Positions 1-64,000 of a stretch of 64,000 nt of DNA are shown here, piece by piece. Under the pieces are notes generated by a model that saw only the letters and a program-made list of their open reading frames with translations, was not told the DNA's origin and ran no database searches. The position numbers and the translations under genes are program-made. Every line of letters begins with the position of its first letter. The stretch's first letter is position 1. The DNA comes from Methylobacter sp. (lineage in GTDB: Bacteria > Pseudomonadota > Gammaproteobacteria > Methylococcales > Methylomonadaceae): contig JAGXGY010000014.1 in NCBI GenBank assembly GCA_024636505.1, positions 1-64,000 of the forward strand, written 5' to 3'.

Positions 1-2
1 AT

Positions 3-275
3 ATCAAGATGCTGCTGCATACCTTCAGTATTCGCTTTTGGCATGATCAATCCTGCGGTTTTACTATTCTCAGGACACACGGCGCCAAAAATATAAGCCG
101 CTGTAAATTGTTGCTGTTGAACAATGCGGGGGCGTGTGCCTTTTTGTGCCCAAATACGACTGACTGTCCCACGTTGTCCGACTCGCGCCTCATCTTGAAA
201 CCAGACTTCAACCTGCTTTACATCAATACCTTTCGGCAGTAAGCCTATGGCCGAGTCTCGAAAGTTTTTTAAACG
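3..275 (-). CDS. IS630-family transposase, C-terminal (DDE) part, runs off the window
   Basis: Reading the minus strand one frame away from the upstream half gives an uninterrupted segment containing VEVWFQDEARVGQRG and IWAQKGTRP. The D-E in FQDEAR is the second catalytic position region typical of the IS630 DDE domain, and the FGAVCPENSKTAG segment also fits the family. It starts around the A6 run at 265-270 and continues past base 1, so the third catalytic residue and the far inverted repeat cannot be seen. Together with the preceding ORF it makes one transposase split over two frames. Confidence 0.75.
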
Positions 276-732
276 CATCTTGCTTCTCTTGGCTTTGTTG
301 CGGGTGTTTTGAACGAACTGTTATCCAAACTAAATCTAAACGACTCAGTAGGTTGTATACGCTATTGAGACAGCACTTAACGTGAAACTGCTCTTCAAGG
401 AGAATATGTATGTCACGCCCCGTTATTCGGCCTCCCGAGCGATTTTCTTGAAGGTCAATAACCGCTTTTTTAAAGTCGAATTCTTGGCTGCTTTCGAGTT
501 TGCGCTTTGCGCCACTTCGCGGCGATTCTTTTAGTCCTTCAAGTCCAGACGCTTTGAATCGCTTCACCCATTTTTGAACCGTTTCTTCACTAACGTATAA
601 AAATTTTGCGACTTCATGGTATTCCCGACCTTCTTGCAGGTGTGCCATCCCAAGCCAGCGAATGCGAGTGCGTGAATGCTTCTCCTTTCGCGATAGCGCT
701 TGAAAATCATGATCTTTCAGCTCTGGAGGCAA
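223..732 (-). CDS. IS630-family transposase, N-terminal (DNA-binding) part
   Basis: The 169-residue product has a helix-turn-helix of the IS630/Tc1 type in its first half (segment reading VSEETVQKWVKRFKASGLEG, followed by a PRSG linker) and the start of the catalytic half near its end. The start shown is TTG at 732; no ATG is available in frame before an upstream stop. The frame closes at 223, but the homologous protein clearly continues in the frame one base further on, and the two frames meet at a run of six T on the + strand (265-270, A6 in the gene). This is either programmed frameshifting, known in IS630 elements, or a single-base inactivating change. Function if intact: cut-and-paste transposition at TA targets. 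Confidence 0.85.
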   Translation of the reverse strand: MPPELKDHDFQALSRKEKHSRTRIRWLGMAHLQEGREYHEVAKFLYVSEETVQKWVKRFKASGLEGLKESPRSGAKRKLESSQEFDFKKAVIDLQENRSGGRITGRDIHILLEEQFHVKCCLNSVYNLLSRLDLVWITVRSKHPQQSQEKQDAFKKLSRLGHRLTAERY

Positions 733-798
733 TTTTCTTGGACGTACGATAGCTATTAACTCTCTTTAAGTAAGCGATAGATAAAAACAAATTATAGT

Positions 799-999
799 CT
801 AATTACGGTGTAAATATTTTGAAATTGGTATAAGTTGTTCGCGCCAACGCAGACTGCCAAACCGCAAAGCATACTGGCGGGTAAACTCGGCCCCGAAAAA
901 GAAGATCTGCGCGGAATAATAGACCCGGAGTAATAGGGCGATTACTGATCCGGCAGTATCAAAACTGGAGGTTACGCCGCTGTCAGTTCGGTAACGCAC
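799..999 (-). pseudogene. Remnant of a YihY/BrkB-family membrane protein (C-terminal end)
   Basis: The 66-residue frame contains AGSVIALLLRVYYSAQIFFFG followed by AEFTRQYA, the highly characteristic last transmembrane segment and tail of the YihY/virulence factor BrkB (UPF0761) family. Full proteins are about 280-420 residues with six membrane segments; nothing recognisable of the rest lies upstream (1000-1230). Its position between an IS630 element and other small genes suggests truncation during insertion or deletion. Identification rests on family knowledge of this tail motif. Confidence 0.6.
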
Positions 1000-1228
1000 G
1001 CACCGAGAAGCTTCGGAGAGTCGCTATTTTTGCGAAAGCTTTTATGGGCATCCATGCCCAACAAGCGGCAAAAATTACGCGACCACTAATATATGCCCTA
1101 TCGTTTCCGGGGACTGCTCGACTCCTGTCTCGCAGCGAAAGCTGATGTGTATTTTTCGTATCCCTCTATAACTCCTGGGAACGCGGCTTAAATGAAAATC
1201 TTGATTACGTGCAATAACATCATCAAGC

Positions 1229-1744
1229 TTAAACTGACGATTCCCCGGTCGAGGAAATATCCTCGGCATGAGCCTCCTCAAAGATTTTTTTCGCCCGATC
1301 AACCTCTTCGCTGCTTGCCGTGTGGACAGAAATCAAAGCATTGCCTCCCGCGATTTTTCCTTCATAGCGTTTGGCTTCATACTCCGGAATACCCAGCCCA
1401 ATTAAAGCACCCGCCAAACCGCCGGTGGCAGCGCCTACCGCCGCTCCGCTCAAGGCGCCCATAATGGGTCCTGCGGCGATTAACGGACCGACGCCTGGAA
1501 TAGCTAGAGCACCAATCCCGGCTAACAAGCCGAGTGCAGCGCCAGTGCCTAAACCCACTGACCCACCAATAGCAGCTCCTTCCGGCGCTTTGGTGTGCTT
1601 TTCATGCGCAAAATCCTGGGTGGTGGATTTGTCGGGAAACAGCACCGATATATCATTATTTGAAAAGTTTGCGATAATCAGGTCATTAACAATGCTCTCT
1701 GCCTGATCGGTGTTTTGGGCGATACAAAAAACTGCTTTAGTCAT
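1229..1744 (-). CDS. Glycine-rich membrane-associated stress protein (general stress protein 17M-like)
   Basis: The 171-residue protein starts with a small alpha/beta domain (MTKAVFCIAQNTDQAESIVNDL, residues 1-45) like the YflT/DUF1269-type general stress domain, then a long Gly/Ala-rich hydrophobic region (about residues 55-120) with GXXXG-type repeats that could form a helical hairpin in a membrane, then a second small domain ending in an acidic tail. Start ATG at 1744 is preceded by CAGGAGAATGAC, a good ribosome-binding site. It lies directly upstream-to-downstream with a BON protein and a DUF883 protein on the same strand, an arrangement that suggests envelope or osmotic stress response. 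Specific function unknown. Confidence 0.7.
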   Translation of the reverse strand: MTKAVFCIAQNTDQAESIVNDLIIANFSNNDISVLFPDKSTTQDFAHEKHTKAPEGAAIGGSVGLGTGAALGLLAGIGALAIPGVGPLIAAGPIMGALSGAAVGAATGGLAGALIGLGIPEYEAKRYEGKIAGGNALISVHTASSEEVDRAKKIFEEAHAEDISSTGESSV

Positions 1745-1761
1745 GTCATTCTCCTGGGCCT

Positions 1762-2169
1762 TTATGGCGCTTTATGTTCAAGTTCATTATTTACCTGAAT
1801 TACATCAGGCGTTTTCTTAGCGATATCTTGCAGTTTAATTTTTTCAGCTTCACTTTCAACCGGCCCGCGCAAAGTCACCACGCCATCACGGGTGATGATT
1901 TTTATATTTTGCGCATTGACTGATAGCGACTCATTTTTAACCATAGCTTGCCGTATGGCAGCTGTGATGTTGATATCGCTTTCGGTTTCCTTTTGATCTT
2001 CCGGAGTTAACGTCGTGTTATCCCTGTCGCGAACATTGCGCTCGGTATTTTCCAATGCTGAGTCGGCCGCCAAATAGATGGCGGTATTCTGTTCGGCTCG
2101 AACAGTACCCGTCATCATTATTAAACTGCCCGTCAAAGTGAACATAGCTAACAATAAGCGTGTAGACAT
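1762..2169 (-). CDS. Periplasmic BON-domain protein (OsmY-like)
   Basis: The 135-residue product has a Sec signal peptide (MSTRLLLAMFTLTGSLIMMTGTVRA, cleavage after about residue 25) and one BON domain at about residues 65-133, with the usual ITAAIRQAMVKN...NIKIITRDGVVTLRG...VIQVNNEL pattern. BON domains bind phospholipid surfaces; OsmY relatives are periplasmic stress proteins. A single BON domain rather than two is common in short homologues. Located 17 bases before the stress-protein gene in the same direction, so co-transcription is likely. Confidence 0.85.
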   Translation of the reverse strand: MSTRLLLAMFTLTGSLIMMTGTVRAEQNTAIYLAADSALENTERNVRDRDNTTLTPEDQKETESDINITAAIRQAMVKNESLSVNAQNIKIITRDGVVTLRGPVESEAEKIKLQDIAKKTPDVIQVNNELEHKAP

Positions 2170-2336
2170 AATAAACTCCTAAATAGTGAGTGTTGCTTTT
2201 TCGAAATGATTGAATGGCATCGGCTTTATCCTTCTGATTCAACGAATGACCACCCACTTTACCTAACCACAAACGGTATCGTTAATCCGCTGTTGCTCGG
2301 TAAAACCTGTTATCGCAGGACAACTTAGCCGATGGT

Positions 2337-2603
2337 CTAGCGACTACTCATCAGACGGCTTAACAGAAAACCGGCTCCGACGGCTATACCCAATGAAGCT
2401 ACCGGGTTTTTATGAATGTAACTCTGGCAGTTTTCTAAAAACTGCTGCTCCACATTTTTCAATTGCTCGCTTTTTTGACCCAACACTTCTGCCGCCTGAG
2501 TGGTTGCATTGGCTACTTTGTCAACGGCAGAGTGAACTCCTGATCTAAATCTAAGTCGGTCAGCGGTGTCATCGACAGTGTTGGTCTTGTCTGTTGCTTC
2601 CAT
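2337..2603 (-). CDS. DUF883 (ElaB/YqjD-type) tail-anchored protein
   Basis: The 88-residue protein has an amphipathic N-terminal helix region and a C-terminal membrane segment (HKNPVASLGIAVGAGFLLSRLMSSR) with the DUF883 signature: a Pro followed by a glycine-rich GIAVGAGFLLSRL stretch and terminal arginines. E. coli ElaB and YqjD anchor in the inner membrane through this tail and bind ribosomes in stationary phase. The start ATG at 2603 follows AAGGAATCC. Same strand as the BON and stress protein genes, gap 167 bases. Confidence 0.85.
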   Translation of the reverse strand: MEATDKTNTVDDTADRLRFRSGVHSAVDKVANATTQAAEVLGQKSEQLKNVEQQFLENCQSYIHKNPVASLGIAVGAGFLLSRLMSSR

Positions 2604-2734
2604 AATGGATTCCTTATAAAAAATGAAAAGGATCAGTTAAGTTTTAAAATCTGATGATTTCAAAACCCTACTTATTAAAGATGGCACGCCGACCTTAGCA
2701 GTCTTTTAAATGGCTGCAGGTCGGGACTGAACGA

Positions 2735-2818
2735 TTAATGATTGAACACCAAATAAATAATGACCAAAACAATCGTCGGTACACCCACCAGCCAGCCTAT
2801 AACAGCCAGCCTATAAAA
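2735..2818 (-). other. Possible tiny hydrophobic reading frame without a clear start
   Basis: A minus-strand frame ending at the stop 2735-2737 reads IGWLVGVPTIVLVIIYLVFNH, a plausible single membrane segment. The DNA upstream contains a short direct duplication (TATAGGCTGGCTG twice, about 2790-2818) and there is no ATG, GTG or TTG start before the in-frame stop except a GTG inside the segment. It may be a truncated small membrane protein gene or chance. The rest of 2604-2967 shows no gene. Confidence 0.2.
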
Positions 2819-2967
2819 TATTCGTGTATATACGTCTATTTATTGATTCTGGCTTATATTCAAGCATGCTGTTAAAAGACATCATGATGCAAGCTGATGT
2901 AAAGTTTATGGAAAAATCGTCTAAGAGTCGGTGCGTTGTCGCACATTGGAGATAAACTGTTTTTGAT

Positions 2968-3150
2968 GTGTCAACACTTTTCCGGACACAAGGTTAAGCA
3001 GATTTTAGCTGCATTTCGTAGTCCACTGGCGACAAATAGTCATTGGCCGACACTATACATATTTTGGGTTTTTGTTTTTCTTGATCCATTTTCGACACTC
3101 TCTCTAATCTCAGGTTATTTTAGAGTGTGTGTCCGGTTTAGTGTAGCCAC
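2968..3150 (-). mobile_element. 183-bp internally deleted IS3-family element
   Basis: The ends form imperfect terminal inverted repeats: GTGTCAACACTTTTCCGGACAC at 2968-2989 and, on the other strand, the matching 22 bases at 3129-3150, agreeing at 17 of 22 positions and containing the CCGGACAC core. Inside, on the minus strand, a frame reading NDYLSPVDYEMQLKSA and stopping at 2994-2996 resembles the tail of an IS3-family OrfB (usual form: GYLSPVEFE). The left-end non-coding segment of an IS and the last residues of its transposase are thus joined with everything between deleted. The 83-residue frame on the plus strand across it has no protein-like character. Confidence 0.65.
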
Positions 3151-3317
3151 TTCACTTCCGCTGTTTATGATTTACAATACGCCATAGCTTGAAACACAAA
3201 CAGATAGCCGTCTTGTTCGACGAGGCGTTATTGTTCTGAACCTTGCGTACACAGCAGCTGCATGTGATTATTAAAAGTATTTCTGAATAAGACAACCTAC
3301 CATCGGAGCGATAAAGA

Positions 3318-4325
3318 ATGACTAATCATGTTACTTTGACCCAGTTTATCATCGAACAGCAGCGCGAGTTGCCGGGCGTATCGGGAACGTTTACCTCATT
3401 GCTCAACGATGTGGTTACCGCGTGTAAGAAAATTTCGCATTTGGTCAATCGGGGCAATCTGGTCGGCGTGCTGGGCAGCGCAGAATCCGAGAACGTACAA
3501 GGTGAGGTACAAAAGAAACTGGACATTATCACCAACGATATTATGGTCGATGCGCTGAACTGGACCGGTCATTTGGCAGGCATGGCATCGGAAGAAATCG
3601 ATGGCATTATCCCCATTCCCTCGCAGTATCCCAAAGGCAAATATCTGGCGTTGTTCGATCCGTTGGACGGTTCTTCAAATATCGATGTCAACTTGGCGGT
3701 AGGTACCATATTTTCAATATTGCGTTGCCGTGAAGGTGTGGAGCCGGCGCTGGAGGATTTCCTGCGCAAGGGTTCCGAGCAGGTTTGCGCCGGTTTTGTG
3801 CTGTACGGCCCGTCAACGATGATGGTGTTAACCACCGGACATGGGGTTAACGGCTTTACGCTGGATCAGGATATTGGCGAATTTATCCTGACGCATCCCG
3901 CTATGACGATTCCTGACGATACCGGTGAATTTGCCATCAATATGTCGAACCAGCGGTTTTGGGAACCGCCGGTACAGCGTTATATCGAGGAATGTTTGCA
4001 GGGTACCGAAGGCGTGCGCGAAAAAGATTTTAATATGCGCTGGATTGCATCTATGGTGGCTGAGGTTTACCGGATACTGACGCGCGGCGGGATTTTTATG
4101 TACCCGTATGATTTGCGCGATCCGTCAAAAGCAGGCAGGCTGCGCCTGATGTACGAAGCCAATCCGATGGCATTTATTGTCGAGCAAGCGGGCGGTGCCT
4201 GCTCTACCGGACGCGAGCGTATCCTCGACATGAATCCCACAGGCCTACATCAGCGGGTTCCTGTTATCTTGGGATCGAAAAACGAGGTCGAACGTATTGT
4301 CGGGTATCATTTGGCTAAAGGTTAA
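3318..4325 (+). CDS. fbp: Fructose-1,6-bisphosphatase, class I
   Basis: 335 residues, the usual length. It hydrolyses fructose 1,6-bisphosphate to fructose 6-phosphate in the cytoplasm. The metal and substrate site [13 protein letters not shown] is at about residues 112-124, the preceding EEID metal ligand at about 91-94, and the C-terminal part has [20 protein letters not shown] and the catalytic EQAGG motif. Start ATG at 3318 follows GGAGCGATAAAGA. In ribulose-monophosphate pathway methanotrophs the enzyme serves sugar-phosphate balance and gluconeogenesis; the next gene works on the same substrate pair in a reversible PPi-linked way. Confidence 0.96.
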
Positions 4326-4377
4326 AATCGTCTATCTTTTCAGGTTACGGAGACTGTGAAAGTATTCGTATGGTCAT

Positions 4378-4426
4378 CGTTCCCACGCTCCAGCGTGGGA
4401 ATGCATACGGCAACGCTCCAGCGTTG
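4378..4426. repeat. REP-like double hairpin between fbp and pfp
   Basis: Two palindromes in tandem: TTCCCACGCTCCAGCGTGGGAA (4379-4400) and CAACGCTCCAGCGTTG (4411-4426), both with the core CGCTCCAGCG. Related hairpins occur at 5753-5780 and 11502-11517, so this is a dispersed intergenic repeat family. It could act as an mRNA-stabilising or terminating structure after fbp; no T-run follows. Confidence 0.75.
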
Positions 4427-4509
4427 CTAACAACGGTGCGAAAGACTAAAAAGCAGCCGCCCTTGTATGATAAAATTCCAATTTTTTAATTTCACCTTTG
4501 AGTTTTTCC

Positions 4510-5739
4510 ATGAACAAACCTAAAAAAGTCGCAATTTTGACGGCGGGCGGCTTGGCCCCCTGCTTAAACTCAGCCATCGGCAGCCTTATCGAGCGTTACA
4601 CTGAAATTGATCCCAGCATTGAAATCATCTGCTATCGCAGCGGTTATAAAGGTCTGCTGTTGGGCGATTTTTATACGGTCACCCCGGAAATCCGTGAGAA
4701 AGCCGGACTTTTACACCGTTTCGGCGGTTCGGTAATCGGCAACAGCCGCGTTAAACTGACCAACGTTAAAGACTGCATCAAACGCGGACTGGTTCAGGAA
4801 GGTCAGGATCCGCAAAAAGTAGCAGCCGATCAACTGGTTAAAGACGGCGTCGATATTCTGCATACCATTGGCGGTGACGATACCAATACCGCTGCCGCAG
4901 ATCTTGCCGCTTTTCTGGCGAAAAACGACTACGGTTTGACCGTTATCGGTCTGCCTAAGACCGTCGATAACGATGTGTTCCCGATCAAGCAATCGCTGGG
5001 CGCCTGGACGGCAGCGGAGCAGGGTGCGCGTTACTTTTGGAACGTGGTTGCCGAAAACAATGCCAACCCGCGCATGCTGATTGTCCATGAAGTGATGGGA
5101 CGCAGCTGCGGCTGGTTGACGGCGGCGACCGCTGTGGAATACCGTAAACTGCTGGATCGCGCCGAATGGTTGCCTGAATTGGGTTTGGATCGCGCCACTT
5201 ATGAAGTGCATGGCGTTTTTATTCCTGAAATGACGGTCGATTTGGCGGCCGAAGCCAAGCGTCTTCGTGCGGTGATGGATAAAGTCGATTGCGTCAATAT
5301 CTTCGTTTCCGAAGGCGCGGGCGTTGAGTCTATCGTCGCCGAAATGCAAGCCAATGGCCAGGAAGTGCCGCGCGATGCGTTCGGTCACGTCAAGCTTGAC
5401 GCCGTTAATCCGGGTAAATGGTTCGGCGACCAGTTTGCCGAAATGATCGGTGCGGAAAAAACCCTGGTGCAAAAATCCGGCTATTTTGCCCGTGCTGCGG
5501 CGGCCAATGTTGAAGACATTCGCTTGATCAAATCCTGTGCCGATTTGGCGGTCGAGTGCGCGTTCCGTCGTGAGTCCGGCGTTATCGGTCATGATGACGA
5601 TAAAGGTTTTGTACTGCGTGCGATTGAGTTTCCACGCATCAAAGGCGGCAAGCCTTTTGATTTGAATACAGGCTGGTTTAATCAAACCTTGGCTGAAATC
5701 GGTCAAGCCAAGGGCGCTAAAGTAGAAGTTGCTCATTAA
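4510..5739 (+). CDS. pfp: Pyrophosphate-dependent 6-phosphofructokinase
   Basis: About 409 residues from ATG 4510 (an upstream TTG at 4498 would add four residues but has no better start context). The protein converts fructose 6-phosphate and PPi to fructose 1,6-bisphosphate, reversibly. PPi rather than ATP use is indicated by GGDD (about residues 120-123, ATP enzymes have GGDG) and PKTVDND (about 149-155, ATP enzymes have PGTIDND). Further family motifs are GRSCGWLTA (about 200) and the N-terminal ILTAGGLAPCLN. This enzyme type is characteristic of methanotrophs, where it also acts on other sugar phosphates. It follows fbp in the same direction with 184 bases between. Confidence 0.95.
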   Translation: MNKPKKVAILTAGGLAPCLNSAIGSLIERYTEIDPSIEIICYRSGYKGLLLGDFYTVTPEIREKAGLLHRFGGSVIGNSRVKLTNVKDCIKRGLVQEGQDPQKVAADQLVKDGVDILHTIGGDDTNTAAADLAAFLAKNDYGLTVIGLPKTVDNDVFPIKQSLGAWTAAEQGARYFWNVVAENNANPRMLIVHEVMGRSCGWLTAATAVEYRKLLDRAEWLPELGLDRATYEVHGVFIPEMTVDLAAEAKRLRAVMDKVDCVNIFVSEGAGVESIVAEMQANGQEVPRDAFGHVKLDAVNPGKWFGDQFAEMIGAEKTLVQKSGYFARAAAANVEDIRLIKSCADLAVECAFRRESGVIGHDDDKGFVLRAIEFPRIKGGKPFDLNTGWFNQTLAEIGQAKGAKVEVAH

Positions 5740-5752
5740 AATATCTCCAGCA

Positions 5753-5780
5753 TTGTTCCCACGTTCCGGCGTGGGAACAA
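5753..5780. repeat. REP-like hairpin after pfp
   Basis: TTGTTCCCACG (5753-5763) and CGTGGGAACAA (5770-5780) form a perfect 11-bp stem around a six-base loop. It belongs to the same family as the hairpin at 4379-4400. It lies 14 bases after the pfp stop and may serve as an intrinsic terminator-like or stabilising structure. Confidence 0.75.
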
Positions 5781-5856
5781 ACCCAGTCCCGCTCTAGCAG
5801 TGTGAGACGCAGAACATCATTCATTATCCTCGTCACTATTTTTGTTTACCGTCATT

Positions 5857-6297
5857 ATGATCGCCCTTATCCAACGCGTAACCACTGCGACAGTCACTGT
5901 CAATAATCAACAGATCGGTAACATCGATATCGGCATTATGGCATTGGTTGCGGTAGAAAAACAGGATACTCAAAAAGATGCGCAACGGCTGCTGGAACGC
6001 ATCCTCAATTACCGGATTTTTGCCGATAGTGATGACCGCATGAATCTGAGTTTGAGGGATATTAACGGCGGGTTGTTGCTGGTTCCTCAATTTACGCTGG
6101 CTGCGGATACCCAAAAGGGCAATCGCCCCAGTTTTATTTCCGCTGCGCCGCCGGAACAAGGCAAAGAGCTGTTCGACTATTTGCAACAGCTGGCAAAACA
6201 ACTTTATCCAACAGTTGAATTCGGTCAGTTTGGCGTGGATATGCAGGTTTCTCTGGTCAATAACGGGCCGGTTACCTTTACTTTACGGACTCGTTAA
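5857..6297 (+). CDS. dtd: D-aminoacyl-tRNA deacylase
   Basis: 146 residues from ATG 5857 (MIALIQRVTTATV), the canonical N-terminus; the frame extends five codons upstream to a TTG that is unlikely to be used. The enzyme removes D-amino acids or glycine from mischarged tRNA. The C-terminal GPVTF active-site motif is present (NNGPVTFTLRTR). The other motif, usually SQFTL, reads PQFTL here, a small departure. No operon partner is evident; it follows pfp by 117 bases. Confidence 0.93.
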   Translation: MIALIQRVTTATVTVNNQQIGNIDIGIMALVAVEKQDTQKDAQRLLERILNYRIFADSDDRMNLSLRDINGGLLLVPQFTLAADTQKGNRPSFISAAPPEQGKELFDYLQQLAKQLYPTVEFGQFGVDMQVSLVNNGPVTFTLRTR

Positions 6298-6340
6298 CAG
6301 CACCGTAGCGGCCTCGGCCTATCTGATAGGACTTGGCTTG

Positions 6341-7234
6341 CTAAGGCGGTGCGGTCTCGGTATCTTCCACGACATTTTGCACAATTTCCTGCTCGGTTTT
6401 CTTGTTCATAACGATAATGGAAATTCGTCTGTTAATCGGGTCCAGCGGTTCGGTGTCGGCGTTGTAGGGAACGCTGGACGATAAGCCGATCACTCTTAAT
6501 ATTTTTTGTTCGGCAAGTCCGCCCCGGGTTAATTCGTATCGAGCGGCATTGGCCCGATCGCTGGAAAGCTCCCAGTTGGTGTATTTTTTCTGATTTGGCG
6601 GAAAAGGCCGGGCATCGGTATGTCCATTAAGGCTGACTCTATTGGGTAATTCGTTAATAGCCGGTGCCAGCGCCCTCAAGATTAACTTAATTTGCGGCTC
6701 GGTTTCGGCGCTGGCCAGTTTATACATGGGTCTGTTTTGGGCATCGATAATCAGAATTCGCAAGCCTTCGGAGGTTATTTCCAGTTTAATCTGATCTTTG
6801 TACTCGCTTAATTCAGGCGTTAATTCTATTTTATGCTGAATTTTTTCCTTTAAATCTTCGAGCTTTTCCATCTCAATTGCTTCGGCTTTGTGTTCAATGT
6901 CCTCAGCTGTAATCTGTTTTTCTTCCGGTATCATGCCTTTGTCGACCTGGCCCTGATCTTGCGAGGTAATATCTGAGCCGCCTGCTTGAATAATGCTGGT
7001 TCGATCGCCGACATCCGCGCCTCGATCTTCTGTGGAGGAGGCAAAAGGGTCATGAAAGTATTCGGCGATGCCTTTGCGGTCCTGTTCACTGGTTGTGCCC
7101 AGTAACCACATCAGTAAAAAAAACGCCATCATGGCGGTAACAAAGTCGGCGTAAGCCAGTTTCCAGGCGCCTCCATGATGAACATGACCGGATCTTTTTA
7201 TTTTTTTTATGATGATCGGTTGTTGCTCTGCCAT
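6341..7234 (-). CDS. motB: Flagellar stator protein MotB (proton type)
   Basis: 297 residues. N-terminus is cytoplasmic and basic, then a single membrane segment beginning YADFVTAMMAFFLLMWLLG whose Asp (about residue 30) is the ion-carrying residue. The C-terminal half is an OmpA-like peptidoglycan-binding domain (SLNGHTDARPF ... NWELSSDRANAARY). Together with MotA it forms the torque-generating stator. It follows motA with eight bases between, so the two form one operon. The long polar linker (about residues 55-150) with a plug region is normal for the family. Confidence 0.93.
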   Translation of the reverse strand: MAEQQPIIIKKIKRSGHVHHGGAWKLAYADFVTAMMAFFLLMWLLGTTSEQDRKGIAEYFHDPFASSTEDRGADVGDRTSIIQAGGSDITSQDQGQVDKGMIPEEKQITAEDIEHKAEAIEMEKLEDLKEKIQHKIELTPELSEYKDQIKLEITSEGLRILIIDAQNRPMYKLASAETEPQIKLILRALAPAINELPNRVSLNGHTDARPFPPNQKKYTNWELSSDRANAARYELTRGGLAEQKILRVIGLSSSVPYNADTEPLDPINRRISIIVMNKKTEQEIVQNVVEDTETAPP

Positions 7235-7242
7235 TTTTTGAA

Positions 7243-8091
7243 TTAACCTTTATTTGATCTCAACCGCTCTTCCAATTCGAGAAATGCGGGGCGCATGGTG
7301 GAAGTAATCATGGTGCGCATATATTCCGCAGTCATGGCCGGTGATATGCCTTTGGCGCAGCACAACAGGCCTTTTTGGGCGCATTTATAGGCATTGCCTG
7401 CCGCTTCAGTACGCTCTGCCATCACTGCCGAGACCGGGCCGATAAAGCCATAGGCCAGTAAAATCCCCAGAAATGTTCCTACCAGAGCTGCCGCAATTAA
7501 TTTACCCAGTTCTGAGGGCGGAATGCCGACCGATTCCATGGTATGCACAACGCCCATGACCGCAGCGACAATGCCAAAAGCCGGCAAGCCATCAGCGAGA
7601 TTCTGGATGGCCTTGACTGGCGCATGAGCCTCCTCATGATGGGTTTCGAGTTCCTGATCCATCAGCTCTTCCAATGCGTAGATTTCAACCCCGGTAACGA
7701 TCAAACGCAGGTTATCGACAATAAAATCCAATAAATGGTGGTCGTGGATAATTCTGGGCGTAAACACCGGACTGCTTTTCGGATCGTCGATAATGCTTTC
7801 CAGAGACAACAGGCCTTCTTTGCGTGTTTTCGTGGTAATGGCATAAAAACACATCAGCAGATCAAGGTAATAGGCTTTATTGTAGGGGGTGCCTTTTAAA
7901 GTGGCAGTGGCCTGACTGACGGCTGCTTTTATAACGGGCATCGAGTTTCCGCAGACGAAAGCGCCGACAGCGGCACCAATAATAATAATAAATTCAAAGG
8001 GTTGAAAAAGAACGCCGGGGTGTCCGCCACCTCCCATAAATCCGCCCAGAATCGATATAGAGAGGATTAAATATCCAGCAATCACTAGCAT
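7243..8091 (-). CDS. motA: Flagellar stator protein MotA
   Basis: 282 residues, the length of the E. coli-type MotA. Four membrane segments: about residues 1-20, 30-50, 165-190 and 200-225. The large cytoplasmic loop between segments two and three carries the charged helix EIYALEELMDQELETHHEE that contacts FliG, and the conserved proline-containing segment LPAFGIVAAVMGVVHTM is in segment three. First gene of a motA-motB pair. No other flagellar genes lie nearby. Confidence 0.93.
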   Translation of the reverse strand: MLVIAGYLILSISILGGFMGGGGHPGVLFQPFEFIIIIGAAVGAFVCGNSMPVIKAAVSQATATLKGTPYNKAYYLDLLMCFYAITTKTRKEGLLSLESIIDDPKSSPVFTPRIIHDHHLLDFIVDNLRLIVTGVEIYALEELMDQELETHHEEAHAPVKAIQNLADGLPAFGIVAAVMGVVHTMESVGIPPSELGKLIAAALVGTFLGILLAYGFIGPVSAVMAERTEAAGNAYKCAQKGLLCCAKGISPAMTAEYMRTMITSTMRPAFLELEERLRSNKG

Positions 8092-8127
8092 AGGTTCTCT
8101 TTAATTATTTGGTTTATAGGGAAATAA

Positions 8128-8166
8128 CTTGACATTCTCTCCGACCTAAAGGACGGGGCTTTACGG
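8128..8166. repeat. IS200/IS605 right-end-like hairpin
   Basis: The stretch begins CTTGACATTCTCTCC, then CCTAAAGGACGGGGCTTTACGG. It resembles the subterminal hairpin found at the right end of IS200/IS605 elements (TTGACAT...CCCGCCCT-AAGGGCGGGG). A related piece with the same GACGGGGCTTTACGG tail is at 36371-36405. No tnpA or tnpB gene is next to it, so it is an end remnant or a domesticated hairpin. The rest of 8092-8322 shows no gene. Confidence 0.4.
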
Positions 8167-8322
8167 TGCTTTTTGGTAAAAAGTTATTGATGAATAAACA
8201 AATCCAATTGCCTGTGTTTCATTACTGCAGAGGGTAAATAAAACAACACCCCCCTTGCGTTTTCGATTGAGTCATCCTAAAACTTTATTTTAGTCTGGAT
8301 TTGAAAATAGGGAGGTAATCTT

Positions 8323-11300
8323 TCACCGCTTGGTTTTTTTCTTGAATAGCAATTGATTGACATCATCAATCGCTAAATATAAAGACGGAATCAGAATCAG
8401 GGTGATCAAGGTGGCAAACAGGATGCCGAAACCGATGGAAATGGCCATCGGTATCAGGATGCGGGCTTGCCGGGAGGTTTCTAAAATCATCGGCATTAAA
8501 CCGCCGAAAGTGGTTAGCGTGGTGAGCACAATAGGTCTGAAGCGCTGGATGGCGGCCATTTTAATGATGTCCGCGGCCAGGTGACTGCTATGCCTTTTAA
8601 GATGGCTGGCATGATCGATTAATATCAGCGAATCGTTGATGACGATACCCGATAGCGCCACGATACCGAGTAGACTGACGATGCTTAAGTCGTAGCCCAT
8701 CAGCAAATGTCCGAAAATAGCACCGATTACGCCAAACGGAATGCTGACGATAACGATCAGAGGCATCACATAACTTTGAAACGGGATCGCCAGCAAGATG
8801 TAAATGCCCAGTACGGCAAATATGAAGCTTAATTTAAGGCTGCCAATACTTTCTGCCATGTCGGCTTGTCGACCTTCAAAACTGTATTGCAAGCCCGGGT
8901 ATTTCGCCAATAAGCGGGGCAATTCCGCTACTTTCAAGTCGTTAAGGATGTCGCCGGCTTTACTTCGCGGGGTTACATCGGCTTTTATCTGTACATTACG
9001 CCGACCATTATGCCGGTCAATTTCCATGTAGGCACGCCCACGTTTGATATGGACGACTTCGCGCAACGGTATTTCACGTGCCGGTATCAATGACGAACCG
9101 GCAGTCCAGATCAGCAGATTATCAATGTTGGATTCCAGAATACGCTCATCTTCCGGCAGTCTGACCATTACTTTAAGTTCGTTACGACCGCGTTGCTGCC
9201 GCAAAACTTCGGCGCCGTAAAAGGCGTTGCGTACTTGTCTGGCAACATTTTGCGCGGTCAACCCCAGGCTTTTTCCTTCAGGAAGTACCGTGAAGTCGAG
9301 TTGCTGTTTTCCGGGACTGAAGCCGTCATCAATATCTTTGACGATAGGGTAGGCGCGCAACGCATCGGCCAGTTCATTGCTGGCCTGTTCCAGAATGGCG
9401 AGATTGGAATGATTTAATTCAATGGTAATCGCAGTGCCGCCTCCCGGTCCGCCTGCATCGGATTCGAATAATATCGATTTAATACCTAAAATATCACCGG
9501 TTTGTTGTCGCCATTTCTGGTTAAATTGATCGGTGCTGATGATTTTTTCGCGTATTTCGGGGTCAGCCAGATAGGCTCTTATTTCCGCTTTATTGCTGCT
9601 GTTTTTGCCGACTTCGGTAAAGATCCCCTGTACCAGCTGGTCGCCGTTTTTAATGTGTTTAATGGTTTCCCGCGCGCTGGCAACGATGTTAAGTGCAACG
9701 GCCCGGGTTTTGGCTATCGGTGTCCCGTAGGGCATGGTGACCGTCACCTTGGCATAATCCGATTCGGTTTTGGGAAAGGCGGACATGCCCATCCGACCGC
9801 TTAAGGCATAGGAGAGGGTGCCGACCAATAAGGCAATAGAGACTAAAATAGTCAAATAACGATGGTGTAAAATCAGCTCAAGAAACGCGCCGTAACGGGA
9901 TTCCACCCAGTGTTTAAAAAAGAAACTGAACTGCTGTTGTTTTTGATGAATCCAGCCGTGTTTTTCGTTGTTGTTGACGGGCGACAAGCGACCCAGGTGA
10001 TGCGGTAGTATCAACAGGCTTTCTATCAGCGAAAGCAGAAATACGGTAATAATGACCAAAGGAATCATGTAAAATATTTTGCCGGTTTCACCCGGAATAA
10101 AAAACAGCGGAATAAAGGCGGCGATATTGCTCAAAATACTAAAGGTAACCGGTCCTGCCATTTCCCTGCCGCCCTTGATAGCCGCCTCCATCGGCGACAT
10201 ACCTTGTTGGCGGTAATGGTAAAAATGTTCTCCAACCACGATCGCGTCATCGACTACGATTCCCAGCGCAATAATGAACGCGAACAGGGAAATCATATTC
10301 AGCGATACGCCCAGCAGCGGCAGAAACAGGAACGAACCGAGAAATGCGGTCGGGATGCCCATCATCACCCAAAAGGCCAGGCGTAATTCCAGAAACAGCG
10401 CCAGGACAATAAACACCAGTACCAGTCCTTGAGCGCTGTTACGCATCAGCAAGTCGATGCGTTGTTGATAGGCTTTTGAAGCATCGTAACGAATTTCAGC
10501 TTTTATGCCTTGCGGTAATTGGGCGTTAACGCGTTCTAAATGGCGTATCACTGCATCGGAAATCTGGGTTGGCGATTGTTTGCCGACCCGGTAAATTTGC
10601 AGCATTACTGCCGGCTGTCCATCAAAGCTGGCCGAGTAATCGGTCTCTTCATAGCCGTCATCAATGGTGGCTATGTCGCCCAACAATACGACACTGCCGT
10701 TTGCGGCGGTAATAATGGGGATATGTGCGAATTGTCGGCCGTAATCCTTGCGTTCCTTCATGCGGATCAATATTTCGCCGACATCGGTTTTTACACTGCC
10801 GCCGGGCAGATCAATGCTGGCATTTTGAATACGTTGGGCGATGTTCGCTAACGACAATCGGTAACGGCGCAAGTTTTCCTGGGAAACTTCAACGCTGATT
10901 TCCAGCGGTCTAATACCCTCCAGTTCGATCTGGGTAATATTGGGGTCTTGCAACAACTGGTCGCGGAATTGTTCGGCCAATTCCTGTAGAACGTGTTCTG
11001 TGGCATTACCGTACAACACCAGCGACATATTACGGCGTTTTCTGGACAGCATTTTTACTTTGGGTTCTTCCGCATCCACCGGAAAGGTGGTGATGCGGTC
11101 AACTTCCTGCTGCACATCCTGTACCAGTTGCTGTATATTCGCATCGCTCTGAACCTCAATAGTGACCAGTCCTAGACCTTCTTTGGCGGTCGCATTGACT
11201 TCGTCGATGCCGTCCAGTCCGCTGATCGCGTCTTCAATAACCAGCAAAATGCCGTTTTCGACTTCTTCGGGACTGGCTCCCGGATAAGCAACACTGACAG

Positions 11301-11463
11301 AAATGGTATCGGTTTCAAATTCAGGAAAAACCTCTTGCTTGATCGAAAACATAAACAGCAGTCCACCCAAAACACACGTGGCCATTAATAGGTTGGCTGC
11401 TACGCCGTGACCGGCCATCCAGTTTATCGGACCTTGGTTTTTTGGGTTTTCTATAGGTTGCAT
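8323..11463 (-). CDS. RND efflux pump inner-membrane permease (AcrB-like)
   Basis: 1046 residues from ATG 11463 (MQPIENPKNQGPINWM); a GTG 14 codons upstream is an unlikely start. Homologous to the HAE1/HAE2 resistance-nodulation-division pumps: membrane segment 1 near residue 20, two large periplasmic loops, and segments 2-6 and 8-12. Segment four has the proton-relay aspartates in IALGIVVDDAIVVGEH, and the second half contains the GIVINDSLILIDH stretch. It exports drugs, solvents or other small molecules in complex with the adaptor and outer-membrane channel encoded just upstream. Last gene of a tetR-OMF-MFP-RND operon. Substrate cannot be told from sequence. Confidence 0.93.
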   Translation of the reverse strand: MQPIENPKNQGPINWMAGHGVAANLLMATCVLGGLLFMFSIKQEVFPEFETDTISVSVAYPGASPEEVENGILLVIEDAISGLDGIDEVNATAKEGLGLVTIEVQSDANIQQLVQDVQQEVDRITTFPVDAEEPKVKMLSRKRRNMSLVLYGNATEHVLQELAEQFRDQLLQDPNITQIELEGIRPLEISVEVSQENLRRYRLSLANIAQRIQNASIDLPGGSVKTDVGEILIRMKERKDYGRQFAHIPIITAANGSVVLLGDIATIDDGYEETDYSASFDGQPAVMLQIYRVGKQSPTQISDAVIRHLERVNAQLPQGIKAEIRYDASKAYQQRIDLLMRNSAQGLVLVFIVLALFLELRLAFWVMMGIPTAFLGSFLFLPLLGVSLNMISLFAFIIALGIVVDDAIVVGEHFYHYRQQGMSPMEAAIKGGREMAGPVTFSILSNIAAFIPLFFIPGETGKIFYMIPLVIITVFLLSLIESLLILPHHLGRLSPVNNNEKHGWIHQKQQQFSFFFKHWVESRYGAFLELILHHRYLTILVSIALLVGTLSYALSGRMGMSAFPKTESDYAKVTVTMPYGTPIAKTRAVALNIVASARETIKHIKNGDQLVQGIFTEVGKNSSNKAEIRAYLADPEIREKIISTDQFNQKWRQQTGDILGIKSILFESDAGGPGGGTAITIELNHSNLAILEQASNELADALRAYPIVKDIDDGFSPGKQQLDFTVLPEGKSLGLTAQNVARQVRNAFYGAEVLRQQRGRNELKVMVRLPEDERILESNIDNLLIWTAGSSLIPAREIPLREVVHIKRGRAYMEIDRHNGRRNVQIKADVTPRSKAGDILNDLKVAELPRLLAKYPGLQYSFEGRQADMAESIGSLKLSFIFAVLGIYILLAIPFQSYVMPLIVIVSIPFGVIGAIFGHLLMGYDLSIVSLLGIVALSGIVINDSLILIDHASHLKRHSSHLAADIIKMAAIQRFRPIVLTTLTTFGGLMPMILETSRQARILIPMAISIGFGILFATLITLILIPSLYLAIDDVNQLLFKKKTKR

Positions 11464-11501
11464 CGGAAGGTTTACGGTGTAAAGTTCAAGGTATATGGTT
11501 A

Positions 11502-11517
11502 CCACGCTGCAGCGTGG
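11502..11517. repeat. Short palindrome in the efflux operon
   Basis: CCACGCTGCAGCGTGG is a perfect 16-base palindrome in the 67-base gap between the adaptor and the permease genes. Its core resembles the REP-like hairpins at 4379 and 5753, so it is probably a shortened member of that family. Confidence 0.6.
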
Positions 11518-11530
11518 AACGCTAGAAAGG

Positions 11531-12721
11531 TTAAGGACTGATTGTTTTGTCCATGGTCTTAAGGCTCATGCCTTGCACCGGCGCCGGTAAATCGCTGGTG
11601 ATGATGTCGGCATGATCGGGCAACTGGTCTTTACTCAGATAGATACGGCCTTTTTCAGACCAGAGTGGACTGACTTCCCTGATATCTAGCGTTTGTTTAT
11701 CAGTCATCAGCCAGATTGTATGGCCGTCATGAACGATAGTTTCCGGGAGTTCGATCACCTCGTTAAGGCTGCTTCCTGCAAGTTCAATGCGCACATAACT
11801 GCCCAGCATTAAAGGCGGTGCAGTTTTGTTGGTCGCTTTTTGGCTGAGCGGGTCGTCAACTTCAATAATGACTTTTGCCATACGGCCTTCCGGTTCGATT
11901 TCCGCTTGCAGGCGTTTAATGATTCCGGTTCGGTAAATATTTTTACCCCAAGCGGTTTCGTAACGTATTTTTACCGGAGAGCCTTTGTCGCTATTGATGC
12001 CGGGGATTTTGAGCCAATGTAATTTATCGACAGGAACGGACGCATTGATCCAGAAATTGTCGGTTCCTACCAGTTTTGCCAGCGGCGTACCGGTTGAAAA
12101 AGCCGACATCCAGGCACCGATATTGGCGTTTCGTGAGGTAATGATCGCGTTAAACGGTGCGGTCGGACGAGTACGTTCCAGATTCAGCTGCGCCTGTTTC
12201 AGCGAGGCTTCTGCCGCCGCCAACGCCGCTTTGGCTGCGTTCAGATGCGGTTTTCTCAGTACCAATTCCCGTTCCTGGGCAGTCAGTTCCATGCCTAATA
12301 ATTGGAATTCCCGTTTGACGATAGCTTGTTGTCCCTGTTCCATTTTCAGGTTGAATTGCGCCTTGGCAAGCTCGTTTTCGCTTTGCTTGATAGTCAACAG
12401 ATAGTCGGTCGGATCAAGCTGAACCAGCGGCTCGCCTTCTTTAAGCATGCCGCCTTCAATAAAGTTGGGGCTGATACTGACCACCATGCCGCTGATACGC
12501 GGGGTCAGGTTGACGCTTTGTGAAGGAATCACCGTGCCCATGGCGTAAACAGTCGTTTGATGGTTGATGACCTCCGGTTTGATGGTTTGTACCAGCGGCG
12601 CATGAGTCTTGGACGGGGCGCGGACGGCTCGCGGTTTGTTGGTCATCCAGTAATAAGATAATCCGCCTACTGCAATAATAATCAGTAGCGCCGGTAACAG
12701 TTTTATCAATTTCTTAAGCAT
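11531..12721 (-). CDS. RND efflux periplasmic adaptor (membrane fusion protein)
   Basis: 396 residues. An N-terminal membrane segment (LLPALLIIIAVGGLSYYWMT) anchors it without a lipobox. Then a barrel-sandwich (lipoyl-like) half at about residues 60-100, a helical hairpin with coiled coil (about 100-175, EASLKQAQLNLERTR), the second lipoyl half (TAPFNAIITSRNANIGAWM) and a beta-barrel plus membrane-proximal domain. It bridges the RND permease and the TolC-like channel. The gene lies between the channel and permease genes, same strand. Confidence 0.92.
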   Translation of the reverse strand: MLKKLIKLLPALLIIIAVGGLSYYWMTNKPRAVRAPSKTHAPLVQTIKPEVINHQTTVYAMGTVIPSQSVNLTPRISGMVVSISPNFIEGGMLKEGEPLVQLDPTDYLLTIKQSENELAKAQFNLKMEQGQQAIVKREFQLLGMELTAQERELVLRKPHLNAAKAALAAAEASLKQAQLNLERTRPTAPFNAIITSRNANIGAWMSAFSTGTPLAKLVGTDNFWINASVPVDKLHWLKIPGINSDKGSPVKIRYETAWGKNIYRTGIIKRLQAEIEPEGRMAKVIIEVDDPLSQKATNKTAPPLMLGSYVRIELAGSSLNEVIELPETIVHDGHTIWLMTDKQTLDIREVSPLWSEKGRIYLSKDQLPDHADIITSDLPAPVQGMSLKTMDKTISP

Positions 12722-12744
12722 GATTACGGTTCAAAGTAAAAAAA

Positions 12745-14091
12745 TCAGTTCCTGCCGCTCGCCAGGGCCCGGTAAAGGTTGATCCGGTAGTCGATAAGCT
12801 GTTGCTGTGCCAGCAAGCGGTTGCGTTCAAGGTTTTGCTGGCTGAGCAATGCTGACAGCACTCGCAGAAAATCCATAGCGCCGTAAACATAACGCGAACG
12901 AATTTGGACGGTAGCCAGTTGCGATAATTGCACCTGTTTGTTGAGGTTAAGCGTTAACTGGTATTGCTGGTGTTCCTGGATCAGCGCATTTTCAACTTCT
13001 TGAACGGCATTGAGCAGGGCATTTGCGTAGTTGTTTACCGCTTCGGCAGAAACGGCTTGACTGCGTTCAACTTCGGCAATACGACGACCGCCGTCTATTA
13101 ATGGCATGACCAGATTGCCGGCAATTGTTGCCATCCAGTTATTAAACAGCGATTGCAAATCAGGGGCGCTGGTGTCGATTCCTGCGGATAAACTGAGTTT
13201 AGGGAACCGGTCGGCAATCGCCGAAGCGATCCGCTGATCGGCCGCCTGAATGCGAAAATAGGCCTTGCGAAGATCAGGTCTGCGTTGTATCAAGTCGGCG
13301 CTTAAACCGGTTTCGGGAATCGGCGGCAACACTGGGAAGTTATGCTGTTCAGGTATGACAACGGTACCGGGCGATTTGCCGATTAAAATAGCCAGTTGAT
13401 TTTCCAAAACGCTAATGTTGGCGATAACGCTTAGCCGACTGCCGATCACAAATTCCAGCAACTGGCTTTGTTGGAAAACATCGGCGGCGGTGGCTTGTCC
13501 GAGCCGGAAGCGAGTGGTTATCATGGCAGCATTATCATGGTTAACCTTTATCTGATTGTCAAGCAGCGCTAACTGCTGACGTTGTTCGACCAGCTTATAC
13601 CAGTTACTGGCTATTTCCGCCGACACTGAAATGGCGGCGCCGGCAACATCTTCTTCGGCGGCTTTGGTGTCCAGTTCGGCTGCATCAAGATTGGCGCGAA
13701 TACGACCCCATAAATCCAGTTCGTAACTGGCGGCCAGTCCCGTGGTGAGGCTGTTGATCGTGGAACTATCGGTGCTTTTTTGCGTGGCGCCAAAACTGCC
13801 GTTGACCGCCGGAATGAGTTCGGCACCGCTTTTTTTGGCAACCGCCCGGGCTTGTTCCAATCGGTTAAATGCGGCAAGCACAGTGAAACTTTCGTTCAGC
13901 GCCTGATCGATCAAGCGGTTAAGCGCGCTATCATTAAACGTCAGCCACCATTGATTAGGGGCTTGGGTGCGTCCAGTGACGGAAAATTTTTCCGGTAAAT
14001 TAACCGGCGTTGGGACATCTTTAATAGCGACGGAACAGGCAGTGGTTGCCGACAATAACAACATCAAGGCAGATTTTGTAAAGGCCTTCAT
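12745..14091 (-). CDS. TolC-like outer-membrane efflux lipoprotein (NodT family)
   Basis: About 448 residues from ATG 14091 (MKAFTKSALMLLLSATTACS); an ATG six codons upstream at 14109 would overlap tetR and is less likely. The signal peptide ends in a lipobox-like SATTAC, so the mature protein is lipid-anchored at its cysteine. Two repeats of the outer-membrane efflux protein domain follow, with the conserved GLAASYELDLWGRIR and QRRPDLRKAYFRIQAADQRI segments and long helices forming the tunnel. It starts two bases after the tetR stop codon, suggesting translational coupling. Confidence 0.92.
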   Translation of the reverse strand: MKAFTKSALMLLLSATTACSVAIKDVPTPVNLPEKFSVTGRTQAPNQWWLTFNDSALNRLIDQALNESFTVLAAFNRLEQARAVAKKSGAELIPAVNGSFGATQKSTDSSTINSLTTGLAASYELDLWGRIRANLDAAELDTKAAEEDVAGAAISVSAEIASNWYKLVEQRQQLALLDNQIKVNHDNAAMITTRFRLGQATAADVFQQSQLLEFVIGSRLSVIANISVLENQLAILIGKSPGTVVIPEQHNFPVLPPIPETGLSADLIQRRPDLRKAYFRIQAADQRIASAIADRFPKLSLSAGIDTSAPDLQSLFNNWMATIAGNLVMPLIDGGRRIAEVERSQAVSAEAVNNYANALLNAVQEVENALIQEHQQYQLTLNLNKQVQLSQLATVQIRSRYVYGAMDFLRVLSALLSQQNLERNRLLAQQQLIDYRINLYRALASGRN

Positions 14092-14092
14092 G

Positions 14093-14737
14093 TTAATTAT
14101 TGTTGTCATGGCGAATCGCGGCCATGCCGGCCAGTGAGAATTTCACCACATGCTCGGCAAAGGCTTGTGCATCTTTCAGGTCCATGACATAGCGGCGGGT
14201 TTCATCGCTCAACTTCATGTTTTTAACTTTCAGCAAGTGAAAGCATTGGCCGATAATGCTGGCGTGACAAAACTGCAGTTGTTTGTCGGTCGCATTATCT
14301 CCCAGCACTTCCTTGATTAGCGCCATTAAGACTTGGCGTTCCGGGTTGATTTCCTGCTCCATGATTTTTTGCAACAGGCTGGTTTGTTGCGCCATTTCCT
14401 TGTGGACGATCGCAAAAAAACTGGAGTCGGGGTCGGCAATCCGGGCTATCAATGATTTGATCCGTCCGGCCAGGCGCACTTCAGCGGAGGTGCCTGGAGC
14501 AATGCCGCCGTCAGAGGGATGGTTGCGCAAGTCTTGCTGAAAAGCATAGCGCCAGGCTTCCAGGTACAGGTTTTCCTTGTCGCCGAAATGATAATTGACC
14601 GAGGCAATATTGGTTTCGGCCTGCTCGCAAATTTCTGCGATGGTGGCCTCCTGATAACCTTTATCTGCAAAAATCCGGCAAGCAGTGACCAGCAAGCGTT
14701 GGCGAGTTTTTAGCGGCGGAGTCATTTTATGGGGCAT
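14093..14737 (-). CDS. TetR/AcrR-family regulator (CecR-like)
   Basis: 214 residues: an N-terminal TetR helix-turn-helix (about residues 10-60; TIAEICEQAETNIASVNYHFGDKENLY) and a helical ligand domain resembling the CecR/YbiH type (HKEMAQQTSLLQKIMEQEINP). First gene of the efflux operon, so it probably represses its own operon and responds to pump substrates. Start ATG at 14737; a second in-frame ATG four codons later (14725) is also possible. A palindromic site lies just upstream (14753-14782). Confidence 0.92.
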   Translation of the reverse strand: MPHKMTPPLKTRQRLLVTACRIFADKGYQEATIAEICEQAETNIASVNYHFGDKENLYLEAWRYAFQQDLRNHPSDGGIAPGTSAEVRLAGRIKSLIARIADPDSSFFAIVHKEMAQQTSLLQKIMEQEINPERQVLMALIKEVLGDNATDKQLQFCHASIIGQCFHLLKVKNMKLSDETRRYVMDLKDAQAFAEHVVKFSLAGMAAIRHDNNN

Positions 14738-14752
14738 GAATAAAATTTTAAG

Positions 14753-14782
14753 GTATATTTCAAACGGACATTTTAAATATAC
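14753..14782. promoter_or_regulatory. Candidate TetR operator upstream of the efflux operon
   Basis: GTATATTT (14753-14760) and AAATATAC (14775-14782) are perfect inverted repeats with a 14-base spacer, 16 bases before the tetR start. Position and symmetry fit an autoregulatory TetR-family operator, and the AT-rich arms overlap where the promoter would be. Inferred; binding not shown by sequence. Confidence 0.5.
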
Positions 14783-15039
14783 ATTAGAAAAATTATTTTA
14801 ACAACAGCGGCTGAATATTCAACCGGTAATAGGTATGCACATTGATTAACCGACAGCTGTCCGGGGATTACAGGGGCGATGCCTTGTAGAACGGAATAAG
14901 CCGGTTCAAGCGACAGCGGCAACCGTGTTGCCTATACATTAGGTGCAGGAGGTAGAGCAATGCAGGAGCAATTGCCGAGGAGCGGTAGCGTTTTTGGGTA
15001 GTCTGATTTCAGCCTGCATCAACTAGTAAAGACAGGTGT
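14783..15039. other. Intergenic stretch without a visible gene
   Basis: No convincing reading frame, RNA gene or repeat was seen between the efflux operator and the small membrane protein gene. It should contain part of the tetR promoter. Confidence 0.5.
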
Positions 15040-15231
15040 CTAGTGGCGTTTTTCACGGCGAAATAGGCCAAAGACTAATATTGCGGCAACTACGATGCCC
15101 GTTAATACCATATTTTGCTTGGAGGCACCTAACATATAAGCAATGGCAGCACCGGTACCCATTCCCAGTCCGGTAAATGCCAAGCTACGCATCACCCGGC
15201 ATAGTGAACAATCTTGATTGTAAGGTTTCAT
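15040..15231 (-). CDS. Small two-helix membrane protein with CxxC
   Basis: 63 residues: an N-terminal CSLC motif (residues 8-11), then two membrane segments (about 17-35 and 40-56, separated by a SKQN turn) and a basic RREKRH tail that should stay in the cytoplasm. The frame has a normal ATG start and a protein-like composition. Not recognised as a named family. It stands alone between the efflux operon and a PilZ gene. Confidence 0.55.
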   Translation of the reverse strand: MKPYNQDCSLCRVMRSLAFTGLGMGTGAAIAYMLGASKQNMVLTGIVVAAILVFGLFRREKRH

Positions 15232-15353
15232 CGCTTTTCTATCTCGTAGTGGGTTTTAATCGGGTTCTGACGGTTAAGCAGCCGGATGTGGGCGACTTCA
15301 GCTGAACAGGTACCCGTCATTTCCAAATTGACTAAATACTCGCTGAGTATCGT

Positions 15354-15935
15354 TTAAGCTGAAGACTGTTCATTGACAAGCGATTTTTTTTGTAATTGCT
15401 GCCATTGCATGCGCACGACATGTTTAATGAGCAATTCCTGGTCATCTTGTTTAATGTCGGTGAAATCGACGCTAATCAGAAACTGATCAGGCTGAATTTG
15501 TTGGCAGTTAACCACTTTAGCGTAAACAAGGATGAGTGCCAGCATACCGGGCAGAAACATTTCTATAGCTAGGTTCTGACCGATGTCTAAAGAAATCGGC
15601 TGGTAGAAGGCCACGCCGGTAGCGCTTAAATTGACGTTAAGAGCCTTTTGCACATCTATATCGCTTCCCACGAACATTACCGTCTGGGCAACAGCATTGA
15701 TTTTTGCGTCTAATACTTTGAACAGCTCTGCTATTTTGGCGTCCTTTTTATCCAGGCTTTGAATGATGATTAAGGCTTCCTGGGACAAAACATCCAGTAT
15801 TGCCGCTAATGAGTATTCATTAGGCAAATGCCTGATACCCAAGTCGGCTGTTTTCGGATCAATTAGCCGATAAGAAAGGTTAATCGTGTCATCAATTCTG
15901 AATGAACGTCGTTTTTCTGTTGTTGTATTGTGCAT
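15354..15935 (-). CDS. PilZ-domain protein next to a stator operon
   Basis: 193 residues. The N-terminus has KRRSFR, the arginine motif that contacts c-di-GMP in PilZ domains, and residues about 98-190 look like the beta-barrel with NLSATGVAF in the place of the D/NxSxxG motif. The middle (about 35-95) is a helical region of unknown type. It overlaps the stop codon of the upstream pomB-like gene by one base, so it is the third gene of a pomA-pomB-pilZ operon. A role as a c-di-GMP-dependent regulator of this stator, like YcgR, is a fair inference from context. Confidence 0.75.
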   Translation of the reverse strand: MHNTTTEKRRSFRIDDTINLSYRLIDPKTADLGIRHLPNEYSLAAILDVLSQEALIIIQSLDKKDAKIAELFKVLDAKINAVAQTVMFVGSDIDVQKALNVNLSATGVAFYQPISLDIGQNLAIEMFLPGMLALILVYAKVVNCQQIQPDQFLISVDFTDIKQDDQELLIKHVVRMQWQQLQKKSLVNEQSSA

Positions 15936-16792
15936 TATGGTTCCTGAATTAAAGCTTTTTGTCCGGGTAATTGCGAGTCTGCATTGATTTCGTCATTGTT
16001 CTGAATCAAAACTATTTCAACCCGCCGATTAATGGCGCGATTTTGCGCTGTATCATTCGGAGCTAAAGGATGGGTGTCGGCATGCCCCTCAATCAAAAAC
16101 CGGCCGGACTCAATTTTATTGGATTCAATCATTAGCTGAGTTACAGTCACCGCGCGTGATGACGATAATTCCCAGTTGGAGCGATAGGCGTTGTTTCTAA
16201 TGGGAATGTTATCAGTATGACCGGCAACGATGATTTTACCTTCCGATTCGGCGATAGAGTCGGTAATTCTATCCATGACCAGGCTAAAGCCGGATTGTAA
16301 ATCAGCACTGGCTGAGGCAAATGAGCCTTTTTCATTGATGCGCAGTATGATTTCAAAACCTTTGACCTCGACCGTCACCATGCCACGGTCGATTTCGCCT
16401 TGCAGCTGCTCTTTGATTTTTTCTGCCTGCTGCTTGATTTCCTCCTGCTTTTTTTCAAGCTGCAGCTGCTTGAGCTTTTCCAGATCCTGCCGATTATCCG
16501 CAAGCAACTCGGCAGATTGCTTAATCTCTTCCAATATTGTCGGCGTTATTTGGGCGGGCGTAAAATGCTCCATGATAACGCTGGTACCCTTGGGAATATC
16601 TTCAACCTGAAGCTCGCGCTGTACGCCAAAGGCTTCTTTCAGGGAGTTGGCAACCTTCTTGAACTTGATGACATCCATACTGGCCATAGACAGTAATAGA
16701 ACGAAAAAACACATCAATAATGACATCAGGTCGGCAAAAGTCGCCAACCACATGGGGGCGCCTGCCGGAGGGCACTTAGGACTATCAGCCAT
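15935..16792 (-). CDS. PomB/MotB-type stator protein
   Basis: 285 residues. N-terminus MADSPKCPPAGAPMWLATFADLMSLLMCFFV places the ion-carrying Asp (about residue 21) at the start of the single membrane segment, as in PomB. A Lys/Glu/Gln-rich coiled coil follows (about residues 85-135) and then an OmpA-like peptidoglycan domain (VAGHTDNIPI, NWELSSSRAVTV, EGHADTHPL). It is distinct from the MotB at 6341-7234. It follows the pomA-like gene by two bases. Confidence 0.9.
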   Translation of the reverse strand: MADSPKCPPAGAPMWLATFADLMSLLMCFFVLLLSMASMDVIKFKKVANSLKEAFGVQRELQVEDIPKGTSVIMEHFTPAQITPTILEEIKQSAELLADNRQDLEKLKQLQLEKKQEEIKQQAEKIKEQLQGEIDRGMVTVEVKGFEIILRINEKGSFASASADLQSGFSLVMDRITDSIAESEGKIIVAGHTDNIPIRNNAYRSNWELSSSRAVTVTQLMIESNKIESGRFLIEGHADTHPLAPNDTAQNRAINRRVEIVLIQNNDEINADSQLPGQKALIQEP

Positions 16793-16794
16793 GA

Positions 16795-17550
16795 TTAATC
16801 CTCTTCATCGCGTTTTTTTCCGGCAACATAGGTGTTCAGCAGCGTCTTTAATACTTTAGGGTTGGTGCCTGCCTGCAGATTGCCAATAAAGCTAACGACC
16901 AGGTCTTTATTGGTCTTTTCATAATTCTGGATACTGGCCAGTTTATCGATCATCGGCAATGCGAACACGTTGGCGATCATGGCGCCGTATAGTGTAGTCA
17001 GCAAGGCTACCGCCATCGCCGGGCCGATGGCCGCAGGGTCGGACATATTGGCCAGCATTTGCACAAGCCCCACTAAGGTACCGATCATGCCCATTGCAGG
17101 CGCTAAGTCGGCAACACCTTTCCACATATTTTGTCCGACTTCATTACGTCTGATCATCAAGTCAATTTCTTGCTGGAGTAAACTTTGAACAAAATCAGGG
17201 GCATTGCCGTCAACGCACAGCCGGATACCTTTTTTCATAAATGGATCGGTAACGTCGACCGAATCCAGTGCCAGTAAGCCGCTTTTGCGCGCTAGATCGG
17301 CAAGGGAAACGGCTTCTTCTATCAGTACACTGGGGTTATGGTTTTTATTCATGAATGCTCTGCCGGCAACAGAGAATGAACGCAAAAAATCCGCCAGCGG
17401 CAAGCGCATCAGAGACACGCCAAAAGTACCGCCAAAGACGATGAGAATGGACGGCACATCGACAAACAGCATGAAATCGCCGCCGGTTACGATGGCAGCT
17501 GCGATAATGCCAATACCTAACACAAAACCCGCTAATGTTGCAAAATCCAC
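16795..17550 (-). CDS. PomA/MotA-type stator protein
   Basis: 251 residues, the shorter PomA-like form (E. coli MotA is about 295). N-terminus MDFATLAGFVLGIGIIAAAIVTGGD is typical of PomA; the loop carries LQQEIDLMIRRNEVGQNMWKG with the FliG-contacting charges, and segment three has APAMGMIGTLVGLVQML. Forms the stator with the downstream gene. Sequence type favours sodium coupling but this is not proven by a single residue. First gene of the three-gene operon. Confidence 0.9.
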   Translation of the reverse strand: MDFATLAGFVLGIGIIAAAIVTGGDFMLFVDVPSILIVFGGTFGVSLMRLPLADFLRSFSVAGRAFMNKNHNPSVLIEEAVSLADLARKSGLLALDSVDVTDPFMKKGIRLCVDGNAPDFVQSLLQQEIDLMIRRNEVGQNMWKGVADLAPAMGMIGTLVGLVQMLANMSDPAAIGPAMAVALLTTLYGAMIANVFALPMIDKLASIQNYEKTNKDLVVSFIGNLQAGTNPKVLKTLLNTYVAGKKRDEED

Positions 17551-17587
17551 TCAGTTATCCTCTAAAGGTTAAAATATCATTATTTAT

Positions 17588-17610
17588 CGCTTAATTATAA
17601 TAGTTAAGCG
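17588..17610 (-). terminator. Hairpin between soxZ and the stator operon
   Basis: CGCTTAA (17588-17594) and TTAAGCG (17604-17610) form a 7-bp stem with a nine-base loop in an otherwise AT-rich gap (17551-17784). It could end soxYZ transcription. No long U tract follows on the minus strand, so terminator function is uncertain. Confidence 0.35.
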
Positions 17611-17784
17611 GCTGATAACAGAAGCGCTAATCAATAAATTATGTCTATAAGATCAGCAACAAAGCCTTTTTAAGTAAAGTTGAATTATCGAATCGGCACC
17701 TCTGTTAAGCAGTGCTTTTTATCTCGTTAGCGTATAAATGATTATTTATAGGATGATTTCTAAAAAAGCCATGGAGAATGCATG

Positions 17785-18096
17785 TTACTTAATAATATGA
17801 ACCTGAGTCTCTTTGTTGCCCAGATTATCCAGCCAACTGACGGTGAGTTTATCGCCGATGTTGCCGCCTCTTAACATAAAAGCAAAAAAGGGGTCTTTAG
17901 CAATGCCGGCACCTGTTTTGGCGGTAATAATAAGCGTTTTATTTAATTTTACCGTGAGTTCCTGAATAAAATGCGCCGGGATTAGTGCATGGGTTTTGGC
18001 ATCGCGATTACGGCCGTGTTCCATCGGGTGGGCTATCAGCATCCTGATTTGGGTTTTTTCATCCTGGCGCTTAGTGCGTATTTTAATGTTCGACAT
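17785..18096 (-). CDS. soxZ: Thiosulfate oxidation carrier complex protein SoxZ
   Basis: 103 residues with the SoxZ pattern: KIRTKRQDEKTQIRMLIAHPMEHGR at the N-terminus, AHFIQELTVKLN in the middle and GDKLTVSWLDNLGNKE at the C-terminus. SoxZ is the small immunoglobulin-fold partner of SoxY in the periplasmic sulfur-carrier complex. It follows soxY by seven bases. None of soxA, soxX, soxB or soxC is present in the window, so the role may be sulfur carriage for another enzyme. Confidence 0.93.
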   Translation of the reverse strand: MSNIKIRTKRQDEKTQIRMLIAHPMEHGRNRDAKTHALIPAHFIQELTVKLNKTLIITAKTGAGIAKDPFFAFMLRGGNIGDKLTVSWLDNLGNKETQVHIIK

Positions 18097-18103
18097 GCGA
18101 ATG

Positions 18104-18568
18104 CTAGCAACCGCCCAAGGTGACGATGACTTTTTCTCTGGCGCTGTAAAATCCTTCGCTAGACTCTACGATGACCATCACCACAGATGATTCGGTTATT
18201 TTTAAGCGGGTCGATACAAAAGGATCAAGGTCTGGCGATAATTCAAATTTGGCCGCCAAGGGTGTCGGGTTTTTTTCGATCAGTATCGCAATGCTTTCAA
18301 TATTTTTTAGGGTGCTGGTTATCGTAATCGGGACAGCGGCGCCATTGACCGCTATTTTGGGAAGTTGGATGTCGATTTGATCGGATGCGATAATGTCCTG
18401 ATCTTTGAATAAACGCTTTAGGGTTTGTTGTAGGTTATTGGTTGATAAGCTATCGGAGCGTTCTGTCGCCTTTGATTCGGCTGAGGCTAACAGTCCGCCG
18501 GGCGCAATAATTGCGTAAGCGCTTAAGGCAACAGATTTTTTGATGAATGCTCTGCGATGGTCGGTCAT
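18104..18568 (-). CDS. soxY: Thiosulfate oxidation carrier protein SoxY
   Basis: 154 residues. The N-terminus HRRAFIKKSVALSAYAIIAPGG is a twin-arginine (TAT) signal. The protein ends in VTLGGC, the flexible arm whose terminal cysteine carries the sulfur substrate; most SoxY end GGCGG, so here the cysteine is the very last residue. It is translated just before soxZ. Stand-alone SoxYZ occurs in many proteobacteria lacking full Sox. Confidence 0.92.
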   Translation of the reverse strand: MTDHRRAFIKKSVALSAYAIIAPGGLLASAESKATERSDSLSTNNLQQTLKRLFKDQDIIASDQIDIQLPKIAVNGAAVPITITSTLKNIESIAILIEKNPTPLAAKFELSPDLDPFVSTRLKITESSVVMVIVESSEGFYSAREKVIVTLGGC

Positions 18569-18597
18569 GATCTATTATTCGGATTTTAAATTAGCAG

Positions 18598-19215
18598 TTA
18601 ATCATTAAATAAAGTCTGGTAAGCCTTAGCTGATTGTTGCGGTTGATAGTCGAATAGTCCACCGATAACGGCTAATAAATCGGCTCCTGCAGCAAGTAAC
18701 TGCCCGCCGTTTTCGGGCAAAATGCCGCCTATGGCAACGATCGGAATAGTCAGTGCCAGTTTTGCCTGATGTAATGTTTCAATATGGGCGGGTGCGGCCA
18801 GCGGCTTGGAGTTGGACGGGAAAAAACGCCCGAAAGCTGCATAAGTGGCGCCTTGTGTTTGGGCGTTTAAGGCTTGTTCGACAAAGTCATAGCAGGACAC
18901 GCCGATAATGGCATCTTTGCCTAGCCGCTTTCTTGCCTGGGCAATGGCGTCGTCTTCTTTGCCGAGGTGAACACCGTCAGCGCCTACCAGCGCGGCAAGT
19001 TCGATGTCATCATTGATCAGAAACGGGACGTTATATTGATGGCAGATTTTAACCAGTTCACCAGCAAGAAATGGCGCGTCAACCGGATTTTTGTCACGGT
19101 ATTGAACGACAACGGCACCGCCTTTAATCGCCGCCGCCACTTCGTTAATAATAGTGTCGTCGGATTTGTTTTCGGTCTGGGTGATTGCGTAAAGCCCGCG
19201 AGTAGGGAATTTCAT
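18598..19215 (-). CDS. thiE: Thiamine-phosphate synthase
   Basis: 205 residues from ATG 19215 (MKFPTRGLYAITQ), matching the usual start; the frame extends upstream to an ATG at 19281 that overlaps thiD by 14 bases and would add an atypical tail. TIM barrel with VVQYRDKN, FLINDDIELA, GVHLGKEDD, GVSCYD and the phosphate loop AIGGI. It joins HMP-pyrophosphate and thiazole phosphate to thiamine phosphate. It lies directly downstream of thiD. Confidence 0.92.
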   Translation of the reverse strand: MKFPTRGLYAITQTENKSDDTIINEVAAAIKGGAVVVQYRDKNPVDAPFLAGELVKICHQYNVPFLINDDIELAALVGADGVHLGKEDDAIAQARKRLGKDAIIGVSCYDFVEQALNAQTQGATYAAFGRFFPSNSKPLAAPAHIETLHQAKLALTIPIVAIGGILPENGGQLLAAGADLLAVIGGLFDYQPQQSAKAYQTLFND

Positions 19216-19267
19216 TGTCCGCACTCTGTCGGGCGCTTTGCGTGCAAATCCGTTCCCGGCGGATTTA

Positions 19268-20059
19268 TCATGCATCTTCATCCATCCAGAAAAATCGATT
19301 GGGAATATGCTGGCCTTTGCCCGGTTGGTAAGCGGTATTTAATGAATTCCAGGTATATTCCTGAGCTTCGATGACCGCTTGCAATGGCTCCAGTCCGTGT
19401 GCGATCAAAGCGGCAATGCTGGAAGCCAGCGTGCAGCCGGAGCCATGATAGCTGAACGGCAATCTGTCCCAAGTATAGGTTTCCCAGCTGCGCCGGTCAT
19501 GGAACAGCTGATTGCTGACCGACGGCGTCGCTTCATGGCTGCCGGTAATCAGTACGTAGTCGCAGCCTTTTTCCAGCAAGGCCAAGCCGCAGTCATTAAG
19601 GTCGGTCAATCCGGTCAGCTTGCGAGCCTCTTCGCTGTTCGGTGTTAACACGGTAGTGCAGGGCAGTAGCAAGTCAACGAGGGTTGTTATCAGCCGGTCG
19701 TTTGACAAGTCAGCGCCGCCTCCCGCCGCCAATACCGGATCCAAGATCACCGGAATATGCGGGTGCTGTTTTAATATCGCATGAATGGCGACGGCGGTTT
19801 CATGGTGGCCGATCAAGCCGATTTTAAACGCCTTAACCGTCAGGTCGTCCAGCAAGGTGTTGGCCTGACTGATAATGGCTTCCGGACTTTGCGGAATGAG
19901 TTTTCTGACATTCCGGGTATCCTGCTCGGTTAAGGCGGTGATAACGCCTGCGGCGTGACAACGATGGCTGACCAGCGTCTCAATATCCGCCTGAACCCCG
20001 GCACCTCCGCTGGGGTCATGACCGGAAAATGAAAGTACAACGGGGCGGCTTATACTCAT
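19268..20059 (-). CDS. thiD: Hydroxymethylpyrimidine/phosphomethylpyrimidine kinase
   Basis: 263 residues of the ribokinase fold. N-terminal LSFSGHDPSGGAGVQADIET and GVITALTEQ are ThiD signatures, ILDPVLAAGGG and LTPNSEEA follow, and the catalytic GSGCTLASS is at about residue 208. It phosphorylates HMP to HMP-PP for thiamine synthesis. The gene starts seven bases after the OmpA lipoprotein gene on the same strand and is followed by thiE. Confidence 0.95.
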   Translation of the reverse strand: MSISRPVVLSFSGHDPSGGAGVQADIETLVSHRCHAAGVITALTEQDTRNVRKLIPQSPEAIISQANTLLDDLTVKAFKIGLIGHHETAVAIHAILKQHPHIPVILDPVLAAGGGADLSNDRLITTLVDLLLPCTTVLTPNSEEARKLTGLTDLNDCGLALLEKGCDYVLITGSHEATPSVSNQLFHDRRSWETYTWDRLPFSYHGSGCTLASSIAALIAHGLEPLQAVIEAQEYTWNSLNTAYQPGKGQHIPNRFFWMDEDA

Positions 20060-20065
20060 GCTTGG

Positions 20066-20962
20066 CTATTGAGGGTAGTTGTATTGTTGCTGCGGATAAC
20101 CTTGTTGCTGCGGATAACCTTGTTGCTGCGGATAACCTTGTTGCTGCGGATAACCTTGTTGCTGCGGGTAACCTTGTTGCTGCGGATAACCTTGTTGCTG
20201 CGGATAACCTTGTTGCTGCGGATAACCTTGTTGCTGCGGATAACCTTGCTGTTGCGGATAACCTTGCTGTTGCGGGTAACCTTGCTGCTGCGGCTGTTGA
20301 GTCGCCCCGGCATTTTTATTGGCGACAATAGCCAACTCTACCCGGCGATTCTGCGCCCGGCTAGTCTCATTTATATTAGATACTTTCGGCATTTTTTCGC
20401 CCATGCCCTGTTGGGTTAGGCGGGAGTAATTGACGCCATGCTGCGCTAAATAACCCGCAACACTGGCGGCACGTCGTTCGGACAACAGTTGATTATAACT
20501 GTCCGAGCCGACATCATCGGTATGCCCGGTGACATTGATGGTTGAATCCGGATATTGATTTAATACCTTGGCGACAGAGTCTAAAGCACCTTGTGCTTGT
20601 GGGGTTAAATTTGCCGAATCGAACGCAAACGTAACATTACTCGGCATGGTTAGATTAAGCGTATTTTCCGCTGTTCTTTGCACCTGGATACCGGTACCTT
20701 GCAGCGATTGCTGCATCTCTTGTTCCTGATGATCCATATAGGCACCTACAGCCGCGCCAACGAGGCCACCGGCTACAGCACCCAGTCCGGCATTCTTCAA
20801 ATCGTTACCGCCGAACAGTGTTCCCGCGCCTGCGCCGACCGCTGCGCCTAATCCGCCGCCCATTGCTGTTTTGCCGAGACTGGATTGCCCTGTATAAGGA
20901 TCAGTGACACAAGCCGTTAAAAGAACTGAGCTTATACCTATCGCCAATAATTTTTTTTTCAT
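20066..20962 (-). CDS. OmpA-family lipoprotein with C-terminal QQQGYP repeats
   Basis: 298 residues. The signal peptide MKKKLLAIGISSVLLTAC ends in a lipobox with Cys18. Residues about 30-90 are Gly/Ala-rich with zipper motifs (AMGGGLGAAVGAGAGTLFGG), like YiaD/glycine-zipper lipoproteins. An OmpA peptidoglycan-binding domain follows (about 105-220; FAFDSANLTPQAQ, VTGHTDDVGSDSYNQLLSERRA, SRAQNRRVELAI). The rest is 11 copies of QQQGYP and ends QYNYPQ. It likely links the outer membrane to the cell wall; the tail is low-complexity and its role is unknown. Confidence 0.9.
   Translation of the reverse strand: MKKKLLAIGISSVLLTACVTDPYTGQSSLGKTAMGGGLGAAVGAGAGTLFGGNDLKNAGLGAVAGGLVGAAVGAYMDHQEQEMQQSLQGTGIQVQRTAENTLNLTMPSNVTFAFDSANLTPQAQGALDSVAKVLNQYPDSTINVTGHTDDVGSDSYNQLLSERRAASVAGYLAQHGVNYSRLTQQGMGEKMPKVSNINETSRAQNRRVELAIVANKNAGATQQPQQQGYPQQQGYPQQQGYPQQQGYPQQQGYPQQQGYPQQQGYPQQQGYPQQQGYPQQQGYPQQQGYPQQQYNYPQ
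20084..20281. repeat. 18-bp tandem repeat, 11 copies
   Basis: Eleven consecutive units of TTGTTGCTGCGGATAACC with a few third-position changes (A/G in GGATAA versus GGGTAA; TTGTTGCTG versus TTGCTGTTG in the last two). Each unit encodes one QQQGYP hexapeptide of the lipoprotein. Copy number could change by slippage without breaking the frame because 18 is a multiple of three. Confidence 0.95.
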
Positions 20963-21249
20963 AAGAATATAACCTTGGGTTGGTTTGGGAATTTTAGTGG
21001 ATTATTTTGACGGCTAAAGTCAAAAGCACCTTGACATCAGTCCTCTAAAGGAAAGTATATTTCGTGCGCATTAACTGAGTTATTCTATCAGTCCTTTGAT
21101 GATTATTGCGATAATTTTTCAGAAAAGCCCCTTCTTTCAGATTATAAGTATCTGCCCAAACTTAACGGCTTATAAAACAATTAGTTAAATTCACATATGC
21201 ATGATTTCTGGTTAATAATTGACTCACGGATTGCAATGGCATCGTCCGG
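20963..21249. other. AT-rich gap between NRPS operon and lipoprotein gene
   Basis: 287 bases without a gene. It must hold the end of the NRPS transcript and the promoter of the lipoprotein-thiD-thiE unit (both read leftward). No convincing terminator or operator was recognised. Confidence 0.4.
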
Positions 21250-24200
21250 TCATTGCAGTGCATGCAGCTTTTTTTGTAAGTCTACGACATCTTGCAAGCG
21301 CGGCTCTAACTCATGCTCTAATAAATGCAATAATTGTTTATGCTGTTCAATACAAAATGGCTTTAACTCGCAGATCTTATATTTCATGGCGATAGCTTTG
21401 CTAAGCTGCTGTTGTTGCATATAGATGAAATGTAATGTTTCATATCCGGCTGTTAAATAGGGATAAGTTTGAACGCCGTCAAGCGCAACCTGTTCCGCCT
21501 CATCATAGCGCTCTACAGCAATTAAATTTTTCACATGAATATAGTAATTGATAGGTTTGTAGGGATCAGTATCGAGTAGTTTTTTGGTGAAATTAATAAC
21601 ATAGTTATAGTTTGTTTTGTTGATATTCTTGCTAATTTCCTGCGCAAAACTGTGCATTCCGGTACTAATATACTCAGGATAGTACTCTTTAAAATGACAG
21701 GATATTTTATTAAAAATACTCATCGCTTTTGAATAATTCTTTTTATGCACATAGGCTAAACCAAGATAGGATAAGGCTAGATAGTCTGTATGATTGTTTT
21801 TTAAAGCATCCCTGGCATGAATGATGGTTTGTTCAAAATCTTCTAAAGCGAAATAATTTTCAGCAAGATTCTGATAAACGTGCGCTCTTTCTTTGTTAGT
21901 AGAGCATTTTATTAATGCGCGTTTATTAATAATAAGAGCATCTTGTGCGCCTCTTGCATATCGAGTTGTCTCGGCTAACTTAATTAACATAGCAGCTGAA
22001 TGATGTTCATACGTATGTAAATACTGATGATAATACTGTATCGCCTGAGTCAGTTTTCCCTGTTCTTCCAGTTGAGCGATATTAGCCAAATCAAGGGCCG
22101 GGGCATCGTAGCTGTGAATATCCCTGGTTATAATGATATTGCAGCCGGTTTCAAACCAAGTGCCGAACCTATCAACGATACAAAACCTTAAAACAGCTTC
22201 GGCTGATTCGTTGAGTTTATTGACATGATAAAAAGCACTGCATTTTTGACCCGGCGCTACAGCAATATCAAGGGTTACTTTATTTTCAGCATATAAAATA
22301 GCCCTGCCTAAATTGGATAACCAATGATGTGTTATCGATAGCTGTCCCGCAGGCCATAAAATTTGACTGCAATTGGTTATCTCGACCCTAAAAATAATTT
22401 TTTGGGCGCTTTGCTCCTGTAATACCGCCTGAATATGACATTGTTTAGCCAGATCAGCTAGCGGCTCAGCCGACTTATTTTCCAATATGTTTTTAATGCG
22501 AGACTCAATGCGTTCAGCTACCATCATTGCCGATATATAATATAATTCCGGATAATGTCGGCTCTCTATGACATCCAGTGTCCAACCGCCAGGATAATAT
22601 TCTTTTAAAATATCGGATTGATCCAGTCGCGATAATTCGTTAATTAGACCGTTTTCATGAAAAAGTAAAAAAGCAATATTACCTGAATAGGTACAAGGCA
22701 AGCTTTGATCGACCATAATCAATAAAGGTACTGACTTTTGTTGTGCCAACAGTCGAGTCGCTATTTCAAAAGCCAATAAACCGCCTGAACAATACCCCCC
22801 TAATAAATAGGGGCCCGATGGGTTTAATTTAATTATTTCACCGGCATAATAATCGGCCAAGGCAGAAAAATTATGCTCATGCAATTTAATGACATTAAAC
22901 CCGGACACTAAATCATAAAGCGGCCTGTTTTTACTATGTGCGCCGAGATACTTTCCTCCATTAACAAAATACAAGGGAATGCCGGATAAATGCTCATTGT
23001 AAGGAAATATCAGCGGATGGTCAGGGTGCTGTTTTTCTTTTTTTCCGTTGGCATAGGTCAATAGACGTTTAAAGTTGCTATCCGCCATGCCATATTGGTT
23101 TATTGCTTGTGCCTGAGTCGGTTTTGTTATCGACTGAAGATGAATGGCCTGCTCTTCGATAGTGTAGCTTTGCAACAAACCATTAGCCGGAAAAGAGATG
23201 GTCAGTTCTTTTTCTATGAATACGGTTAACTGGAAAAACAGAAAAGAATAACCCCCCAGATCAAAAAAGTTGTCATGCCTGCCAACGGAAGGAATGCGTA
23301 ATACTTTTTTCCAGACACGCGCTAACTGTCGCTCCAATTTTCCTTGGGGCGCGGTAAAGGTGGCTTCATCCGTTTGCGACGTTTGTTCCGGTTTGGGTAA
23401 TGCGTGTCGATTGAGCTTACCGTTCGGCAGTAACGGTATGCTTGCCACGATGACAAAGGCAGATGGCAGCATATAGCTCGGCAACTTCTCCTTGAGAAAT
23501 TGACGCATGACAGCTGCATCCGGGGGATTGTCTTGCATCTCGGGCACCAGATAGGCAGTCAAGCGTTGGTCACCCGGCTGATCTTCCCTCATGATAACGG
23601 CTGCGCCGACTATTCCGGAATACTGTAGTAACACCGCTTCAATTTCACCTAACTCGATGCGGAAACCGTGCAGCTTAATCTGCTGGTCAATACGCCCCAA
23701 AAATTCGACGGTCCTATCGGGCAGATAACGCGCCAGATCACCGGTTTTATACAAGCGCTCCTGAATGTCATTGCTGAACGGATTGATAATAAACTTGTCA
23801 GCAGTCAATTCGGGGCGATTAAGGTAACCTCGCGCCAAGCCATCGCCACCGATATGCAACTCGCCCGCCACACCTACCGGAACCGGTTGTAAATGTTTGT
23901 CCAGTATATAAAACTGGGTATTGGCAATAGGACGACCAATCGGCGTGACCCTAGTCAAGAAAGTGTTGCCGGATAAACGCTGCGCGGATGACCAGACGGT
24001 GGTTTCGGTCGGGCCGTAGAGATTCCATAACGCTTTGGATTTTTTTCGTAAACGTAAGCCCAAATCATGGGGCAGGGCTTCGCCGCCGCATAAAATTTTC
24101 AGTTGCGGATTGCCTGTCCAGCCCGCCGCCAGCAACAAATGCCAAGCCGCCGGTGTGGCTTGCATCAGAGTAATCGCGTCAGTTTGCTGCAATGTTTTGG

Positions 24201-26316
24201 TTAAACCTGACCAACCCTCGGCAGTGAAAAGATCATGGCGGACAATGATGGTTTTTGCGCCGCAGATAAGTGGCAGATAAATTTCCAAGCCGGCTATATC
24301 AAAAGACGGCGTGGTCAGGCCCAGTAAAACATCTTGGCCGTTTATTTCAAGCAGCTTGACCATTGCCGTTAAAAAATTGACCATTGAGCGATGATTAATC
24401 TGTACGCCTTTGGGTTTTCCGGTGGAGCCTGAGGTATAAATGACATAGGCCAGATTTGCAGAATGAAGGCCAACTTCCGGCAAAATGGACAGGGTTTCCG
24501 GTAATTTCGAGTCCAGATAAACCCGTTGTATCCCGTTATTTAAGGTCAAGGCGTCGGTGACCGAAGCAAACTTTTTCTGGGTTAACAACAGCGACGCTTT
24601 TGAATCGTCCAGCATAAAAGCCAGACGTTCCAGCGGATAAGTCGGATCGAGCGGCACATAGGCACCGCCCGCCTTCAATATGGCCAGCAGGCCGATCACT
24701 AGGTCAATACTGCGCTCCAGGCAAATCGCCGCCAGACTATCCGCTTGTACGCCCAGTGTTCGCAGGTAATGGGCCAAGTGATCGGCTTTGTCGTTCAACG
24801 CTTGATAACTCAGTTGCCGACCCTCAAAAACCAGCGCAATGGCATCCGGTGTTCTTGCCGCCTGCTGTTCAAAAAGTTGATGAATACAGCGGTGTTTCGG
24901 ATAGTCGGATTGGGTGGCATTCCATGTAACCAATAACTGCTGACGTTCAGCGGCAGTCAGCAGCGGTAATTGGGCAATGCTGGTTTCCGGAGCTTCAATA
25001 ATGGCTTCCAGCAAGGTCTGAAAATGACCTATCAGCCGGTTAATGGTCCCGGCATTGAATAAATCCGTGCTGTATTCAATCGTTCCCGTTAAGCCGTCGG
25101 GATGCTCCTTTAGTGACATTAACAAATCAAACTTGGCGGTTGAATGCGGTACGGCAAGCCTGCTGATGGTCAATCCGGGCAATTGCAAGTCTTGGGTAGC
25201 GGGTTGCAAAATCAGCATGACCTGAAACAACGGATGTCGGCTGGCATCACGCGGCACATTCAATTCAGCCACCAGCTTTTCAAAGGGCAAATCCTGATGT
25301 GCGTAAGCGTCCGAGCAGGTTTTGCGTACCCGGCTTAATAGCGCATTAAAACCGGGCGCGCCGGATAAATCAGTCCGTAATACCAGCGTATTGACAAAAA
25401 AACCGATCAGATTTTCAAGTTCCTGCCGATTGCGTCCGGCAATCGCAGTGCCGAGCACCATATCATTCTGGCCGCTGTAACGATGTAACAGGACTTGCAG
25501 GGCTGCCGATAAGGTGACGAACAAGGTCACGTGTTGTTGTCGGCTCAGCATTTTCAAACGCTGGGTCAAGACGGCGGACAACTGAATGTCTGCTTGCGTG
25601 CCCCGATAAGTCAGCTGTTTGGGACGAGGCTTATCCGTTGGCAATGCCAATACCGCCAAACCGGTCAACTGGGCTTTCCAATAGCCAAGCTGTCTTTCCA
25701 GCACCTCGCCCTGCAGCCATTCGCGTTGCCAGACCGCGTAGTCGGCATACTGAATGGGCAGTTCAGGTAAATCGGCAGGCTGGCCTTGGCTAAAAGCCCG
25801 ATAAAAACGGGCCAATTCTTGCCTAAACACGCCCATAGACCAGCCATCAGAAATACTATGATGCAGGGTAACTATCAGGATATGTTCCTGTTCCGATAAT
25901 CTGAGCAACAAGGCGCGTATTAAGGGGGCTTGTTTAAGATCGAACGGTTTATTGGCTTCTGTCTGGAGCAGGCGCTGGATTTCGCTATGCTGATTTTCTT
26001 GAGGCAATTCCATCAAGGTGCAGGCAAAGGGCATTGACGCCTTAATGACCTGAACCGGTTCGCCATTTTGTTCGACAAAACACGTCCGCAAGCTTTCATG
26101 ACGGGCAACAATGGCCTTGAGGCTCTGTTGCAAGGCAGGAACATCCAGTTTGCCCTTCAGTTGAGCGGCCCAAGGAATATTATAAAGACCGCCGATGCCG
26201 AGTAAGCGGTCTAAAAGCCAAAGCCGTTGCTGGGCATAGGAGACGGGGAAAATGTCATCATTTTTAACGGGGGATTGTAAACAGGGCGTGTGGTTGTGTT
26301 TTTGAAGGTGGCTCAT
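21250..26316 (-). CDS. One-module NRPS: C-A-PCP-TE with Ig-like and TPR tail
   Basis: 1688 residues. Condensation domain about 20-450 with intact HHSISDG (152-158). Adenylation domain about 470-960 with YTSGSTGKPKG (about 629) and YGPTETT; reading the ten specificity positions by alignment to GrsA gives D-I-L-Q-L-G-L-V-W-K, the known glycine code. Carrier domain about 985-1055 with LGGYS (Ser is the phosphopantetheine site, about 1020; usual form LGGHS). A thioesterase-like alpha/beta hydrolase follows, with GYCSGG (Cys near 1176 where Ser is usual). Residues about 1320-1430 look like an Ig-like beta domain (VEITNCSQILWPAG), and about 1440-1688 are TPR-type helices. The tail is unusual for an NRPS. 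Last gene of a four-gene operon, 12 bases after the A-PCP gene. Product unknown. Confidence 0.9.
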   Translation of the reverse strand: MSHLQKHNHTPCLQSPVKNDDIFPVSYAQQRLWLLDRLLGIGGLYNIPWAAQLKGKLDVPALQQSLKAIVARHESLRTCFVEQNGEPVQVIKASMPFACTLMELPQENQHSEIQRLLQTEANKPFDLKQAPLIRALLLRLSEQEHILIVTLHHSISDGWSMGVFRQELARFYRAFSQGQPADLPELPIQYADYAVWQREWLQGEVLERQLGYWKAQLTGLAVLALPTDKPRPKQLTYRGTQADIQLSAVLTQRLKMLSRQQHVTLFVTLSAALQVLLHRYSGQNDMVLGTAIAGRNRQELENLIGFFVNTLVLRTDLSGAPGFNALLSRVRKTCSDAYAHQDLPFEKLVAELNVPRDASRHPLFQVMLILQPATQDLQLPGLTISRLAVPHSTAKFDLLMSLKEHPDGLTGTIEYSTDLFNAGTINRLIGHFQTLLEAIIEAPETSIAQLPLLTAAERQQLLVTWNATQSDYPKHRCIHQLFEQQAARTPDAIALVFEGRQLSYQALNDKADHLAHYLRTLGVQADSLAAICLERSIDLVIGLLAILKAGGAYVPLDPTYPLERLAFMLDDSKASLLLTQKKFASVTDALTLNNGIQRVYLDSKLPETLSILPEVGLHSANLAYVIYTSGSTGKPKGVQINHRSMVNFLTAMVKLLEINGQDVLLGLTTPSFDIAGLEIYLPLICGAKTIIVRHDLFTAEGWSGLTKTLQQTDAITLMQATPAAWHLLLAAGWTGNPQLKILCGGEALPHDLGLRLRKKSKALWNLYGPTETTVWSSAQRLSGNTFLTRVTPIGRPIANTQFYILDKHLQPVPVGVAGELHIGGDGLARGYLNRPELTADKFIINPFSNDIQERLYKTGDLARYLPDRTVEFLGRIDQQIKLHGFRIELGEIEAVLLQYSGIVGAAVIMREDQPGDQRLTAYLVPEMQDNPPDAAVMRQFLKEKLPSYMLPSAFVIVASIPLLPNGKLNRHALPKPEQTSQTDEATFTAPQGKLERQLARVWKKVLRIPSVGRHDNFFDLGGYSFLFFQLTVFIEKELTISFPANGLLQSYTIEEQAIHLQSITKPTQAQAINQYGMADSNFKRLLTYANGKKEKQHPDHPLIFPYNEHLSGIPLYFVNGGKYLGAHSKNRPLYDLVSGFNVIKLHEHNFSALADYYAGEIIKLNPSGPYLLGGYCSGGLLAFEIATRLLAQQKSVPLLIMVDQSLPCTYSGNIAFLLFHENGLINELSRLDQSDILKEYYPGGWTLDVIESRHYPELYYISAMMVAERIESRIKNILENKSAEPLADLAKQCHIQAVLQEQSAQKIIFRVEITNCSQILWPAGQLSITHHWLSNLGRAILYAENKVTLDIAVAPGQKCSAFYHVNKLNESAEAVLRFCIVDRFGTWFETGCNIIITRDIHSYDAPALDLANIAQLEEQGKLTQAIQYYHQYLHTYEHHSAAMLIKLAETTRYARGAQDALIINKRALIKCSTNKERAHVYQNLAENYFALEDFEQTIIHARDALKNNHTDYLALSYLGLAYVHKKNYSKAMSIFNKISCHFKEYYPEYISTGMHSFAQEISKNINKTNYNYVINFTKKLLDTDPYKPINYYIHVKNLIAVERYDEAEQVALDGVQTYPYLTAGYETLHFIYMQQQQLSKAIAMKYKICELKPFCIEQHKQLLHLLEHELEPRLQDVVDLQKKLHALQ

Positions 26317-26328
26317 GTTTTTTATGGA

Positions 26329-28194
26329 TTAATGCTGACGGGGCAATGCTTTGATAGTAAGGCTTACCTGGCGATTTTGTTGTTTCAGCAGAGCTTCCAA
26401 GTGTGCCGATAACTCAGCAACGGTGGCGGCTTCAAACAATAGCTGTAGTGGAAAATCGACTTGAAATTGGGTATTAACCTGCGCGATAAATTGCATCGCT
26501 AACAAAGAATTCCCGCCTAAGGCTAAAAAATTGTCATCAATGCCGACACTTTCAATATTGAGCAGTGCTTGCCAGATGGCAAGCAACTGTTTTTGCACTT
26601 GGGTTGGCGGTAATGTGCTGTGTTGTCGGCTGGATTTGCTGTCTTGCGGGCATAATTGCTCTGCAAAGTAGGCCGCCATCTTATGCCGTTGCACCTTGCC
26701 GACAGGGCTTTTGGGCAAATGGTCGCTGATTACAATACGGTAAGGTACCTTAAATGCCGCCAATTTTTGCCGAACATAGTGCCGGAGTGCTTCTGCTTCC
26801 ACTGGGTTTTTTTCAGTTAGAACCACAGCGGCGGCGACATTTTCACCCAAAGTCGCATGAGGCACCGAAAAAGTAACCGCTTCTTTAACGGCAGGATGTG
26901 CCAACAGGACTTGATCAACCTCATAAGGCGATATTTTCTCGCCGCCGCGATTGATGATTTCTTTAATACGACCGGTAATGAATAAATAGCCGTCTTCATC
27001 GAGATAGCCTAAATCCCCGGTACGAAAACCCTGTGCACAAAATGCATCCCGATTAGCGGCATCATTATCACTATAGGCGCGGATGACCGTTGGCCCTTGA
27101 ACGACTACTTCGCCCTCAATCATTGACGGTACATTTTGCCCCATATCGTTAATAACACTGATTTTACAATGGCCGTAACTGATGCCTACTGAACCTTGTT
27201 TGCGAATACCCGGAGGCATGGGGTTACTGCTGATATGCACCACTTCAGTCATACCGTAAGGCTCAATAACGGGAACTTTCAGGATATTTTCCAGTTCATT
27301 GATTAAAGCAACCGCTAACGGTGCCGAACCTGAGCGAATGAAGCGCAATGACGGGTTGGTCTGAAAGCCCGGCGTTTTTTTAATTTGTTCTAAAATCATC
27401 CGGTGTACCGTCGGTGAGGCGGGATACCAGCTTGGGTCATAGGCTTGCAAATAAGCGACGAAAGTTTCAGCTTGAAATTCTGAGATAGACACACAACTGC
27501 CGCCCGCCGCCAAAGGCACTAAAACACCTGAAACCAAGCCATGCGTATGAAATAAAGGCAGTGCGTTTAGACAACAATCCTGTTCAGTGAGCCCCATAAA
27601 CTTTGCAACACTAATACAAGTTTGGCAAATAGCCTGTTGCAGAATAGGAACCAGTTTAGCTTTAGCGGTTGAGCCTGATGTATATAACAGCAGCGCAATA
27701 TCGGCGGCACTGGCAAAATCAGAATTGATAGCAGGCAATCCGGTATCGCCGCGCAATGAAAAACTACCCGCTCCATGAGAAAGCTCTGGAATAAGTTCAA
27801 TAACAGGTATATTGAAACGTTGGGCAATGAAGATTCTCATTGCAGAGTTTGAGTTAGATAAAACAAGCAGTGCGTTGGGTTTAAGGTCAGATAAATAGCG
27901 TTCCAATTCTGCGTCAGTACAGTTCGGATTCAACGGCGCAAATGACGCACAGGAGCTCACGGCAAGAAAAGCAACCGCAGCTTCCGGGCTATTAGGCAAA
28001 ATGGAGGCAATGCGGCTTCCGGAGCTCAAACCCATTGAGTTTAATTGTTCGCGGATATGCTGGCTTAGGATTAATAAATTCTTATAGGTTAATGGCAGAC
28101 GCGCTGGCGCTATCATCGCGGCTTTATTAGGTGCGCAGCTTGCCCAGTAAGAGAATAATTGAATTAAACTTTGAGGTTCGGTAGCTGGAAACAT
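26329..28194 (-). CDS. Acyl-CoA ligase-like adenylation protein fused to a carrier domain
   Basis: 621 residues. Residues about 1-510 are an ANL-superfamily adenylating enzyme with LLYTSGSTAKAKLVP, LPLFHTHGL, EPYGMTE, RTGDLGYLDEDGY and RIKEIINRGGEKISPYEVD; the HTHGL and overall pattern resemble the oxalate-CoA ligase (AAE3/Pcs60) branch rather than amino-acid-activating A domains. The C-terminal lysine is in SPVGKVQR. Residues about 530-605 are a carrier domain with LGGNSLLAM. It probably activates a carboxylic acid and loads it on its own carrier, then hands it to the NRPS condensation domain. The acid is not known. Confidence 0.85.
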   Translation of the reverse strand: MFPATEPQSLIQLFSYWASCAPNKAAMIAPARLPLTYKNLLILSQHIREQLNSMGLSSGSRIASILPNSPEAAVAFLAVSSCASFAPLNPNCTDAELERYLSDLKPNALLVLSNSNSAMRIFIAQRFNIPVIELIPELSHGAGSFSLRGDTGLPAINSDFASAADIALLLYTSGSTAKAKLVPILQQAICQTCISVAKFMGLTEQDCCLNALPLFHTHGLVSGVLVPLAAGGSCVSISEFQAETFVAYLQAYDPSWYPASPTVHRMILEQIKKTPGFQTNPSLRFIRSGSAPLAVALINELENILKVPVIEPYGMTEVVHISSNPMPPGIRKQGSVGISYGHCKISVINDMGQNVPSMIEGEVVVQGPTVIRAYSDNDAANRDAFCAQGFRTGDLGYLDEDGYLFITGRIKEIINRGGEKISPYEVDQVLLAHPAVKEAVTFSVPHATLGENVAAAVVLTEKNPVEAEALRHYVRQKLAAFKVPYRIVISDHLPKSPVGKVQRHKMAAYFAEQLCPQDSKSSRQHSTLPPTQVQKQLLAIWQALLNIESVGIDDNFLALGGNSLLAMQFIAQVNTQFQVDFPLQLLFEAATVAELSAHLEALLKQQNRQVSLTIKALPRQH

Positions 28195-28206
28195 GGTTGT
28201 GTATTT

Positions 28207-29883
28207 TTAACGTTCTGGGACAAGCGAGGGTGTTATCACTTCTATAACAAAAGGCTGATGAATAGTTTGAGCCTGTTTTATGGCCAGCTCCAAATCACTG
28301 TGCCGATCGACTTTTATGCCGTTTATGCCAATGGCCGCCGCAAAACCCACCCAATCTATTGGGGGCAATTGCAGCGTGGAATAATTTTGAGGCTGTAAAT
28401 AGGAGGCGGTAGCGGCATAAGCGGCATTGTTGCAGATAACAAAAAGGACGGGGATTTGATAACGCGCCGCAGTCGCTAACTCCATGCCGTGCATCCTCAT
28501 GCAGCCGTCACCGGTTATAGCCACGACTTGTTGTTGTTTATTGGCAAGTTGTATGCCGATTGCCGCCGCAAGACCCCAGCCCATCGGCGCGGTAGTTGCC
28601 GGGTTAAAGAAAGTATTGGGTTGTTTGACCTGCCAATAACGCCCTGATAATTGCCGGTGCATGCCTGCATCGGCAACCAAAATGCTATCGTCAGGAAGCT
28701 GCTGTTGCAGTGTTTGAATGAGCTGAATGAGCGGAATAACGGGGTTTGATAAAGAGACCATAGCGGTCTCTTTATCGGGTTTATTCGCTGTTAAGCTGTT
28801 AAGCCAATCCATGCGATAAGCTGCGGAATCGCGTAACGGTTGCAAAAGATTATCGACATTAATCAGTGCGACTAATGCAGAAAAGCTATCGGTGATCAAT
28901 TCTATATCAGGTTGATAAGGGTGCGAAGCCGGGGTTGATACCGTATCGATACGGACTAATAGTCGACCGGGGGCATTGAGCCGTTTATCCCATCCCAGCG
29001 TATCCCGTTCATTTAAATCGGTGCCTAAAATCAATAATAAATCGATTTTTTCGGTAAAAATAACGGCATCGGCACACGCATTTCCGCCATAGCCGAAATT
29101 ACCCAAGTTAAAGGGAGATGTCTCAGCCATAACACCTTTAGCGCCTAATGTCGTGACCATAGGCAAGGCATAGGTTTTGGCAAGAAGCATTAGTAATTGT
29201 GCAGATGCTTCTTGCGTATATAAGCGCTGGCCAATCACAATCAGGATTTTTTTGGCTGTATTTAAAGCGGCTATAACCTTGTGCAGTTTAACCGTCGCTA
29301 TGTCTGGATGCGGTTGATCGGAAATGACGCAGGAAAAAGCCGAATGTTGTGCAAGGATGTTTTTGGGTATGGATAAATGGGCAGGAGCGGTGTGCAACAA
29401 TATGGCATCCCAGGCTTGGTTCAACTGGGTGATTAATGCCTCTGCTGTTGTTACGTTGGCGGCGTGCTGCAATGCCGCAGAGAATAACGCACTGTCTCGA
29501 CAAGCGCTGGAGCCGCCATCCTGAAAGGCGCCAATGCCTTGTAAATCGACCGGTACGTTTCCGCTAATAAATAATACACGGCTGTTGTCCATGCGTGCAG
29601 TGATGGCTGCCGTTAGCATATTGCTGGCACCGGGACCGCCGATACTGAGGCAAACAGCGATTTTTTTTGTTGCGCGGGCATATCCGTCCGCCATATAGGC
29701 CGCCCCAAGTTCATGATTGGCGACGACAACTTGGATTTGATCGGTAGACGCCAGCGCCTCCAATAACGCTGCAATTTGTCCGCCCGGAACCAAAAATACC
29801 CAGCGGATGTGTCGTTGCTGCAACCATTCCACAACTAATGACGCGCCATTATGCGTTGGTAATAGCTCGGTTGTCATTTTCAT
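28207..29883 (-). CDS. ThDP-dependent enzyme of the acetolactate synthase-like group
   Basis: 558 residues with the three-domain ThDP fold. The catalytic glutamate is in VVANHELGAAYMADGYAR (about residue 57), the central FAD/nucleotide-like domain is about 190-340, and the ThDP-binding motif GDGCMRMHGMEL...NNAAYAA is at about 430-460. Homologues include acetolactate synthase, benzoylformate decarboxylase, oxalyl-CoA decarboxylase and sulfoacetaldehyde acetyltransferase; the exact reaction cannot be told. Here it is not near ilv genes and lacks a small subunit. It overlaps the SDR gene by four bases (ATGA) and precedes the A-PCP gene by 12, so it belongs to the NRPS operon and likely forms or breaks a C-C bond on the acyl building block. 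Confidence 0.85.
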   Translation of the reverse strand: MKMTTELLPTHNGASLVVEWLQQRHIRWVFLVPGGQIAALLEALASTDQIQVVVANHELGAAYMADGYARATKKIAVCLSIGGPGASNMLTAAITARMDNSRVLFISGNVPVDLQGIGAFQDGGSSACRDSALFSAALQHAANVTTAEALITQLNQAWDAILLHTAPAHLSIPKNILAQHSAFSCVISDQPHPDIATVKLHKVIAALNTAKKILIVIGQRLYTQEASAQLLMLLAKTYALPMVTTLGAKGVMAETSPFNLGNFGYGGNACADAVIFTEKIDLLLILGTDLNERDTLGWDKRLNAPGRLLVRIDTVSTPASHPYQPDIELITDSFSALVALINVDNLLQPLRDSAAYRMDWLNSLTANKPDKETAMVSLSNPVIPLIQLIQTLQQQLPDDSILVADAGMHRQLSGRYWQVKQPNTFFNPATTAPMGWGLAAAIGIQLANKQQQVVAITGDGCMRMHGMELATAARYQIPVLFVICNNAAYAATASYLQPQNYSTLQLPPIDWVGFAAAIGINGIKVDRHSDLELAIKQAQTIHQPFVIEVITPSLVPER

Positions 29884-30641
29884 GCCATGTAGCTGCCGCC
29901 GTTTACATCCAAACTGACACCGGTGATATAGGAAGCTTCGTCAGAAATAAGAAAAACAATGGCACCCGCCATTTCTTCGGGTTGCGCCAGTCGATGTAAA
30001 GGGATAGTCGCTAAAATATGTTCGCGTTCCTGAGCGGATAACGCCTCCCATTTGCCTGTTGCCCGTTCCGTTAGTGCTATGCCCGGAGCGACAGCGTTGA
30101 CGGTGATACCGAAGCTGCCCACTTCCGAAGCAAGATGTCGGGTAAGTCCGAGTAAACCGGCTTTAGCACTGGCATATTGCAAGCCGCCTAGTCTGCTTTT
30201 ATTTCGACCGGCCAACGAGGACACGTTAACAACGCGGCCATAGCGTTGCGCTTTCATAATCGGAATCACCTGTTTACATAACAAGAAGGCACTTTTTAAA
30301 TTAAAGTTATGGGTGTGGTCCCAATCTTCAACAGTAATGTCTTCCAAGTATCGTAAATGAGAGGCCCCACCTATGTTATTAACCAAGCCATCAATTCGAC
30401 CGAACTGTTTTAAGGTTTTGTTGGCCAAGCATTCGGCAGTGGCGGGAAGCGTGGCATCGCCCGCTATCGCAAGCGGCGTGTGTCCAAATTCACTGAGTTC
30501 TTGTTTTAATTGTTCTAATCGTTCTATGCCGCGCGCATTAATGACTAATTGGGCGCCTTCCTTGACCAGTTTTATCGCGGCAGCTTTTCCAATACCCTCT
30601 GAAGCCCCGGTGATGATGATAATTTTATTTGCAAAACGCAT
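29880..30641 (-). CDS. Short-chain dehydrogenase/reductase (FabG-like)
   Basis: 253 residues, Rossmann fold. NADP-binding TGASEGIGKAAA (about 10-21), NNIGGA (about 88), and the catalytic Ser-Tyr-Lys set in NVSSLAGRNKSRLGGLQYASAKAG (Y and K about 156 and 160). C-terminal YITGVSLDVNGGSYMA is the family ending. It reduces a ketone or oxidises an alcohol; as the first gene of the NRPS operon it probably works on the acyl or product intermediate. A FabG role in fatty acid synthesis is less likely given the context. Confidence 0.87.
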   Translation of the reverse strand: MRFANKIIIITGASEGIGKAAAIKLVKEGAQLVINARGIERLEQLKQELSEFGHTPLAIAGDATLPATAECLANKTLKQFGRIDGLVNNIGGASHLRYLEDITVEDWDHTHNFNLKSAFLLCKQVIPIMKAQRYGRVVNVSSLAGRNKSRLGGLQYASAKAGLLGLTRHLASEVGSFGITVNAVAPGIALTERATGKWEALSAQEREHILATIPLHRLAQPEEMAGAIVFLISDEASYITGVSLDVNGGSYMA

Positions 30642-30752
30642 AATTGAGTGTTTTCGGTTTGATGAAAAAGTCTAGGCTTGTTCAAGATATGATAACCGAA
30701 TAACTTCTTTAAACACGATCATGGTGCAAGCCGACCGGAGCTGCTAACTCAA

Positions 30753-33700
30753 TTAATCGGTATCAAACTCATAATTAAGCTTAATTCTTTGCGAGGTGCC
30801 GGTCTGCGTTTCAACATTCAGGGTTTTAGTCAGTTTGCGTTTTAACACCAATACCGCTTGTTTATTGAACAGGCCGACTTTGGCGCCCACATAGAAATCC
30901 GGTGTCAAGTATTGGCCTACGGTAGCCAGCGTATCCTGTAGCGTTTTTCCTTCTTTAATTTCAAATTTGTCAACGCCTAACTTGTCGGCAATCCAGGATA
31001 CCTGACCGGACCCGTAGGATAAGGCGGCGCTGGCAAGCATATTGCCTTCCGAGCTGTTTACTTGGTTTAACGCTCTGCCGGTCACTAAATAGGCCAGCGC
31101 TTCGGCTTCGGGCAGGGCGGGTTCCGAATAGATACGCGTTTGCGGTGCTTCCAAAGGCCCTGTTAGGCTGAGAATGGCGGTAACATCCTGACTTTTCGAT
31201 ACCCGTATGGCTTCTAAATCCAGCCAGGGTTTATCGACAGGACCGTTAAACAAGAAGCGCCCTTTACGCACGGTTAGATGCTGTCCATAGCGCTTGTAAC
31301 GGGCTTTGTTCATGTCGACCACGCCGTACATGGCGGTTTTTTCTCCAGCTTTGGTAATCTTCAATTTACCTGACAGCTGGGTTTCCAGACCTTGTCCTGA
31401 GAAACTGATCTGTTTGCCCAGTTCAACTTCAATGTCGGCATCAATGTTGATCGCCGCCGTTGTCGGTTTCTCGGCTTTTTGTTCGCCGAGAATCACTTCA
31501 TCGGGACTCACTTTGACCGCATTTTCAGGGATTTCCTTTAGCTGTAACACCGCTTTGGGAATTTTTAGTTTGCCGGTCACTTTGCCTTGCCTGTCGGCAA
31601 ACAGCAGCTTTAATGTTGGCGAAACGGCTATTTGCGCTTCGGACAGTTTAGCGACCTCAAAGTCCGTCCCGTTCAACATTATTTCTGCAGCACCTTGCAG
31701 GTCGGCAAAGCCGTCGAGATTGATAAAACCTTGCCCCGATTTTGCCGAGCCGCTGAGCTGAATGCGTTCGGCTGCTGCAAGCGCTTGAAGTTTTATTTCG
31801 CGAATTTCCAGACCCAGTTCAGTCATGTCGGCAGCGCCGCCGGTGAAGCTTATGGTTCCGTTAGCAATCGGTGCGGCGGGGCTACCCGTTAAAGTTAAAT
31901 CGGCTTTAAGGGCGCCTTTTATATTCGATAGCTGCGGAACAAAAGGATTCAGCAGAGAAAATTCAACGATCGAAGCGGTCACTTGGCCGGATAGTGCTTG
32001 GGTTTTTCCGCTATCCAGTTGCAGGCGGGCGCGCACATAATCCTGGGCGGCCAAGGCCAGATTAAGGTCGGCTGAAACAATCTCCCCGTTAATCTCGCCT
32101 GCTAGCGACGATGCGCCTAAGGCAATGTGGGTGCTTGCCTCTTCGGTCTTTAAGGTCACGGTGGTAGCGGGCATCGTTAGTCGGTAATTGCCGCTGAGTT
32201 CTCCCTGTTGCTGCCGGATGTCCGCGTCGGCATTGATAACCGTGGTTAACTTCAATTGTTCGGGCAAGTAGGTTTGAATCAGGCTGGTCGGCAGGTCTGT
32301 GGCTTTAGCTTTAAAGGCAAAGTCGCCGTTGGCAGGATAATGTCCCTGCAGGCAAATAGCGGCGGTTTTCTGGGTCAGGCAGGTTTCCGACAACCTTGCA
32401 TCGATGCCGGCCGCGCTTTGCGCAATGCGGATAAGCATATTGTTGCTAAGTTGCCAGCGTCCGGAATCCCTGGCGTTTACATCCAGTTTGAAAAAATCGC
32501 CCTGCCATGCATCGCCCTGCAAACGGCCTGTAAGCGCAGTTGATATATCGCCATAAGCAGAACGGACATCGGCGTTAAAACGATGCAGGTCAACTGTACC
32601 GGAACCGTTAATTTGCATTGTTTCGATCCTGGTTTTTCCTGATTGAATGACATTGGCAGACAGTTGCAGTTTTGATATTTTGTTGGCGTCGGCCTGATAG
32701 TCGATATCGATAGTCAACCGTTCGGCGCGATGTTCGGCAAAACGCAGGCGCTTGGCGTCAGCCTGAAATTTTACCGACGGGTTTTTCCAGGCGCCCTGCA
32801 AATGCCCGTCTCCTTTTAGACTGCCACCGAGACCCGGCCATAATGATTCCAGCTTAGGGGCATCAATAGCCAAATCGAGCGCAGCTTGTTCCTGTCCCAG
32901 GGTACCGTTGACGGCAAATTTATTGGCTCCGGAAACCAGGGTAAAGTCATCGACTTTAAGCCGTTCGTCAGCCAAAAACAGCTTGCCGTTTGCGCTAAGC
33001 GGATAGCCTCTTAGCTTGCCGGTCAGCTGGCTAATATCGGCATCCAGTTGCAAGGCTTCGCCAGCGAGCTGTCCTTTAAGACGGGCGTTAAAGCTCAGAC
33101 TGCCCGGCAGCTCGGGCACCAGGATTGCGGGATTGAAGTTTTGACCGGCGGCTTTCAGGTCGAAAACCGTGGCATCTTTCCACGATATATCGCCGTCGAT
33201 CCGGAATGCCCCGGCCGTTGATGTCAGCTCCAGTTTTTCAATGGTCAAAGCATCCATGCTGCCTTGGCCGTTAAATACCAGTCGGGCAGCTTGGGGCAAA
33301 TACGGCTGGGTTAAATCCCCGTTTAGCTTAATCCGGTAATCGCTGAGCAAGCCGCTCAGCTCGAAACTTCCTTGTTCGCTGCTGACTTGCGGGGTATCGC
33401 CGGTCGGCGGCCAGTTCAGTTTTTGCCAATCGCCGCGCAACTTTACTTTCGGTTCGCCCTGCAAATCATCCAGCTGGCCTTTTAAGGTTAAGGTAAACGG
33501 CGATGTTAATTGGCTATCGAAAGCCAGTTGTTTGATGTCGCCGTTGATTGCGGTCTTTGCCTGCCACAGGCCGTGGTCTGCTGTGGCAACTTGCCAATCG
33601 GCAGTTAAATCCAAGGGAAAACCTTTGCCCAGCCCCATTTGTCCTTGTGCGGTCAGCTCTGCCGGTTCGGCATTGATGGACAGCGAAACGATGTTGAGAC

Positions 33701-34175
33701 GTCCCTGTTCGGTAAAGGCCGACAAATGCAGCTGTTCCAAATGTTGCTGTTGCCCGTTTTGCTGAACGGTAAGGTTGGTCAGCAGCAAGTTTTCAATGGC
33801 AATCTGCACCGGCAGCGGAAAATCGGCATTCAAGTCGAACGTGCTAGGTTCTGCCGGCGCGGTCTCAGTCAGGCTAATGTTGATATCATTGGCGGTCACA
33901 TCAACAATTTTAAACACTCCCGAGAACAGCTGAGAAGGCTGCCAAGTCAATACCAGCTTGTTGACAGCCACTGTTTCCGTGTCGCTTTCATAGCGCAGAC
34001 CGGTCAAGGTGATACGGTCAAGCAAGCGGCCTTCAATATGTTCAACCGAGACTTGTGCCGGTAAAACGGCTTGCAGCAGCCAGCGGCTGCCGCTTGAACT
34101 GGACAGCAAACCGAGCAGGCCGATCGGTATCATCAACGCCAGCATCAAGCCGATCAGAACCCAGCGTTTTTTCAT
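30753..34175 (-). CDS. tamB: Translocation and assembly module protein TamB
   Basis: 1140 residues. An N-terminal membrane anchor (LIGLMLALMIPIGLLGLLSS) is followed by a long beta-helical groove with many AsmA-like repeats and a conserved C-terminal DUF490 domain (about 760-1140; ARYKRYGQHLTVRKGRFLFNG, LTGPLEAPQTRIYSEPALPE, YLTPDFYVGAKVGLFN). It spans the periplasm and works with TamA in outer-membrane protein insertion or phospholipid transport. Its start overlaps the tamA stop by four bases (ATGA). Length fits the family. Confidence 0.93.
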   Translation of the reverse strand: MKKRWVLIGLMLALMIPIGLLGLLSSSSGSRWLLQAVLPAQVSVEHIEGRLLDRITLTGLRYESDTETVAVNKLVLTWQPSQLFSGVFKIVDVTANDINISLTETAPAEPSTFDLNADFPLPVQIAIENLLLTNLTVQQNGQQQHLEQLHLSAFTEQGRLNIVSLSINAEPAELTAQGQMGLGKGFPLDLTADWQVATADHGLWQAKTAINGDIKQLAFDSQLTSPFTLTLKGQLDDLQGEPKVKLRGDWQKLNWPPTGDTPQVSSEQGSFELSGLLSDYRIKLNGDLTQPYLPQAARLVFNGQGSMDALTIEKLELTSTAGAFRIDGDISWKDATVFDLKAAGQNFNPAILVPELPGSLSFNARLKGQLAGEALQLDADISQLTGKLRGYPLSANGKLFLADERLKVDDFTLVSGANKFAVNGTLGQEQAALDLAIDAPKLESLWPGLGGSLKGDGHLQGAWKNPSVKFQADAKRLRFAEHRAERLTIDIDYQADANKISKLQLSANVIQSGKTRIETMQINGSGTVDLHRFNADVRSAYGDISTALTGRLQGDAWQGDFFKLDVNARDSGRWQLSNNMLIRIAQSAAGIDARLSETCLTQKTAAICLQGHYPANGDFAFKAKATDLPTSLIQTYLPEQLKLTTVINADADIRQQQGELSGNYRLTMPATTVTLKTEEASTHIALGASSLAGEINGEIVSADLNLALAAQDYVRARLQLDSGKTQALSGQVTASIVEFSLLNPFVPQLSNIKGALKADLTLTGSPAAPIANGTISFTGGAADMTELGLEIREIKLQALAAAERIQLSGSAKSGQGFINLDGFADLQGAAEIMLNGTDFEVAKLSEAQIAVSPTLKLLFADRQGKVTGKLKIPKAVLQLKEIPENAVKVSPDEVILGEQKAEKPTTAAINIDADIEVELGKQISFSGQGLETQLSGKLKITKAGEKTAMYGVVDMNKARYKRYGQHLTVRKGRFLFNGPVDKPWLDLEAIRVSKSQDVTAILSLTGPLEAPQTRIYSEPALPEAEALAYLVTGRALNQVNSSEGNMLASAALSYGSGQVSWIADKLGVDKFEIKEGKTLQDTLATVGQYLTPDFYVGAKVGLFNKQAVLVLKRKLTKTLNVETQTGTSQRIKLNYEFDTD

Positions 34176-35887
34176 AACCTTATGCCTGCGGCAAAGTGGA
34201 TTTGAAATGATGAGTCTGCGTCATTCAACGGTACGGCAAAATCCAGCCGGATCGGGCCGATAGGCGAATACCACCTAACCCCCAAGCCCGCGCCGGCTTT
34301 GATACTGATATTATCGGGATTGAACGCGTTGCCGCCGTCAACAAATGCCGCGATGCCCCAGTCGTCAAGCACAGGGTGCTCGTATTCGGCACTGACTACG
34401 CTTAAGAACTTGCCTCCCACCACGTTGCCCAGTTGGTCTTTCGCGCCCAGTTCCTTATACGCGTAACCGCGTATGCTGTTCATACCGCCGGCATAAAATC
34501 GGTATGATGTCGGCAGTAGGTCGAACTGGTCGACCAGTATGGCGCCCTGCTCGGTGCGGGCGATAAATCTGCCGCCCCAGGGGAAGGGATGCATCCAGAC
34601 GGCGGCGACGGAAGCTTGCGCAAAACTGACATCGGATAGCGGGTTTTTATAACTTCCGGCCAGATTAAATTCCAGACGATGGCCTCGGGTAGGCCGCGTC
34701 GGGCTATCGGAAACGGAACGCAACCAGCTGCCGCCAGGCACCAATAAAAGCACTTGCTTGGATGTTTCGCCGATGGTGAAATCTTCGTAGACGGCATCGA
34801 TAAAAAGCGTCTGTTTCCAGTCGTTGTCTAAGGCATGTTTTAACCGTGCGGAAAGTTTCGCCGATAGCGAGTTAAAGCTATCGGTATCTTCCCGCTTGAA
34901 GCCTCCGCCGAAACTGAAAAAATCGCTGACCGGATTGTCGAGGGGGACGCTGTATTCGGTATCGGCTGTTGACAGTACCGGAGACAGGTCAATATTGGCG
35001 TTAAAAAAATGGCCCCGGCGATTCACTCGACGGTTGATATAGGTAGCGCTCAACAAAGGCCCGATGTCGGTATCGAAACCCGCGCCAAGACTGTAATGGT
35101 GCTTTTTTTTAGGGTGCAGTTTAAGTGACACCGGCACCTGGTGCCGATCGATGTTTTCGGTGTGCGGGCGTATGTCTATCATGTCGAAATAACCGCTTTT
35201 CGACAGCGTGTTATGGGTGTTGGCCAGCTGCTCGCCGGAATAATAATCGCCGCTTTTGATCGGAATCAATTTCTGTACAAAATCCGGGTCTAAAATGTCC
35301 TGATCAATGCTGATGTCGCCGAATACCATGCGTTTTCCTGAGTTAAATACCAGCTGGATATGCGCCTTGTTGCTGACTTTGTCGATTAACAGCTGTTTTT
35401 CTGAAAAACGGTTGTTTAGATAACCTCTTTCCAGCGCCAGCGATTCAATCCGGCTTTTCATTTTTTCATAGTGATCGTGACGTAGCGGCTTTCCCTTTAC
35501 GGTCAGTAGCCGACTGCGCAACTTTTGGAATTCGGGGTCATCAGCGGCATCTCCGGTCAATGAGATAGTGACCTCATCAATGCTGACTTGAGGGCCGGCG
35601 TTAATAATAAAATCTGCCTGCCAGCAGGGGGTATTGACAGTCAGTGATTTTTCGATAACGGGATGGTAATAGCCCAAAGCCCGTAAAGCCTGGTTTATAT
35701 CGGCATCAGCCCGGTCAAACAGGTCGCGTATTTTCCATTCCGGCGCGTCGCAGCTTTCTTTTGCCAGCGACAGCAGCAGTTCGACGTTTTTTTTAGCTTC
35801 GCTAGCCAGTCCTTTAACAGAAACATCTGCCATGACAACCGGAGCCGCTAAACACAGCAATAGCAGGAATGGGATAACCTTAGTCAT
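34172..35887 (-). CDS. tamA: Translocation and assembly module protein TamA (Omp85 family)
   Basis: About 571 residues from ATG 35887, giving the signal peptide MTKVIPFLLLLCLAAPVVMA; an ATG six codons earlier (35905) is also possible. Three POTRA domains (about 25-260) are followed by a 16-strand Omp85 barrel (ending YSPIGPIRLDFAVPLN and the C-terminal IHFAAGIRL strand). The RGYAYKELG segment matches the Omp85 VRGF-type loop motif. Works with TamB; the two genes overlap by four bases. Confidence 0.93.
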   Translation of the reverse strand: MTKVIPFLLLLCLAAPVVMADVSVKGLASEAKKNVELLLSLAKESCDAPEWKIRDLFDRADADINQALRALGYYHPVIEKSLTVNTPCWQADFIINAGPQVSIDEVTISLTGDAADDPEFQKLRSRLLTVKGKPLRHDHYEKMKSRIESLALERGYLNNRFSEKQLLIDKVSNKAHIQLVFNSGKRMVFGDISIDQDILDPDFVQKLIPIKSGDYYSGEQLANTHNTLSKSGYFDMIDIRPHTENIDRHQVPVSLKLHPKKKHHYSLGAGFDTDIGPLLSATYINRRVNRRGHFFNANIDLSPVLSTADTEYSVPLDNPVSDFFSFGGGFKREDTDSFNSLSAKLSARLKHALDNDWKQTLFIDAVYEDFTIGETSKQVLLLVPGGSWLRSVSDSPTRPTRGHRLEFNLAGSYKNPLSDVSFAQASVAAVWMHPFPWGGRFIARTEQGAILVDQFDLLPTSYRFYAGGMNSIRGYAYKELGAKDQLGNVVGGKFLSVVSAEYEHPVLDDWGIAAFVDGGNAFNPDNISIKAGAGLGVRWYSPIGPIRLDFAVPLNDADSSFQIHFAAGIRL

Positions 35888-36213
35888 GACAGAAATCGCT
35901 TGCATAATGAGTTCAATAATTTATTCGACAAAGCGGGTATTCGCCGTTCCGATATTGCGCAGCATGGTGTTTGGGCGCGATGCAATTGCCGTCAGCGTAA
36001 CACGGCTTGCTATCGTTATCCGGGTGTTTTGCTCGGCTGGCGCATATCTATGCGCCATTTTAAATGGCTTGAATGATCGGTATTTTATCTTGAAAGGTGT
36101 AATGAAGATATGCGTACAAATACCATATGACCCGCTGTGATCGAGCTAAAAGGCGGGAGGCCCGCTTACTGTCGTGGCACTGCCATTAGGTTAAGGGCCC
36201 GGCAATTGGCGGG

Positions 36214-36290
36214 TGCGGATTGGAGAGCGGATGCATAGTCTTTTCCAATCGTTGGCTTCATCCCAACGGGATGTTTCCTTATTGCTCTTG
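36214..36290. repeat. 77-bp dispersed repeat, copy 1
   Basis: Closely similar over its whole length to 46203-46279, with shared blocks CGGATTGG, CCAATCGTTG, CTTCATCCCAACGGGATGTTT and TGCTCTT. It includes the hairpin CATCCC-AAC-GGGATG (36259-36273). The surrounding gap 35906-36566 has no protein-coding gene that looks real. Confidence 0.7.
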
Positions 36291-36370
36291 TATAATAAAC
36301 GAGAAGCGCCGCTACGGTAGTAGTATATAATTCCTGCCAAGAAGTATCATAGAATATAGTCAACAGCATC

Positions 36371-36405
36371 CTTACTTCCCGCCCTGAAGAGACGGGGCTT
36401 TACGG
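36371..36405. repeat. IS200/IS605 end-like hairpin, second copy
   Basis: CTTACTTCCCGCCCTGAAGAGACGGGGCTTTACGG shares the CGGGGCTTTACGG tail and arrangement of 8128-8166 and has a CCCGCCCTG / GACGGGG imperfect stem. No transposase gene is adjacent. Confidence 0.35.
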
Positions 36406-36501
36406 ACTTTTAGATAAGCTCTAATCTGTTTCCGGGACATGAAAAATCAGGTGCTTTGTTGAGAAGGTTGAGCGTCGCAGTACTTTCCATTTCTTAAAAA
36501 C

Positions 36502-36526
36502 GTTATTATTACAGAGTAATAATAAC
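36502..36526. promoter_or_regulatory. Perfect palindrome upstream of the V-type ATPase operon
   Basis: GTTATTATTAC (36502-36512), AGA, then GTAATAATAAC (36516-36526): an 11-bp perfect inverted repeat with a three-base centre, ending 40 bases before the first ATPase gene. This has the form of an operator for a dimeric regulator; it could also be a hairpin in the 5' leader. No regulator gene is adjacent. Confidence 0.5.
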
Positions 36527-36566
36527 TCGCATTTTATAGCTTTCCACCATAGAAAAAACGAGTTAA

Positions 36567-37919
36567 ATGATGACCATTATTCAAAATTTGATACGTCACA
36601 TACGCCTACTGGAAATTGTCGGCGATTTGATCCGGGTGAAGGCTGAAGGCGTGGCTTTTGGCGATCTCGCCGTGGTTGAGAATATCGACGGCGAAATATC
36701 CCTGGCCAAAGTGGTCGATCTTGACCGGGACATTGTCAGTTTGCAGGTATTTTCCGGCGGCAAAGGTTTGTCGACCGACGCTAAAGTCACTTTTCTTGGC
36801 CGCCCGTTGGATGTGGTTTATTCCGATAATATTCTCGGCCGGGTTTTCCGGGGTTCCGGCGAGCCTATCGACGGCGGCCCGGCACTGCCGACCGATCCGC
36901 GCATTCCGGTTGGCGGACCTACGGTGAATCCGGTGATGCGGGTGATGCCGTCGCGGATGATCGAAACCCAGGTGCCGATGATCGACTTGTTCAACTGTCT
37001 GGTGGAAAGCCAGAAAATCCCCATTTTTTCCATCGCCGGCGAACCGTTCAATGAGCTGCTGGCGCGCATCGGTTTTCAGGCCAATGCCGATGTGGTGGTG
37101 TTTGGCGGCATGGGGCTGATTTTCGATGATTATCATTTTTTTCGCACCGCTTTTGAGGAACACGGCGTTTTTCACCGCACCATCATGTTTGTCAATCAGG
37201 CGTCCGATCCCCTGGTCGAGCGCTTGCTGGTGCCCGATATGGCGCTGGCGGTCGCCGAAAAAATGGCGGTTGAGGATAACAAACGGGTGCTGGTGCTTTT
37301 GACCGATATGACTGCGTTTGCCGATGCGATGAAGGAGTTGGGCGTGGCGCAGGAACGCATTCCGGCGGTGCGCGGGCACATGGGCGATTTGTACACACAA
37401 CTGGCCTCGCGCTATGAAAAAGCCTGCGATTTTAAAGGAGCGGGTTCGGTGACAATCCTGAGCGTAACCACTATGCCCGGCGATGATGTGACCCATCCGG
37501 TGCCGGATAACACTGGCTATATCACCGAGGGGCAGTTCTATCTGCATGACGGTTTTATCGATCCGTTCGGTTCGCTGTCACGGTTAAAGCAGCATGTGGT
37601 CGGCAAGGCCACGCGCGAGGATCACGGGCAGATTATGAACACCATGATCCGTTTTTATTCCGGCGCGGTGGAAGCGCAAAAGAAGCAGGCGATGGCCTTT
37701 GAATTGTCGCAGTTCGATGAGAAATTGCTCAAGTTCGGCGGGTTTTTCCGCGAGCGTTTTATGGACACCCGGGTTTCCTTACCGGTGATCGAGGCCCTGG
37801 ATTTGTGCTGGCAGACGCTGGCCGAATGTTTTGAGCCCAAGGAATTGCTGATGAAGCAGAGCCTGATCGATACATATTACCCGAAAGCCGAGCCGCACGA
37901 TGCGGACAAGGCCGCGTAA
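36567..37919 (+). CDS. ntpB: V/A-type ATPase subunit B
   Basis: 450 residues, the regulatory non-catalytic subunit of the V1/A1 head. Typical segments are GDLAVVENIDGEI, the degenerate nucleotide loop PIFSIAGEPFNELLARI (Walker A lost, as expected for B), VFGGMGL, LVLLTDMTAFADAMKE and the C-terminal helical domain. Start ATG 36567 is followed by a second ATG at 36570; no strong Shine-Dalgarno is visible. First gene of the seven-gene operon B-D-I-K-E-DUF2764-A, all on the plus strand. Confidence 0.95.
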   Translation: MMTIIQNLIRHIRLLEIVGDLIRVKAEGVAFGDLAVVENIDGEISLAKVVDLDRDIVSLQVFSGGKGLSTDAKVTFLGRPLDVVYSDNILGRVFRGSGEPIDGGPALPTDPRIPVGGPTVNPVMRVMPSRMIETQVPMIDLFNCLVESQKIPIFSIAGEPFNELLARIGFQANADVVVFGGMGLIFDDYHFFRTAFEEHGVFHRTIMFVNQASDPLVERLLVPDMALAVAEKMAVEDNKRVLVLLTDMTAFADAMKELGVAQERIPAVRGHMGDLYTQLASRYEKACDFKGAGSVTILSVTTMPGDDVTHPVPDNTGYITEGQFYLHDGFIDPFGSLSRLKQHVVGKATREDHGQIMNTMIRFYSGAVEAQKKQAMAFELSQFDEKLLKFGGFFRERFMDTRVSLPVIEALDLCWQTLAECFEPKELLMKQSLIDTYYPKAEPHDADKAA

Positions 37920-37925
37920 ACCGCC

Positions 37926-38555
37926 ATGGCCAAGCTTAAACTGAGCAAACACGCTTTACACGAACAGCAGGAAAACTTAAAACTGTACCAGCGGCTATTA
38001 CCCTCGCTGGACATGAAACGGCGGCAGTTGATGATGGAAGCAAAAAAGGCGCAAGGCGAATATGCGGCGGCGCAGGCGGCGGTGGAAGCCCTGGAAATCC
38101 GCATCGGCGAGGAATTACCGATGCTGGCCGACGAGGAATTTCGCCTGGCCGGGTTGGTGCATTTGAAAAGTTACAGCGTCGTCGAACAGAACGTGGTCGG
38201 CGTAAAGCTGCCGTTTTTGGACAGCATCGAATGTGCCGTTGCCGATTATTCGCGGCTGGCGACGCCGCCTTGGGTCGATACGCTGGTGCAACGCCTAAAA
38301 GATGCCGCAGAGCAACGGATGCGTGCCGAAATCGCCGGTGAGCGGGTGCGTATCCTGCAAATTGCGGTGCGGCGCATCACCCAGCGGGTCAATTTGTTCG
38401 AGAAAATCCTGATCCCGACCGCCAAACAGAATATCCAGAAAATACGCATTTTCCTGGGCGATGCCGAGCGCGCCAGCGTCATCATTTCCAAGCTGGCTAA
38501 ACACAAACAGCTACAACAACGCGAAGCGGAACTGGCAGCGGAGGCGGCGTTATGA
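37926..38555 (+). CDS. ntpD: V/A-type ATPase subunit D (central stalk)
   Basis: 209 residues with long N- and C-terminal coiled-coil helices (MAKLKLSKHALHEQQENLKLYQRLLPSLDMKRRQL and RRITQRVNLFEKILIPTAKQNIQKIRIFLGDAER), the signature of subunit D that rotates inside the A3B3 head. The gene starts seven bases after subunit B and ends overlapping the subunit I start by four bases. Confidence 0.94.
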   Translation: MAKLKLSKHALHEQQENLKLYQRLLPSLDMKRRQLMMEAKKAQGEYAAAQAAVEALEIRIGEELPMLADEEFRLAGLVHLKSYSVVEQNVVGVKLPFLDSIECAVADYSRLATPPWVDTLVQRLKDAAEQRMRAEIAGERVRILQIAVRRITQRVNLFEKILIPTAKQNIQKIRIFLGDAERASVIISKLAKHKQLQQREAELAAEAAL

Positions 38556-40336
38556 GCATTGTAGCCATGCATAAAGTGACCTTCATCGGTATCACTGCCG
38601 ATCGCGAGCGTTTGCTGGCCGACCTGCAAACAACGGGTTGCGTGCAGATTATTTCGTTGACCGAGCGCAGCGCTGACTATGCCGAGGCCGCGCATACAGC
38701 AGGCGCGCGCGAGGCGTTGCTGTTTTTACAGACCTATCCGCAGCACCGGCGGCAGGTTGTCGACAAGCAGCGCTTCAATGCGGTCAAGGTTCAGCAGCAG
38801 ATATTGGCGGTGAGAAATCACCTGCGCGATTTGGAAGATGAGCGCGATTTTTTGATTAAACGCATTCAGGACATCCGTCCTTGGGGCGATTTTGTGTTGC
38901 CGCCGTTGTCGGACATGAACGAGCAGCGGCTTTGGTTCTACACAGTCCTGCATAAGGATTTACCGAAAATCGAAGCGTCGGCGGCGGTTTGGCAAGTGGT
39001 GCGGCGCGACAACCGTTTTTGTTATGTGATCGTGGTGGACAGGGATGAACCGCTGGACATGCCGGTGCCGCGTATTCATCTGGGCAGCCGGTCTCGGCAC
39101 GAGCTGGAAGCGAGGCTCGATGAAGTCGAATTTATCATCGAAGATGTGCAGGCGGAACGGGCTTATCTGACCCGCTGGCATGATTTGTTCAGCCACGACC
39201 TGAATCAGCTGGAAGACCGCGCGGTACGCGAGACGGCAGCGGCGCAGGTCTACACCAACGACGCGGCTTTCGCCTTGCAGGGTTGGGCACCGGCCGAAAG
39301 TCTGGCATCATTGGAAAGTTATGCTAAAGCACAGGCGTTTCATTTTTCTGCCGAAGCCTCAACACCCGAAGACAATCCGCCGACGCTGATGCGCAATCCG
39401 TCCTGGCTGGCTGCAGGCGAAGATTTGGTGACTTTTTACATGACCCCCGGTTATCGAACCTGGGACCCGTCATCGGTCACTTTCGTGTCTTTTGTGATCT
39501 TTTTTGCCATGATTTTGTCCGATGCCGGTTATGCGGCGGTGATGATTTTAGTCTTAATGGCGCTGTGGAAAAAAATGGGGCGCTCCTATTCGGGGTGCAG
39601 ATTTCGCCCGTTATTATTGTCGGTGGTGATAGCGTCGCTGGGGTTTGGCGTTATGGTGGGCAGTTATTTCGGGGTGAGGCCGGACGACGCCTCCTGGGCG
39701 GGCAAACTGCATGTGCTTGAGATCAGCGATACCGACCGGATGATGCTGCTATCGGTAGTCATCGGCATTTTCCATATTGTGTTGGCTAATGCGATGAATG
39801 CCTACCGTTGTAAAGATTGGGCGGATAAACTGCCGTCCATCGGCTGGATCGGCGTGATTTGCGGCGGCTTTATATTGGCGATTAGCAGTTCCGTCAGCAT
39901 CGCCGGTTTGCAAACACTGGGCATCGCCTTAATCGCTATCGGCAGCGTATTGGTCATCGCTTATACTGCGTCGCGCGAAAAACCGCTCGCCCGTTTTGCC
40001 CAAGGCATGTTGGGCCTGACCAAGCTGTCCGGTGCCTTGGGCGATGTGTTGAGTTATCTGCGCTTGTTTGCGTTAGGGCTTGCATCCGGGTCGTTGGCGG
40101 TGGAATTCAACAACATGGCCAGCGGCGTTTATGAGAGCTATCCCGGCATCGGCCTGTTTTTCGCGTTGCTGATACTGATACTCGGACATGCGGTCAATCT
40201 ATTGCTCGGCATAACCAGTGGCGTTATTCACGGGTTGCGCTTAAACGTGATCGAGTTTTTCAACTGGGGACTCACAGAAGAGGGAACCTTGTACAAACCA
40301 TTTAAAAAAGCAGAGGATAATGTATGGAACCGTTAA
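38552..40336 (+). CDS. ntpI: V/A-type ATPase subunit I (stator a subunit)
   Basis: 594 residues. N-terminal cytoplasmic half (about 1-300) with coiled coil and alpha/beta lobes, then seven or eight membrane segments from about residue 315. The segment ending SYLRLFALGLASGSLAVEFNNM carries the essential arginine of the ion path, and the last segments include GHAVNLLLGITSGVIHGLRLNVIEFF. Slightly shorter than the 650-residue norm. Overlaps the proteolipid gene by 13 bases. Confidence 0.93.
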   Translation: MSIVAMHKVTFIGITADRERLLADLQTTGCVQIISLTERSADYAEAAHTAGAREALLFLQTYPQHRRQVVDKQRFNAVKVQQQILAVRNHLRDLEDERDFLIKRIQDIRPWGDFVLPPLSDMNEQRLWFYTVLHKDLPKIEASAAVWQVVRRDNRFCYVIVVDRDEPLDMPVPRIHLGSRSRHELEARLDEVEFIIEDVQAERAYLTRWHDLFSHDLNQLEDRAVRETAAAQVYTNDAAFALQGWAPAESLASLESYAKAQAFHFSAEASTPEDNPPTLMRNPSWLAAGEDLVTFYMTPGYRTWDPSSVTFVSFVIFFAMILSDAGYAAVMILVLMALWKKMGRSYSGCRFRPLLLSVVIASLGFGVMVGSYFGVRPDDASWAGKLHVLEISDTDRMMLLSVVIGIFHIVLANAMNAYRCKDWADKLPSIGWIGVICGGFILAISSSVSIAGLQTLGIALIAIGSVLVIAYTASREKPLARFAQGMLGLTKLSGALGDVLSYLRLFALGLASGSLAVEFNNMASGVYESYPGIGLFFALLILILGHAVNLLLGITSGVIHGLRLNVIEFFNWGLTEEGTLYKPFKKAEDNVWNR

Positions 40337-40770
40337 TTTTGGCACTGGGTTGGGTGGGGCTGTATGCGCCGTTAGCGTTGGGCGCGGTAGGCAGCATGAT
40401 CGGCTGTTCCCGTGCCGGCAGCGCGGCCTGCGGCGCTTTATTGGAAGTCGAAAGCGGCTACGGGCGTTATATCGGCGTGGCGGCGATGCCGTCTTCGCAG
40501 ACTATTTACGGCATCGTTGTGACCATGGCCTTGCGCCGCGAACTGAATGTGGAAAATTCGCCCGGCATTTTCGGTCTGGGCCTTTTGGCCGGATTGGCGC
40601 TGTTGTTCAGCGCTTCCGCCCAAGGTTCCGCCTGTGCCGCATCGATTAACGTATCAAAAAACAAGCTGGAAATTTTCGGCATATCATTGGCACCGGCGGC
40701 GCTGGTTGAAGGCTTTGCCGTCTTCGCTTTCGTGTTCGCTCTGGTGCTGGCTGCAGGCATTCCGAAATAA
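40324..40770 (+). CDS. ntpK: V/A-type ATPase subunit K (rotor proteolipid)
   Basis: 148 residues with four membrane helices (two hairpins), as in Enterococcus NtpK. The helix-2 segment MPSSQTIYG, the helix-3 segment SASAQGSACAA and the helix-4 segment APAALVEGFAVFAF line up with the sodium ligands of Enterococcus NtpK (Leu61, Thr64, Gln65, Gln110, Glu139; Tyr68 also matches): Ser replaces Thr64 and Met replaces Leu61, both Gln and the Glu are kept. This favours sodium rather than proton coupling. The first hairpin carries no acidic ion-binding residue, as in the 16-kDa type. Confidence 0.93.
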   Translation: MEPLILALGWVGLYAPLALGAVGSMIGCSRAGSAACGALLEVESGYGRYIGVAAMPSSQTIYGIVVTMALRRELNVENSPGIFGLGLLAGLALLFSASAQGSACAASINVSKNKLEIFGISLAPAALVEGFAVFAFVFALVLAAGIPK

Positions 40771-40788
40771 TCTCACGGGACTGACAAC

Positions 40789-41454
40789 ATGACAGAACAA
40801 GAACAAGCTAAAACCGGTGCCGGGGTTCAGGAACTGGTCGACCGTATCCGCGATCAGGGCATATTGGCAGCCAACGAGCAGGCCGAGCAGATTATCAAAG
40901 ACGCCGAGGCGAAGTCGGCAAGACTGCTGCTGGATGCCAGGCGCGAAGCCGCGCAGCTGCGGGAAAGCGCCCGCATTGAGATTGAATCCAATCATGCCGC
41001 CGCCCTGGACGCGCTGAAACTGTCGGCGCGCGACACCATGCTGCAACTGGAGGCCAAAGTGTCGTTGGCCTTCGAGGTTTTCGTGCAACGGCTGGTGACA
41101 TCGGCCACCACCGATGAGCAATTTATTAAATCCATTGTGCTGGTGCTGGCCGGCCATGTCGAAAAAGAGCTGATCGGCGACAAGGAAGTGCAAATCCTGG
41201 TGTCCGAGTCGATATTAATGGGACAGCCCAATCAGAAACTGAGCGAACTGACTAATCAGACCATCATCGGCCTGTGCAGCGAAATGCTGCGCGAAGGCGT
41301 TGAGCTGATTCCGTCCAGCGACATCGAAGGCGGCGCCAGCGTGCGTCTGGTTAAAGAAAAACTGGAGATAGACTTGTCCGACAAGGCCATTTCCAAGCTG
41401 CTTTACCAGCGCATTTTGCCCCGTTTCAAGGCGATATTCGAAGGCAGAGATTAA
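40789..41454 (+). CDS. ntpE: V/A-type ATPase subunit E (peripheral stalk)
   Basis: 221 residues. A long charged N-terminal helix (IKDAEAKSARLLLDARREAAQLRESARIEIE) followed by a globular C-terminal domain. Typical for subunit E, which anchors the A3B3 head to the stator. Starts 18 bases after subunit K. No separate G/H stalk partner gene is visible in the operon. Confidence 0.85.
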   Translation: MTEQEQAKTGAGVQELVDRIRDQGILAANEQAEQIIKDAEAKSARLLLDARREAAQLRESARIEIESNHAAALDALKLSARDTMLQLEAKVSLAFEVFVQRLVTSATTDEQFIKSIVLVLAGHVEKELIGDKEVQILVSESILMGQPNQKLSELTNQTIIGLCSEMLREGVELIPSSDIEGGASVRLVKEKLEIDLSDKAISKLLYQRILPRFKAIFEGRD

Positions 41455-41459
41455 GCGTC

Positions 41460-42125
41460 ATGGCCGAGCCTTACATGACGCTGGTTTCCAGTCTGCCCTA
41501 TCTGCCGCCGTTTGAGCAGGCCGAGCGCTCGCCGATTACGCGTTTACGTCTGGAACAGCGTTTGCATAGCCTGGACGCCGACGATGCTAGGCAACTGGCC
41601 GAAGCGGAAGCCCTGGTCAGTTGGCGGATGTCTCTGGCCAAGCCGAAAACCGATGCCGATATGGTGTTGCGCAGTCGTGCCGCAATGCAGAGTATCAGCC
41701 AACCGGCGTTGCGCGAATTCATCGAATTCAGGATAGACCAGCAAGTGATACTGGCCGGTTTACGCCAGCGCAATGCCGGTATCGATGCGGCGGCTTTGGA
41801 GCCCATTTCAGGCGCCAGCCGCTGGGTACGGCATATTGCGGCGCATTGGGGCGACCCGAATTTCAAGCTGGCGGCGGTTTACCCGTGGATAAGCGACGCG
41901 CGAAGTTATCTTGACGGCAACAATGCCGACGCCCTTGACAGCCTATTGATGCACATCATCTGGCAACGGCTAGGCCATATCGCAGAAAGCAACACGTTCG
42001 GCTTCGAGGCGGTATTCGCCTTTGTTTTTAAATGGGACATTCTTCAAGCCTGGCTGGCGCGCGATGCCGCACAGGCGAAGAGCCGATTTCAAGATTTGAT
42101 TAAAGAGATAAAAGATGACAGCTGA
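41460..42125 (+). CDS. DUF2764 protein, probable C-like subunit of the V/A-type ATPase
   Basis: 221 residues, mainly helical, beginning YMTLVSSLPYLPPFE, the conserved N-terminus of the DUF2764 family. This family is found in V-type ATPase operons of Bacteroidetes and spirochaetes at the position where subunit C would stand, and is thought to replace it as the link between rotor ring and central stalk. It overlaps the subunit A gene by 11 bases and follows subunit E by five. Function inferred from context. Confidence 0.75.
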   Translation: MAEPYMTLVSSLPYLPPFEQAERSPITRLRLEQRLHSLDADDARQLAEAEALVSWRMSLAKPKTDADMVLRSRAAMQSISQPALREFIEFRIDQQVILAGLRQRNAGIDAAALEPISGASRWVRHIAAHWGDPNFKLAAVYPWISDARSYLDGNNADALDSLLMHIIWQRLGHIAESNTFGFEAVFAFVFKWDILQAWLARDAAQAKSRFQDLIKEIKDDS

Positions 42126-43929
42126 ACAACCGCTATTTAGAACCGCCAAGATCATAGGAGTCAAGGAAAGCCTGGTGCTTATCGAGGTTGACGAGGATGC
42201 GTCGATCATGAAAAACGAGCTGGGTTATATTTGCGTCGGCGACGAACGGCTTAAAGCCGAAGTGCTAAGGGTACGGCGGCGCACCGCCGACATGCAGGTA
42301 TTCGAGGATACGCGCGGCGTGCGTGTCGGCGATAGGGTTGAGCTAACTGGAGAAATGCTGTCGGCGGTATTAGGTCCCGGCTTGCTGGGGCAGGTGTTTG
42401 ACGGCCTGCTCAATCCCTTACAGGCGTTGGCCGATCAATACGGTTTTTTTCTGCCCCGGGGCGTGACTATCGCGCCGCTGGATAGGGATAAGACTTGGGC
42501 ATTTGCGCCGTGCGTCGCAGTCGGCGACCGCGTAACGCCCGGCGGCGTTATCGGCACTGTGCCCGAGGGCGAATTCAGCCACAAAATCATGGTGCCGTTT
42601 AATCTGCCGACATCGGTCGAAATCACCTGGATTCGCGGCGGCGATGTCGGCGTTGAAGACGTTGTCGCCCGTTATAAAATCGGCAACGACAAAGAGCAGG
42701 AATTGACCTTGTCGCAACGTTGGCCGGTGCGCAAGCCGATACCGGAAGGGCTGATCCGCCGCAGTTTTGCCGAGCGCCTGTATCCTTCCGAGCCGATCAC
42801 CACCGCGACGCGCATTATCGACACCTTCTTTCCGATTGCCCAAGGCGGCACCGGTTGCGTTCCCGGCCCATTCGGCGCCGGAAAAACCGTGTTGCAAAGC
42901 CTTATCGCCCGTTATTCGACGGTTGACATCGTGGTGATCGTGGCTTGCGGCGAACGGGCAGGCGAAGTGGTTGAAACCATCACCGAATACCCGGAAACCA
43001 AAGACCCGCGCACCGGCGGCACCTTGATGGACAGAACCGTCATTATCTGCAACACCTCGTCGATGCCGGTGGCGGCGCGCGAAGCCTCCATTTATACCGG
43101 CATTACGCTGGGCGAGTATTTTCGCCAGATGGGTTATAACGTGCTGTTGATTGCCGATTCCACCTCGCGTTGGGCGCAGGCGATGCGCGAGACTTCGGGG
43201 CGTATGGAGGAAATTCCCGGCGAAGAGGGCTTTCCTGCTTACTTAGATTCATCGATCAAAAATGTCTACGAACGCGCTGGCGTGTTGCGCTGCCCGGACG
43301 GTTCAATCGGCAGTTTGACCATGATCGGCACCGTTTCCCCCGCAGGCGGCAATTTTGAGGAACCGGTCACGCAATCGACCTTGGGCACGGTGAAAACCTT
43401 TCTCGGCTTGTCCGCTGAGCGCGCTTACCGGCGCTTTTATCCCGCCATCGATCCGCTGATTTCTTGGTCGCGTTATCTTGACCAACTGGGCGGCTGGTTC
43501 AGCAAAAACATTGATGCAAACTGGGTCGACAACGTCAAAGCCATGCAGGCCTTGCTTGAACAGGGCGACACTATTTATCAGATGATGCAGGTCACCGGCG
43601 AAGAAGGCATTACCGAGGATGATTTCGTCACCTGGCAAAAATCCTTACTATTGGATATGGTTTATCTGCAGCAGGATGCTTTCGACGATGTTGACGCCTG
43701 CATGTCCAGAGAGCGGCAGCTGGAGAGTTTTCAGCTGCTGAAAGGGTTGATTGATGCCCGTTATGATTTCAAGGATAAAGAGGCGGCCCGCGACTTTTTT
43801 ACCGAGCTGACCAGCTTGTACAAAAATTGGAATTACAGCGTACCCGATTCGGTTGACTTTGACCGTTATCGCCACGACATTGTGACGCTTGCGGCTTTGC
43901 ATGGCTACCTCGCAATGTTAGACGATTAG
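42115..43929 (+). CDS. ntpA: V/A-type ATPase catalytic subunit A
   Basis: 604 residues. The Walker A loop GPFGAGKTVLQ is at about residues 255-265, the family-specific bulge domain (non-homologous region) occupies about 115-200, VACGERAGEVVE and LIADSTSRWAQAMRE follow, and the C-terminal helical domain ends the protein. It is the ATP-hydrolysing or ATP-making subunit of the head. It is the last gene of the operon although A usually stands before B. Confidence 0.95.
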   Translation: MTAEQPLFRTAKIIGVKESLVLIEVDEDASIMKNELGYICVGDERLKAEVLRVRRRTADMQVFEDTRGVRVGDRVELTGEMLSAVLGPGLLGQVFDGLLNPLQALADQYGFFLPRGVTIAPLDRDKTWAFAPCVAVGDRVTPGGVIGTVPEGEFSHKIMVPFNLPTSVEITWIRGGDVGVEDVVARYKIGNDKEQELTLSQRWPVRKPIPEGLIRRSFAERLYPSEPITTATRIIDTFFPIAQGGTGCVPGPFGAGKTVLQSLIARYSTVDIVVIVACGERAGEVVETITEYPETKDPRTGGTLMDRTVIICNTSSMPVAAREASIYTGITLGEYFRQMGYNVLLIADSTSRWAQAMRETSGRMEEIPGEEGFPAYLDSSIKNVYERAGVLRCPDGSIGSLTMIGTVSPAGGNFEEPVTQSTLGTVKTFLGLSAERAYRRFYPAIDPLISWSRYLDQLGGWFSKNIDANWVDNVKAMQALLEQGDTIYQMMQVTGEEGITEDDFVTWQKSLLLDMVYLQQDAFDDVDACMSRERQLESFQLLKGLIDARYDFKDKEAARDFFTELTSLYKNWNYSVPDSVDFDRYRHDIVTLAALHGYLAMLDD

Positions 43930-43948
43930 CCTTGTATGCGTTTATTTA

Positions 43949-43994
43949 GCCGGACTTCAGCCGGTTATACGAATCCACCAACTTTAGTCGGTGG
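43949..43994. terminator. Paired hairpins after the V-type ATPase operon
   Basis: GCCGGACTTCAGCCGG (43949-43964) and CCACCAACT-TT-AGTCGGTGG (43975-43994, one mismatch) lie 20-65 bases after the subunit A stop, followed by a T-rich stretch GTTCGGTTTTT. They fit a termination region between the plus-strand operon and the convergent YeeE genes, or a REP-type repeat. Confidence 0.5.
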
Positions 43995-44042
43995 TTGTTC
44001 GGTTTTTGATGGATAATTGAGAGTTAACAAATTAGCAGCACG

Positions 44043-44459
44043 TTATTTTTTATGTTGCTCAATCAGGCTGTACAAAGCCATGCCGGTCAGCATCGCTGCA
44101 ACAAATATCCAGGCTTTTGGCTGGCCGGACGCTGCACTGACAACAGCAGGTCCCGGACAAAATCCGGCAATTCCCCAGCCTACGCCGAAAGCCAAGCTGC
44201 CTAATAGCAAACGTTTATCCAGTTCGGTTGCAGAGGGCAGCTGCATAGGGGCTCCCAATAAGCTACGCTGCCGTTTTTTAGCGATAGTGAAACCCCCGGA
44301 TCCAACCAGAATAGCGCCTCCCAGCACGAATGTCAGCGATGGGTCCCAAGTTCCGGTCACGTCCAGAAAACCAATGACTTTCGATGGGTCAGTCATGTCG
44401 GAGAGGATGAGGCCCAGGCCAAACAACAGTCCGACGAGAAAAGCAGTAACATTCAGCAT
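44043..44459 (-). CDS. YeeE/YedE-family sulfur transporter, half B (DUF6691)
   Basis: 138 residues with four hydrophobic segments and the GFCPGPAVVSAA motif, whose cysteine is used to pass thiosulfate or sulfide in YeeE/TsuA-type transporters. Together with the preceding gene, which carries the other cysteine motif, it makes a two-chain transporter (PmpAB-like). The two genes are two bases apart. Confidence 0.85.
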   Translation of the reverse strand: MLNVTAFLVGLLFGLGLILSDMTDPSKVIGFLDVTGTWDPSLTFVLGGAILVGSGGFTIAKKRQRSLLGAPMQLPSATELDKRLLLGSLAFGVGWGIAGFCPGPAVVSAASGQPKAWIFVAAMLTGMALYSLIEQHKK

Positions 44460-44461
44460 AA

Positions 44462-44890
44462 TCAGAGCCCCAGCTTGTGGCGAGTCAGGTAGACGGTGAT
44501 AAAACCCGCAGTGACGAAGGTCAGCGTTGCGACAATGGAGCGAATTGATCCGCGGGAAATGCCGCAGACGCCATGACCACTGGTACAGCCTGATGCGTAG
44601 CGGGTACCCAGGCCTACTAACAGACCGGCAATGATCAATTGCAGGGTTCCAGCTTCGATAGTCACCGCAGGCAGACTGAAGGCAAGCCGATAAACAAAAG
44701 GTGAAGCTGCCAAGCCGAGTACAAACAGTAGCCGCCAGATTTTGTCTCCTTTGCCGGTCGGAAGCAGACCGGCTAAAATACCGCTGATTCCGGCAATCCG
44801 ACCATTTAATAACATTAGCATTACAGCGGCTATGCCGATCAATAAGCCGCCGGAAAGGTTGGAAATATAGGTAAAGTCGGATAGATTCAT
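44462..44890 (-). CDS. YeeE/YedE-family sulfur transporter, half A
   Basis: 142 residues from ATG 44890 (MNLSDFTYISNLSGG); the frame extends 22 codons upstream into hemJ but this start is normal for the family and follows AAAGAAAAC. Membrane segments alternate with the motif ASGCTSGHGVCGISRGS (about residues 95-110), containing the conserved thiosulfate-handling cysteines. Forms a pair with the downstream half. It lies downstream of hemJ and a TlpA-like gene. Confidence 0.87.
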   Translation of the reverse strand: MNLSDFTYISNLSGGLLIGIAAVMLMLLNGRIAGISGILAGLLPTGKGDKIWRLLFVLGLAASPFVYRLAFSLPAVTIEAGTLQLIIAGLLVGLGTRYASGCTSGHGVCGISRGSIRSIVATLTFVTAGFITVYLTRHKLGL

Positions 44891-44939
44891 ATTGTTTTCT
44901 TTAAAGATGCGGGCGCTATAGTTTATAGGTGTTTTTTGA

Positions 44940-45365
44940 TCAAAAAGGCTTAACAACTGCCAGTATTATAATACCGACCAGGAATAAAACCGGCAACTCA
45001 TTCATCCAGCGGTAAAAAACATGGCTGCGCCGGTTGCGGTCATGTTTGAAATCCAGCAGCCACAGATAGCAGAAATAGTGATAAACCAGCGTTAATATCA
45101 GCAGCAGCAGTTTTGCATGCAGCCAGCCGACATGGGCATAAACGGCCCAATCGTAAGCCATCAGCATCCAGAAGCCGAATATCAACGTTGCGACCATGCC
45201 CGGCGTCATAATGCCGAAGAACAGTTTGCGCTCCATCACTTTAAAGCGCTCATTGCTGATGTCGTCATCGCTCATTGCGTGATAAACATAAAGGCGCGGC
45301 AGGTAAAACAGGCCTGCAAACCAGGTAACCATAAATATAAGGTGCAACGCTTTTAACCAGAGCAT
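44940..45365 (-). CDS. hemJ: Protoporphyrinogen oxidase HemJ
   Basis: 141 residues with four membrane helices. The conserved histidine of helix 1 is in WLKALHLIFMVTWFAGLFYLPRLYVYH and the second conserved histidine is in HVGWLHAKLLLL; the C-terminal RWMNELPVLFLVGIIILAVVKPF is diagnostic. HemJ oxidises protoporphyrinogen IX in bacteria lacking HemG/HemY. Starts three bases after the TlpA-like stop. Confidence 0.9.
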   Translation of the reverse strand: MLWLKALHLIFMVTWFAGLFYLPRLYVYHAMSDDDISNERFKVMERKLFFGIMTPGMVATLIFGFWMLMAYDWAVYAHVGWLHAKLLLLILTLVYHYFCYLWLLDFKHDRNRRSHVFYRWMNELPVLFLVGIIILAVVKPF

Positions 45366-45368
45366 GGT

Positions 45369-45869
45369 TCAGCCTTTTAGTAGTGATTCGATACTTTCTT
45401 TCATTTTTGCCGGATTAAAAAGACCGGTTTGTTTTTTAACAATCGAACCGTCCGGGCCGATCAAAAAAGTGCTGGGGGTAAACATAATGCCGCCAAAAGC
45501 CTGGGCGTGTTCGGATGTTAAATCCAGGGCCACAGGGTAGGGCAGTTGCTTGGCCTGAGTCATATCGACGACATGATTCGGCGGGTCATAGTACATTGCA
45601 ACGGCGATCATCTCCAGACCCGAGGCATGATACCGGCTATACAGATCGATTAAGTCGGGAATTTCTTCGATGCAGGAGGGACAGTCAGTCGCCCAGAATG
45701 TGACGATAACCGGCTTGCCGCGTAAATCTTTCAGGGCGATTTTTTTACCGGTCAGCTCGGTAAATGTAACGTCAGGCGCTGATGTGATGGCCTTGCTGCA
45801 GCCCGCACTAAATGCCGTTGAAATCAGTGCCAGTAGTAGCAGGAGTGGAAGTCTGTGTCTGGTAATCAT
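45369..45869 (-). CDS. TlpA-family thioredoxin-like lipoprotein
   Basis: 166 residues from ATG 45869 (MITRHRLPLLLLLALISTAFSAGCSKA); the longer upstream extension lacks a signal-like start. Lipobox FSAGC, so the protein is anchored outside the cytoplasm. Thioredoxin fold with the redox motif ATDCPSCIEE (CPSC) and the cis-proline region MFTPSTFLIGPDGSI. It reduces or isomerises thiols in the periplasm, as in cytochrome c maturation or sulfur handling. First gene of a tlpA-hemJ-yeeE-yeeE run. Confidence 0.88.
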   Translation of the reverse strand: MITRHRLPLLLLLALISTAFSAGCSKAITSAPDVTFTELTGKKIALKDLRGKPVIVTFWATDCPSCIEEIPDLIDLYSRYHASGLEMIAVAMYYDPPNHVVDMTQAKQLPYPVALDLTSEHAQAFGGIMFTPSTFLIGPDGSIVKKQTGLFNPAKMKESIESLLKG

Positions 45870-46202
45870 CAAATTATAAGTACCGTAGTGATAATAAAGC
45901 GAGAAATAGAAAGCTGTGGTGATTGTACAGGCTGTTAAATCGTTCAGGAAATTCATCCGCCCTAATCCGCAGTCAGGAATCATGTTGACGAAGCCAGTAG
46001 CAGATCAAATCAAATCGGAAAGATAGTCGCCCAGATAAACGGCGATGAAAAGCTGCGCCCGATAAGCGGGGTAGAGCAACGCAAAGTGCCGTTGCCGAGG
46101 GCTGACAATGCGAGCGACCCGCCGGATCGCTGCTACTCTTTAACTTGTGTAGATAGCGATGCCTTTAGACCGAAAAGAGCCCCCTGCAACAAGCGAAGTC
46201 GG

Positions 46203-46279
46203 CACGGATTGGGGAGGGAACGCAGACTCTTTCCCAATCGTTGACTTCATCCCAACGGGATGTTTCTTTAGTGCTCTTC
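46203..46279. repeat. 77-bp dispersed repeat, copy 2
   Basis: Matches 36214-36290 almost base for base in its core. The hairpin CATCCC-AAC-GGGATG is at 46248-46262, five bases beyond the PepSY stop codon (46268-46270), so it could act as that gene's 3' end structure. The remaining gap 45870-46202 shows no gene. Confidence 0.7.
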
Positions 46280-46756
46280 CTCGACTTTTACAATTTTTCC
46301 GGTCGCCGCATCGATCTCAACTTCCATTTTGCGTCCGTCGTCCAGCTTAATATCGAACTCATAAGTCGGGGTGCCATCCGATTCGATTTCATACTCAACC
46401 TCGGTAATGGTGCCGGGATGGGCTGCCAAGGCGATTTTACGCGCCTTGGCTTCGTCGATTTTTTTCAGCGCGGCAAAAGCAGGATGATCGGCACTGGGCA
46501 GCTCCTGTTCTTTTTTGACTATTTTGCCGGTGGCTTTGTCGCATTTAAACTCCCACTGACTGCCGTCGGCGGCTTTAATGTCGATTTCATAAACAGCCAG
46601 CCCTTTTTTCTGTTCCAATTCGATTTTGACGGTTTCGCCTTTGACAATCTCGCCGACAGCCTTGCGGCAGGCATCGATAGCGGCATCATCGGCCATTGCC
46701 GCCGCGCTGATCAGCATGACCAGACTGCTTAAATAAAACTGATATTTGATCTTCAT
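46268..46756 (-). CDS. Periplasmic protein with two PepSY domains
   Basis: 162 residues from ATG 46756 (MKIKYQFYLSSLVMLISAAAMA, a Sec signal); an upstream extension in the frame is not protein-like and would overlap the SoxYZ gene. Two PepSY repeats are visible, each ending DGSQWEFKCDKATGKIVKKE and DGRKMEVEIDAATGKIVKVE. PepSY domains often sit in periplasmic modulators or redox-related proteins. Last gene of the SoxYZ-MBL set; its role there is not known. Confidence 0.85.
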   Translation of the reverse strand: MKIKYQFYLSSLVMLISAAAMADDAAIDACRKAVGEIVKGETVKIELEQKKGLAVYEIDIKAADGSQWEFKCDKATGKIVKKEQELPSADHPAFAALKKIDEAKARKIALAAHPGTITEVEYEIESDGTPTYEFDIKLDDGRKMEVEIDAATGKIVKVEEEH

Positions 46757-46829
46757 GATTGTCTCCTCGTTGAAAAATTGACACCTTCCCCCGGCAACAG
46801 CAAGGCAAAAGGCCACGCTAAAAAATACA

Positions 46830-47663
46830 TTATGGCTGAATTTTAAAGGTCTCGGTATAGGTATTGCCACCAGTACAAACGCTTCTGTCGGTTGGCGTTT
46901 CGCAGGAAGTATCGATCACTTCGGCCTTTAACTCGCCCGCCTTTTCCGGCACGAAATAGAATCTGAAATTAGGATCGGAGCTAATGGCAATGTCGGTTTT
47001 GGCGGTCAAAATGGGTTTGCCGTTAAATGACACGTTGATCTGTTTAACAAAATGCGACTTTTTGACAAAACGCGTCACTTGATCCATTTGCATTCCGGTC
47101 ACATTAGGATGACTGATCATTAATTGCACCGAATTGGGCTCGCCGACTTTGACATCGCCCTCCATTCTGAATTTGATTTTTCCCAGGCGCGTCATGGCTT
47201 CATCCAGATTGGCGCCGACTGGCGCGGAACAGCCGCCGCTGGCTTTGACGAATTTTTTGGTCATGGTCGATGTGCCGTCATTCATTTGCGCAATCGCACG
47301 GATATAGCTGTTGGTATTGACGCGGATGCGCATGGCAATATCGGCTTTGCCGCTTTTCGGGGTGAACTCAAACTCGCCGACATAGGGATAAGGGTTATTG
47401 TCGACCAACACCATGATCTTTTTGATGTAGCGATCCGGGCTTTGTTTGATTTTGCTGCTGACTTTAATCGGCACTAAAGACGGGTCTTCGGCTCGCATCG
47501 GCGCTTCCAGTTCAATGACATTATCCGATTCCTCAAGCGTTTGCTGGGCAAAAAATTCGGGTTTCAACACTTTATTCCACCGGGCTTCGTCTCCGGCGGC
47601 GATGGCGGCAATCGGCAATAGTGCGGTGATGAAAATGGCCGGTAATAGTTTTGAGTATTTCAT
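46830..47663 (-). CDS. Quinoprotein-associated SoxYZ-like fusion carrier
   Basis: 277 residues from ATG 47663 (MKYSKLLPAIFITALLPIAAIA signal). The SoxY-like half (about 25-140) ends in SGGCSAPVG, where the cysteine corresponds to the SoxY swinging-arm cysteine, here internal; the SoxZ-like half (about 150-277) contains MISHPNVTGMQMDQ and HFVKQINVSFNGKPIL. Such fused carriers occur with PQQ-dependent dehydrogenases as the proposed 'quinoprotein relay'. The zinc hydrolase gene is next on the same strand, 49 bases away. Confidence 0.88.
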   Translation of the reverse strand: MKYSKLLPAIFITALLPIAAIAAGDEARWNKVLKPEFFAQQTLEESDNVIELEAPMRAEDPSLVPIKVSSKIKQSPDRYIKKIMVLVDNNPYPYVGEFEFTPKSGKADIAMRIRVNTNSYIRAIAQMNDGTSTMTKKFVKASGGCSAPVGANLDEAMTRLGKIKFRMEGDVKVGEPNSVQLMISHPNVTGMQMDQVTRFVKKSHFVKQINVSFNGKPILTAKTDIAISSDPNFRFYFVPEKAGELKAEVIDTSCETPTDRSVCTGGNTYTETFKIQP

Positions 47664-47712
47664 AATCGTTTCCTCTGTTGTTTTAGCGTTGTCGGCTATT
47701 GAAAAAAGCCGG

Positions 47713-48627
47713 TTAATCTTCCCATTCGAGTTCGGCAAAAGCCGTGGTGACGTTTTTGCGGTGATAGTCATCGAACAAGACCCAGTTATTTTTCTCGGAA
47801 TAGCCCACGGTTTTTACCGCATCTTCCAAATGCCGGCCTTTTTTAATGGCGGCGCGAATTTCGGTAAGTAACAAGGTTAAATAATGCTTTTGCGCCTGCA
47901 TACTCTGCGGCCAGTCGGTCACCAATTCGCCGTGCCCCGGAATCACATAACGGAACGACTGCTGTTCCAGTTTGTCGATTTCCGCAAGCCAGCCTTTTAA
48001 ACTGCCGTCCAGCGTGGGCAGATGCTCGGTAAACAATAAATCGCCCAGCCAGAGGGTGTTGGTCTTTTCGTCATAAACGCTCAAATCGTTGTCGGTATGC
48101 GCGGTAGCATGGGCTTTTAGGGTTAAACTGCGTCCGCCTAAATCCAGTTTCAAACTGTCTTTAACCTCGATGTCGGGGGGAATTAAATCGGCGGCAGTCA
48201 ATGTGACGCCCAACTGACCGGCGGCTTTGTCCCTATAATACGGGCCGCGCGCCGCCATGGCTGCGGCCAATTTATAATGGCCGACAAATTTAACCTCGGC
48301 CGCTTTGAAAGCGCTATTGCCGTAGATATGATCGGGGTGGACATGGGTGTTGATTACATAACAAATCGGCGTTGGTGTGCTATCGCTAACGGCTTGTTTT
48401 AACGCCAAACCCTGCTCGGGATTGCCGCCGCTATCGATGACCGCCACGCATTTTTGTCCGACGATAAAACCCAGATTGGCGATTTCGCCGTGGTTTTTGC
48501 TGTCCGGAAACTGATGTTTGCCAACATGCAAGTACACGCCGTCGGCTACTTCTTTAACCGGCAAAGCGGTAGCGGCCAGTGCTTGTACCGATGCCATGAA
48601 TAAAACAGGCAGTAATAAAACTTTCAT
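47713..48627 (-). CDS. Metallo-beta-lactamase-fold zinc hydrolase of the quinoprotein relay
   Basis: 304 residues from ATG 48627 (MKVLLLPVLFMASVQALA signal); the frame upstream runs into a palindromic repeat and is not coding. Zinc motif THVHPDH at about residue 105, further ligands in LWLGDLLFTEH and IPGHGE. Related to SoxH and to the hydrolases found with SoxYZ-like carriers near PQQ dehydrogenases. It may cleave a thioester or persulfide on the carrier; this is a proposal from context. Confidence 0.87.
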   Translation of the reverse strand: MKVLLLPVLFMASVQALAATALPVKEVADGVYLHVGKHQFPDSKNHGEIANLGFIVGQKCVAVIDSGGNPEQGLALKQAVSDSTPTPICYVINTHVHPDHIYGNSAFKAAEVKFVGHYKLAAAMAARGPYYRDKAAGQLGVTLTAADLIPPDIEVKDSLKLDLGGRSLTLKAHATAHTDNDLSVYDEKTNTLWLGDLLFTEHLPTLDGSLKGWLAEIDKLEQQSFRYVIPGHGELVTDWPQSMQAQKHYLTLLLTEIRAAIKKGRHLEDAVKTVGYSEKNNWVLFDDYHRKNVTTAFAELEWED

Positions 48628-48652
48628 TAACTCTCCTTTTCTCTTGATTTCT

Positions 48653-48686
48653 AGTCGCGACGTAGGCGTCGCTCCCACGTGGGAGC
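48653..48686. repeat. Palindromic repeat, half copy
   Basis: AGTCGCGACGTAGGCGTCGC then TCCCACGTGGGAGC. The same sequence forms the left arm and centre of the 58-bp perfect palindrome at 52830-52887. A dispersed intergenic repeat lying between the zinc hydrolase and the glucokinase-like gene. Confidence 0.85.
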
Positions 48687-48692
48687 AAGCAC

Positions 48693-49436
48693 TCAGGTTA
48701 TTTTTGATTGTGCATACAATGCTGCACCGACAATACCTGCCTGGTTTAAAAAGGCAGCCGGTTTTACCGGCGCTTTGAGCGTGAGCTGCTTTTTAAATTT
48801 GCCCATTTTTTTACTGGCGCCGCCGCCAAGAATGATCAGATCAGGCCAAAATAGCTTTTCCATCAGGGTTAAGTACGTGTTAAAACGCTTGCCCCAGGTC
48901 TTCCAACCCAGATCTTCAATTTTCCGCACCGCATCCGATGCATAATGTTCAGCTTTCACGCCAATGTCCAAATACAAATGCCCTAATTCCGTATTGGGCA
49001 GTAACTTCCTGTTGGTAAAAAGCGCAGTCCCCAGTCCAGTACCAATGGTCACCAACAGCACAACGCCGGTTTGGTCTTTGCCCTCGCCAAAATACATTTC
49101 CGCCATACCGGCAGCATCGGCATCATTGACGCTGTAACAGGGACAATTGGTAGCCTCTGAAAATAGCTTGTCAATATCGGTGCCGATAAAGGCTTTCGAT
49201 ACATTGGCGGCGGTGCGCGCCACGCCGTGTTGAATAGCGGCCGGAAAACCGCAGCCGATAAGCCCGTTCCAGTGAAAATGGACGACCAGCTGGGCAATGA
49301 CGGCGGCGACGGCTTCAGGCGTCGCCGGTTGCGGCGTCTCAATCCGATGGCGTTCAGTCAGAAGTTCGCCCGTTACCGTATCAACAATGGCTCCTTTAAT
49401 GCCTGTACCGCCTATATCTATACCGAGAATTTGCAT
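48693..49436 (-). CDS. ppgK: ROK-family kinase resembling polyphosphate glucokinase
   Basis: 247 residues from ATG 49436 ([19 protein letters not shown]); the frame extends upstream without a good start. ATP/polyphosphate loop [11 protein letters not shown], catalytic region [16 protein letters not shown] with the catalytic aspartate, and [12 protein letters not shown]. The motif TELGHLYLD replaces the zinc-binding ROK box, as in polyphosphate glucokinases. Predicted to phosphorylate glucose with polyphosphate and/or ATP. Whether it uses polyphosphate cannot be decided from sequence alone. Confidence 0.8.
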
Positions 49437-49600
49437 ACACCATCCTGAAAAATTAATTATATCCGCTGTGCATTGTAGGCGAAGTCCATGCAAATATCAC
49501 ATGCAGTAGGAAGAATATACACGGCTGTTATCCGAATATTCGGCTATCTGCAAATCATGGTCAATTGGGGATATAATCCGCCCATAGCGATTAAAATCAC

Positions 49601-49626
49601 CTTACCGGGAAAGTGGCTCCGGTAAG
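49601..49626. promoter_or_regulatory. 8-bp hairpin upstream of the GGDEF gene
   Basis: CTTACCGG (49601-49608) and CCGGTAAG (49619-49626) form a perfect stem with a ten-base loop 109 bases before the sensor gene. It could be a 5' leader element or an operator. The rest of 49437-49734 shows no gene. Confidence 0.35.
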
Positions 49627-49734
49627 AGGCGATAATGCAGGCATGGGTTTACGCGGCATGACCGGCGGATTTTTGTGATGATTAGATGCATTGGTTTGCA
49701 GGTTGCTAAACAGTTCCTCAATCGGATGGCGTGA

Positions 49735-52700
49735 ATGATTGCCAACAAGAAGCAAAAAACAGATACGATGGCCTCTTCGGATAAAGCAATAAAAACGTTT
49801 TTTCGTTCCGACAGGCTAATGCTGGCCCTGGCCTTGCTGGGTATCGGCGCGATGATAGCCGCCAATCTTTACATTGAATATGGCCGCACCGAGGCGCGCG
49901 AGTCGAACCGGCTCGCAACTCAAGCCAAGGTCATAGCCGAAAATATGGCGCTTCAGTTGAACAGTATCAATTTGGCGCTGCTGGATATTCGCGATGAATT
50001 CTCACATCAATATCAAACATCCGAATTGGAGAAGGCCAAACTCATTATAGGGACTATTACCAACGCCATGCCCGGCGTTAGAACCGTCAGCATTTTTAAT
50101 ACCGAAGGCACGGTCATCAGCTCCAACCGTCCGGAATTGGTCGGCAAAAATTTAAGCTATCGGGATTATTTTAAGACCGTCCAACAGCATCCTGATGCCG
50201 ATACCCTTTATGTATCCGCCCCCTTTCATACCCTATTGGGTGTGTTCGGCACCAACATTAGTCGGATGATACCAGGGCCGCACGGCGAGTTTGACGGGAT
50301 TGTCAGCGCTACACTCGAACCGGGCTATTTCAAGATCTTGATGAACTCCGTATTGTATTCGCCGGATATGTGGGACGCCATTACCCATGGTGATGGCTTA
50401 CTGTTCCTGATGGCGCCCGAACGAGAAAAACTTGAGGGCAGGAATTTGGCGCAGCCCGGGTCTTTTTTTACGAGGCATCGTGATAGCGGGCAGATGGCAA
50501 CAACAATGTCTGGCATTGCTTACTCTACCGGCGAGTTACGGATAATGGCACAGCACACGGTTTATCCGCCCCAGTTAAAAATGGACAAGCCGCTCATTAT
50601 CGCTGTCAGCCGTGATCTTGATGCTGTCTTTAAGTTTTGGTGGCGTGATGTTTTGGTCCAGCTCGGTTTATATGGGCTGATTATTGCTTTTTCCATTGCC
50701 GGACTTGTTCTTTACCATCGTTGGCAGCGTAAATTCAAACAACTGGAGGCAGAGGCTTTCACCCGTGTTGAACGGTTCAGGATAGCGCTGGATCATATCC
50801 CTTCGTATATCTACATGAAGGACAAGCAGGGCCGTTATATTTACGCCAACCGGGCAACGCTGGAGTTGTTCGGCTGTACGCAGGGAACACTGCAAGGCAA
50901 GGAAGATTCGGGCTTCTTTCCGCCTGATACGGTAGCCCACATACAGTCTATTGATACCCGGGTGTTGCAGCACGGAGAAGATACCTCAGAGGAGGTTTCA
51001 GTGCTGGGGGAAGACGGTATTAGACGTGTCTATTTGGAAATCAAGACGCCGACGTTCGACGATGCTGAAAATACCCGTATTTCAGGGGTATGCGGTATTT
51101 CGACCGACATCACCGAACTTAAGCAGCGGGAACGCGCGCTACAGGAATCGCAACAGCGCTTTCAAGCGACTTTTGATTTTGCTGCCATCGGCATGGCGCT
51201 GGTCGATTTGGACGGCTATTTTATCCAGGTGAATGCTGCGTTATGCAACATCGTAGGCTACCCGGAAGCGGAGTTGTTGCAAAAAACCTTTCAATCCATT
51301 ACCTACCCGGATGATTTGGATGCCGACCTGAGATTTATGAAAGAATTGGCAATCGGCAGCCGCGACGGCTACCAGTTGGAGAAACGCTATTTTCACAAGG
51401 AGGGCCATATCATCTGGATATTGTTGAGCGGCTCGGCTGTACGCGATGCAACGGGCAGAGCACTCTATTTCATTGCGCAGATTCAAGACATCACCCATTT
51501 CAAACAAGACCAAGCCATGCTGCTGGAGAACGAGCAGCGTTTACAATTTGTGTTGCGTGGCAGTCAGGTCGGTTTTTGGGATTGGAACATCAAAACCAAT
51601 GAGGTCATGAGGGATCAGCGTTGGGCACAAATGCTGGGCTATCAGTTCAATGATATTGACTTCAGCGTCAAGCAATGGCTTGATTTTGTTCACCCCGATG
51701 ACAGGAACAGGGCTTGGCAGTCGATTCAAGACCATCTTGAAGGACGGACGCCCATGCATGAGGCCGAATATCGGATGCGCACCAGGGACGGCAACTATAA
51801 ATGGATACTTGATCGGGCTCAGGTTGTGGCATGGGATGCTGAGCACAAACCCAGTCGGATGTGCGGCACCCATACCGACATTACCGGGCGTAAAGAAAAT
51901 GAAGCGGCATTGATAGAGTCTGAAACACGGATGCGCACCCTTTTCGAAAGCACCTGCGATGCCGTCATGATGCTTGATGAAAATGGATTTTTCGATTGCA
52001 ACCAAGCCACGTTGCTTATGTTCGGTTGCGCCTCTAAGGAAATACTTATCAGCAAACGCCCTGCTGATTTATCGCCACTGAAACAGGCTTGCGGCACCGA
52101 TTCCAAGGTTTTAGAAAATCAATATATCGGGCAAGCCATGCAGGAAGGTAGCGCCCGTTTCGACTGGCTGCATCAGCGCTTTGATAACGGACAGGTATTC
52201 GATGCCGAGGTTTTGCTCAATACCATCACCTTTGGCGGCAAAAACCTTTTGCAGGCCGTTGTTCGCGATATTACCGAGCGTAAACGACTGTTGCTGGAGT
52301 TGGAACGTCAAGCTCATACCGATTTTTTGACCGGTGTCAGTGGTCGGGGCTATTTTATGCAGCAGGCAGAGCAAGAACTTGCGCGTACCATTCGTTACAA
52401 CTGCGATTTATCTCTTTTCATGCTGGACATCGATCACTTTAAGCATATTAATGATACTTACGGACACAAAGGCGGCGATCTGGTGTTGAAAAAACTGGCC
52501 ATGATATGCCAACAGGTGCTTCGGGAAGTGGATATTGTCGGCCGTATCGGCGGGGAAGAATTTGCCGTACTGTTGCCGGAAACCGATAAAGACCAAGCTT
52601 TTGAAGTGGCCGAGCGCTTAAGGGATGCTATCGCCACTACTGAAGTTGCCATTGAAAACGGGTTGCCCGTACGTTTTACTGCTTCGATTGGAGTTACCTC

Positions 52701-52803
52701 TTTAATAAGCAAAGACGAGAACTTGGATGTTCTGTTGAATATTGCCGACAAGGCGCTTTATCAAGCCAAAAACGGGGGACGCAATAAGGTTGTTGCTGGG
52801 TAA
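49735..52803 (+). CDS. Membrane sensor diguanylate cyclase with four PAS domains
   Basis: 1022 residues. First membrane segment about 28-46, an extracytoplasmic PDC/Cache-like sensor about 50-300 (TEGTVISSNRPELVGKNLSYRDYFK), second segment about 308-330. Four PAS domains follow (about 345-465, 475-595, 605-725, 735-850), some with PAC-like ends (GICGISTDITELK, GTHTDITGRKE). The C-terminal GGDEF domain (about 860-1020) has GGEEF and an RxxD inhibitory site (REVD) five residues before it, so it should make c-di-GMP and be feedback inhibited. There is no EAL domain. Ligand unknown. Confidence 0.92.
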   Translation: MIANKKQKTDTMASSDKAIKTFFRSDRLMLALALLGIGAMIAANLYIEYGRTEARESNRLATQAKVIAENMALQLNSINLALLDIRDEFSHQYQTSELEKAKLIIGTITNAMPGVRTVSIFNTEGTVISSNRPELVGKNLSYRDYFKTVQQHPDADTLYVSAPFHTLLGVFGTNISRMIPGPHGEFDGIVSATLEPGYFKILMNSVLYSPDMWDAITHGDGLLFLMAPEREKLEGRNLAQPGSFFTRHRDSGQMATTMSGIAYSTGELRIMAQHTVYPPQLKMDKPLIIAVSRDLDAVFKFWWRDVLVQLGLYGLIIAFSIAGLVLYHRWQRKFKQLEAEAFTRVERFRIALDHIPSYIYMKDKQGRYIYANRATLELFGCTQGTLQGKEDSGFFPPDTVAHIQSIDTRVLQHGEDTSEEVSVLGEDGIRRVYLEIKTPTFDDAENTRISGVCGISTDITELKQRERALQESQQRFQATFDFAAIGMALVDLDGYFIQVNAALCNIVGYPEAELLQKTFQSITYPDDLDADLRFMKELAIGSRDGYQLEKRYFHKEGHIIWILLSGSAVRDATGRALYFIAQIQDITHFKQDQAMLLENEQRLQFVLRGSQVGFWDWNIKTNEVMRDQRWAQMLGYQFNDIDFSVKQWLDFVHPDDRNRAWQSIQDHLEGRTPMHEAEYRMRTRDGNYKWILDRAQVVAWDAEHKPSRMCGTHTDITGRKENEAALIESETRMRTLFESTCDAVMMLDENGFFDCNQATLLMFGCASKEILISKRPADLSPLKQACGTDSKVLENQYIGQAMQEGSARFDWLHQRFDNGQVFDAEVLLNTITFGGKNLLQAVVRDITERKRLLLELERQAHTDFLTGVSGRGYFMQQAEQELARTIRYNCDLSLFMLDIDHFKHINDTYGHKGGDLVLKKLAMICQQVLREVDIVGRIGGEEFAVLLPETDKDQAFEVAERLRDAIATTEVAIENGLPVRFTASIGVTSLISKDENLDVLLNIADKALYQAKNGGRNKVVAG

Positions 52804-52829
52804 GGTTATTTCCGAGAAAGAATGTCCCC

Positions 52830-52887
52830 TCCAGTCGCGACGTAGGCGTCGCTCCCACGTGGGAGCGACGCCTACGTCGCGACTGGA
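52830..52887. repeat. 58-bp perfect palindrome after the GGDEF gene
   Basis: The 29-base left arm (52830-52858, starting TCCAGTCGCGACGTAGGCG) is the exact reverse complement of the right arm (52859-52887), with no loop bases. The centre is TCCCACGTGGGA. The same family has a half copy at 48653-48686. It lies 27 bases after the GGDEF stop codon. Confidence 0.95.
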
Positions 52888-53240
52888 ACGTGTTCTCGGT
52901 CGGCCCACTCGAAATGGCCGCGAATACCGGTGGCGGCCTCGCTCTCTACGCCAAATAAATGACGGCTGAGCACATTGTACGTTCTCGGGCGCTGCTCATT
53001 GCCGCAGGTTGCCACAGCATCGGCAGTGATTTCCTGACTGCAGTCCGCACAGTTATTTATCCCCAACGAGTCTTTGGCCTGAAAGATGGTTCGCCCCTCT
53101 GCGCGTCTTCATGGGTTAAGTCGCCTTTCAGCATCAAGCGATGGCGGTCATTAAACTTAATCAGGCCTTTCAGTGTCCAATCGCCGCCTTTCTAATGATG
53201 TCCGCTACGGTTGCCATCGGCTTTCTGACGAATATAATCC
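52888..53240 (-). pseudogene. Decayed minus-strand coding remnant, unidentified
   Basis: Two minus-strand frames look protein-like and read in succession: about 53090-53205 contains GGDWTLKGLIKFNDRHRLML, and about 52880-53066 contains NCADCSQEITADAVATCG and RHLFGVESEAATGIRGH. A frame change near 53080 and a stop near 53190 break the reading. The CADC pair suggests a metal-binding segment. No family was recognised; the whole stretch up to 53685 has no intact gene. Confidence 0.35.
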
Positions 53241-53242
53241 GT

Positions 53243-53319
53243 ATATGGACTCCTCATTACACCGTTTAAAAATTGCCGGTGCATTTTAAACTGCGCCAGG
53301 ATGAGTGAGGAGTCCATAT
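53243..53319. repeat. 77-bp segment bounded by 14-bp perfect inverted repeats
   Basis: ATATGGACTCCTCA (53243-53256) and TGAGGAGTCCATAT (53306-53319) are exact inverted copies, 49 bases apart. This has the outline of a miniature inverted-repeat element or of a folded RNA. The stretch 53320-53685 that follows holds only a broken minus-strand frame and no visible gene. Confidence 0.6.
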
Positions 53320-53685
53320 CATCACCCTATGACGTTATTCGGATCTGTGTGCGACACCGCACCGACCCTTGGAATTTTTTCAGATAAGCTTTTTTCATAT
53401 TGTTGAGCCTTGGATTTTTGATGGCACGATTGACTTTGTCAGCCAAAGTTGTCGATCCAGCCGGTTTTTTCTAAGCGCTTTTCTGTAAAGCGGTTGTTTG
53501 ACCTGTCGCGATAACGGCGACAAAAGAACAAGTCAACGATATGGTTTGTCGTTAAATAATGGAAGAAATGCAAAAATTATTTCAGGTCATCGTAGGGTGA
53601 ATGGGTGTTGTCCATGCGGGTCAGGTTAGTCTCGGTAAACAGAGGCTGTTTTTTGTGATCAAAAAAATCATAAAGGGGTTTTATT

Positions 53686-54129
53686 ATGCGTAACATTAGA
53701 ACAACCGAAAAATTGCTGAAGGATGAATTAGCCGCAACAGAAACTTATCGACAGGCTTTAGCTAAGCTCCGGGAAGACGTCGTGCTGGGCGAATCGGAGT
53801 ATTTAGCGCCAATTTATGGAGATCATAAAGATGCGGTTGCCAGTTTACAGGCGGAAATAGCGCAATTGGGAGGAGGCCCTTATGAGGACTCGTGGGGTTG
53901 GGGTACTTGGGCGGAAATAGTTGAGGGTGGCGCTAATTTATTGGGTCAAAAAGCTATATTGAGGGTTTTACTGGAAGGCGAAAAAATAGGAGTGGAAGAT
54001 TATGACGAGGCGTTGCAGGACCCCGATTTGCCTTTGGAGGTTCGTTCGTTGATTGAAACGAAACTACTGCCTGCTCAGCATGCCCATATACGCACTTTGG
54101 ATCGACTTTTGGACGTTGCATCCGCTTAG
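53686..54129 (+). CDS. DUF2383 four-helix-bundle (ferritin-like) protein
   Basis: 147 residues, all helical, with the DUF2383/PA2169 pattern: TTEKLLKDELAATETYRQAL, then YLAPIYGDHKDAVASLQAEI and ALLQGEK-like RVLLEGEKIGVEDYDEAL, with Glu and His residues spaced as in ferritin-like bundles. Start ATG 53686 follows AAAGGGGTTTT. Family members are found in stress responses; specific role unknown. It precedes the peroxiredoxin-glutathione reductase pair. Confidence 0.8.
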   Translation: MRNIRTTEKLLKDELAATETYRQALAKLREDVVLGESEYLAPIYGDHKDAVASLQAEIAQLGGGPYEDSWGWGTWAEIVEGGANLLGQKAILRVLLEGEKIGVEDYDEALQDPDLPLEVRSLIETKLLPAQHAHIRTLDRLLDVASA

Positions 54130-54250
54130 ATTTTTTAATTTCATATCGGATATGCACTTTCTAATTGATGTCAGCGTCAATCATCATTTGTTCGCGCCGT
54201 CTCAATGGCTTAGCAGCCAAACGCTAACTTAGTAATCAAGAGGTTTCAAC

Positions 54251-54778
54251 ATGATTTCAACTGTACCTGATGTAGTTTTTAAAACACGTATTCGCGACGA
54301 AAGTATCGGTGGCGACAACCCGTTTCGCTGGCAGGATGTCAACACGGACGATATTTTTAAGGGTAAGAAAATTGTTGTTTTAGCGCTTCCCGGCGCCTAT
54401 ACCCCTACCTGTTCAAGCCAGCATTTACCTGGGTATGAGGCTAAATATCAGCAGCTTATTGATCAGGGCGTTGATGAGGTTTATTGTTTAAGCGTTAACG
54501 ATGCTTTTGTCATGTATCAATGGAGTAAGCATCTGGGTATCAAACGGGTAAAAATGCTGCCGGACGGAAACGGCGATTTTTCCAAGGCAATGGGCATGCT
54601 GATGAAAAAAGAGAACCTTGGTTTTGGCAGCCGTTCATGGCGCTATTCAATGGTTGTCGAGGATAAAAAGATTATTAAATTATTCAGCGAACCCGGAAAG
54701 ATTGATAATTGCCCTGACGATCCCTTTAGCGTAAGCGATGTTGATACTATGCTTGATTATTTAAAGCATAATAAATGA
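54251..54778 (+). CDS. Peroxiredoxin (Prx5-type, glutathione/glutaredoxin-linked)
   Basis: 175 residues. Peroxidatic cysteine in LPGAYTPTCSSQHLPGYE (about residue 55), with the conserved VDEVYCLSVNDAFVMYQW and SRSWRYSMVVEDKKI segments of the Prx5 family. No fused glutaredoxin domain. It reduces peroxides in the cytoplasm with glutathione; the glutathione reductase gene follows 36 bases later, supporting this. Start ATG 54251 follows CAAGAGGTTTCAAC. Confidence 0.9.
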   Translation: MISTVPDVVFKTRIRDESIGGDNPFRWQDVNTDDIFKGKKIVVLALPGAYTPTCSSQHLPGYEAKYQQLIDQGVDEVYCLSVNDAFVMYQWSKHLGIKRVKMLPDGNGDFSKAMGMLMKKENLGFGSRSWRYSMVVEDKKIIKLFSEPGKIDNCPDDPFSVSDVDTMLDYLKHNK

Positions 54779-54814
54779 GTCTGTTATGCTGATGTTATTT
54801 TGCGAGAGATGCTC

Positions 54815-56167
54815 ATGAGCCGCTATGATTATGATCTGTTTATAGTGGGTGCGGGTTCTGGCGGTGTGCGTGCTGCTAATACAGCAGCGGCACAGGGTGT
54901 ACGAGTAGCCATTGCCGAACAGCGGTATTTAGGCGGTACCTGTGTCAATGTCGGTTGCGTGCCTAAAAAACTGTTGGTCTATGCGGCCCAATTCAGCCGT
55001 GAATTTGAGGCGGCAGCGGGTTTTGGCTGGACGATAGGGAAGGCAACATTCATCTGGTCCAAGCTTATTTTTAATAAAAACAAGGAGATAAAAAGGCTGC
55101 ACGCTATTTATAACAATCGGCTGCAAAAATCGGGTGTCGAAATTATGATTGGCAGAGCGCAAATGCTTGATGCGCATACTGTTGCTGTCGACGGTAGGCA
55201 ATACAGCGCCGAACGTATATTAATTGCAACAGGTGGATGGCCATTTGTTCCTGACATACCCGGCAAGCAACACATCGTCACCTCCAATGAAATGTTTTTT
55301 CTCGATCAATTGCCCAAGCGCATCATTATTGTCGGTGCGGGTTACATTGCAGTCGAATTTGCCAGCATTCTTCATGGCCTTGGTGTAAAGACGACAATTT
55401 GCCATCGCGGACCTAAACTGCTTCGTGGTTTTGATGAGGATATACGTGATTTTCTGGCTGATGAACTGACCAGGAAAGGTATTGATATTCTTTTCAATAC
55501 CGATATTGAAGCTATAGAAAGTACAGGGGATTGCTTTGCCGCACGGCTTATTGATGGCAGTAAAGTGAGCGCCGATCTGGTTATGTACGCTACCGGCAGG
55601 ACGCCGAATTCAACCGGATTCGGACTAGAGAAGCTTGGTATTGAACTGGACGATGAAGGTGCAATTAAGGTTGATAATGACTATCAAACCAATGTGCCGT
55701 CAATCTATGCGCTGGGTGATGTAACTAACCGAGTCAATTTGACTCCGGTAGCCATTGCAGAGGGCATGGCTCTGATCAACAAGTTGTATGCCGATAAACC
55801 GAAACCGGTCGATTATGACAATATTCCTACTGCCGTTTTCAGTCAGCCCACGATTGGTACGGTAGGGCTAACTGAAGCGCAGGCGCGTGAAAAATACTCG
55901 GACATCGATATTTACACAACAAGTTTTGCTTCGATGAAAAACACTCTCTCCGGTATCAATGAAAAAAATCTGATGAAGATGATCGTGGTTCGCAGCACTG
56001 ACAAGGTTATCGGCATGCACATGGTAGGTTCTGACGCTCCCGAAATTATCCAGGGCATGGCGGTTGCTATGCGAGCCGGTGCGACCAAGGCGATTTTTGA
56101 TTCTACCCTCGGCATACATCCAACTGCCGCCGAAGAATTTGTGACTCTGCGCACGCCTGTAAGTTAA
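54815..56167 (+). CDS. gor: Glutathione-disulfide reductase
   Basis: 450 residues from ATG 54815 (MSRYDYDLFIVGAGSGGVRAANTAA), chosen because GAGAG lies seven bases before; two starts slightly upstream are in frame. FAD-binding GAGSGG, redox pair in GGTCVNVGCVPKK, NADPH-binding GAGYIAVEFA, second FAD motif YALGDVTNR and the C-terminal HPTAAEEF with the catalytic histidine. It regenerates reduced glutathione. Partner of the peroxiredoxin gene just upstream. Confidence 0.93.
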   Translation: MSRYDYDLFIVGAGSGGVRAANTAAAQGVRVAIAEQRYLGGTCVNVGCVPKKLLVYAAQFSREFEAAAGFGWTIGKATFIWSKLIFNKNKEIKRLHAIYNNRLQKSGVEIMIGRAQMLDAHTVAVDGRQYSAERILIATGGWPFVPDIPGKQHIVTSNEMFFLDQLPKRIIIVGAGYIAVEFASILHGLGVKTTICHRGPKLLRGFDEDIRDFLADELTRKGIDILFNTDIEAIESTGDCFAARLIDGSKVSADLVMYATGRTPNSTGFGLEKLGIELDDEGAIKVDNDYQTNVPSIYALGDVTNRVNLTPVAIAEGMALINKLYADKPKPVDYDNIPTAVFSQPTIGTVGLTEAQAREKYSDIDIYTTSFASMKNTLSGINEKNLMKMIVVRSTDKVIGMHMVGSDAPEIIQGMAVAMRAGATKAIFDSTLGIHPTAAEEFVTLRTPVS

Positions 56168-56332
56168 AGCAGCTTTTGAGGCGATGCATCTCATCAAAAA
56201 TATGATCTATAGGCGAAAGCATCTTTACGTCAATAGATCGCTTACGGAAAAACTGCAGTGACAATCGGGTGATTTATGATGAAACAGGGGGGAGAGGGAA
56301 AGCCGCTAAGAATCTAAGGCTTATTGATTTAA

Positions 56333-56409
56333 TGGGGTGAACGACGGGGCTCGAACCCGCGACAACCGGAATCACAATCCGGGACTCTACCAACTGAGCT
56401 ACGCTCACC
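56333..56409 (-). tRNA. tRNA-His (GTG)
   Basis: Cloverleaf on the minus strand with acceptor GTGAGCG / CGTTCAC, an extra 5' G at -1 pairing with C73 (the tRNA-His hallmark), anticodon loop TTGTGAT, T loop TTCGAGC and an encoded CCA at 56333-56335. Third of three tRNAs in one run. Confidence 0.95.
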
Positions 56410-56446
56410 ATAATATATGGCGATGTTAAGAGGATGTTCTATTTGA

Positions 56447-56523
56447 TGGTGCGCTTGGCAGGACTCGAACCTGCGACCCCCGGCTTAGAAGGCCGGTGCT
56501 CTATCCGGTTGAGCTACAAGCGC
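56447..56523 (-). tRNA. tRNA-Arg (TCT)
   Basis: Minus-strand cloverleaf with acceptor GCGCTTG / CAAGCGC, anticodon loop CTTCTAA (anticodon TCT), T loop TTCGAGT and encoded CCA. Lies between tRNA-Pro and tRNA-His. Confidence 0.95.
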
Positions 56524-56528
56524 TAAAT

Positions 56529-56605
56529 TGGTCGGGGTAGAGAGATTCGAACTCCCGACATCCTGCTCCCAAAGCAGGCGCGCTACCAAACTGCGCTATA
56601 CCCCG
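56529..56605 (-). tRNA. tRNA-Pro (TGG)
   Basis: Minus-strand cloverleaf with acceptor CGGGGTA / TACCCCG, anticodon loop TTTGGGA (anticodon TGG), T loop TTCGAAT and encoded CCA. First tRNA of the Pro-Arg-His run. Confidence 0.95.
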
Positions 56606-56660
56606 ACGATTTCTTTTTAAGTGCTTGTGAAGCTTTACAACCACTCTTGAAGAGCTGCTT

Positions 56661-56689
56661 ATGATAACGATGGATTGTTATTTCGTCAA
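56661..56689 (-). promoter_or_regulatory. Sigma-70 promoter of the tRNA operon
   Basis: On the minus strand TTGACG (56684-56689) and TATCAT (56661-56666) stand 17 bases apart, upstream of tRNA-Pro by about 55 bases. Both hexamers match the sigma-70 consensus at five and four of six positions. Confidence 0.6.
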
Positions 56690-56946
56690 TATTTTTTTTC
56701 GTTATGTGTGATTATTTATCGGGACGATTACGGTCGGCTCATCTCTATATTTGAAAGCCACCTTCAGAGTACGAAGATACACGCGGCGGATTGTTCATTC
56801 CCCGGGAAAAAATGATGACACGTTTTTAGTCGCAAAAGCTGGCAGGATTCATGCGGGCGGCTTGAATTTTGGCGAAGGTATTATTGGATATTCGCTTGCT
56901 ATCGTAGGCGTGGTGGTGGCCCGGTCTAGTCAGTGCTGTAATATGC
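56690..56946. other. Intergenic stretch without a visible gene
   Basis: Between the tRNA promoter and fchA. A plus-strand frame of 70 codons exists but is not protein-like in composition and has no ribosome-binding site. Confidence 0.5.
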
Positions 56947-57576
56947 TTACAATTTATCTTTAACGATCTGATACACTTCTTCAGCAGCTAAGTCGGCACC
57001 CTTTAGGATTATTTCCAGTTCGGCTAGTTTTTCATCTGCAAAAGCTCTGTCTTTAAGATTGTTTGCGTTAATATAAACATTTAATGCTGCACTTTTTAGT
57101 GCGCCGTAAGCTGCCATGACCGCAACACCTGCATCGCTAATCACTCCTAGATTACCTTTATCTGCGGCAATTCTGCTCAATGCAATCGTTTCTACGCAAG
57201 CGTGCGCGCAGGATAAAGGGATGATGGTGGCTTCTTTTAGTGCGGTTTGAATGGCGTCACTGCGTACTGATTTTTCTTCATCCGAATCTTTTGGTAGGCC
57301 GTAGGTCTCCATCAATCGCTCGAAAGCATCAATATCAGCTTTGATCATGCCGGTCAGCAGCTCACGTAGTGCTTCTGATTTTTCCAGCAATGTCCGCATT
57401 TCAACTTCAGCTTCAGCATACTTAGGTTTGCCTATGGTCAAATTACAAACCATGCTGATTAAAGCGGCGGCCTGTGCGCCCATTATCGCAGCGGTACTGC
57501 CTCCGCCTGGAGTAGGGGATTTACTGGCTAATTCATCAATAAAGGCTTGAACTGATTTATCTTTTATTTCACTCAT
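56947..57576 (-). CDS. fchA: Methenyltetrahydrofolate cyclohydrolase (FchA type)
   Basis: 209 residues, mostly helical, of the formiminotransferase-cyclodeaminase family. PTPGGGSTAAIMGAQAAALISMVCNLTIG (about 22-50) is the signature. The protein carries only the cyclodeaminase-like domain, as in methylotrophs where FchA hydrolyses methenyl-THF in the folate C1 path. Stand-alone gene. The shared fold does not exclude serine-cycle-associated or other folate uses. Confidence 0.88.
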   Translation of the reverse strand: MSEIKDKSVQAFIDELASKSPTPGGGSTAAIMGAQAAALISMVCNLTIGKPKYAEAEVEMRTLLEKSEALRELLTGMIKADIDAFERLMETYGLPKDSDEEKSVRSDAIQTALKEATIIPLSCAHACVETIALSRIAADKGNLGVISDAGVAVMAAYGALKSAALNVYINANNLKDRAFADEKLAELEIILKGADLAAEEVYQIVKDKL

Positions 57577-57770
57577 GGTGTGGTATCTCTTATCAATGTA
57601 GTCCGTTGTGGTAAAGCTTTGAAATCCTCATAATACAGGGCTTGTTTGCATTATATGCAACAAAAATCCGAGCTTTCAATTATATATAACAAGCATTATT
57701 ACTGGATAGTGGCGGTTGAGCTTAATGGCTGCGGTAAGTCTAAGTTAACAGGATTGCAGGAGCGCTAAAG

Positions 57771-59030
57771 TCAAATATCTTGACTAAGAATGTTAAGGAT
57801 TCTGGTGGTCGCGCCTTGATTCTGCCGGACAAATGCTCTGCCTTTTTCAGCTAGCGATTGTCTCTGTGCGAGATCCGTATGCAGGACTAAAATTGCGCTG
57901 ATTATTTCGTTTTTATTCCGGCATTGTCTGGCCGCATTCTGACGCAGCACTCCTGCAGCTATTTCTTTAAAATTAGCCATATACGGGCCAAATAAAACCG
58001 GAATGCCAATAGCCGCAGCCTCAAGAATATTGTGTCCTCCGGCAGGTATCATGCTTCCGCCGACAAACGCTACATCAGAGGCTGCATAAAGCATCTTTAG
58101 CTCGCCCATGGTATTGGCCAAATAAACATCGTCATGCTGATAACAATCTATGCCTGATGTGCGTATTACCACGTTCAGTTGATGTTGTTCGCACAGTTTT
58201 TTTACTTCACTAAAGCGCTCAGGGTGTCTTGGCGCCAGGATCAGTAATAACTCAGGAATCAGGTGCTTTATTTTTTTATAGATTTCAAGAAAGATGGATT
58301 CTTCATCTTTATGAGTGCTGGCAATTAGCCAAACAAATCGACCGGAAAATAAATCGGTTTTTAACTGTAGGCCTTGGCGAATAATGTCGCTTGAAATTTC
58401 AATGTCAAACTTTATGTTGCCCAGTATGTTAATTTTTTCAATTTCAGCGCCGATAGCTGCAAATCGCTTGGCGTCATCTTGCGTTTGTGCCGCAATCAAT
58501 TTGACCTGGGCTAATGCCGGAGAAATGAGTGAGGGTATTTTTTGGTAACCTTTTGCGGAATTTTCCGATAAACGGGCATTGATGATGTACAAGGGAATGG
58601 CATGGTTGCCGCAATAAGCAAATAGATTGGGCCAAATTTCCGTTTCCATGATCACGGCTATTTTGGGTCTAAAATGCCGCATAAAGCGATTGACCGCGCC
58701 GGGTATGTCGTATGGTAAGTAGACGTGGATTACACTTTCTTGCAGTACCGCTTTAACGCGCGCCGAGCCTGTTGGTGTTGTGCTGGTGATTAATAATGTT
58801 GCGTCGGGGTACTGCTGCTGTATTTGTTTGACCAGTGGAAATAAAGCCTCAGCCTCGCCCACTGAAACCGCGTGAAACCAAATGACATCTTGAGCGGATT
58901 TTTTATGGTAAAAGGCGAATCGCTCGTTCCATCTGTATCGATATGCGGGCGCTTTAATGCTTCGCCAGAGTAGGCGAGCAACGATGAAAGGGGTTAGCAG
59001 ATAAAAAAGGCAGGAATAGAGGGCTCGCAT
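57771..59030 (-). CDS. waaA: 3-deoxy-D-manno-octulosonic acid (Kdo) transferase
   Basis: 419 residues from ATG 59030 (MRALYSCLFYLLTPFIVARLLW); an upstream TTG would add five residues. N-terminal membrane anchor, then a GT-B glycosyltransferase fold with FHAVSVGEAEALFPLVK, MVETEIWPN-like IMETEIWPNLFAYC, and VFVGGSMIPAGGHNILE-type VAFVGGSMIPAGGHNILEAA. It adds Kdo to lipid A precursor at the inner membrane. Follows rplI by 57 bases. Confidence 0.93.
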   Translation of the reverse strand: MRALYSCLFYLLTPFIVARLLWRSIKAPAYRYRWNERFAFYHKKSAQDVIWFHAVSVGEAEALFPLVKQIQQQYPDATLLITSTTPTGSARVKAVLQESVIHVYLPYDIPGAVNRFMRHFRPKIAVIMETEIWPNLFAYCGNHAIPLYIINARLSENSAKGYQKIPSLISPALAQVKLIAAQTQDDAKRFAAIGAEIEKINILGNIKFDIEISSDIIRQGLQLKTDLFSGRFVWLIASTHKDEESIFLEIYKKIKHLIPELLLILAPRHPERFSEVKKLCEQHQLNVVIRTSGIDCYQHDDVYLANTMGELKMLYAASDVAFVGGSMIPAGGHNILEAAAIGIPVLFGPYMANFKEIAAGVLRQNAARQCRNKNEIISAILVLHTDLAQRQSLAEKGRAFVRQNQGATTRILNILSQDI

Positions 59031-59087
59031 AGAAAAAAGATTCAAGACGGCAATGCAATCTTGAATCTTTTACCTTAAACCTATTCG

Positions 59088-59537
59088 TTATGCTTCGGCA
59101 GCAATTGTAATAGGCATTTTTACGACAACATCGGTATGACAATGAATGTCGATTTGGTATTCGCCAATTTGACGAATAACACCCTGAGGCAGACGAATTT
59201 CATGTTTTTCAATTGAAACGCCTGCTTCGGTAATGGCGTCGGCAATATTTTGCGTGCCTACCGAACCGAACAGCTTACCTTCATCACCAGCTTTGTGGGT
59301 AATAATAATCTGAAGTTTGCTCAATGCGTTTGCGCGGGTTTGAGCTACATTCAGCTTTTCTGCTGCTGCTTTTTCAAGTTCTGCACGCCGTGCTTCAAAC
59401 TCAGCAATTTTAGTCGCCGTTGCAGGAACAGCTTTACCGTATGGGACAAGATAGTTTCTGCCGTAACCTGATTTAATGACGACTTTATCGCCCAGGTTAC
59501 CCAAGTTTGCTATCTTTTCAAGAAGAATGACTTCCAT
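59088..59537 (-). CDS. rplI: 50S ribosomal protein bL9
   Basis: 149 residues with the L9 N-terminal motif MEVILLEKIANLGNLGDKV and GYGRNYLVPYGKAVPAT, a long connecting helix, and the C-terminal RNA-binding domain. Last ribosomal gene of the rpsF-rpsR-DUF2232-rplI operon. Confidence 0.97.
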   Translation of the reverse strand: MEVILLEKIANLGNLGDKVVIKSGYGRNYLVPYGKAVPATATKIAEFEARRAELEKAAAEKLNVAQTRANALSKLQIIITHKAGDEGKLFGSVGTQNIADAITEAGVSIEKHEIRLPQGVIRQIGEYQIDIHCHTDVVVKMPITIAAEA

Positions 59538-59598
59538 CTTTTAATACCTCGTTTTTCGGATTTTATCCGGCTATTTTTTTACGCCATCAAGACGTGTG

Positions 59599-60480
59599 TT
59601 AATTCGAAATTTTATTTCGTAAGTTCAGCCACGCATCGCTCAGTCCAACTAAAGCAACAGGCAGCATGGCATGGGGTATCAAAAATAATGTCACATAAAA
59701 CATAGGCACTATGAATCGACCCATTTTCATAGAGGCAAATACGGTATGCAATACTGCCGTTCCGATAAAGATATACAATACGAACAGCAAAATAGTGATA
59801 TTCCACGATACTTCGGAAATTATACCGGGGCTTAATAATGCAATGATTACCACAATAACGCTGCCTATTGCCAATCTTGGCTGTGTATTCAATGACAAAA
59901 ACTCTTGCTTAAATCCGCCTGGATTATAAAGTAAAGCCTGCCACCACCGCCCCAAAAACAGGCCAAACAACAGGCCAAAAACTGACGCGGCTGCAACCAC
60001 CCCAGTCATATAATGAGACAATACATCCAATGTATGCTGAACATCTTCAACGGGGGCATTCGGCGGCACCATTTGTGAAAGTATGGTCTTCCACGTTTCT
60101 GCCACCTCGGCGTTATAGAGATAAAAGCCAATAACCCCCATAACACCAATCAATACCGCAATTTCAATCGTTAGAGATAAATACCGTCCTTCTCTTAATA
60201 TGATTGAAATCGCCCAGACCGGTATCCACAGTACCATTCCATAAAGCAATACAAACTGGTAATTGCCTAATAAGAAATACCCTGGTACTGCCGCTACTGC
60301 AATTGAGCTTGCCAAAACGATGAAGCCTTCAAGAGCGCCTCGCCTTAACGTGACCAGAGCTACGCAAGCTGAACTTACTATACTGACTGGAGGCATAACC
60401 AGCGATACTAATGCAAGGGTAGAAGCCACGATGATGGCTTGCATTCTCCCTCGCATAATGTATTCCGCTAAAAAGCCCAT
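59599..60480 (-). CDS. DUF2232 membrane protein of the rpsF operon
   Basis: 293 residues with about eight membrane helices. DUF2232 (YybS-type) proteins occur between rpsR and rplI in many gammaproteobacteria, and this gene holds exactly that place. Function unknown. Starts 15 bases after the rpsR stop. Confidence 0.85.
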   Translation of the reverse strand: MGFLAEYIMRGRMQAIIVASTLALVSLVMPPVSIVSSACVALVTLRRGALEGFIVLASSIAVAAVPGYFLLGNYQFVLLYGMVLWIPVWAISIILREGRYLSLTIEIAVLIGVMGVIGFYLYNAEVAETWKTILSQMVPPNAPVEDVQHTLDVLSHYMTGVVAAASVFGLLFGLFLGRWWQALLYNPGGFKQEFLSLNTQPRLAIGSVIVVIIALLSPGIISEVSWNITILLFVLYIFIGTAVLHTVFASMKMGRFIVPMFYVTLFLIPHAMLPVALVGLSDAWLNLRNKISN

Positions 60481-60495
60481 TGATCGTCCAGTATA

Positions 60496-60723
60496 TTATT
60501 TGTGAGCGTCACAGAAAGGCAGTAATGCAATAAAACGAGCGCGTTTAATTGCAACACCTAGCTGTCTTTGGTATTTGGCGCTGGTGCCTGTAATGCGACT
60601 CGGAACAATTTTTCCGGTTTCGGTGATGTAGTCACTCAGCAAGTCCAGATCCTTATAGTCGATTGCTGCTCCACCTTCTGCACTGAATCGGCAGAATTTT
60701 TTGCGTCTAATGTTACGTGCCAT
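60496..60723 (-). CDS. rpsR: 30S ribosomal protein bS18
   Basis: 75 residues with the RRKKFCRF N-terminus, [27 protein letters not shown] and the [22 protein letters not shown]-terminus. The cysteine in KKFCRF is conserved. It pairs with bS6, encoded upstream. Confidence 0.97.
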
Positions 60724-60755
60724 AATAATTCTCGTAAATCCAAGTGTTAAAAGTG

Positions 60756-61211
60756 TTATTCAGAAATAGCTTTGTCAGCATCCGGGGTTTCGTCGGCATC
60801 ATCGGCTGCGCCTTCGGCGGCAACCGCAGTCGCTGCTGCTTCTCTAGCTGCAGCATCTTTGGCTCTTGATTCGGCTATTTTGTTTTCTTCGGCTGTTGAT
60901 GTGGCAATGATAGATGTTTCAGTGACAGCTGTTTTTTGCAATAAAGTCATGCTGCGCAAAATAGCATCATTAAATCGGAAGCCGCTTTCCAGCTCTTCCA
61001 ATGTAGGCTGATCACATTCAACATTCATTAACACATAATGCGCTTTATGAATTTTATTAATTGGGTAAGCTAGGTGTCTACGCCCCCAGTCTTCCAGGCG
61101 ATGGATCTTGCCGGATGTGGCCTCGATGGTTGATTTATAACGCTCAATCATCGCAGGAACCTGTGAGCTCTGGTCTGGATGGACTAAAAAGACAATTTCA
61201 TAATGTCGCAT
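60756..61211 (-). CDS. rpsF: 30S ribosomal protein bS6
   Basis: 151 residues: [22 protein letters not shown] and [28 protein letters not shown] identify bS6 in the first 100 residues. The last 50 residues are an Ala/Glu/Asp-rich tail ([16 protein letters not shown]), longer than the short acidic tail of E. coli S6. First gene of the operon with rpsR, DUF2232 and rplI. Confidence 0.97.
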
Positions 61212-61297
61212 GATTTTTCCTTTCGGTTAAGCCTTCCATCTCTGTCTTATTAAAGATGGTAAAGCAAGGAGGAGCTGACAGCCCCTAAGAACCCGCC
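61212..61297 (-). promoter_or_regulatory. rpsF leader with possible S6:S18 autoregulatory hairpin
   Basis: The transcribed leader contains CCATCT ... AGATGG (a stem around 61235-61260) followed by GGCTTAACCGAAAGG just before the start codon, with a CCGA element as in the S6:S18-binding leader family. Fit to the published model was not tested; the alternative is a plain untranslated region. Confidence 0.3.
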
Positions 61298-61326
61298 ATT
61301 ATAGATGTTTTTTCAGTTATTGAAAA
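61298..61326 (-). promoter_or_regulatory. Promoter of the rpsF operon
   Basis: Minus-strand TATAAT (61298-61303) is a perfect -10; TTTTCA (61321-61326), 17 bases upstream, is a partial -35. Located about 85 bases before rpsF, with a GC-rich stretch after the -10 as is usual for ribosomal promoters. Confidence 0.6.
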
Positions 61327-61397
61327 GTGTAAGTATCTTCAAATACATAAATAAGACCGACAAACGCTTAAATCTTGTTTATGACAGAACAATCTAG

Positions 61398-62258
61398 CTA
61401 ATCGATAACCCTGCCGATCAATTCACCCAGCTTAACGCTCTTCTCTGTTGTAAACTCGGCATCCCATTTTGCTTTATCTTTGCCAAATAAAACGATAATC
61501 GTAGAGCCCATATTAAACCGTCCCATTTCTTCGCCGATTTTTAAAGTAGGCGCATCATCGCCATACTGCCAGCTTTGCACCGAACTGATGTTAGGCGGCG
61601 TGACCACGCCATGCCAGACGGTTTCTACGCTGGACACGAAGATTGCGCCGACCAGTATCAAGGCCATCGGGCCTGACTCCGTGTCGAATATGGCGGCGAC
61701 GCGCTCATTTCTGGCGAATAATCTGGGGACAGAGTTGACGGTAGCCGGATTCACGCTGAACAAACGGCCGGGTATATGCACCATTTCCCTTAAGGTGCCG
61801 GTCAACGGCATATGCAGACGGTGATAGTCTTTGGGCGACAGGTAAATGGTGGTAAAGATGCCGTTATTAAACGGTTCGGCGCGTACTGCATCGCCGCCCA
61901 GCAAGTCGGTCGCGGTAAAGTTTTTGCCTTTGGCCTGGAATATTTCGCCGTCGGTAATGTCTCCAGCCTGGCTGACTGCACCGTCGGCAGGGCAGGCAAT
62001 GGCGTTGGTTTCGGTGCTCAGCGGTCTAGCGCCGGGTTTTAGTTTGCGGGTGAAAAAATCGTTAAAGCTACGATAAGCATTGATGTCCGGCTCCAGCGCT
62101 TCATCCATATTGACGCCGTAATGCCTGATGATCTGTTTGATAAACAAGTTTTTCCACGCCTTGTTTTCGCAGTGAGTTAATTTGCTCATCAGGCTGGATA
62201 AGGCATGATGGGGTAAAATATATTGGGGCAGGGTGGTCAGGGTTTCTTTGATGTTCAT
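61398..62258 (-). CDS. psd: Phosphatidylserine decarboxylase proenzyme
   Basis: 286 residues. The self-cleavage motif is MGST (FNMGSTIIVLF, near residue 250; usual form LGST), whose serine becomes the pyruvoyl cofactor. Conserved DGAVSQAGDI and YLSPKDYHRLHMPLTG segments carry the base-catalytic residues. It makes phosphatidylethanolamine at the inner membrane. Its start overlaps the FlhB-like gene's stop by four bases. Confidence 0.94.
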   Translation of the reverse strand: MNIKETLTTLPQYILPHHALSSLMSKLTHCENKAWKNLFIKQIIRHYGVNMDEALEPDINAYRSFNDFFTRKLKPGARPLSTETNAIACPADGAVSQAGDITDGEIFQAKGKNFTATDLLGGDAVRAEPFNNGIFTTIYLSPKDYHRLHMPLTGTLREMVHIPGRLFSVNPATVNSVPRLFARNERVAAIFDTESGPMALILVGAIFVSSVETVWHGVVTPPNISSVQSWQYGDDAPTLKIGEEMGRFNMGSTIIVLFGKDKAKWDAEFTTEKSVKLGELIGRVID

Positions 62259-62539
62259 GGGTTATGGCTGTCAGGTATTTTGCCGCTTAAGAAATACGCA
62301 AAGGCGATGACTTCGGCGACGGCAACATAAAGTTCATTGGGAATTTCATCGCCTAACGGAATTTGCGCCAAAATTTTGGCCAGTTCCGGCTCGGTTTGCA
62401 GCGGTATTCCGTGTTCTTTGGCAATAGCGAGAATTTGATCAGCATTAAGACCTGAGCCTTTGGCGGTAACCTTGGGCGCGTTCTTGCCGTCGTATTTTAA
62501 CGCGACGGCAAGATCGGTAGTGTAGTAGGTCTTAGCCAT
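62255..62539 (-). CDS. Orphan FlhB/EscU C-terminal-domain protein
   Basis: 94 residues matching the cytosolic C-terminal domain of the FlhB/EscU/HrcU type III secretion switch (LAVALKYDGKNAPKVTAKGSG, then ILAIAKEHGIPLQTEPELAKIL). The autocleavage motif NPTH is replaced around this region (YTTDLAVALKYD), so it is the isolated domain known as FlhB2/FhlB. Stop overlaps the psd start (ATGA). No FlhB membrane part is encoded here. Confidence 0.8.
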   Translation of the reverse strand: MAKTYYTTDLAVALKYDGKNAPKVTAKGSGLNADQILAIAKEHGIPLQTEPELAKILAQIPLGDEIPNELYVAVAEVIAFAYFLSGKIPDSHNP

Positions 62540-62568
62540 AATAATTCAACCTGGAAAAATCATTTTGT

Positions 62569-62622
62569 CCACGAAAAACACCAAAGGCGCGAAAAATATA
62601 ATTTTGTTTGTGTTTTTCGTGG
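62569..62622. terminator. Hairpin between queF and the FlhB-like gene
   Basis: CCACGAAAAACAC (62569-62581) and GTGTTTTTCGTGG (62610-62622) form a perfect 13-bp stem with a 28-base loop. Placed after the queF stop (62657, minus strand), it probably terminates queF transcription or protects mRNA ends. Confidence 0.45.
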
Positions 62623-62656
62623 GCGATGTTTTTTGGTGGTTTCATTATTAAATGAC

Positions 62657-63046
62657 TTAAGGCAGGGCAACCGGTTCCGGCGCTTGCCAATCGGGATTTC
62701 TGTGTTCGACCACCACCGTGGTGTAGATGCCGCCGCGCACGTTAAATTCGGCGCGGATACGCATAAAATAGGGCGCTATGGCATTAACGATATCATCAAG
62801 AATTTCGTTGGTGACCGCTTCATGGAAAGCGCCTTGATCGCGAAACGCCCACATGTACAGCTTGAGGGCTTTCAGTTCGACGCACAGTGCGCCGGGTACG
62901 TATTCGATCTGGATAGTGGCGAAATCCGGTTGGCCTGTTTTTGGGCACAGGCAGGTGAATTCGGGCACGTCGATGCGGATCGTATAGTCACGATTGGGGT
63001 TAGGATTGTCGAAAGTTTCCAGGTCTTTACTTGGTTGTGTAGTCAT
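62657..63046 (-). CDS. queF: NADPH-dependent 7-cyano-7-deazaguanine reductase (type I)
   Basis: 129 residues. The signature [15 protein letters not shown] contains the catalytic cysteine; [25 protein letters not shown] is the substrate-side segment. It reduces preQ0 to preQ1 in queuosine synthesis. Short (unimodular) form, unlike the two-domain E. coli type II enzyme. No preQ1 riboswitch was recognised upstream. Confidence 0.94.
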
Positions 63047-63387
63047 TTTCTGCTTATCTATATAAGGAGGTGTGTACCAAAAGTAGGCGCTTTAGGCGAA
63101 AAAATTCGATACTCGGTTAATTATCGTTAATAATAGGCGGCTATTTTAATTCAACTGTCTGGATATTCATACCAGCACTATGTTTGTTTCAATCCACAGT
63201 CGATCTCATCCGTCGACTGACAGCCACTGACAGATAGAGGCCAGTGGATTTGCTCTCCCCATGAGGTCAAGGTTGCTCGGTAGCGATCTGAAACAGGGGG
63301 TTACCAACAGGATAGCGATGCGAGTGCATGGCTGTCAAACTTAAATAATTCCCCAGAAGGGGAGGTTTCAGACCCGCAAGGAAATTG
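63047..63387. other. Intergenic region between queF and smc with an inverted repeat
   Basis: No gene seen. CTGAAAC (63288-63294) and GTTTCAG (63365-63371) are inverted copies flanking a segment containing CCCCAGAAGGGG. This could be part of the smc leader. The queF promoter should also lie here. Confidence 0.35.
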
Positions 63388-64000
63388 ATGAAACTGGAAA
63401 AAATCAAGCTTTCGGGTTTCAAATCCTTTGTTGATACCACGGTCATACCCATCAGCGGTAATCTGACCGCCATTGTCGGGCCGAATGGCTGCGGCAAGTC
63501 CAATATTATTGACGCGGTGCGCTGGGTGATGGGCGAAAGTTCGGCCAAACATTTGCGCGGCGGCAGTATGGCTGACGTGATCTTTAACGGCTCCTCGGGA
63601 CGCAAGCCGGTCAGCACCGCGTCGGTCGAGCTGGTTTTTAACAACACCGAAGGCAAGCTGGGCGGCGAATATTCGCAATACGACACCATCGCGATTAAAC
63701 GCCAGGTCAGTCGTGACGGCACCTCGATATTCATGCTGAACGGTTCGCGTTGCCGCCGTAAGGATATCACCGACATCTTTTTGGGTACCGGCTTAGGTTC
63801 GCGCAGTTATGCGATTATCGAGCAGGGCACCATTTCCCGCATGGTCGAAGCCAAGCCGGATGACTTAAGGGTTCATATCGAGGAAGCGGCAGGCGTCTCC
63901 AAGTACAAGGAACGCCGCAGTGAAACTGAAACCCGGATGAAACACACGCGTGAGAATCTGGAGCGGCTCGACGATTTGCGCGACGAAGTCGAAAAGCAAA
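63388..64000 (+). CDS. smc: Chromosome partition protein SMC, N-terminal part
   Basis: Open from ATG 63388 ([16 protein letters not shown]) through the window end. SMC ATPase head: Walker [10 protein letters not shown] (about residues 32-40), VRWVMGE, and [18 protein letters not shown], then the start of the coiled coil ([15 protein letters not shown]). It condenses and separates chromosomes. The start follows AAGGAAATTG, a good ribosome-binding site. About 204 of roughly 1170 residues are in the window. Confidence 0.95.

Follow-up and report, generated by a model that had tools for sequence, protein, structure and literature searches.

The window, the whole 64,000-nucleotide stretch of DNA analysed here, carries four adjacent open reading frames whose combination raises the question of what they make together. 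They encode an SDR, a ThDP-dependent enzyme, an A-PCP didomain and an NRPS, all on the minus strand and covering 9.4 kb (Table 1). To our knowledge, few natural-product pathways of methanotrophs are known. The original prediction had placed the genes at exactly these positions and on a single strand, and its spacing is borne out as well, with a 4-base overlap at 29880-29883 and 12-base gaps at 28195-28206 and 26317-26328. Such a four-gene arrangement is far beyond chance. The DNA itself shows the domains with unbroken motifs, an adenylation pocket of glycine type, a thioesterase (TE) with a Cys nucleophile, and signs of conservation and selection. The set is an intact, selected, accessory NRPS operon that is rare in searchable genomes and most likely makes an acylated glycine. 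The favoured reading, about as likely as not, is a two-carrier assembly line in which a small alpha-oxygenated acid made by the ThDP enzyme and the SDR would be coupled to glycine and released, or else transferred, by the Cys-type TE.

Table 1. Positions in the window of the operon's genes, their domains and the segment retained in a related genome.
Feature	Position	Strand	Basis
SDR oxidoreductase, 253 aa	29880..30641	-	TGxxxGIG, NVSS, YxxxK motifs; 96% identity in Ca. M. titanis
ThDP-dependent enzyme, acetolactate-synthase type, 558 aa	28207..29883	-	catalytic Glu (HEL), AFQD, GDG..NN
A-PCP didomain, 621 aa, oxalate-CoA-ligase-like	26329..28194	-	A domain about 26695-28149; PCP about 26398-26589
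NRPS C-A(Gly)-PCP-TE-Ig-like-TPR, 1688 aa, glycine predicted	21250..26316	-	Pfam, motifs, pocket
NRPS condensation domain	24931..26256	-	Pfam; HHSISDG intact
NRPS adenylation domain, predicted glycine	23416..24873	-	Pfam; pocket DILQLGLVW
NRPS PCP	23140..23328	-	Pfam; LGGYS
NRPS thioesterase, borders approximate	22507..23004	-	GYCSGG (Cys); Asp in LIMVDQ; His proposed in IESRH
NRPS Ig-like stretch, weak label, approximate borders	22162..22494	-	G011 relative weakly matches N_BRCA1_IG
TPR repeats, NRPS C-terminus	21253..22134	-	Pfam; confident helices in part only
Stretch kept as scar in G094	21241..21283	.	last NRPS codons + stop + 3' flank

Pfam and NCBIfam searches agree on the four protein types. 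Pfam assigns adh_short_C2 to the SDR (2.5e-57), TPP_enzyme C, N and M domains to the ThDP enzyme (5e-37, 2e-32 and 3e-23), AMP-binding and PP-binding to the A-PCP (1e-56 and 2e-16), and Condensation, AMP-binding, PP-binding and Thioesterase to the NRPS (4e-118, 7e-85, 1e-6 and 9e-15). Core motifs are intact in the SDR, the ThDP enzyme, the C domain and the NRPS carrier (GGYS), and condensation, adenylation and carrier domains are all present with their core motifs, as the definition of an NRPS cluster asks. The C-A-PCP-TE architecture originally proposed for the NRPS stands as far as it goes; it overlooked the last ~415 residues, which form an Ig-like stretch followed by TPRs, as well as the Cys nucleophile of the TE.

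The adenylation domain of the NRPS is predicted to be glycine-specific. Pocket positions, with Lys as the tenth residue, were assigned on what we take to be the general rules. Eight of the nine pocket residues are those of AB3403 (DILQLGVVW in the printed alignment), which is also the best solved match to the pocket and thioesterase pieces (A1S_0115; PDB 4zxh). According to the available text of its description, the AB3403 structure contained glycine and AMP, and glycine was the best amino acid among those tested (PMC5376624). This likeness lends support to the glycine call of the original prediction. LgrA, whose second module we presume to be glycine-specific, was set aside as a yardstick in favour of AB3403; the pocket of that module, as aligned, looked unlike that of the window, a mismatch that counts slightly against inferring specificity purely from the code. 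No occurrence of the pocket code as text was found in a literature search.

The tail of the TE is the most unusual part of the operon. In the TE itself, the Cys and Asp align with those of the AB3403 TE, which shares the Cys motif (GGWCFGG), and the His is placed only tentatively, from visual inspection and an alignment to a fatty-acid-synthase TE that is not significant. A catalytic Cys is also described in the accessible part of the report on the obafluorin thioesterase (PMC6668435). Beyond the TE, the Ig-like stretch of the window protein has no Pfam match, and a relative in genome G011 touches N_BRCA1_IG at E 0.05. Structure prediction of the tail from a two-row alignment gave a mean pLDDT of 40.7, with confident helices (block pLDDT 75-87) only at ~residues 1461-1530 of the model, which form part of the TPR region.

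Elsewhere, relatives recombine the same parts. In G142, from the same family but another genus, an A domain of the A-PCP kind runs directly into PCP-TE-Ig-TPR (L074 12317-15001), with 58% identity to the window tail over 579 residues. Its PCP resembles the NRPS PCP of the window by eye; the first PCP, the C domain and the glycine A domain are absent, and the contig ends inside the A domain. G011, from another family, encodes A-PCP-sulfotransferase (sulfotransferase by Pfam) beside TubC_N-C-(A fragment)-PCP-TE-Ig (L075 3454-11914), in what by eye is a polysaccharide-like locus of glycosyltransferases, sulfotransferases and sugar-nucleotide enzymes; a P450 and a protein that matches no Pfam family are also encoded there. 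Both genomes share the A-domain kind, the Cys-TE motif and the Ig-like part with the window, but no complete glycine-type A domain was seen in either. Neither gave a ThDP match at E<=1e-60, and the G142 fusion therefore argues against an obligatory four-gene logic, though its contig is truncated as described. Further afield, a Gemmobacter plasmid encodes an A-PCP-TE protein beside a gene resembling, by eye, one in G011, and four genomes of one genus encode proteins of ~2,150-2,195 residues with alternating A and C domains (A-C-A-C). One of these four, G702 (L116 8390-17132; relatives L117, L120, L121), encodes a ~2,160-residue A(oxalate-ligase-like)-PCP-C-A-PCP-C protein, its carriers assigned by eye; visual inspection also finds no Asp at its usual place in the pocket of the second A domain, and a PPTase-like gene (by eye) and a luciferase-like gene follow.

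These tails raise the possibility that the acyl-glycyl chain is transferred rather than released, the Cys-TE-Ig-TPR end handing it on to a polysaccharide, lipid or protein that the Ig/TPR part would recognise. The fusion of the TE to Ig-like and TPR parts is conserved not only in G142 but, at 93% identity, in Candidatus Methylobacter titanis, and transfer would also fit the direct feeding of the same PCP-TE by the G142 A domain, the glycan-type genes around the G011 relative and the lack of an exporter adjacent to the operon. It fits less well with the neighbours scanned in the window and, by eye, 15 kb of the G142 contig, none of which include glycan genes, with the mere 28% identity of the G011 protein over the TE/Ig part, and with the solved relatives of the TE, which we take to include hydrolysing and cyclising enzymes. 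Transfer is rather unlikely. About equally unlikely is the wider proposal that Cys-TE-Ig-TPR would be a new off-loading unit moving acyl or acyl-glycyl groups to a surface or protein acceptor, with G142 as its minimal form and the window operon as a version elaborated with a purpose-made starter and a glycine module.

The starter acid would be selected by the A-PCP, for which the oxalate-CoA-ligase kinship noted in the original prediction is supported by its best solved matches and by the retention of most pocket motifs. Three oxalate-CoA ligases head the solved matches of its A domain (E 2.6e-97, 2.9e-97 and 2.4e-83); identity to AtAAE3 over the A domain is 39%, and the pocket motifs shared with AtAAE3 and Pcs60 comprise FHxHGL, WYxxxPTxH, RFIRSxSA and one TExxH. 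In contrast to these ligases, the A domain shares its protein with a PCP, a fusion that suggests carrier loading, and its loop (TEVVHISSNP) is one residue shorter; placement of the loop His differs by aligner, HMMER pairing it with the ligase His and MAFFT not. In SWYPASPTVH, Pro and Ser stand where nine of nine bacterial ligase-like sequences (L099, L103, L109-L115) carry Thr and Val, a count that leaves out L084 (G046, 29%), in which the ligase motifs are absent. Given the shorter loop and the two changes in a near-invariant stretch, the acid may differ from oxalate in size.

Modules of this starter type recur, with A-PCP matches at E<=1e-85 in at least 24 of 239 genomes of the phylum sample, the window's own included, and no characterised example was met. 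In some other genomes an A-PCP of this kind precedes C-A-PCP, and the stretches searched there gave neither a ThDP nor an SDR match. TExxH is absent from the aligned A-PCP relatives, whose PCP behind the A domain was recognised by a crude pattern test (G011, Gemmobacter, Sphingobium, Paraburkholderia and four genomes of one genus, L105-L108), some of which keep other motifs. Genes of PanE type and fumarylacetoacetate-hydrolase type occur near two stand-alone relatives, one in Rhodobacteraceae SC52, where these genes are annotated, and one in Methylobacterium bullatum, where they were named by eye. The M. bullatum relative is also next to an MFS gene that by eye is oxalate:formate antiporter-like; these neighbours suggest that the stand-alone relatives are oxalate ligases.

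Were the A-PCP to load oxalate itself, the product would be N-oxalylglycine, an inhibitor of 2-oxoglutarate oxygenases, and the ThDP enzyme and SDR would serve something else. The ligases among the closest solved relatives, the four retained motifs, including a TExxH that no aligned A-PCP relative has, and the surroundings of the two stand-alone relatives all point this way. Oxalate loading needs neither a ThDP enzyme nor an SDR, yet both are co-conserved, and the loop deletion that makes the place of the His ambiguous and the two altered motif positions also count against it, which leaves this product improbable.

The best solved matches of the ThDP enzyme are BbmA, CsmA and acetolactate synthases, at 26-29% identity over the aligned parts. 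It belongs to their family, shares their cofactor motifs and has the ThDP motifs and catalytic Glu of acetohydroxyacid/acetolactate synthases, and it falls far short of the TIGR00118 acetolactate-synthase cut-off (266.8 bits vs 538.35). By the residue roles usual for AHAS, Arg293 aligns with the acceptor-carboxylate position and, as a difference from acetolactate synthases, Tyr495 lies near the AHAS-II Trp464 position. BbmA and CsmA carry Trp and Thr at the Arg site. In a small tree with poor support, the enzyme stands apart on a long branch; alignment and tree statements exclude the G772 row, which was in a wrong frame with 10 stops. Literature searches for BbmA, CsmA, PDB 8x3x and 8x3z found nothing, and structure prediction from a two-row alignment gave a mean pLDDT of 35.4. 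From the AHAS-like features we infer that the starter most probably arises by carboligation of small 2-oxo acids and subsequent reduction by the SDR.

In the favoured assembly line, the ThDP enzyme would decarboxylate one 2-oxo acid and join it to another small one, of pyruvate or glyoxylate size, and the SDR would reduce the new ketone. The oxalate-ligase-like A domain would then adenylate the resulting small alpha-oxygenated acid and load it onto its own PCP, for the NRPS C domain to couple it to glycine on the second PCP. Finally, the Cys-TE would take over the acyl-glycyl chain and let it go, free N-acylglycine being the most likely product, while the Ig/TPR tail would bind a partner. We infer the two opening steps, the exact acid, the acceptor and the fate of the chain after the TE. 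The reading is weakened by the Trp and Thr of BbmA and CsmA in place of Arg, by A-PCP-type relatives without a ThDP match in the stretches searched and by the absence of an adjacent exporter or self-resistance gene. Late action of the ThDP enzyme and SDR on a carrier-bound or released chain, with an ordinary cellular acid as starter, would accord with A-PCP and NRPS relatives that occur without a nearby ThDP match, but is very improbable for an enzyme that has an AHAS-like Arg and belongs among enzymes whose substrates are small free 2-oxo acids.

The full combination is narrowly distributed. ThDP matches at E<=1e-60 were found in at least 2 of 311 genomes of the order, the window genome (assembly of 2.83 Mb, 86.7% complete) and Ca. 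M. titanis (G104), and the one relative among 33 pattern matches in an A-PCP scan of genome contigs was a Ca. M. titanis contig. The conserved order that the original prediction proposed to look for in other Methylococcales is thus seen in the only other carrier found, where all four genes are co-conserved in the same order, at the same site with the same neighbours and with the SDR/ThDP overlap kept; the ThDP/A-PCP gap is 47 bases (ORFs as called) vs 12 in the window. Values of dN/dS between the two copies are 0.06 (SDR), 0.26 (ThDP), 0.25 (A-PCP) and 0.16 (NRPS), consistent with purifying selection on all four genes where present. Synonymous divergence is 0.16-0.35 for the operon and similar or higher for four neighbours (0.18-0.45), so there is no sign of a separate recent arrival and recent import was rejected.

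More distant ThDP matches at E<=1e-70 occur in at least one further genome of the class sample (369) and at least two of the phylum sample (398), at 31-35% identity, and at E<=1e-50 in at least 2 of 72,556 plasmids, at 33%. SDR-like matches lie in three of these five neighbourhoods, and in none does an ORF of >=120 residues match the A-PCP or NRPS at E<=1e-5; lacking these alongside, the distant relatives are uninformative on function. The searches scored few candidates per genome (e.g. 4/10 in one search), included incomplete genomes and used strict E cut-offs, so the presence counts are lower bounds. Loci L008, L009, L056, L076-L079, L095-L098, L118 and L119 were also covered and contribute to none of the statements made here. 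As far as found, the ThDP/SDR/Gly combination is confined to the two Methylobacter genomes.

The operon was probably lost in a further genome of the same genus, G094, where tamB and ompA flank the equivalent site. The interval is occupied by genes that by eye encode a transposase-like protein, a HicA/HicB-like pair and a haem-motif protein, and a scar adjoining ompA (L053 10720-10780) retains the last ten NRPS codons and the stop, in frame with the 3' flank. It aligns over 40 bases at 95% (E 4e-12; best E of the reversed control 0.2), and G094 gave no other match to the NRPS. Because only the NRPS end and stop remain, the set is regarded as accessory, the simplest reading being that a G094 ancestor carried the operon and then probably lost it.

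In the neighbourhood scanned, no transporter, regulator or PPTase adjoins the operon, in line with the original prediction, nor does an exporter or self-resistance gene. The nearest such genes, a TetR / outer-membrane efflux / RND set, lie ~6.5 kb off behind unrelated genes. A 228-aa PPTase gene above the ACPS family cut-off, Sfp-like by eye, is present on another contig of the window genome (G000:C65). Promoter and terminator scans at both operon ends found no more than in shuffles. The neighbouring thiD/thiE was rejected as a link to ThDP because, in G094, the segment running from ompA via thiD/thiE to soxZ is retained although the operon is missing. Within the window, soxZ and soxY lie at 17785-18568, with no other sox genes among the neighbours scanned. 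This methanotroph also has, at positions 36567-43929, a set of genes resembling a V/A-type ATPase, with Pfam matches to the subunits A/B, D, I and c.

Known systems share parts of this design. The obafluorin cluster, we presume, also carries a ThDP enzyme. According to the accessible part of its description, the obafluorin NRPS (ObiF/ObiD) resembles the window in having an acid starter on its own carrier and C-A-PCP-TE with a catalytic Cys, and differs in its aryl starter, beta-hydroxy amino acid, beta-lactone, fused MbtH-like domain and a TE Asp on another strand (PMC6668435). AB3403, of the acinetin 505 pathway in Acinetobacter, shares C-A-PCP-TE, the glycine pocket and the Cys TE. In the available text its acyl starter is likewise loaded by a separate ligase and carrier, whereas its operon has an acyl-CoA dehydrogenase, a stand-alone carrier, an RND pump and a PPTase, and that text mentions no ThDP enzyme, SDR or Ig/TPR tail (PMC5376624). 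No characterised cluster with this four-gene set was found among the open-access literature titles listed or in the available part of a review (PMC12247030).

In this operon an acetolactate-synthase-like enzyme is paired with a starter module of the oxalate-ligase kind, and the TE at its end has an unusual tail. As the set is small, complete and predictable in its glycine half, it could be moved whole into a laboratory host. If the proposals above hold, the outcome would be informative whether it is an acylglycine not described before or a novel reaction of acyl transfer. With the unusual extension at its release end, the operon may be a good lead, either to a small molecule of a new kind or to a modification of the cell surface.
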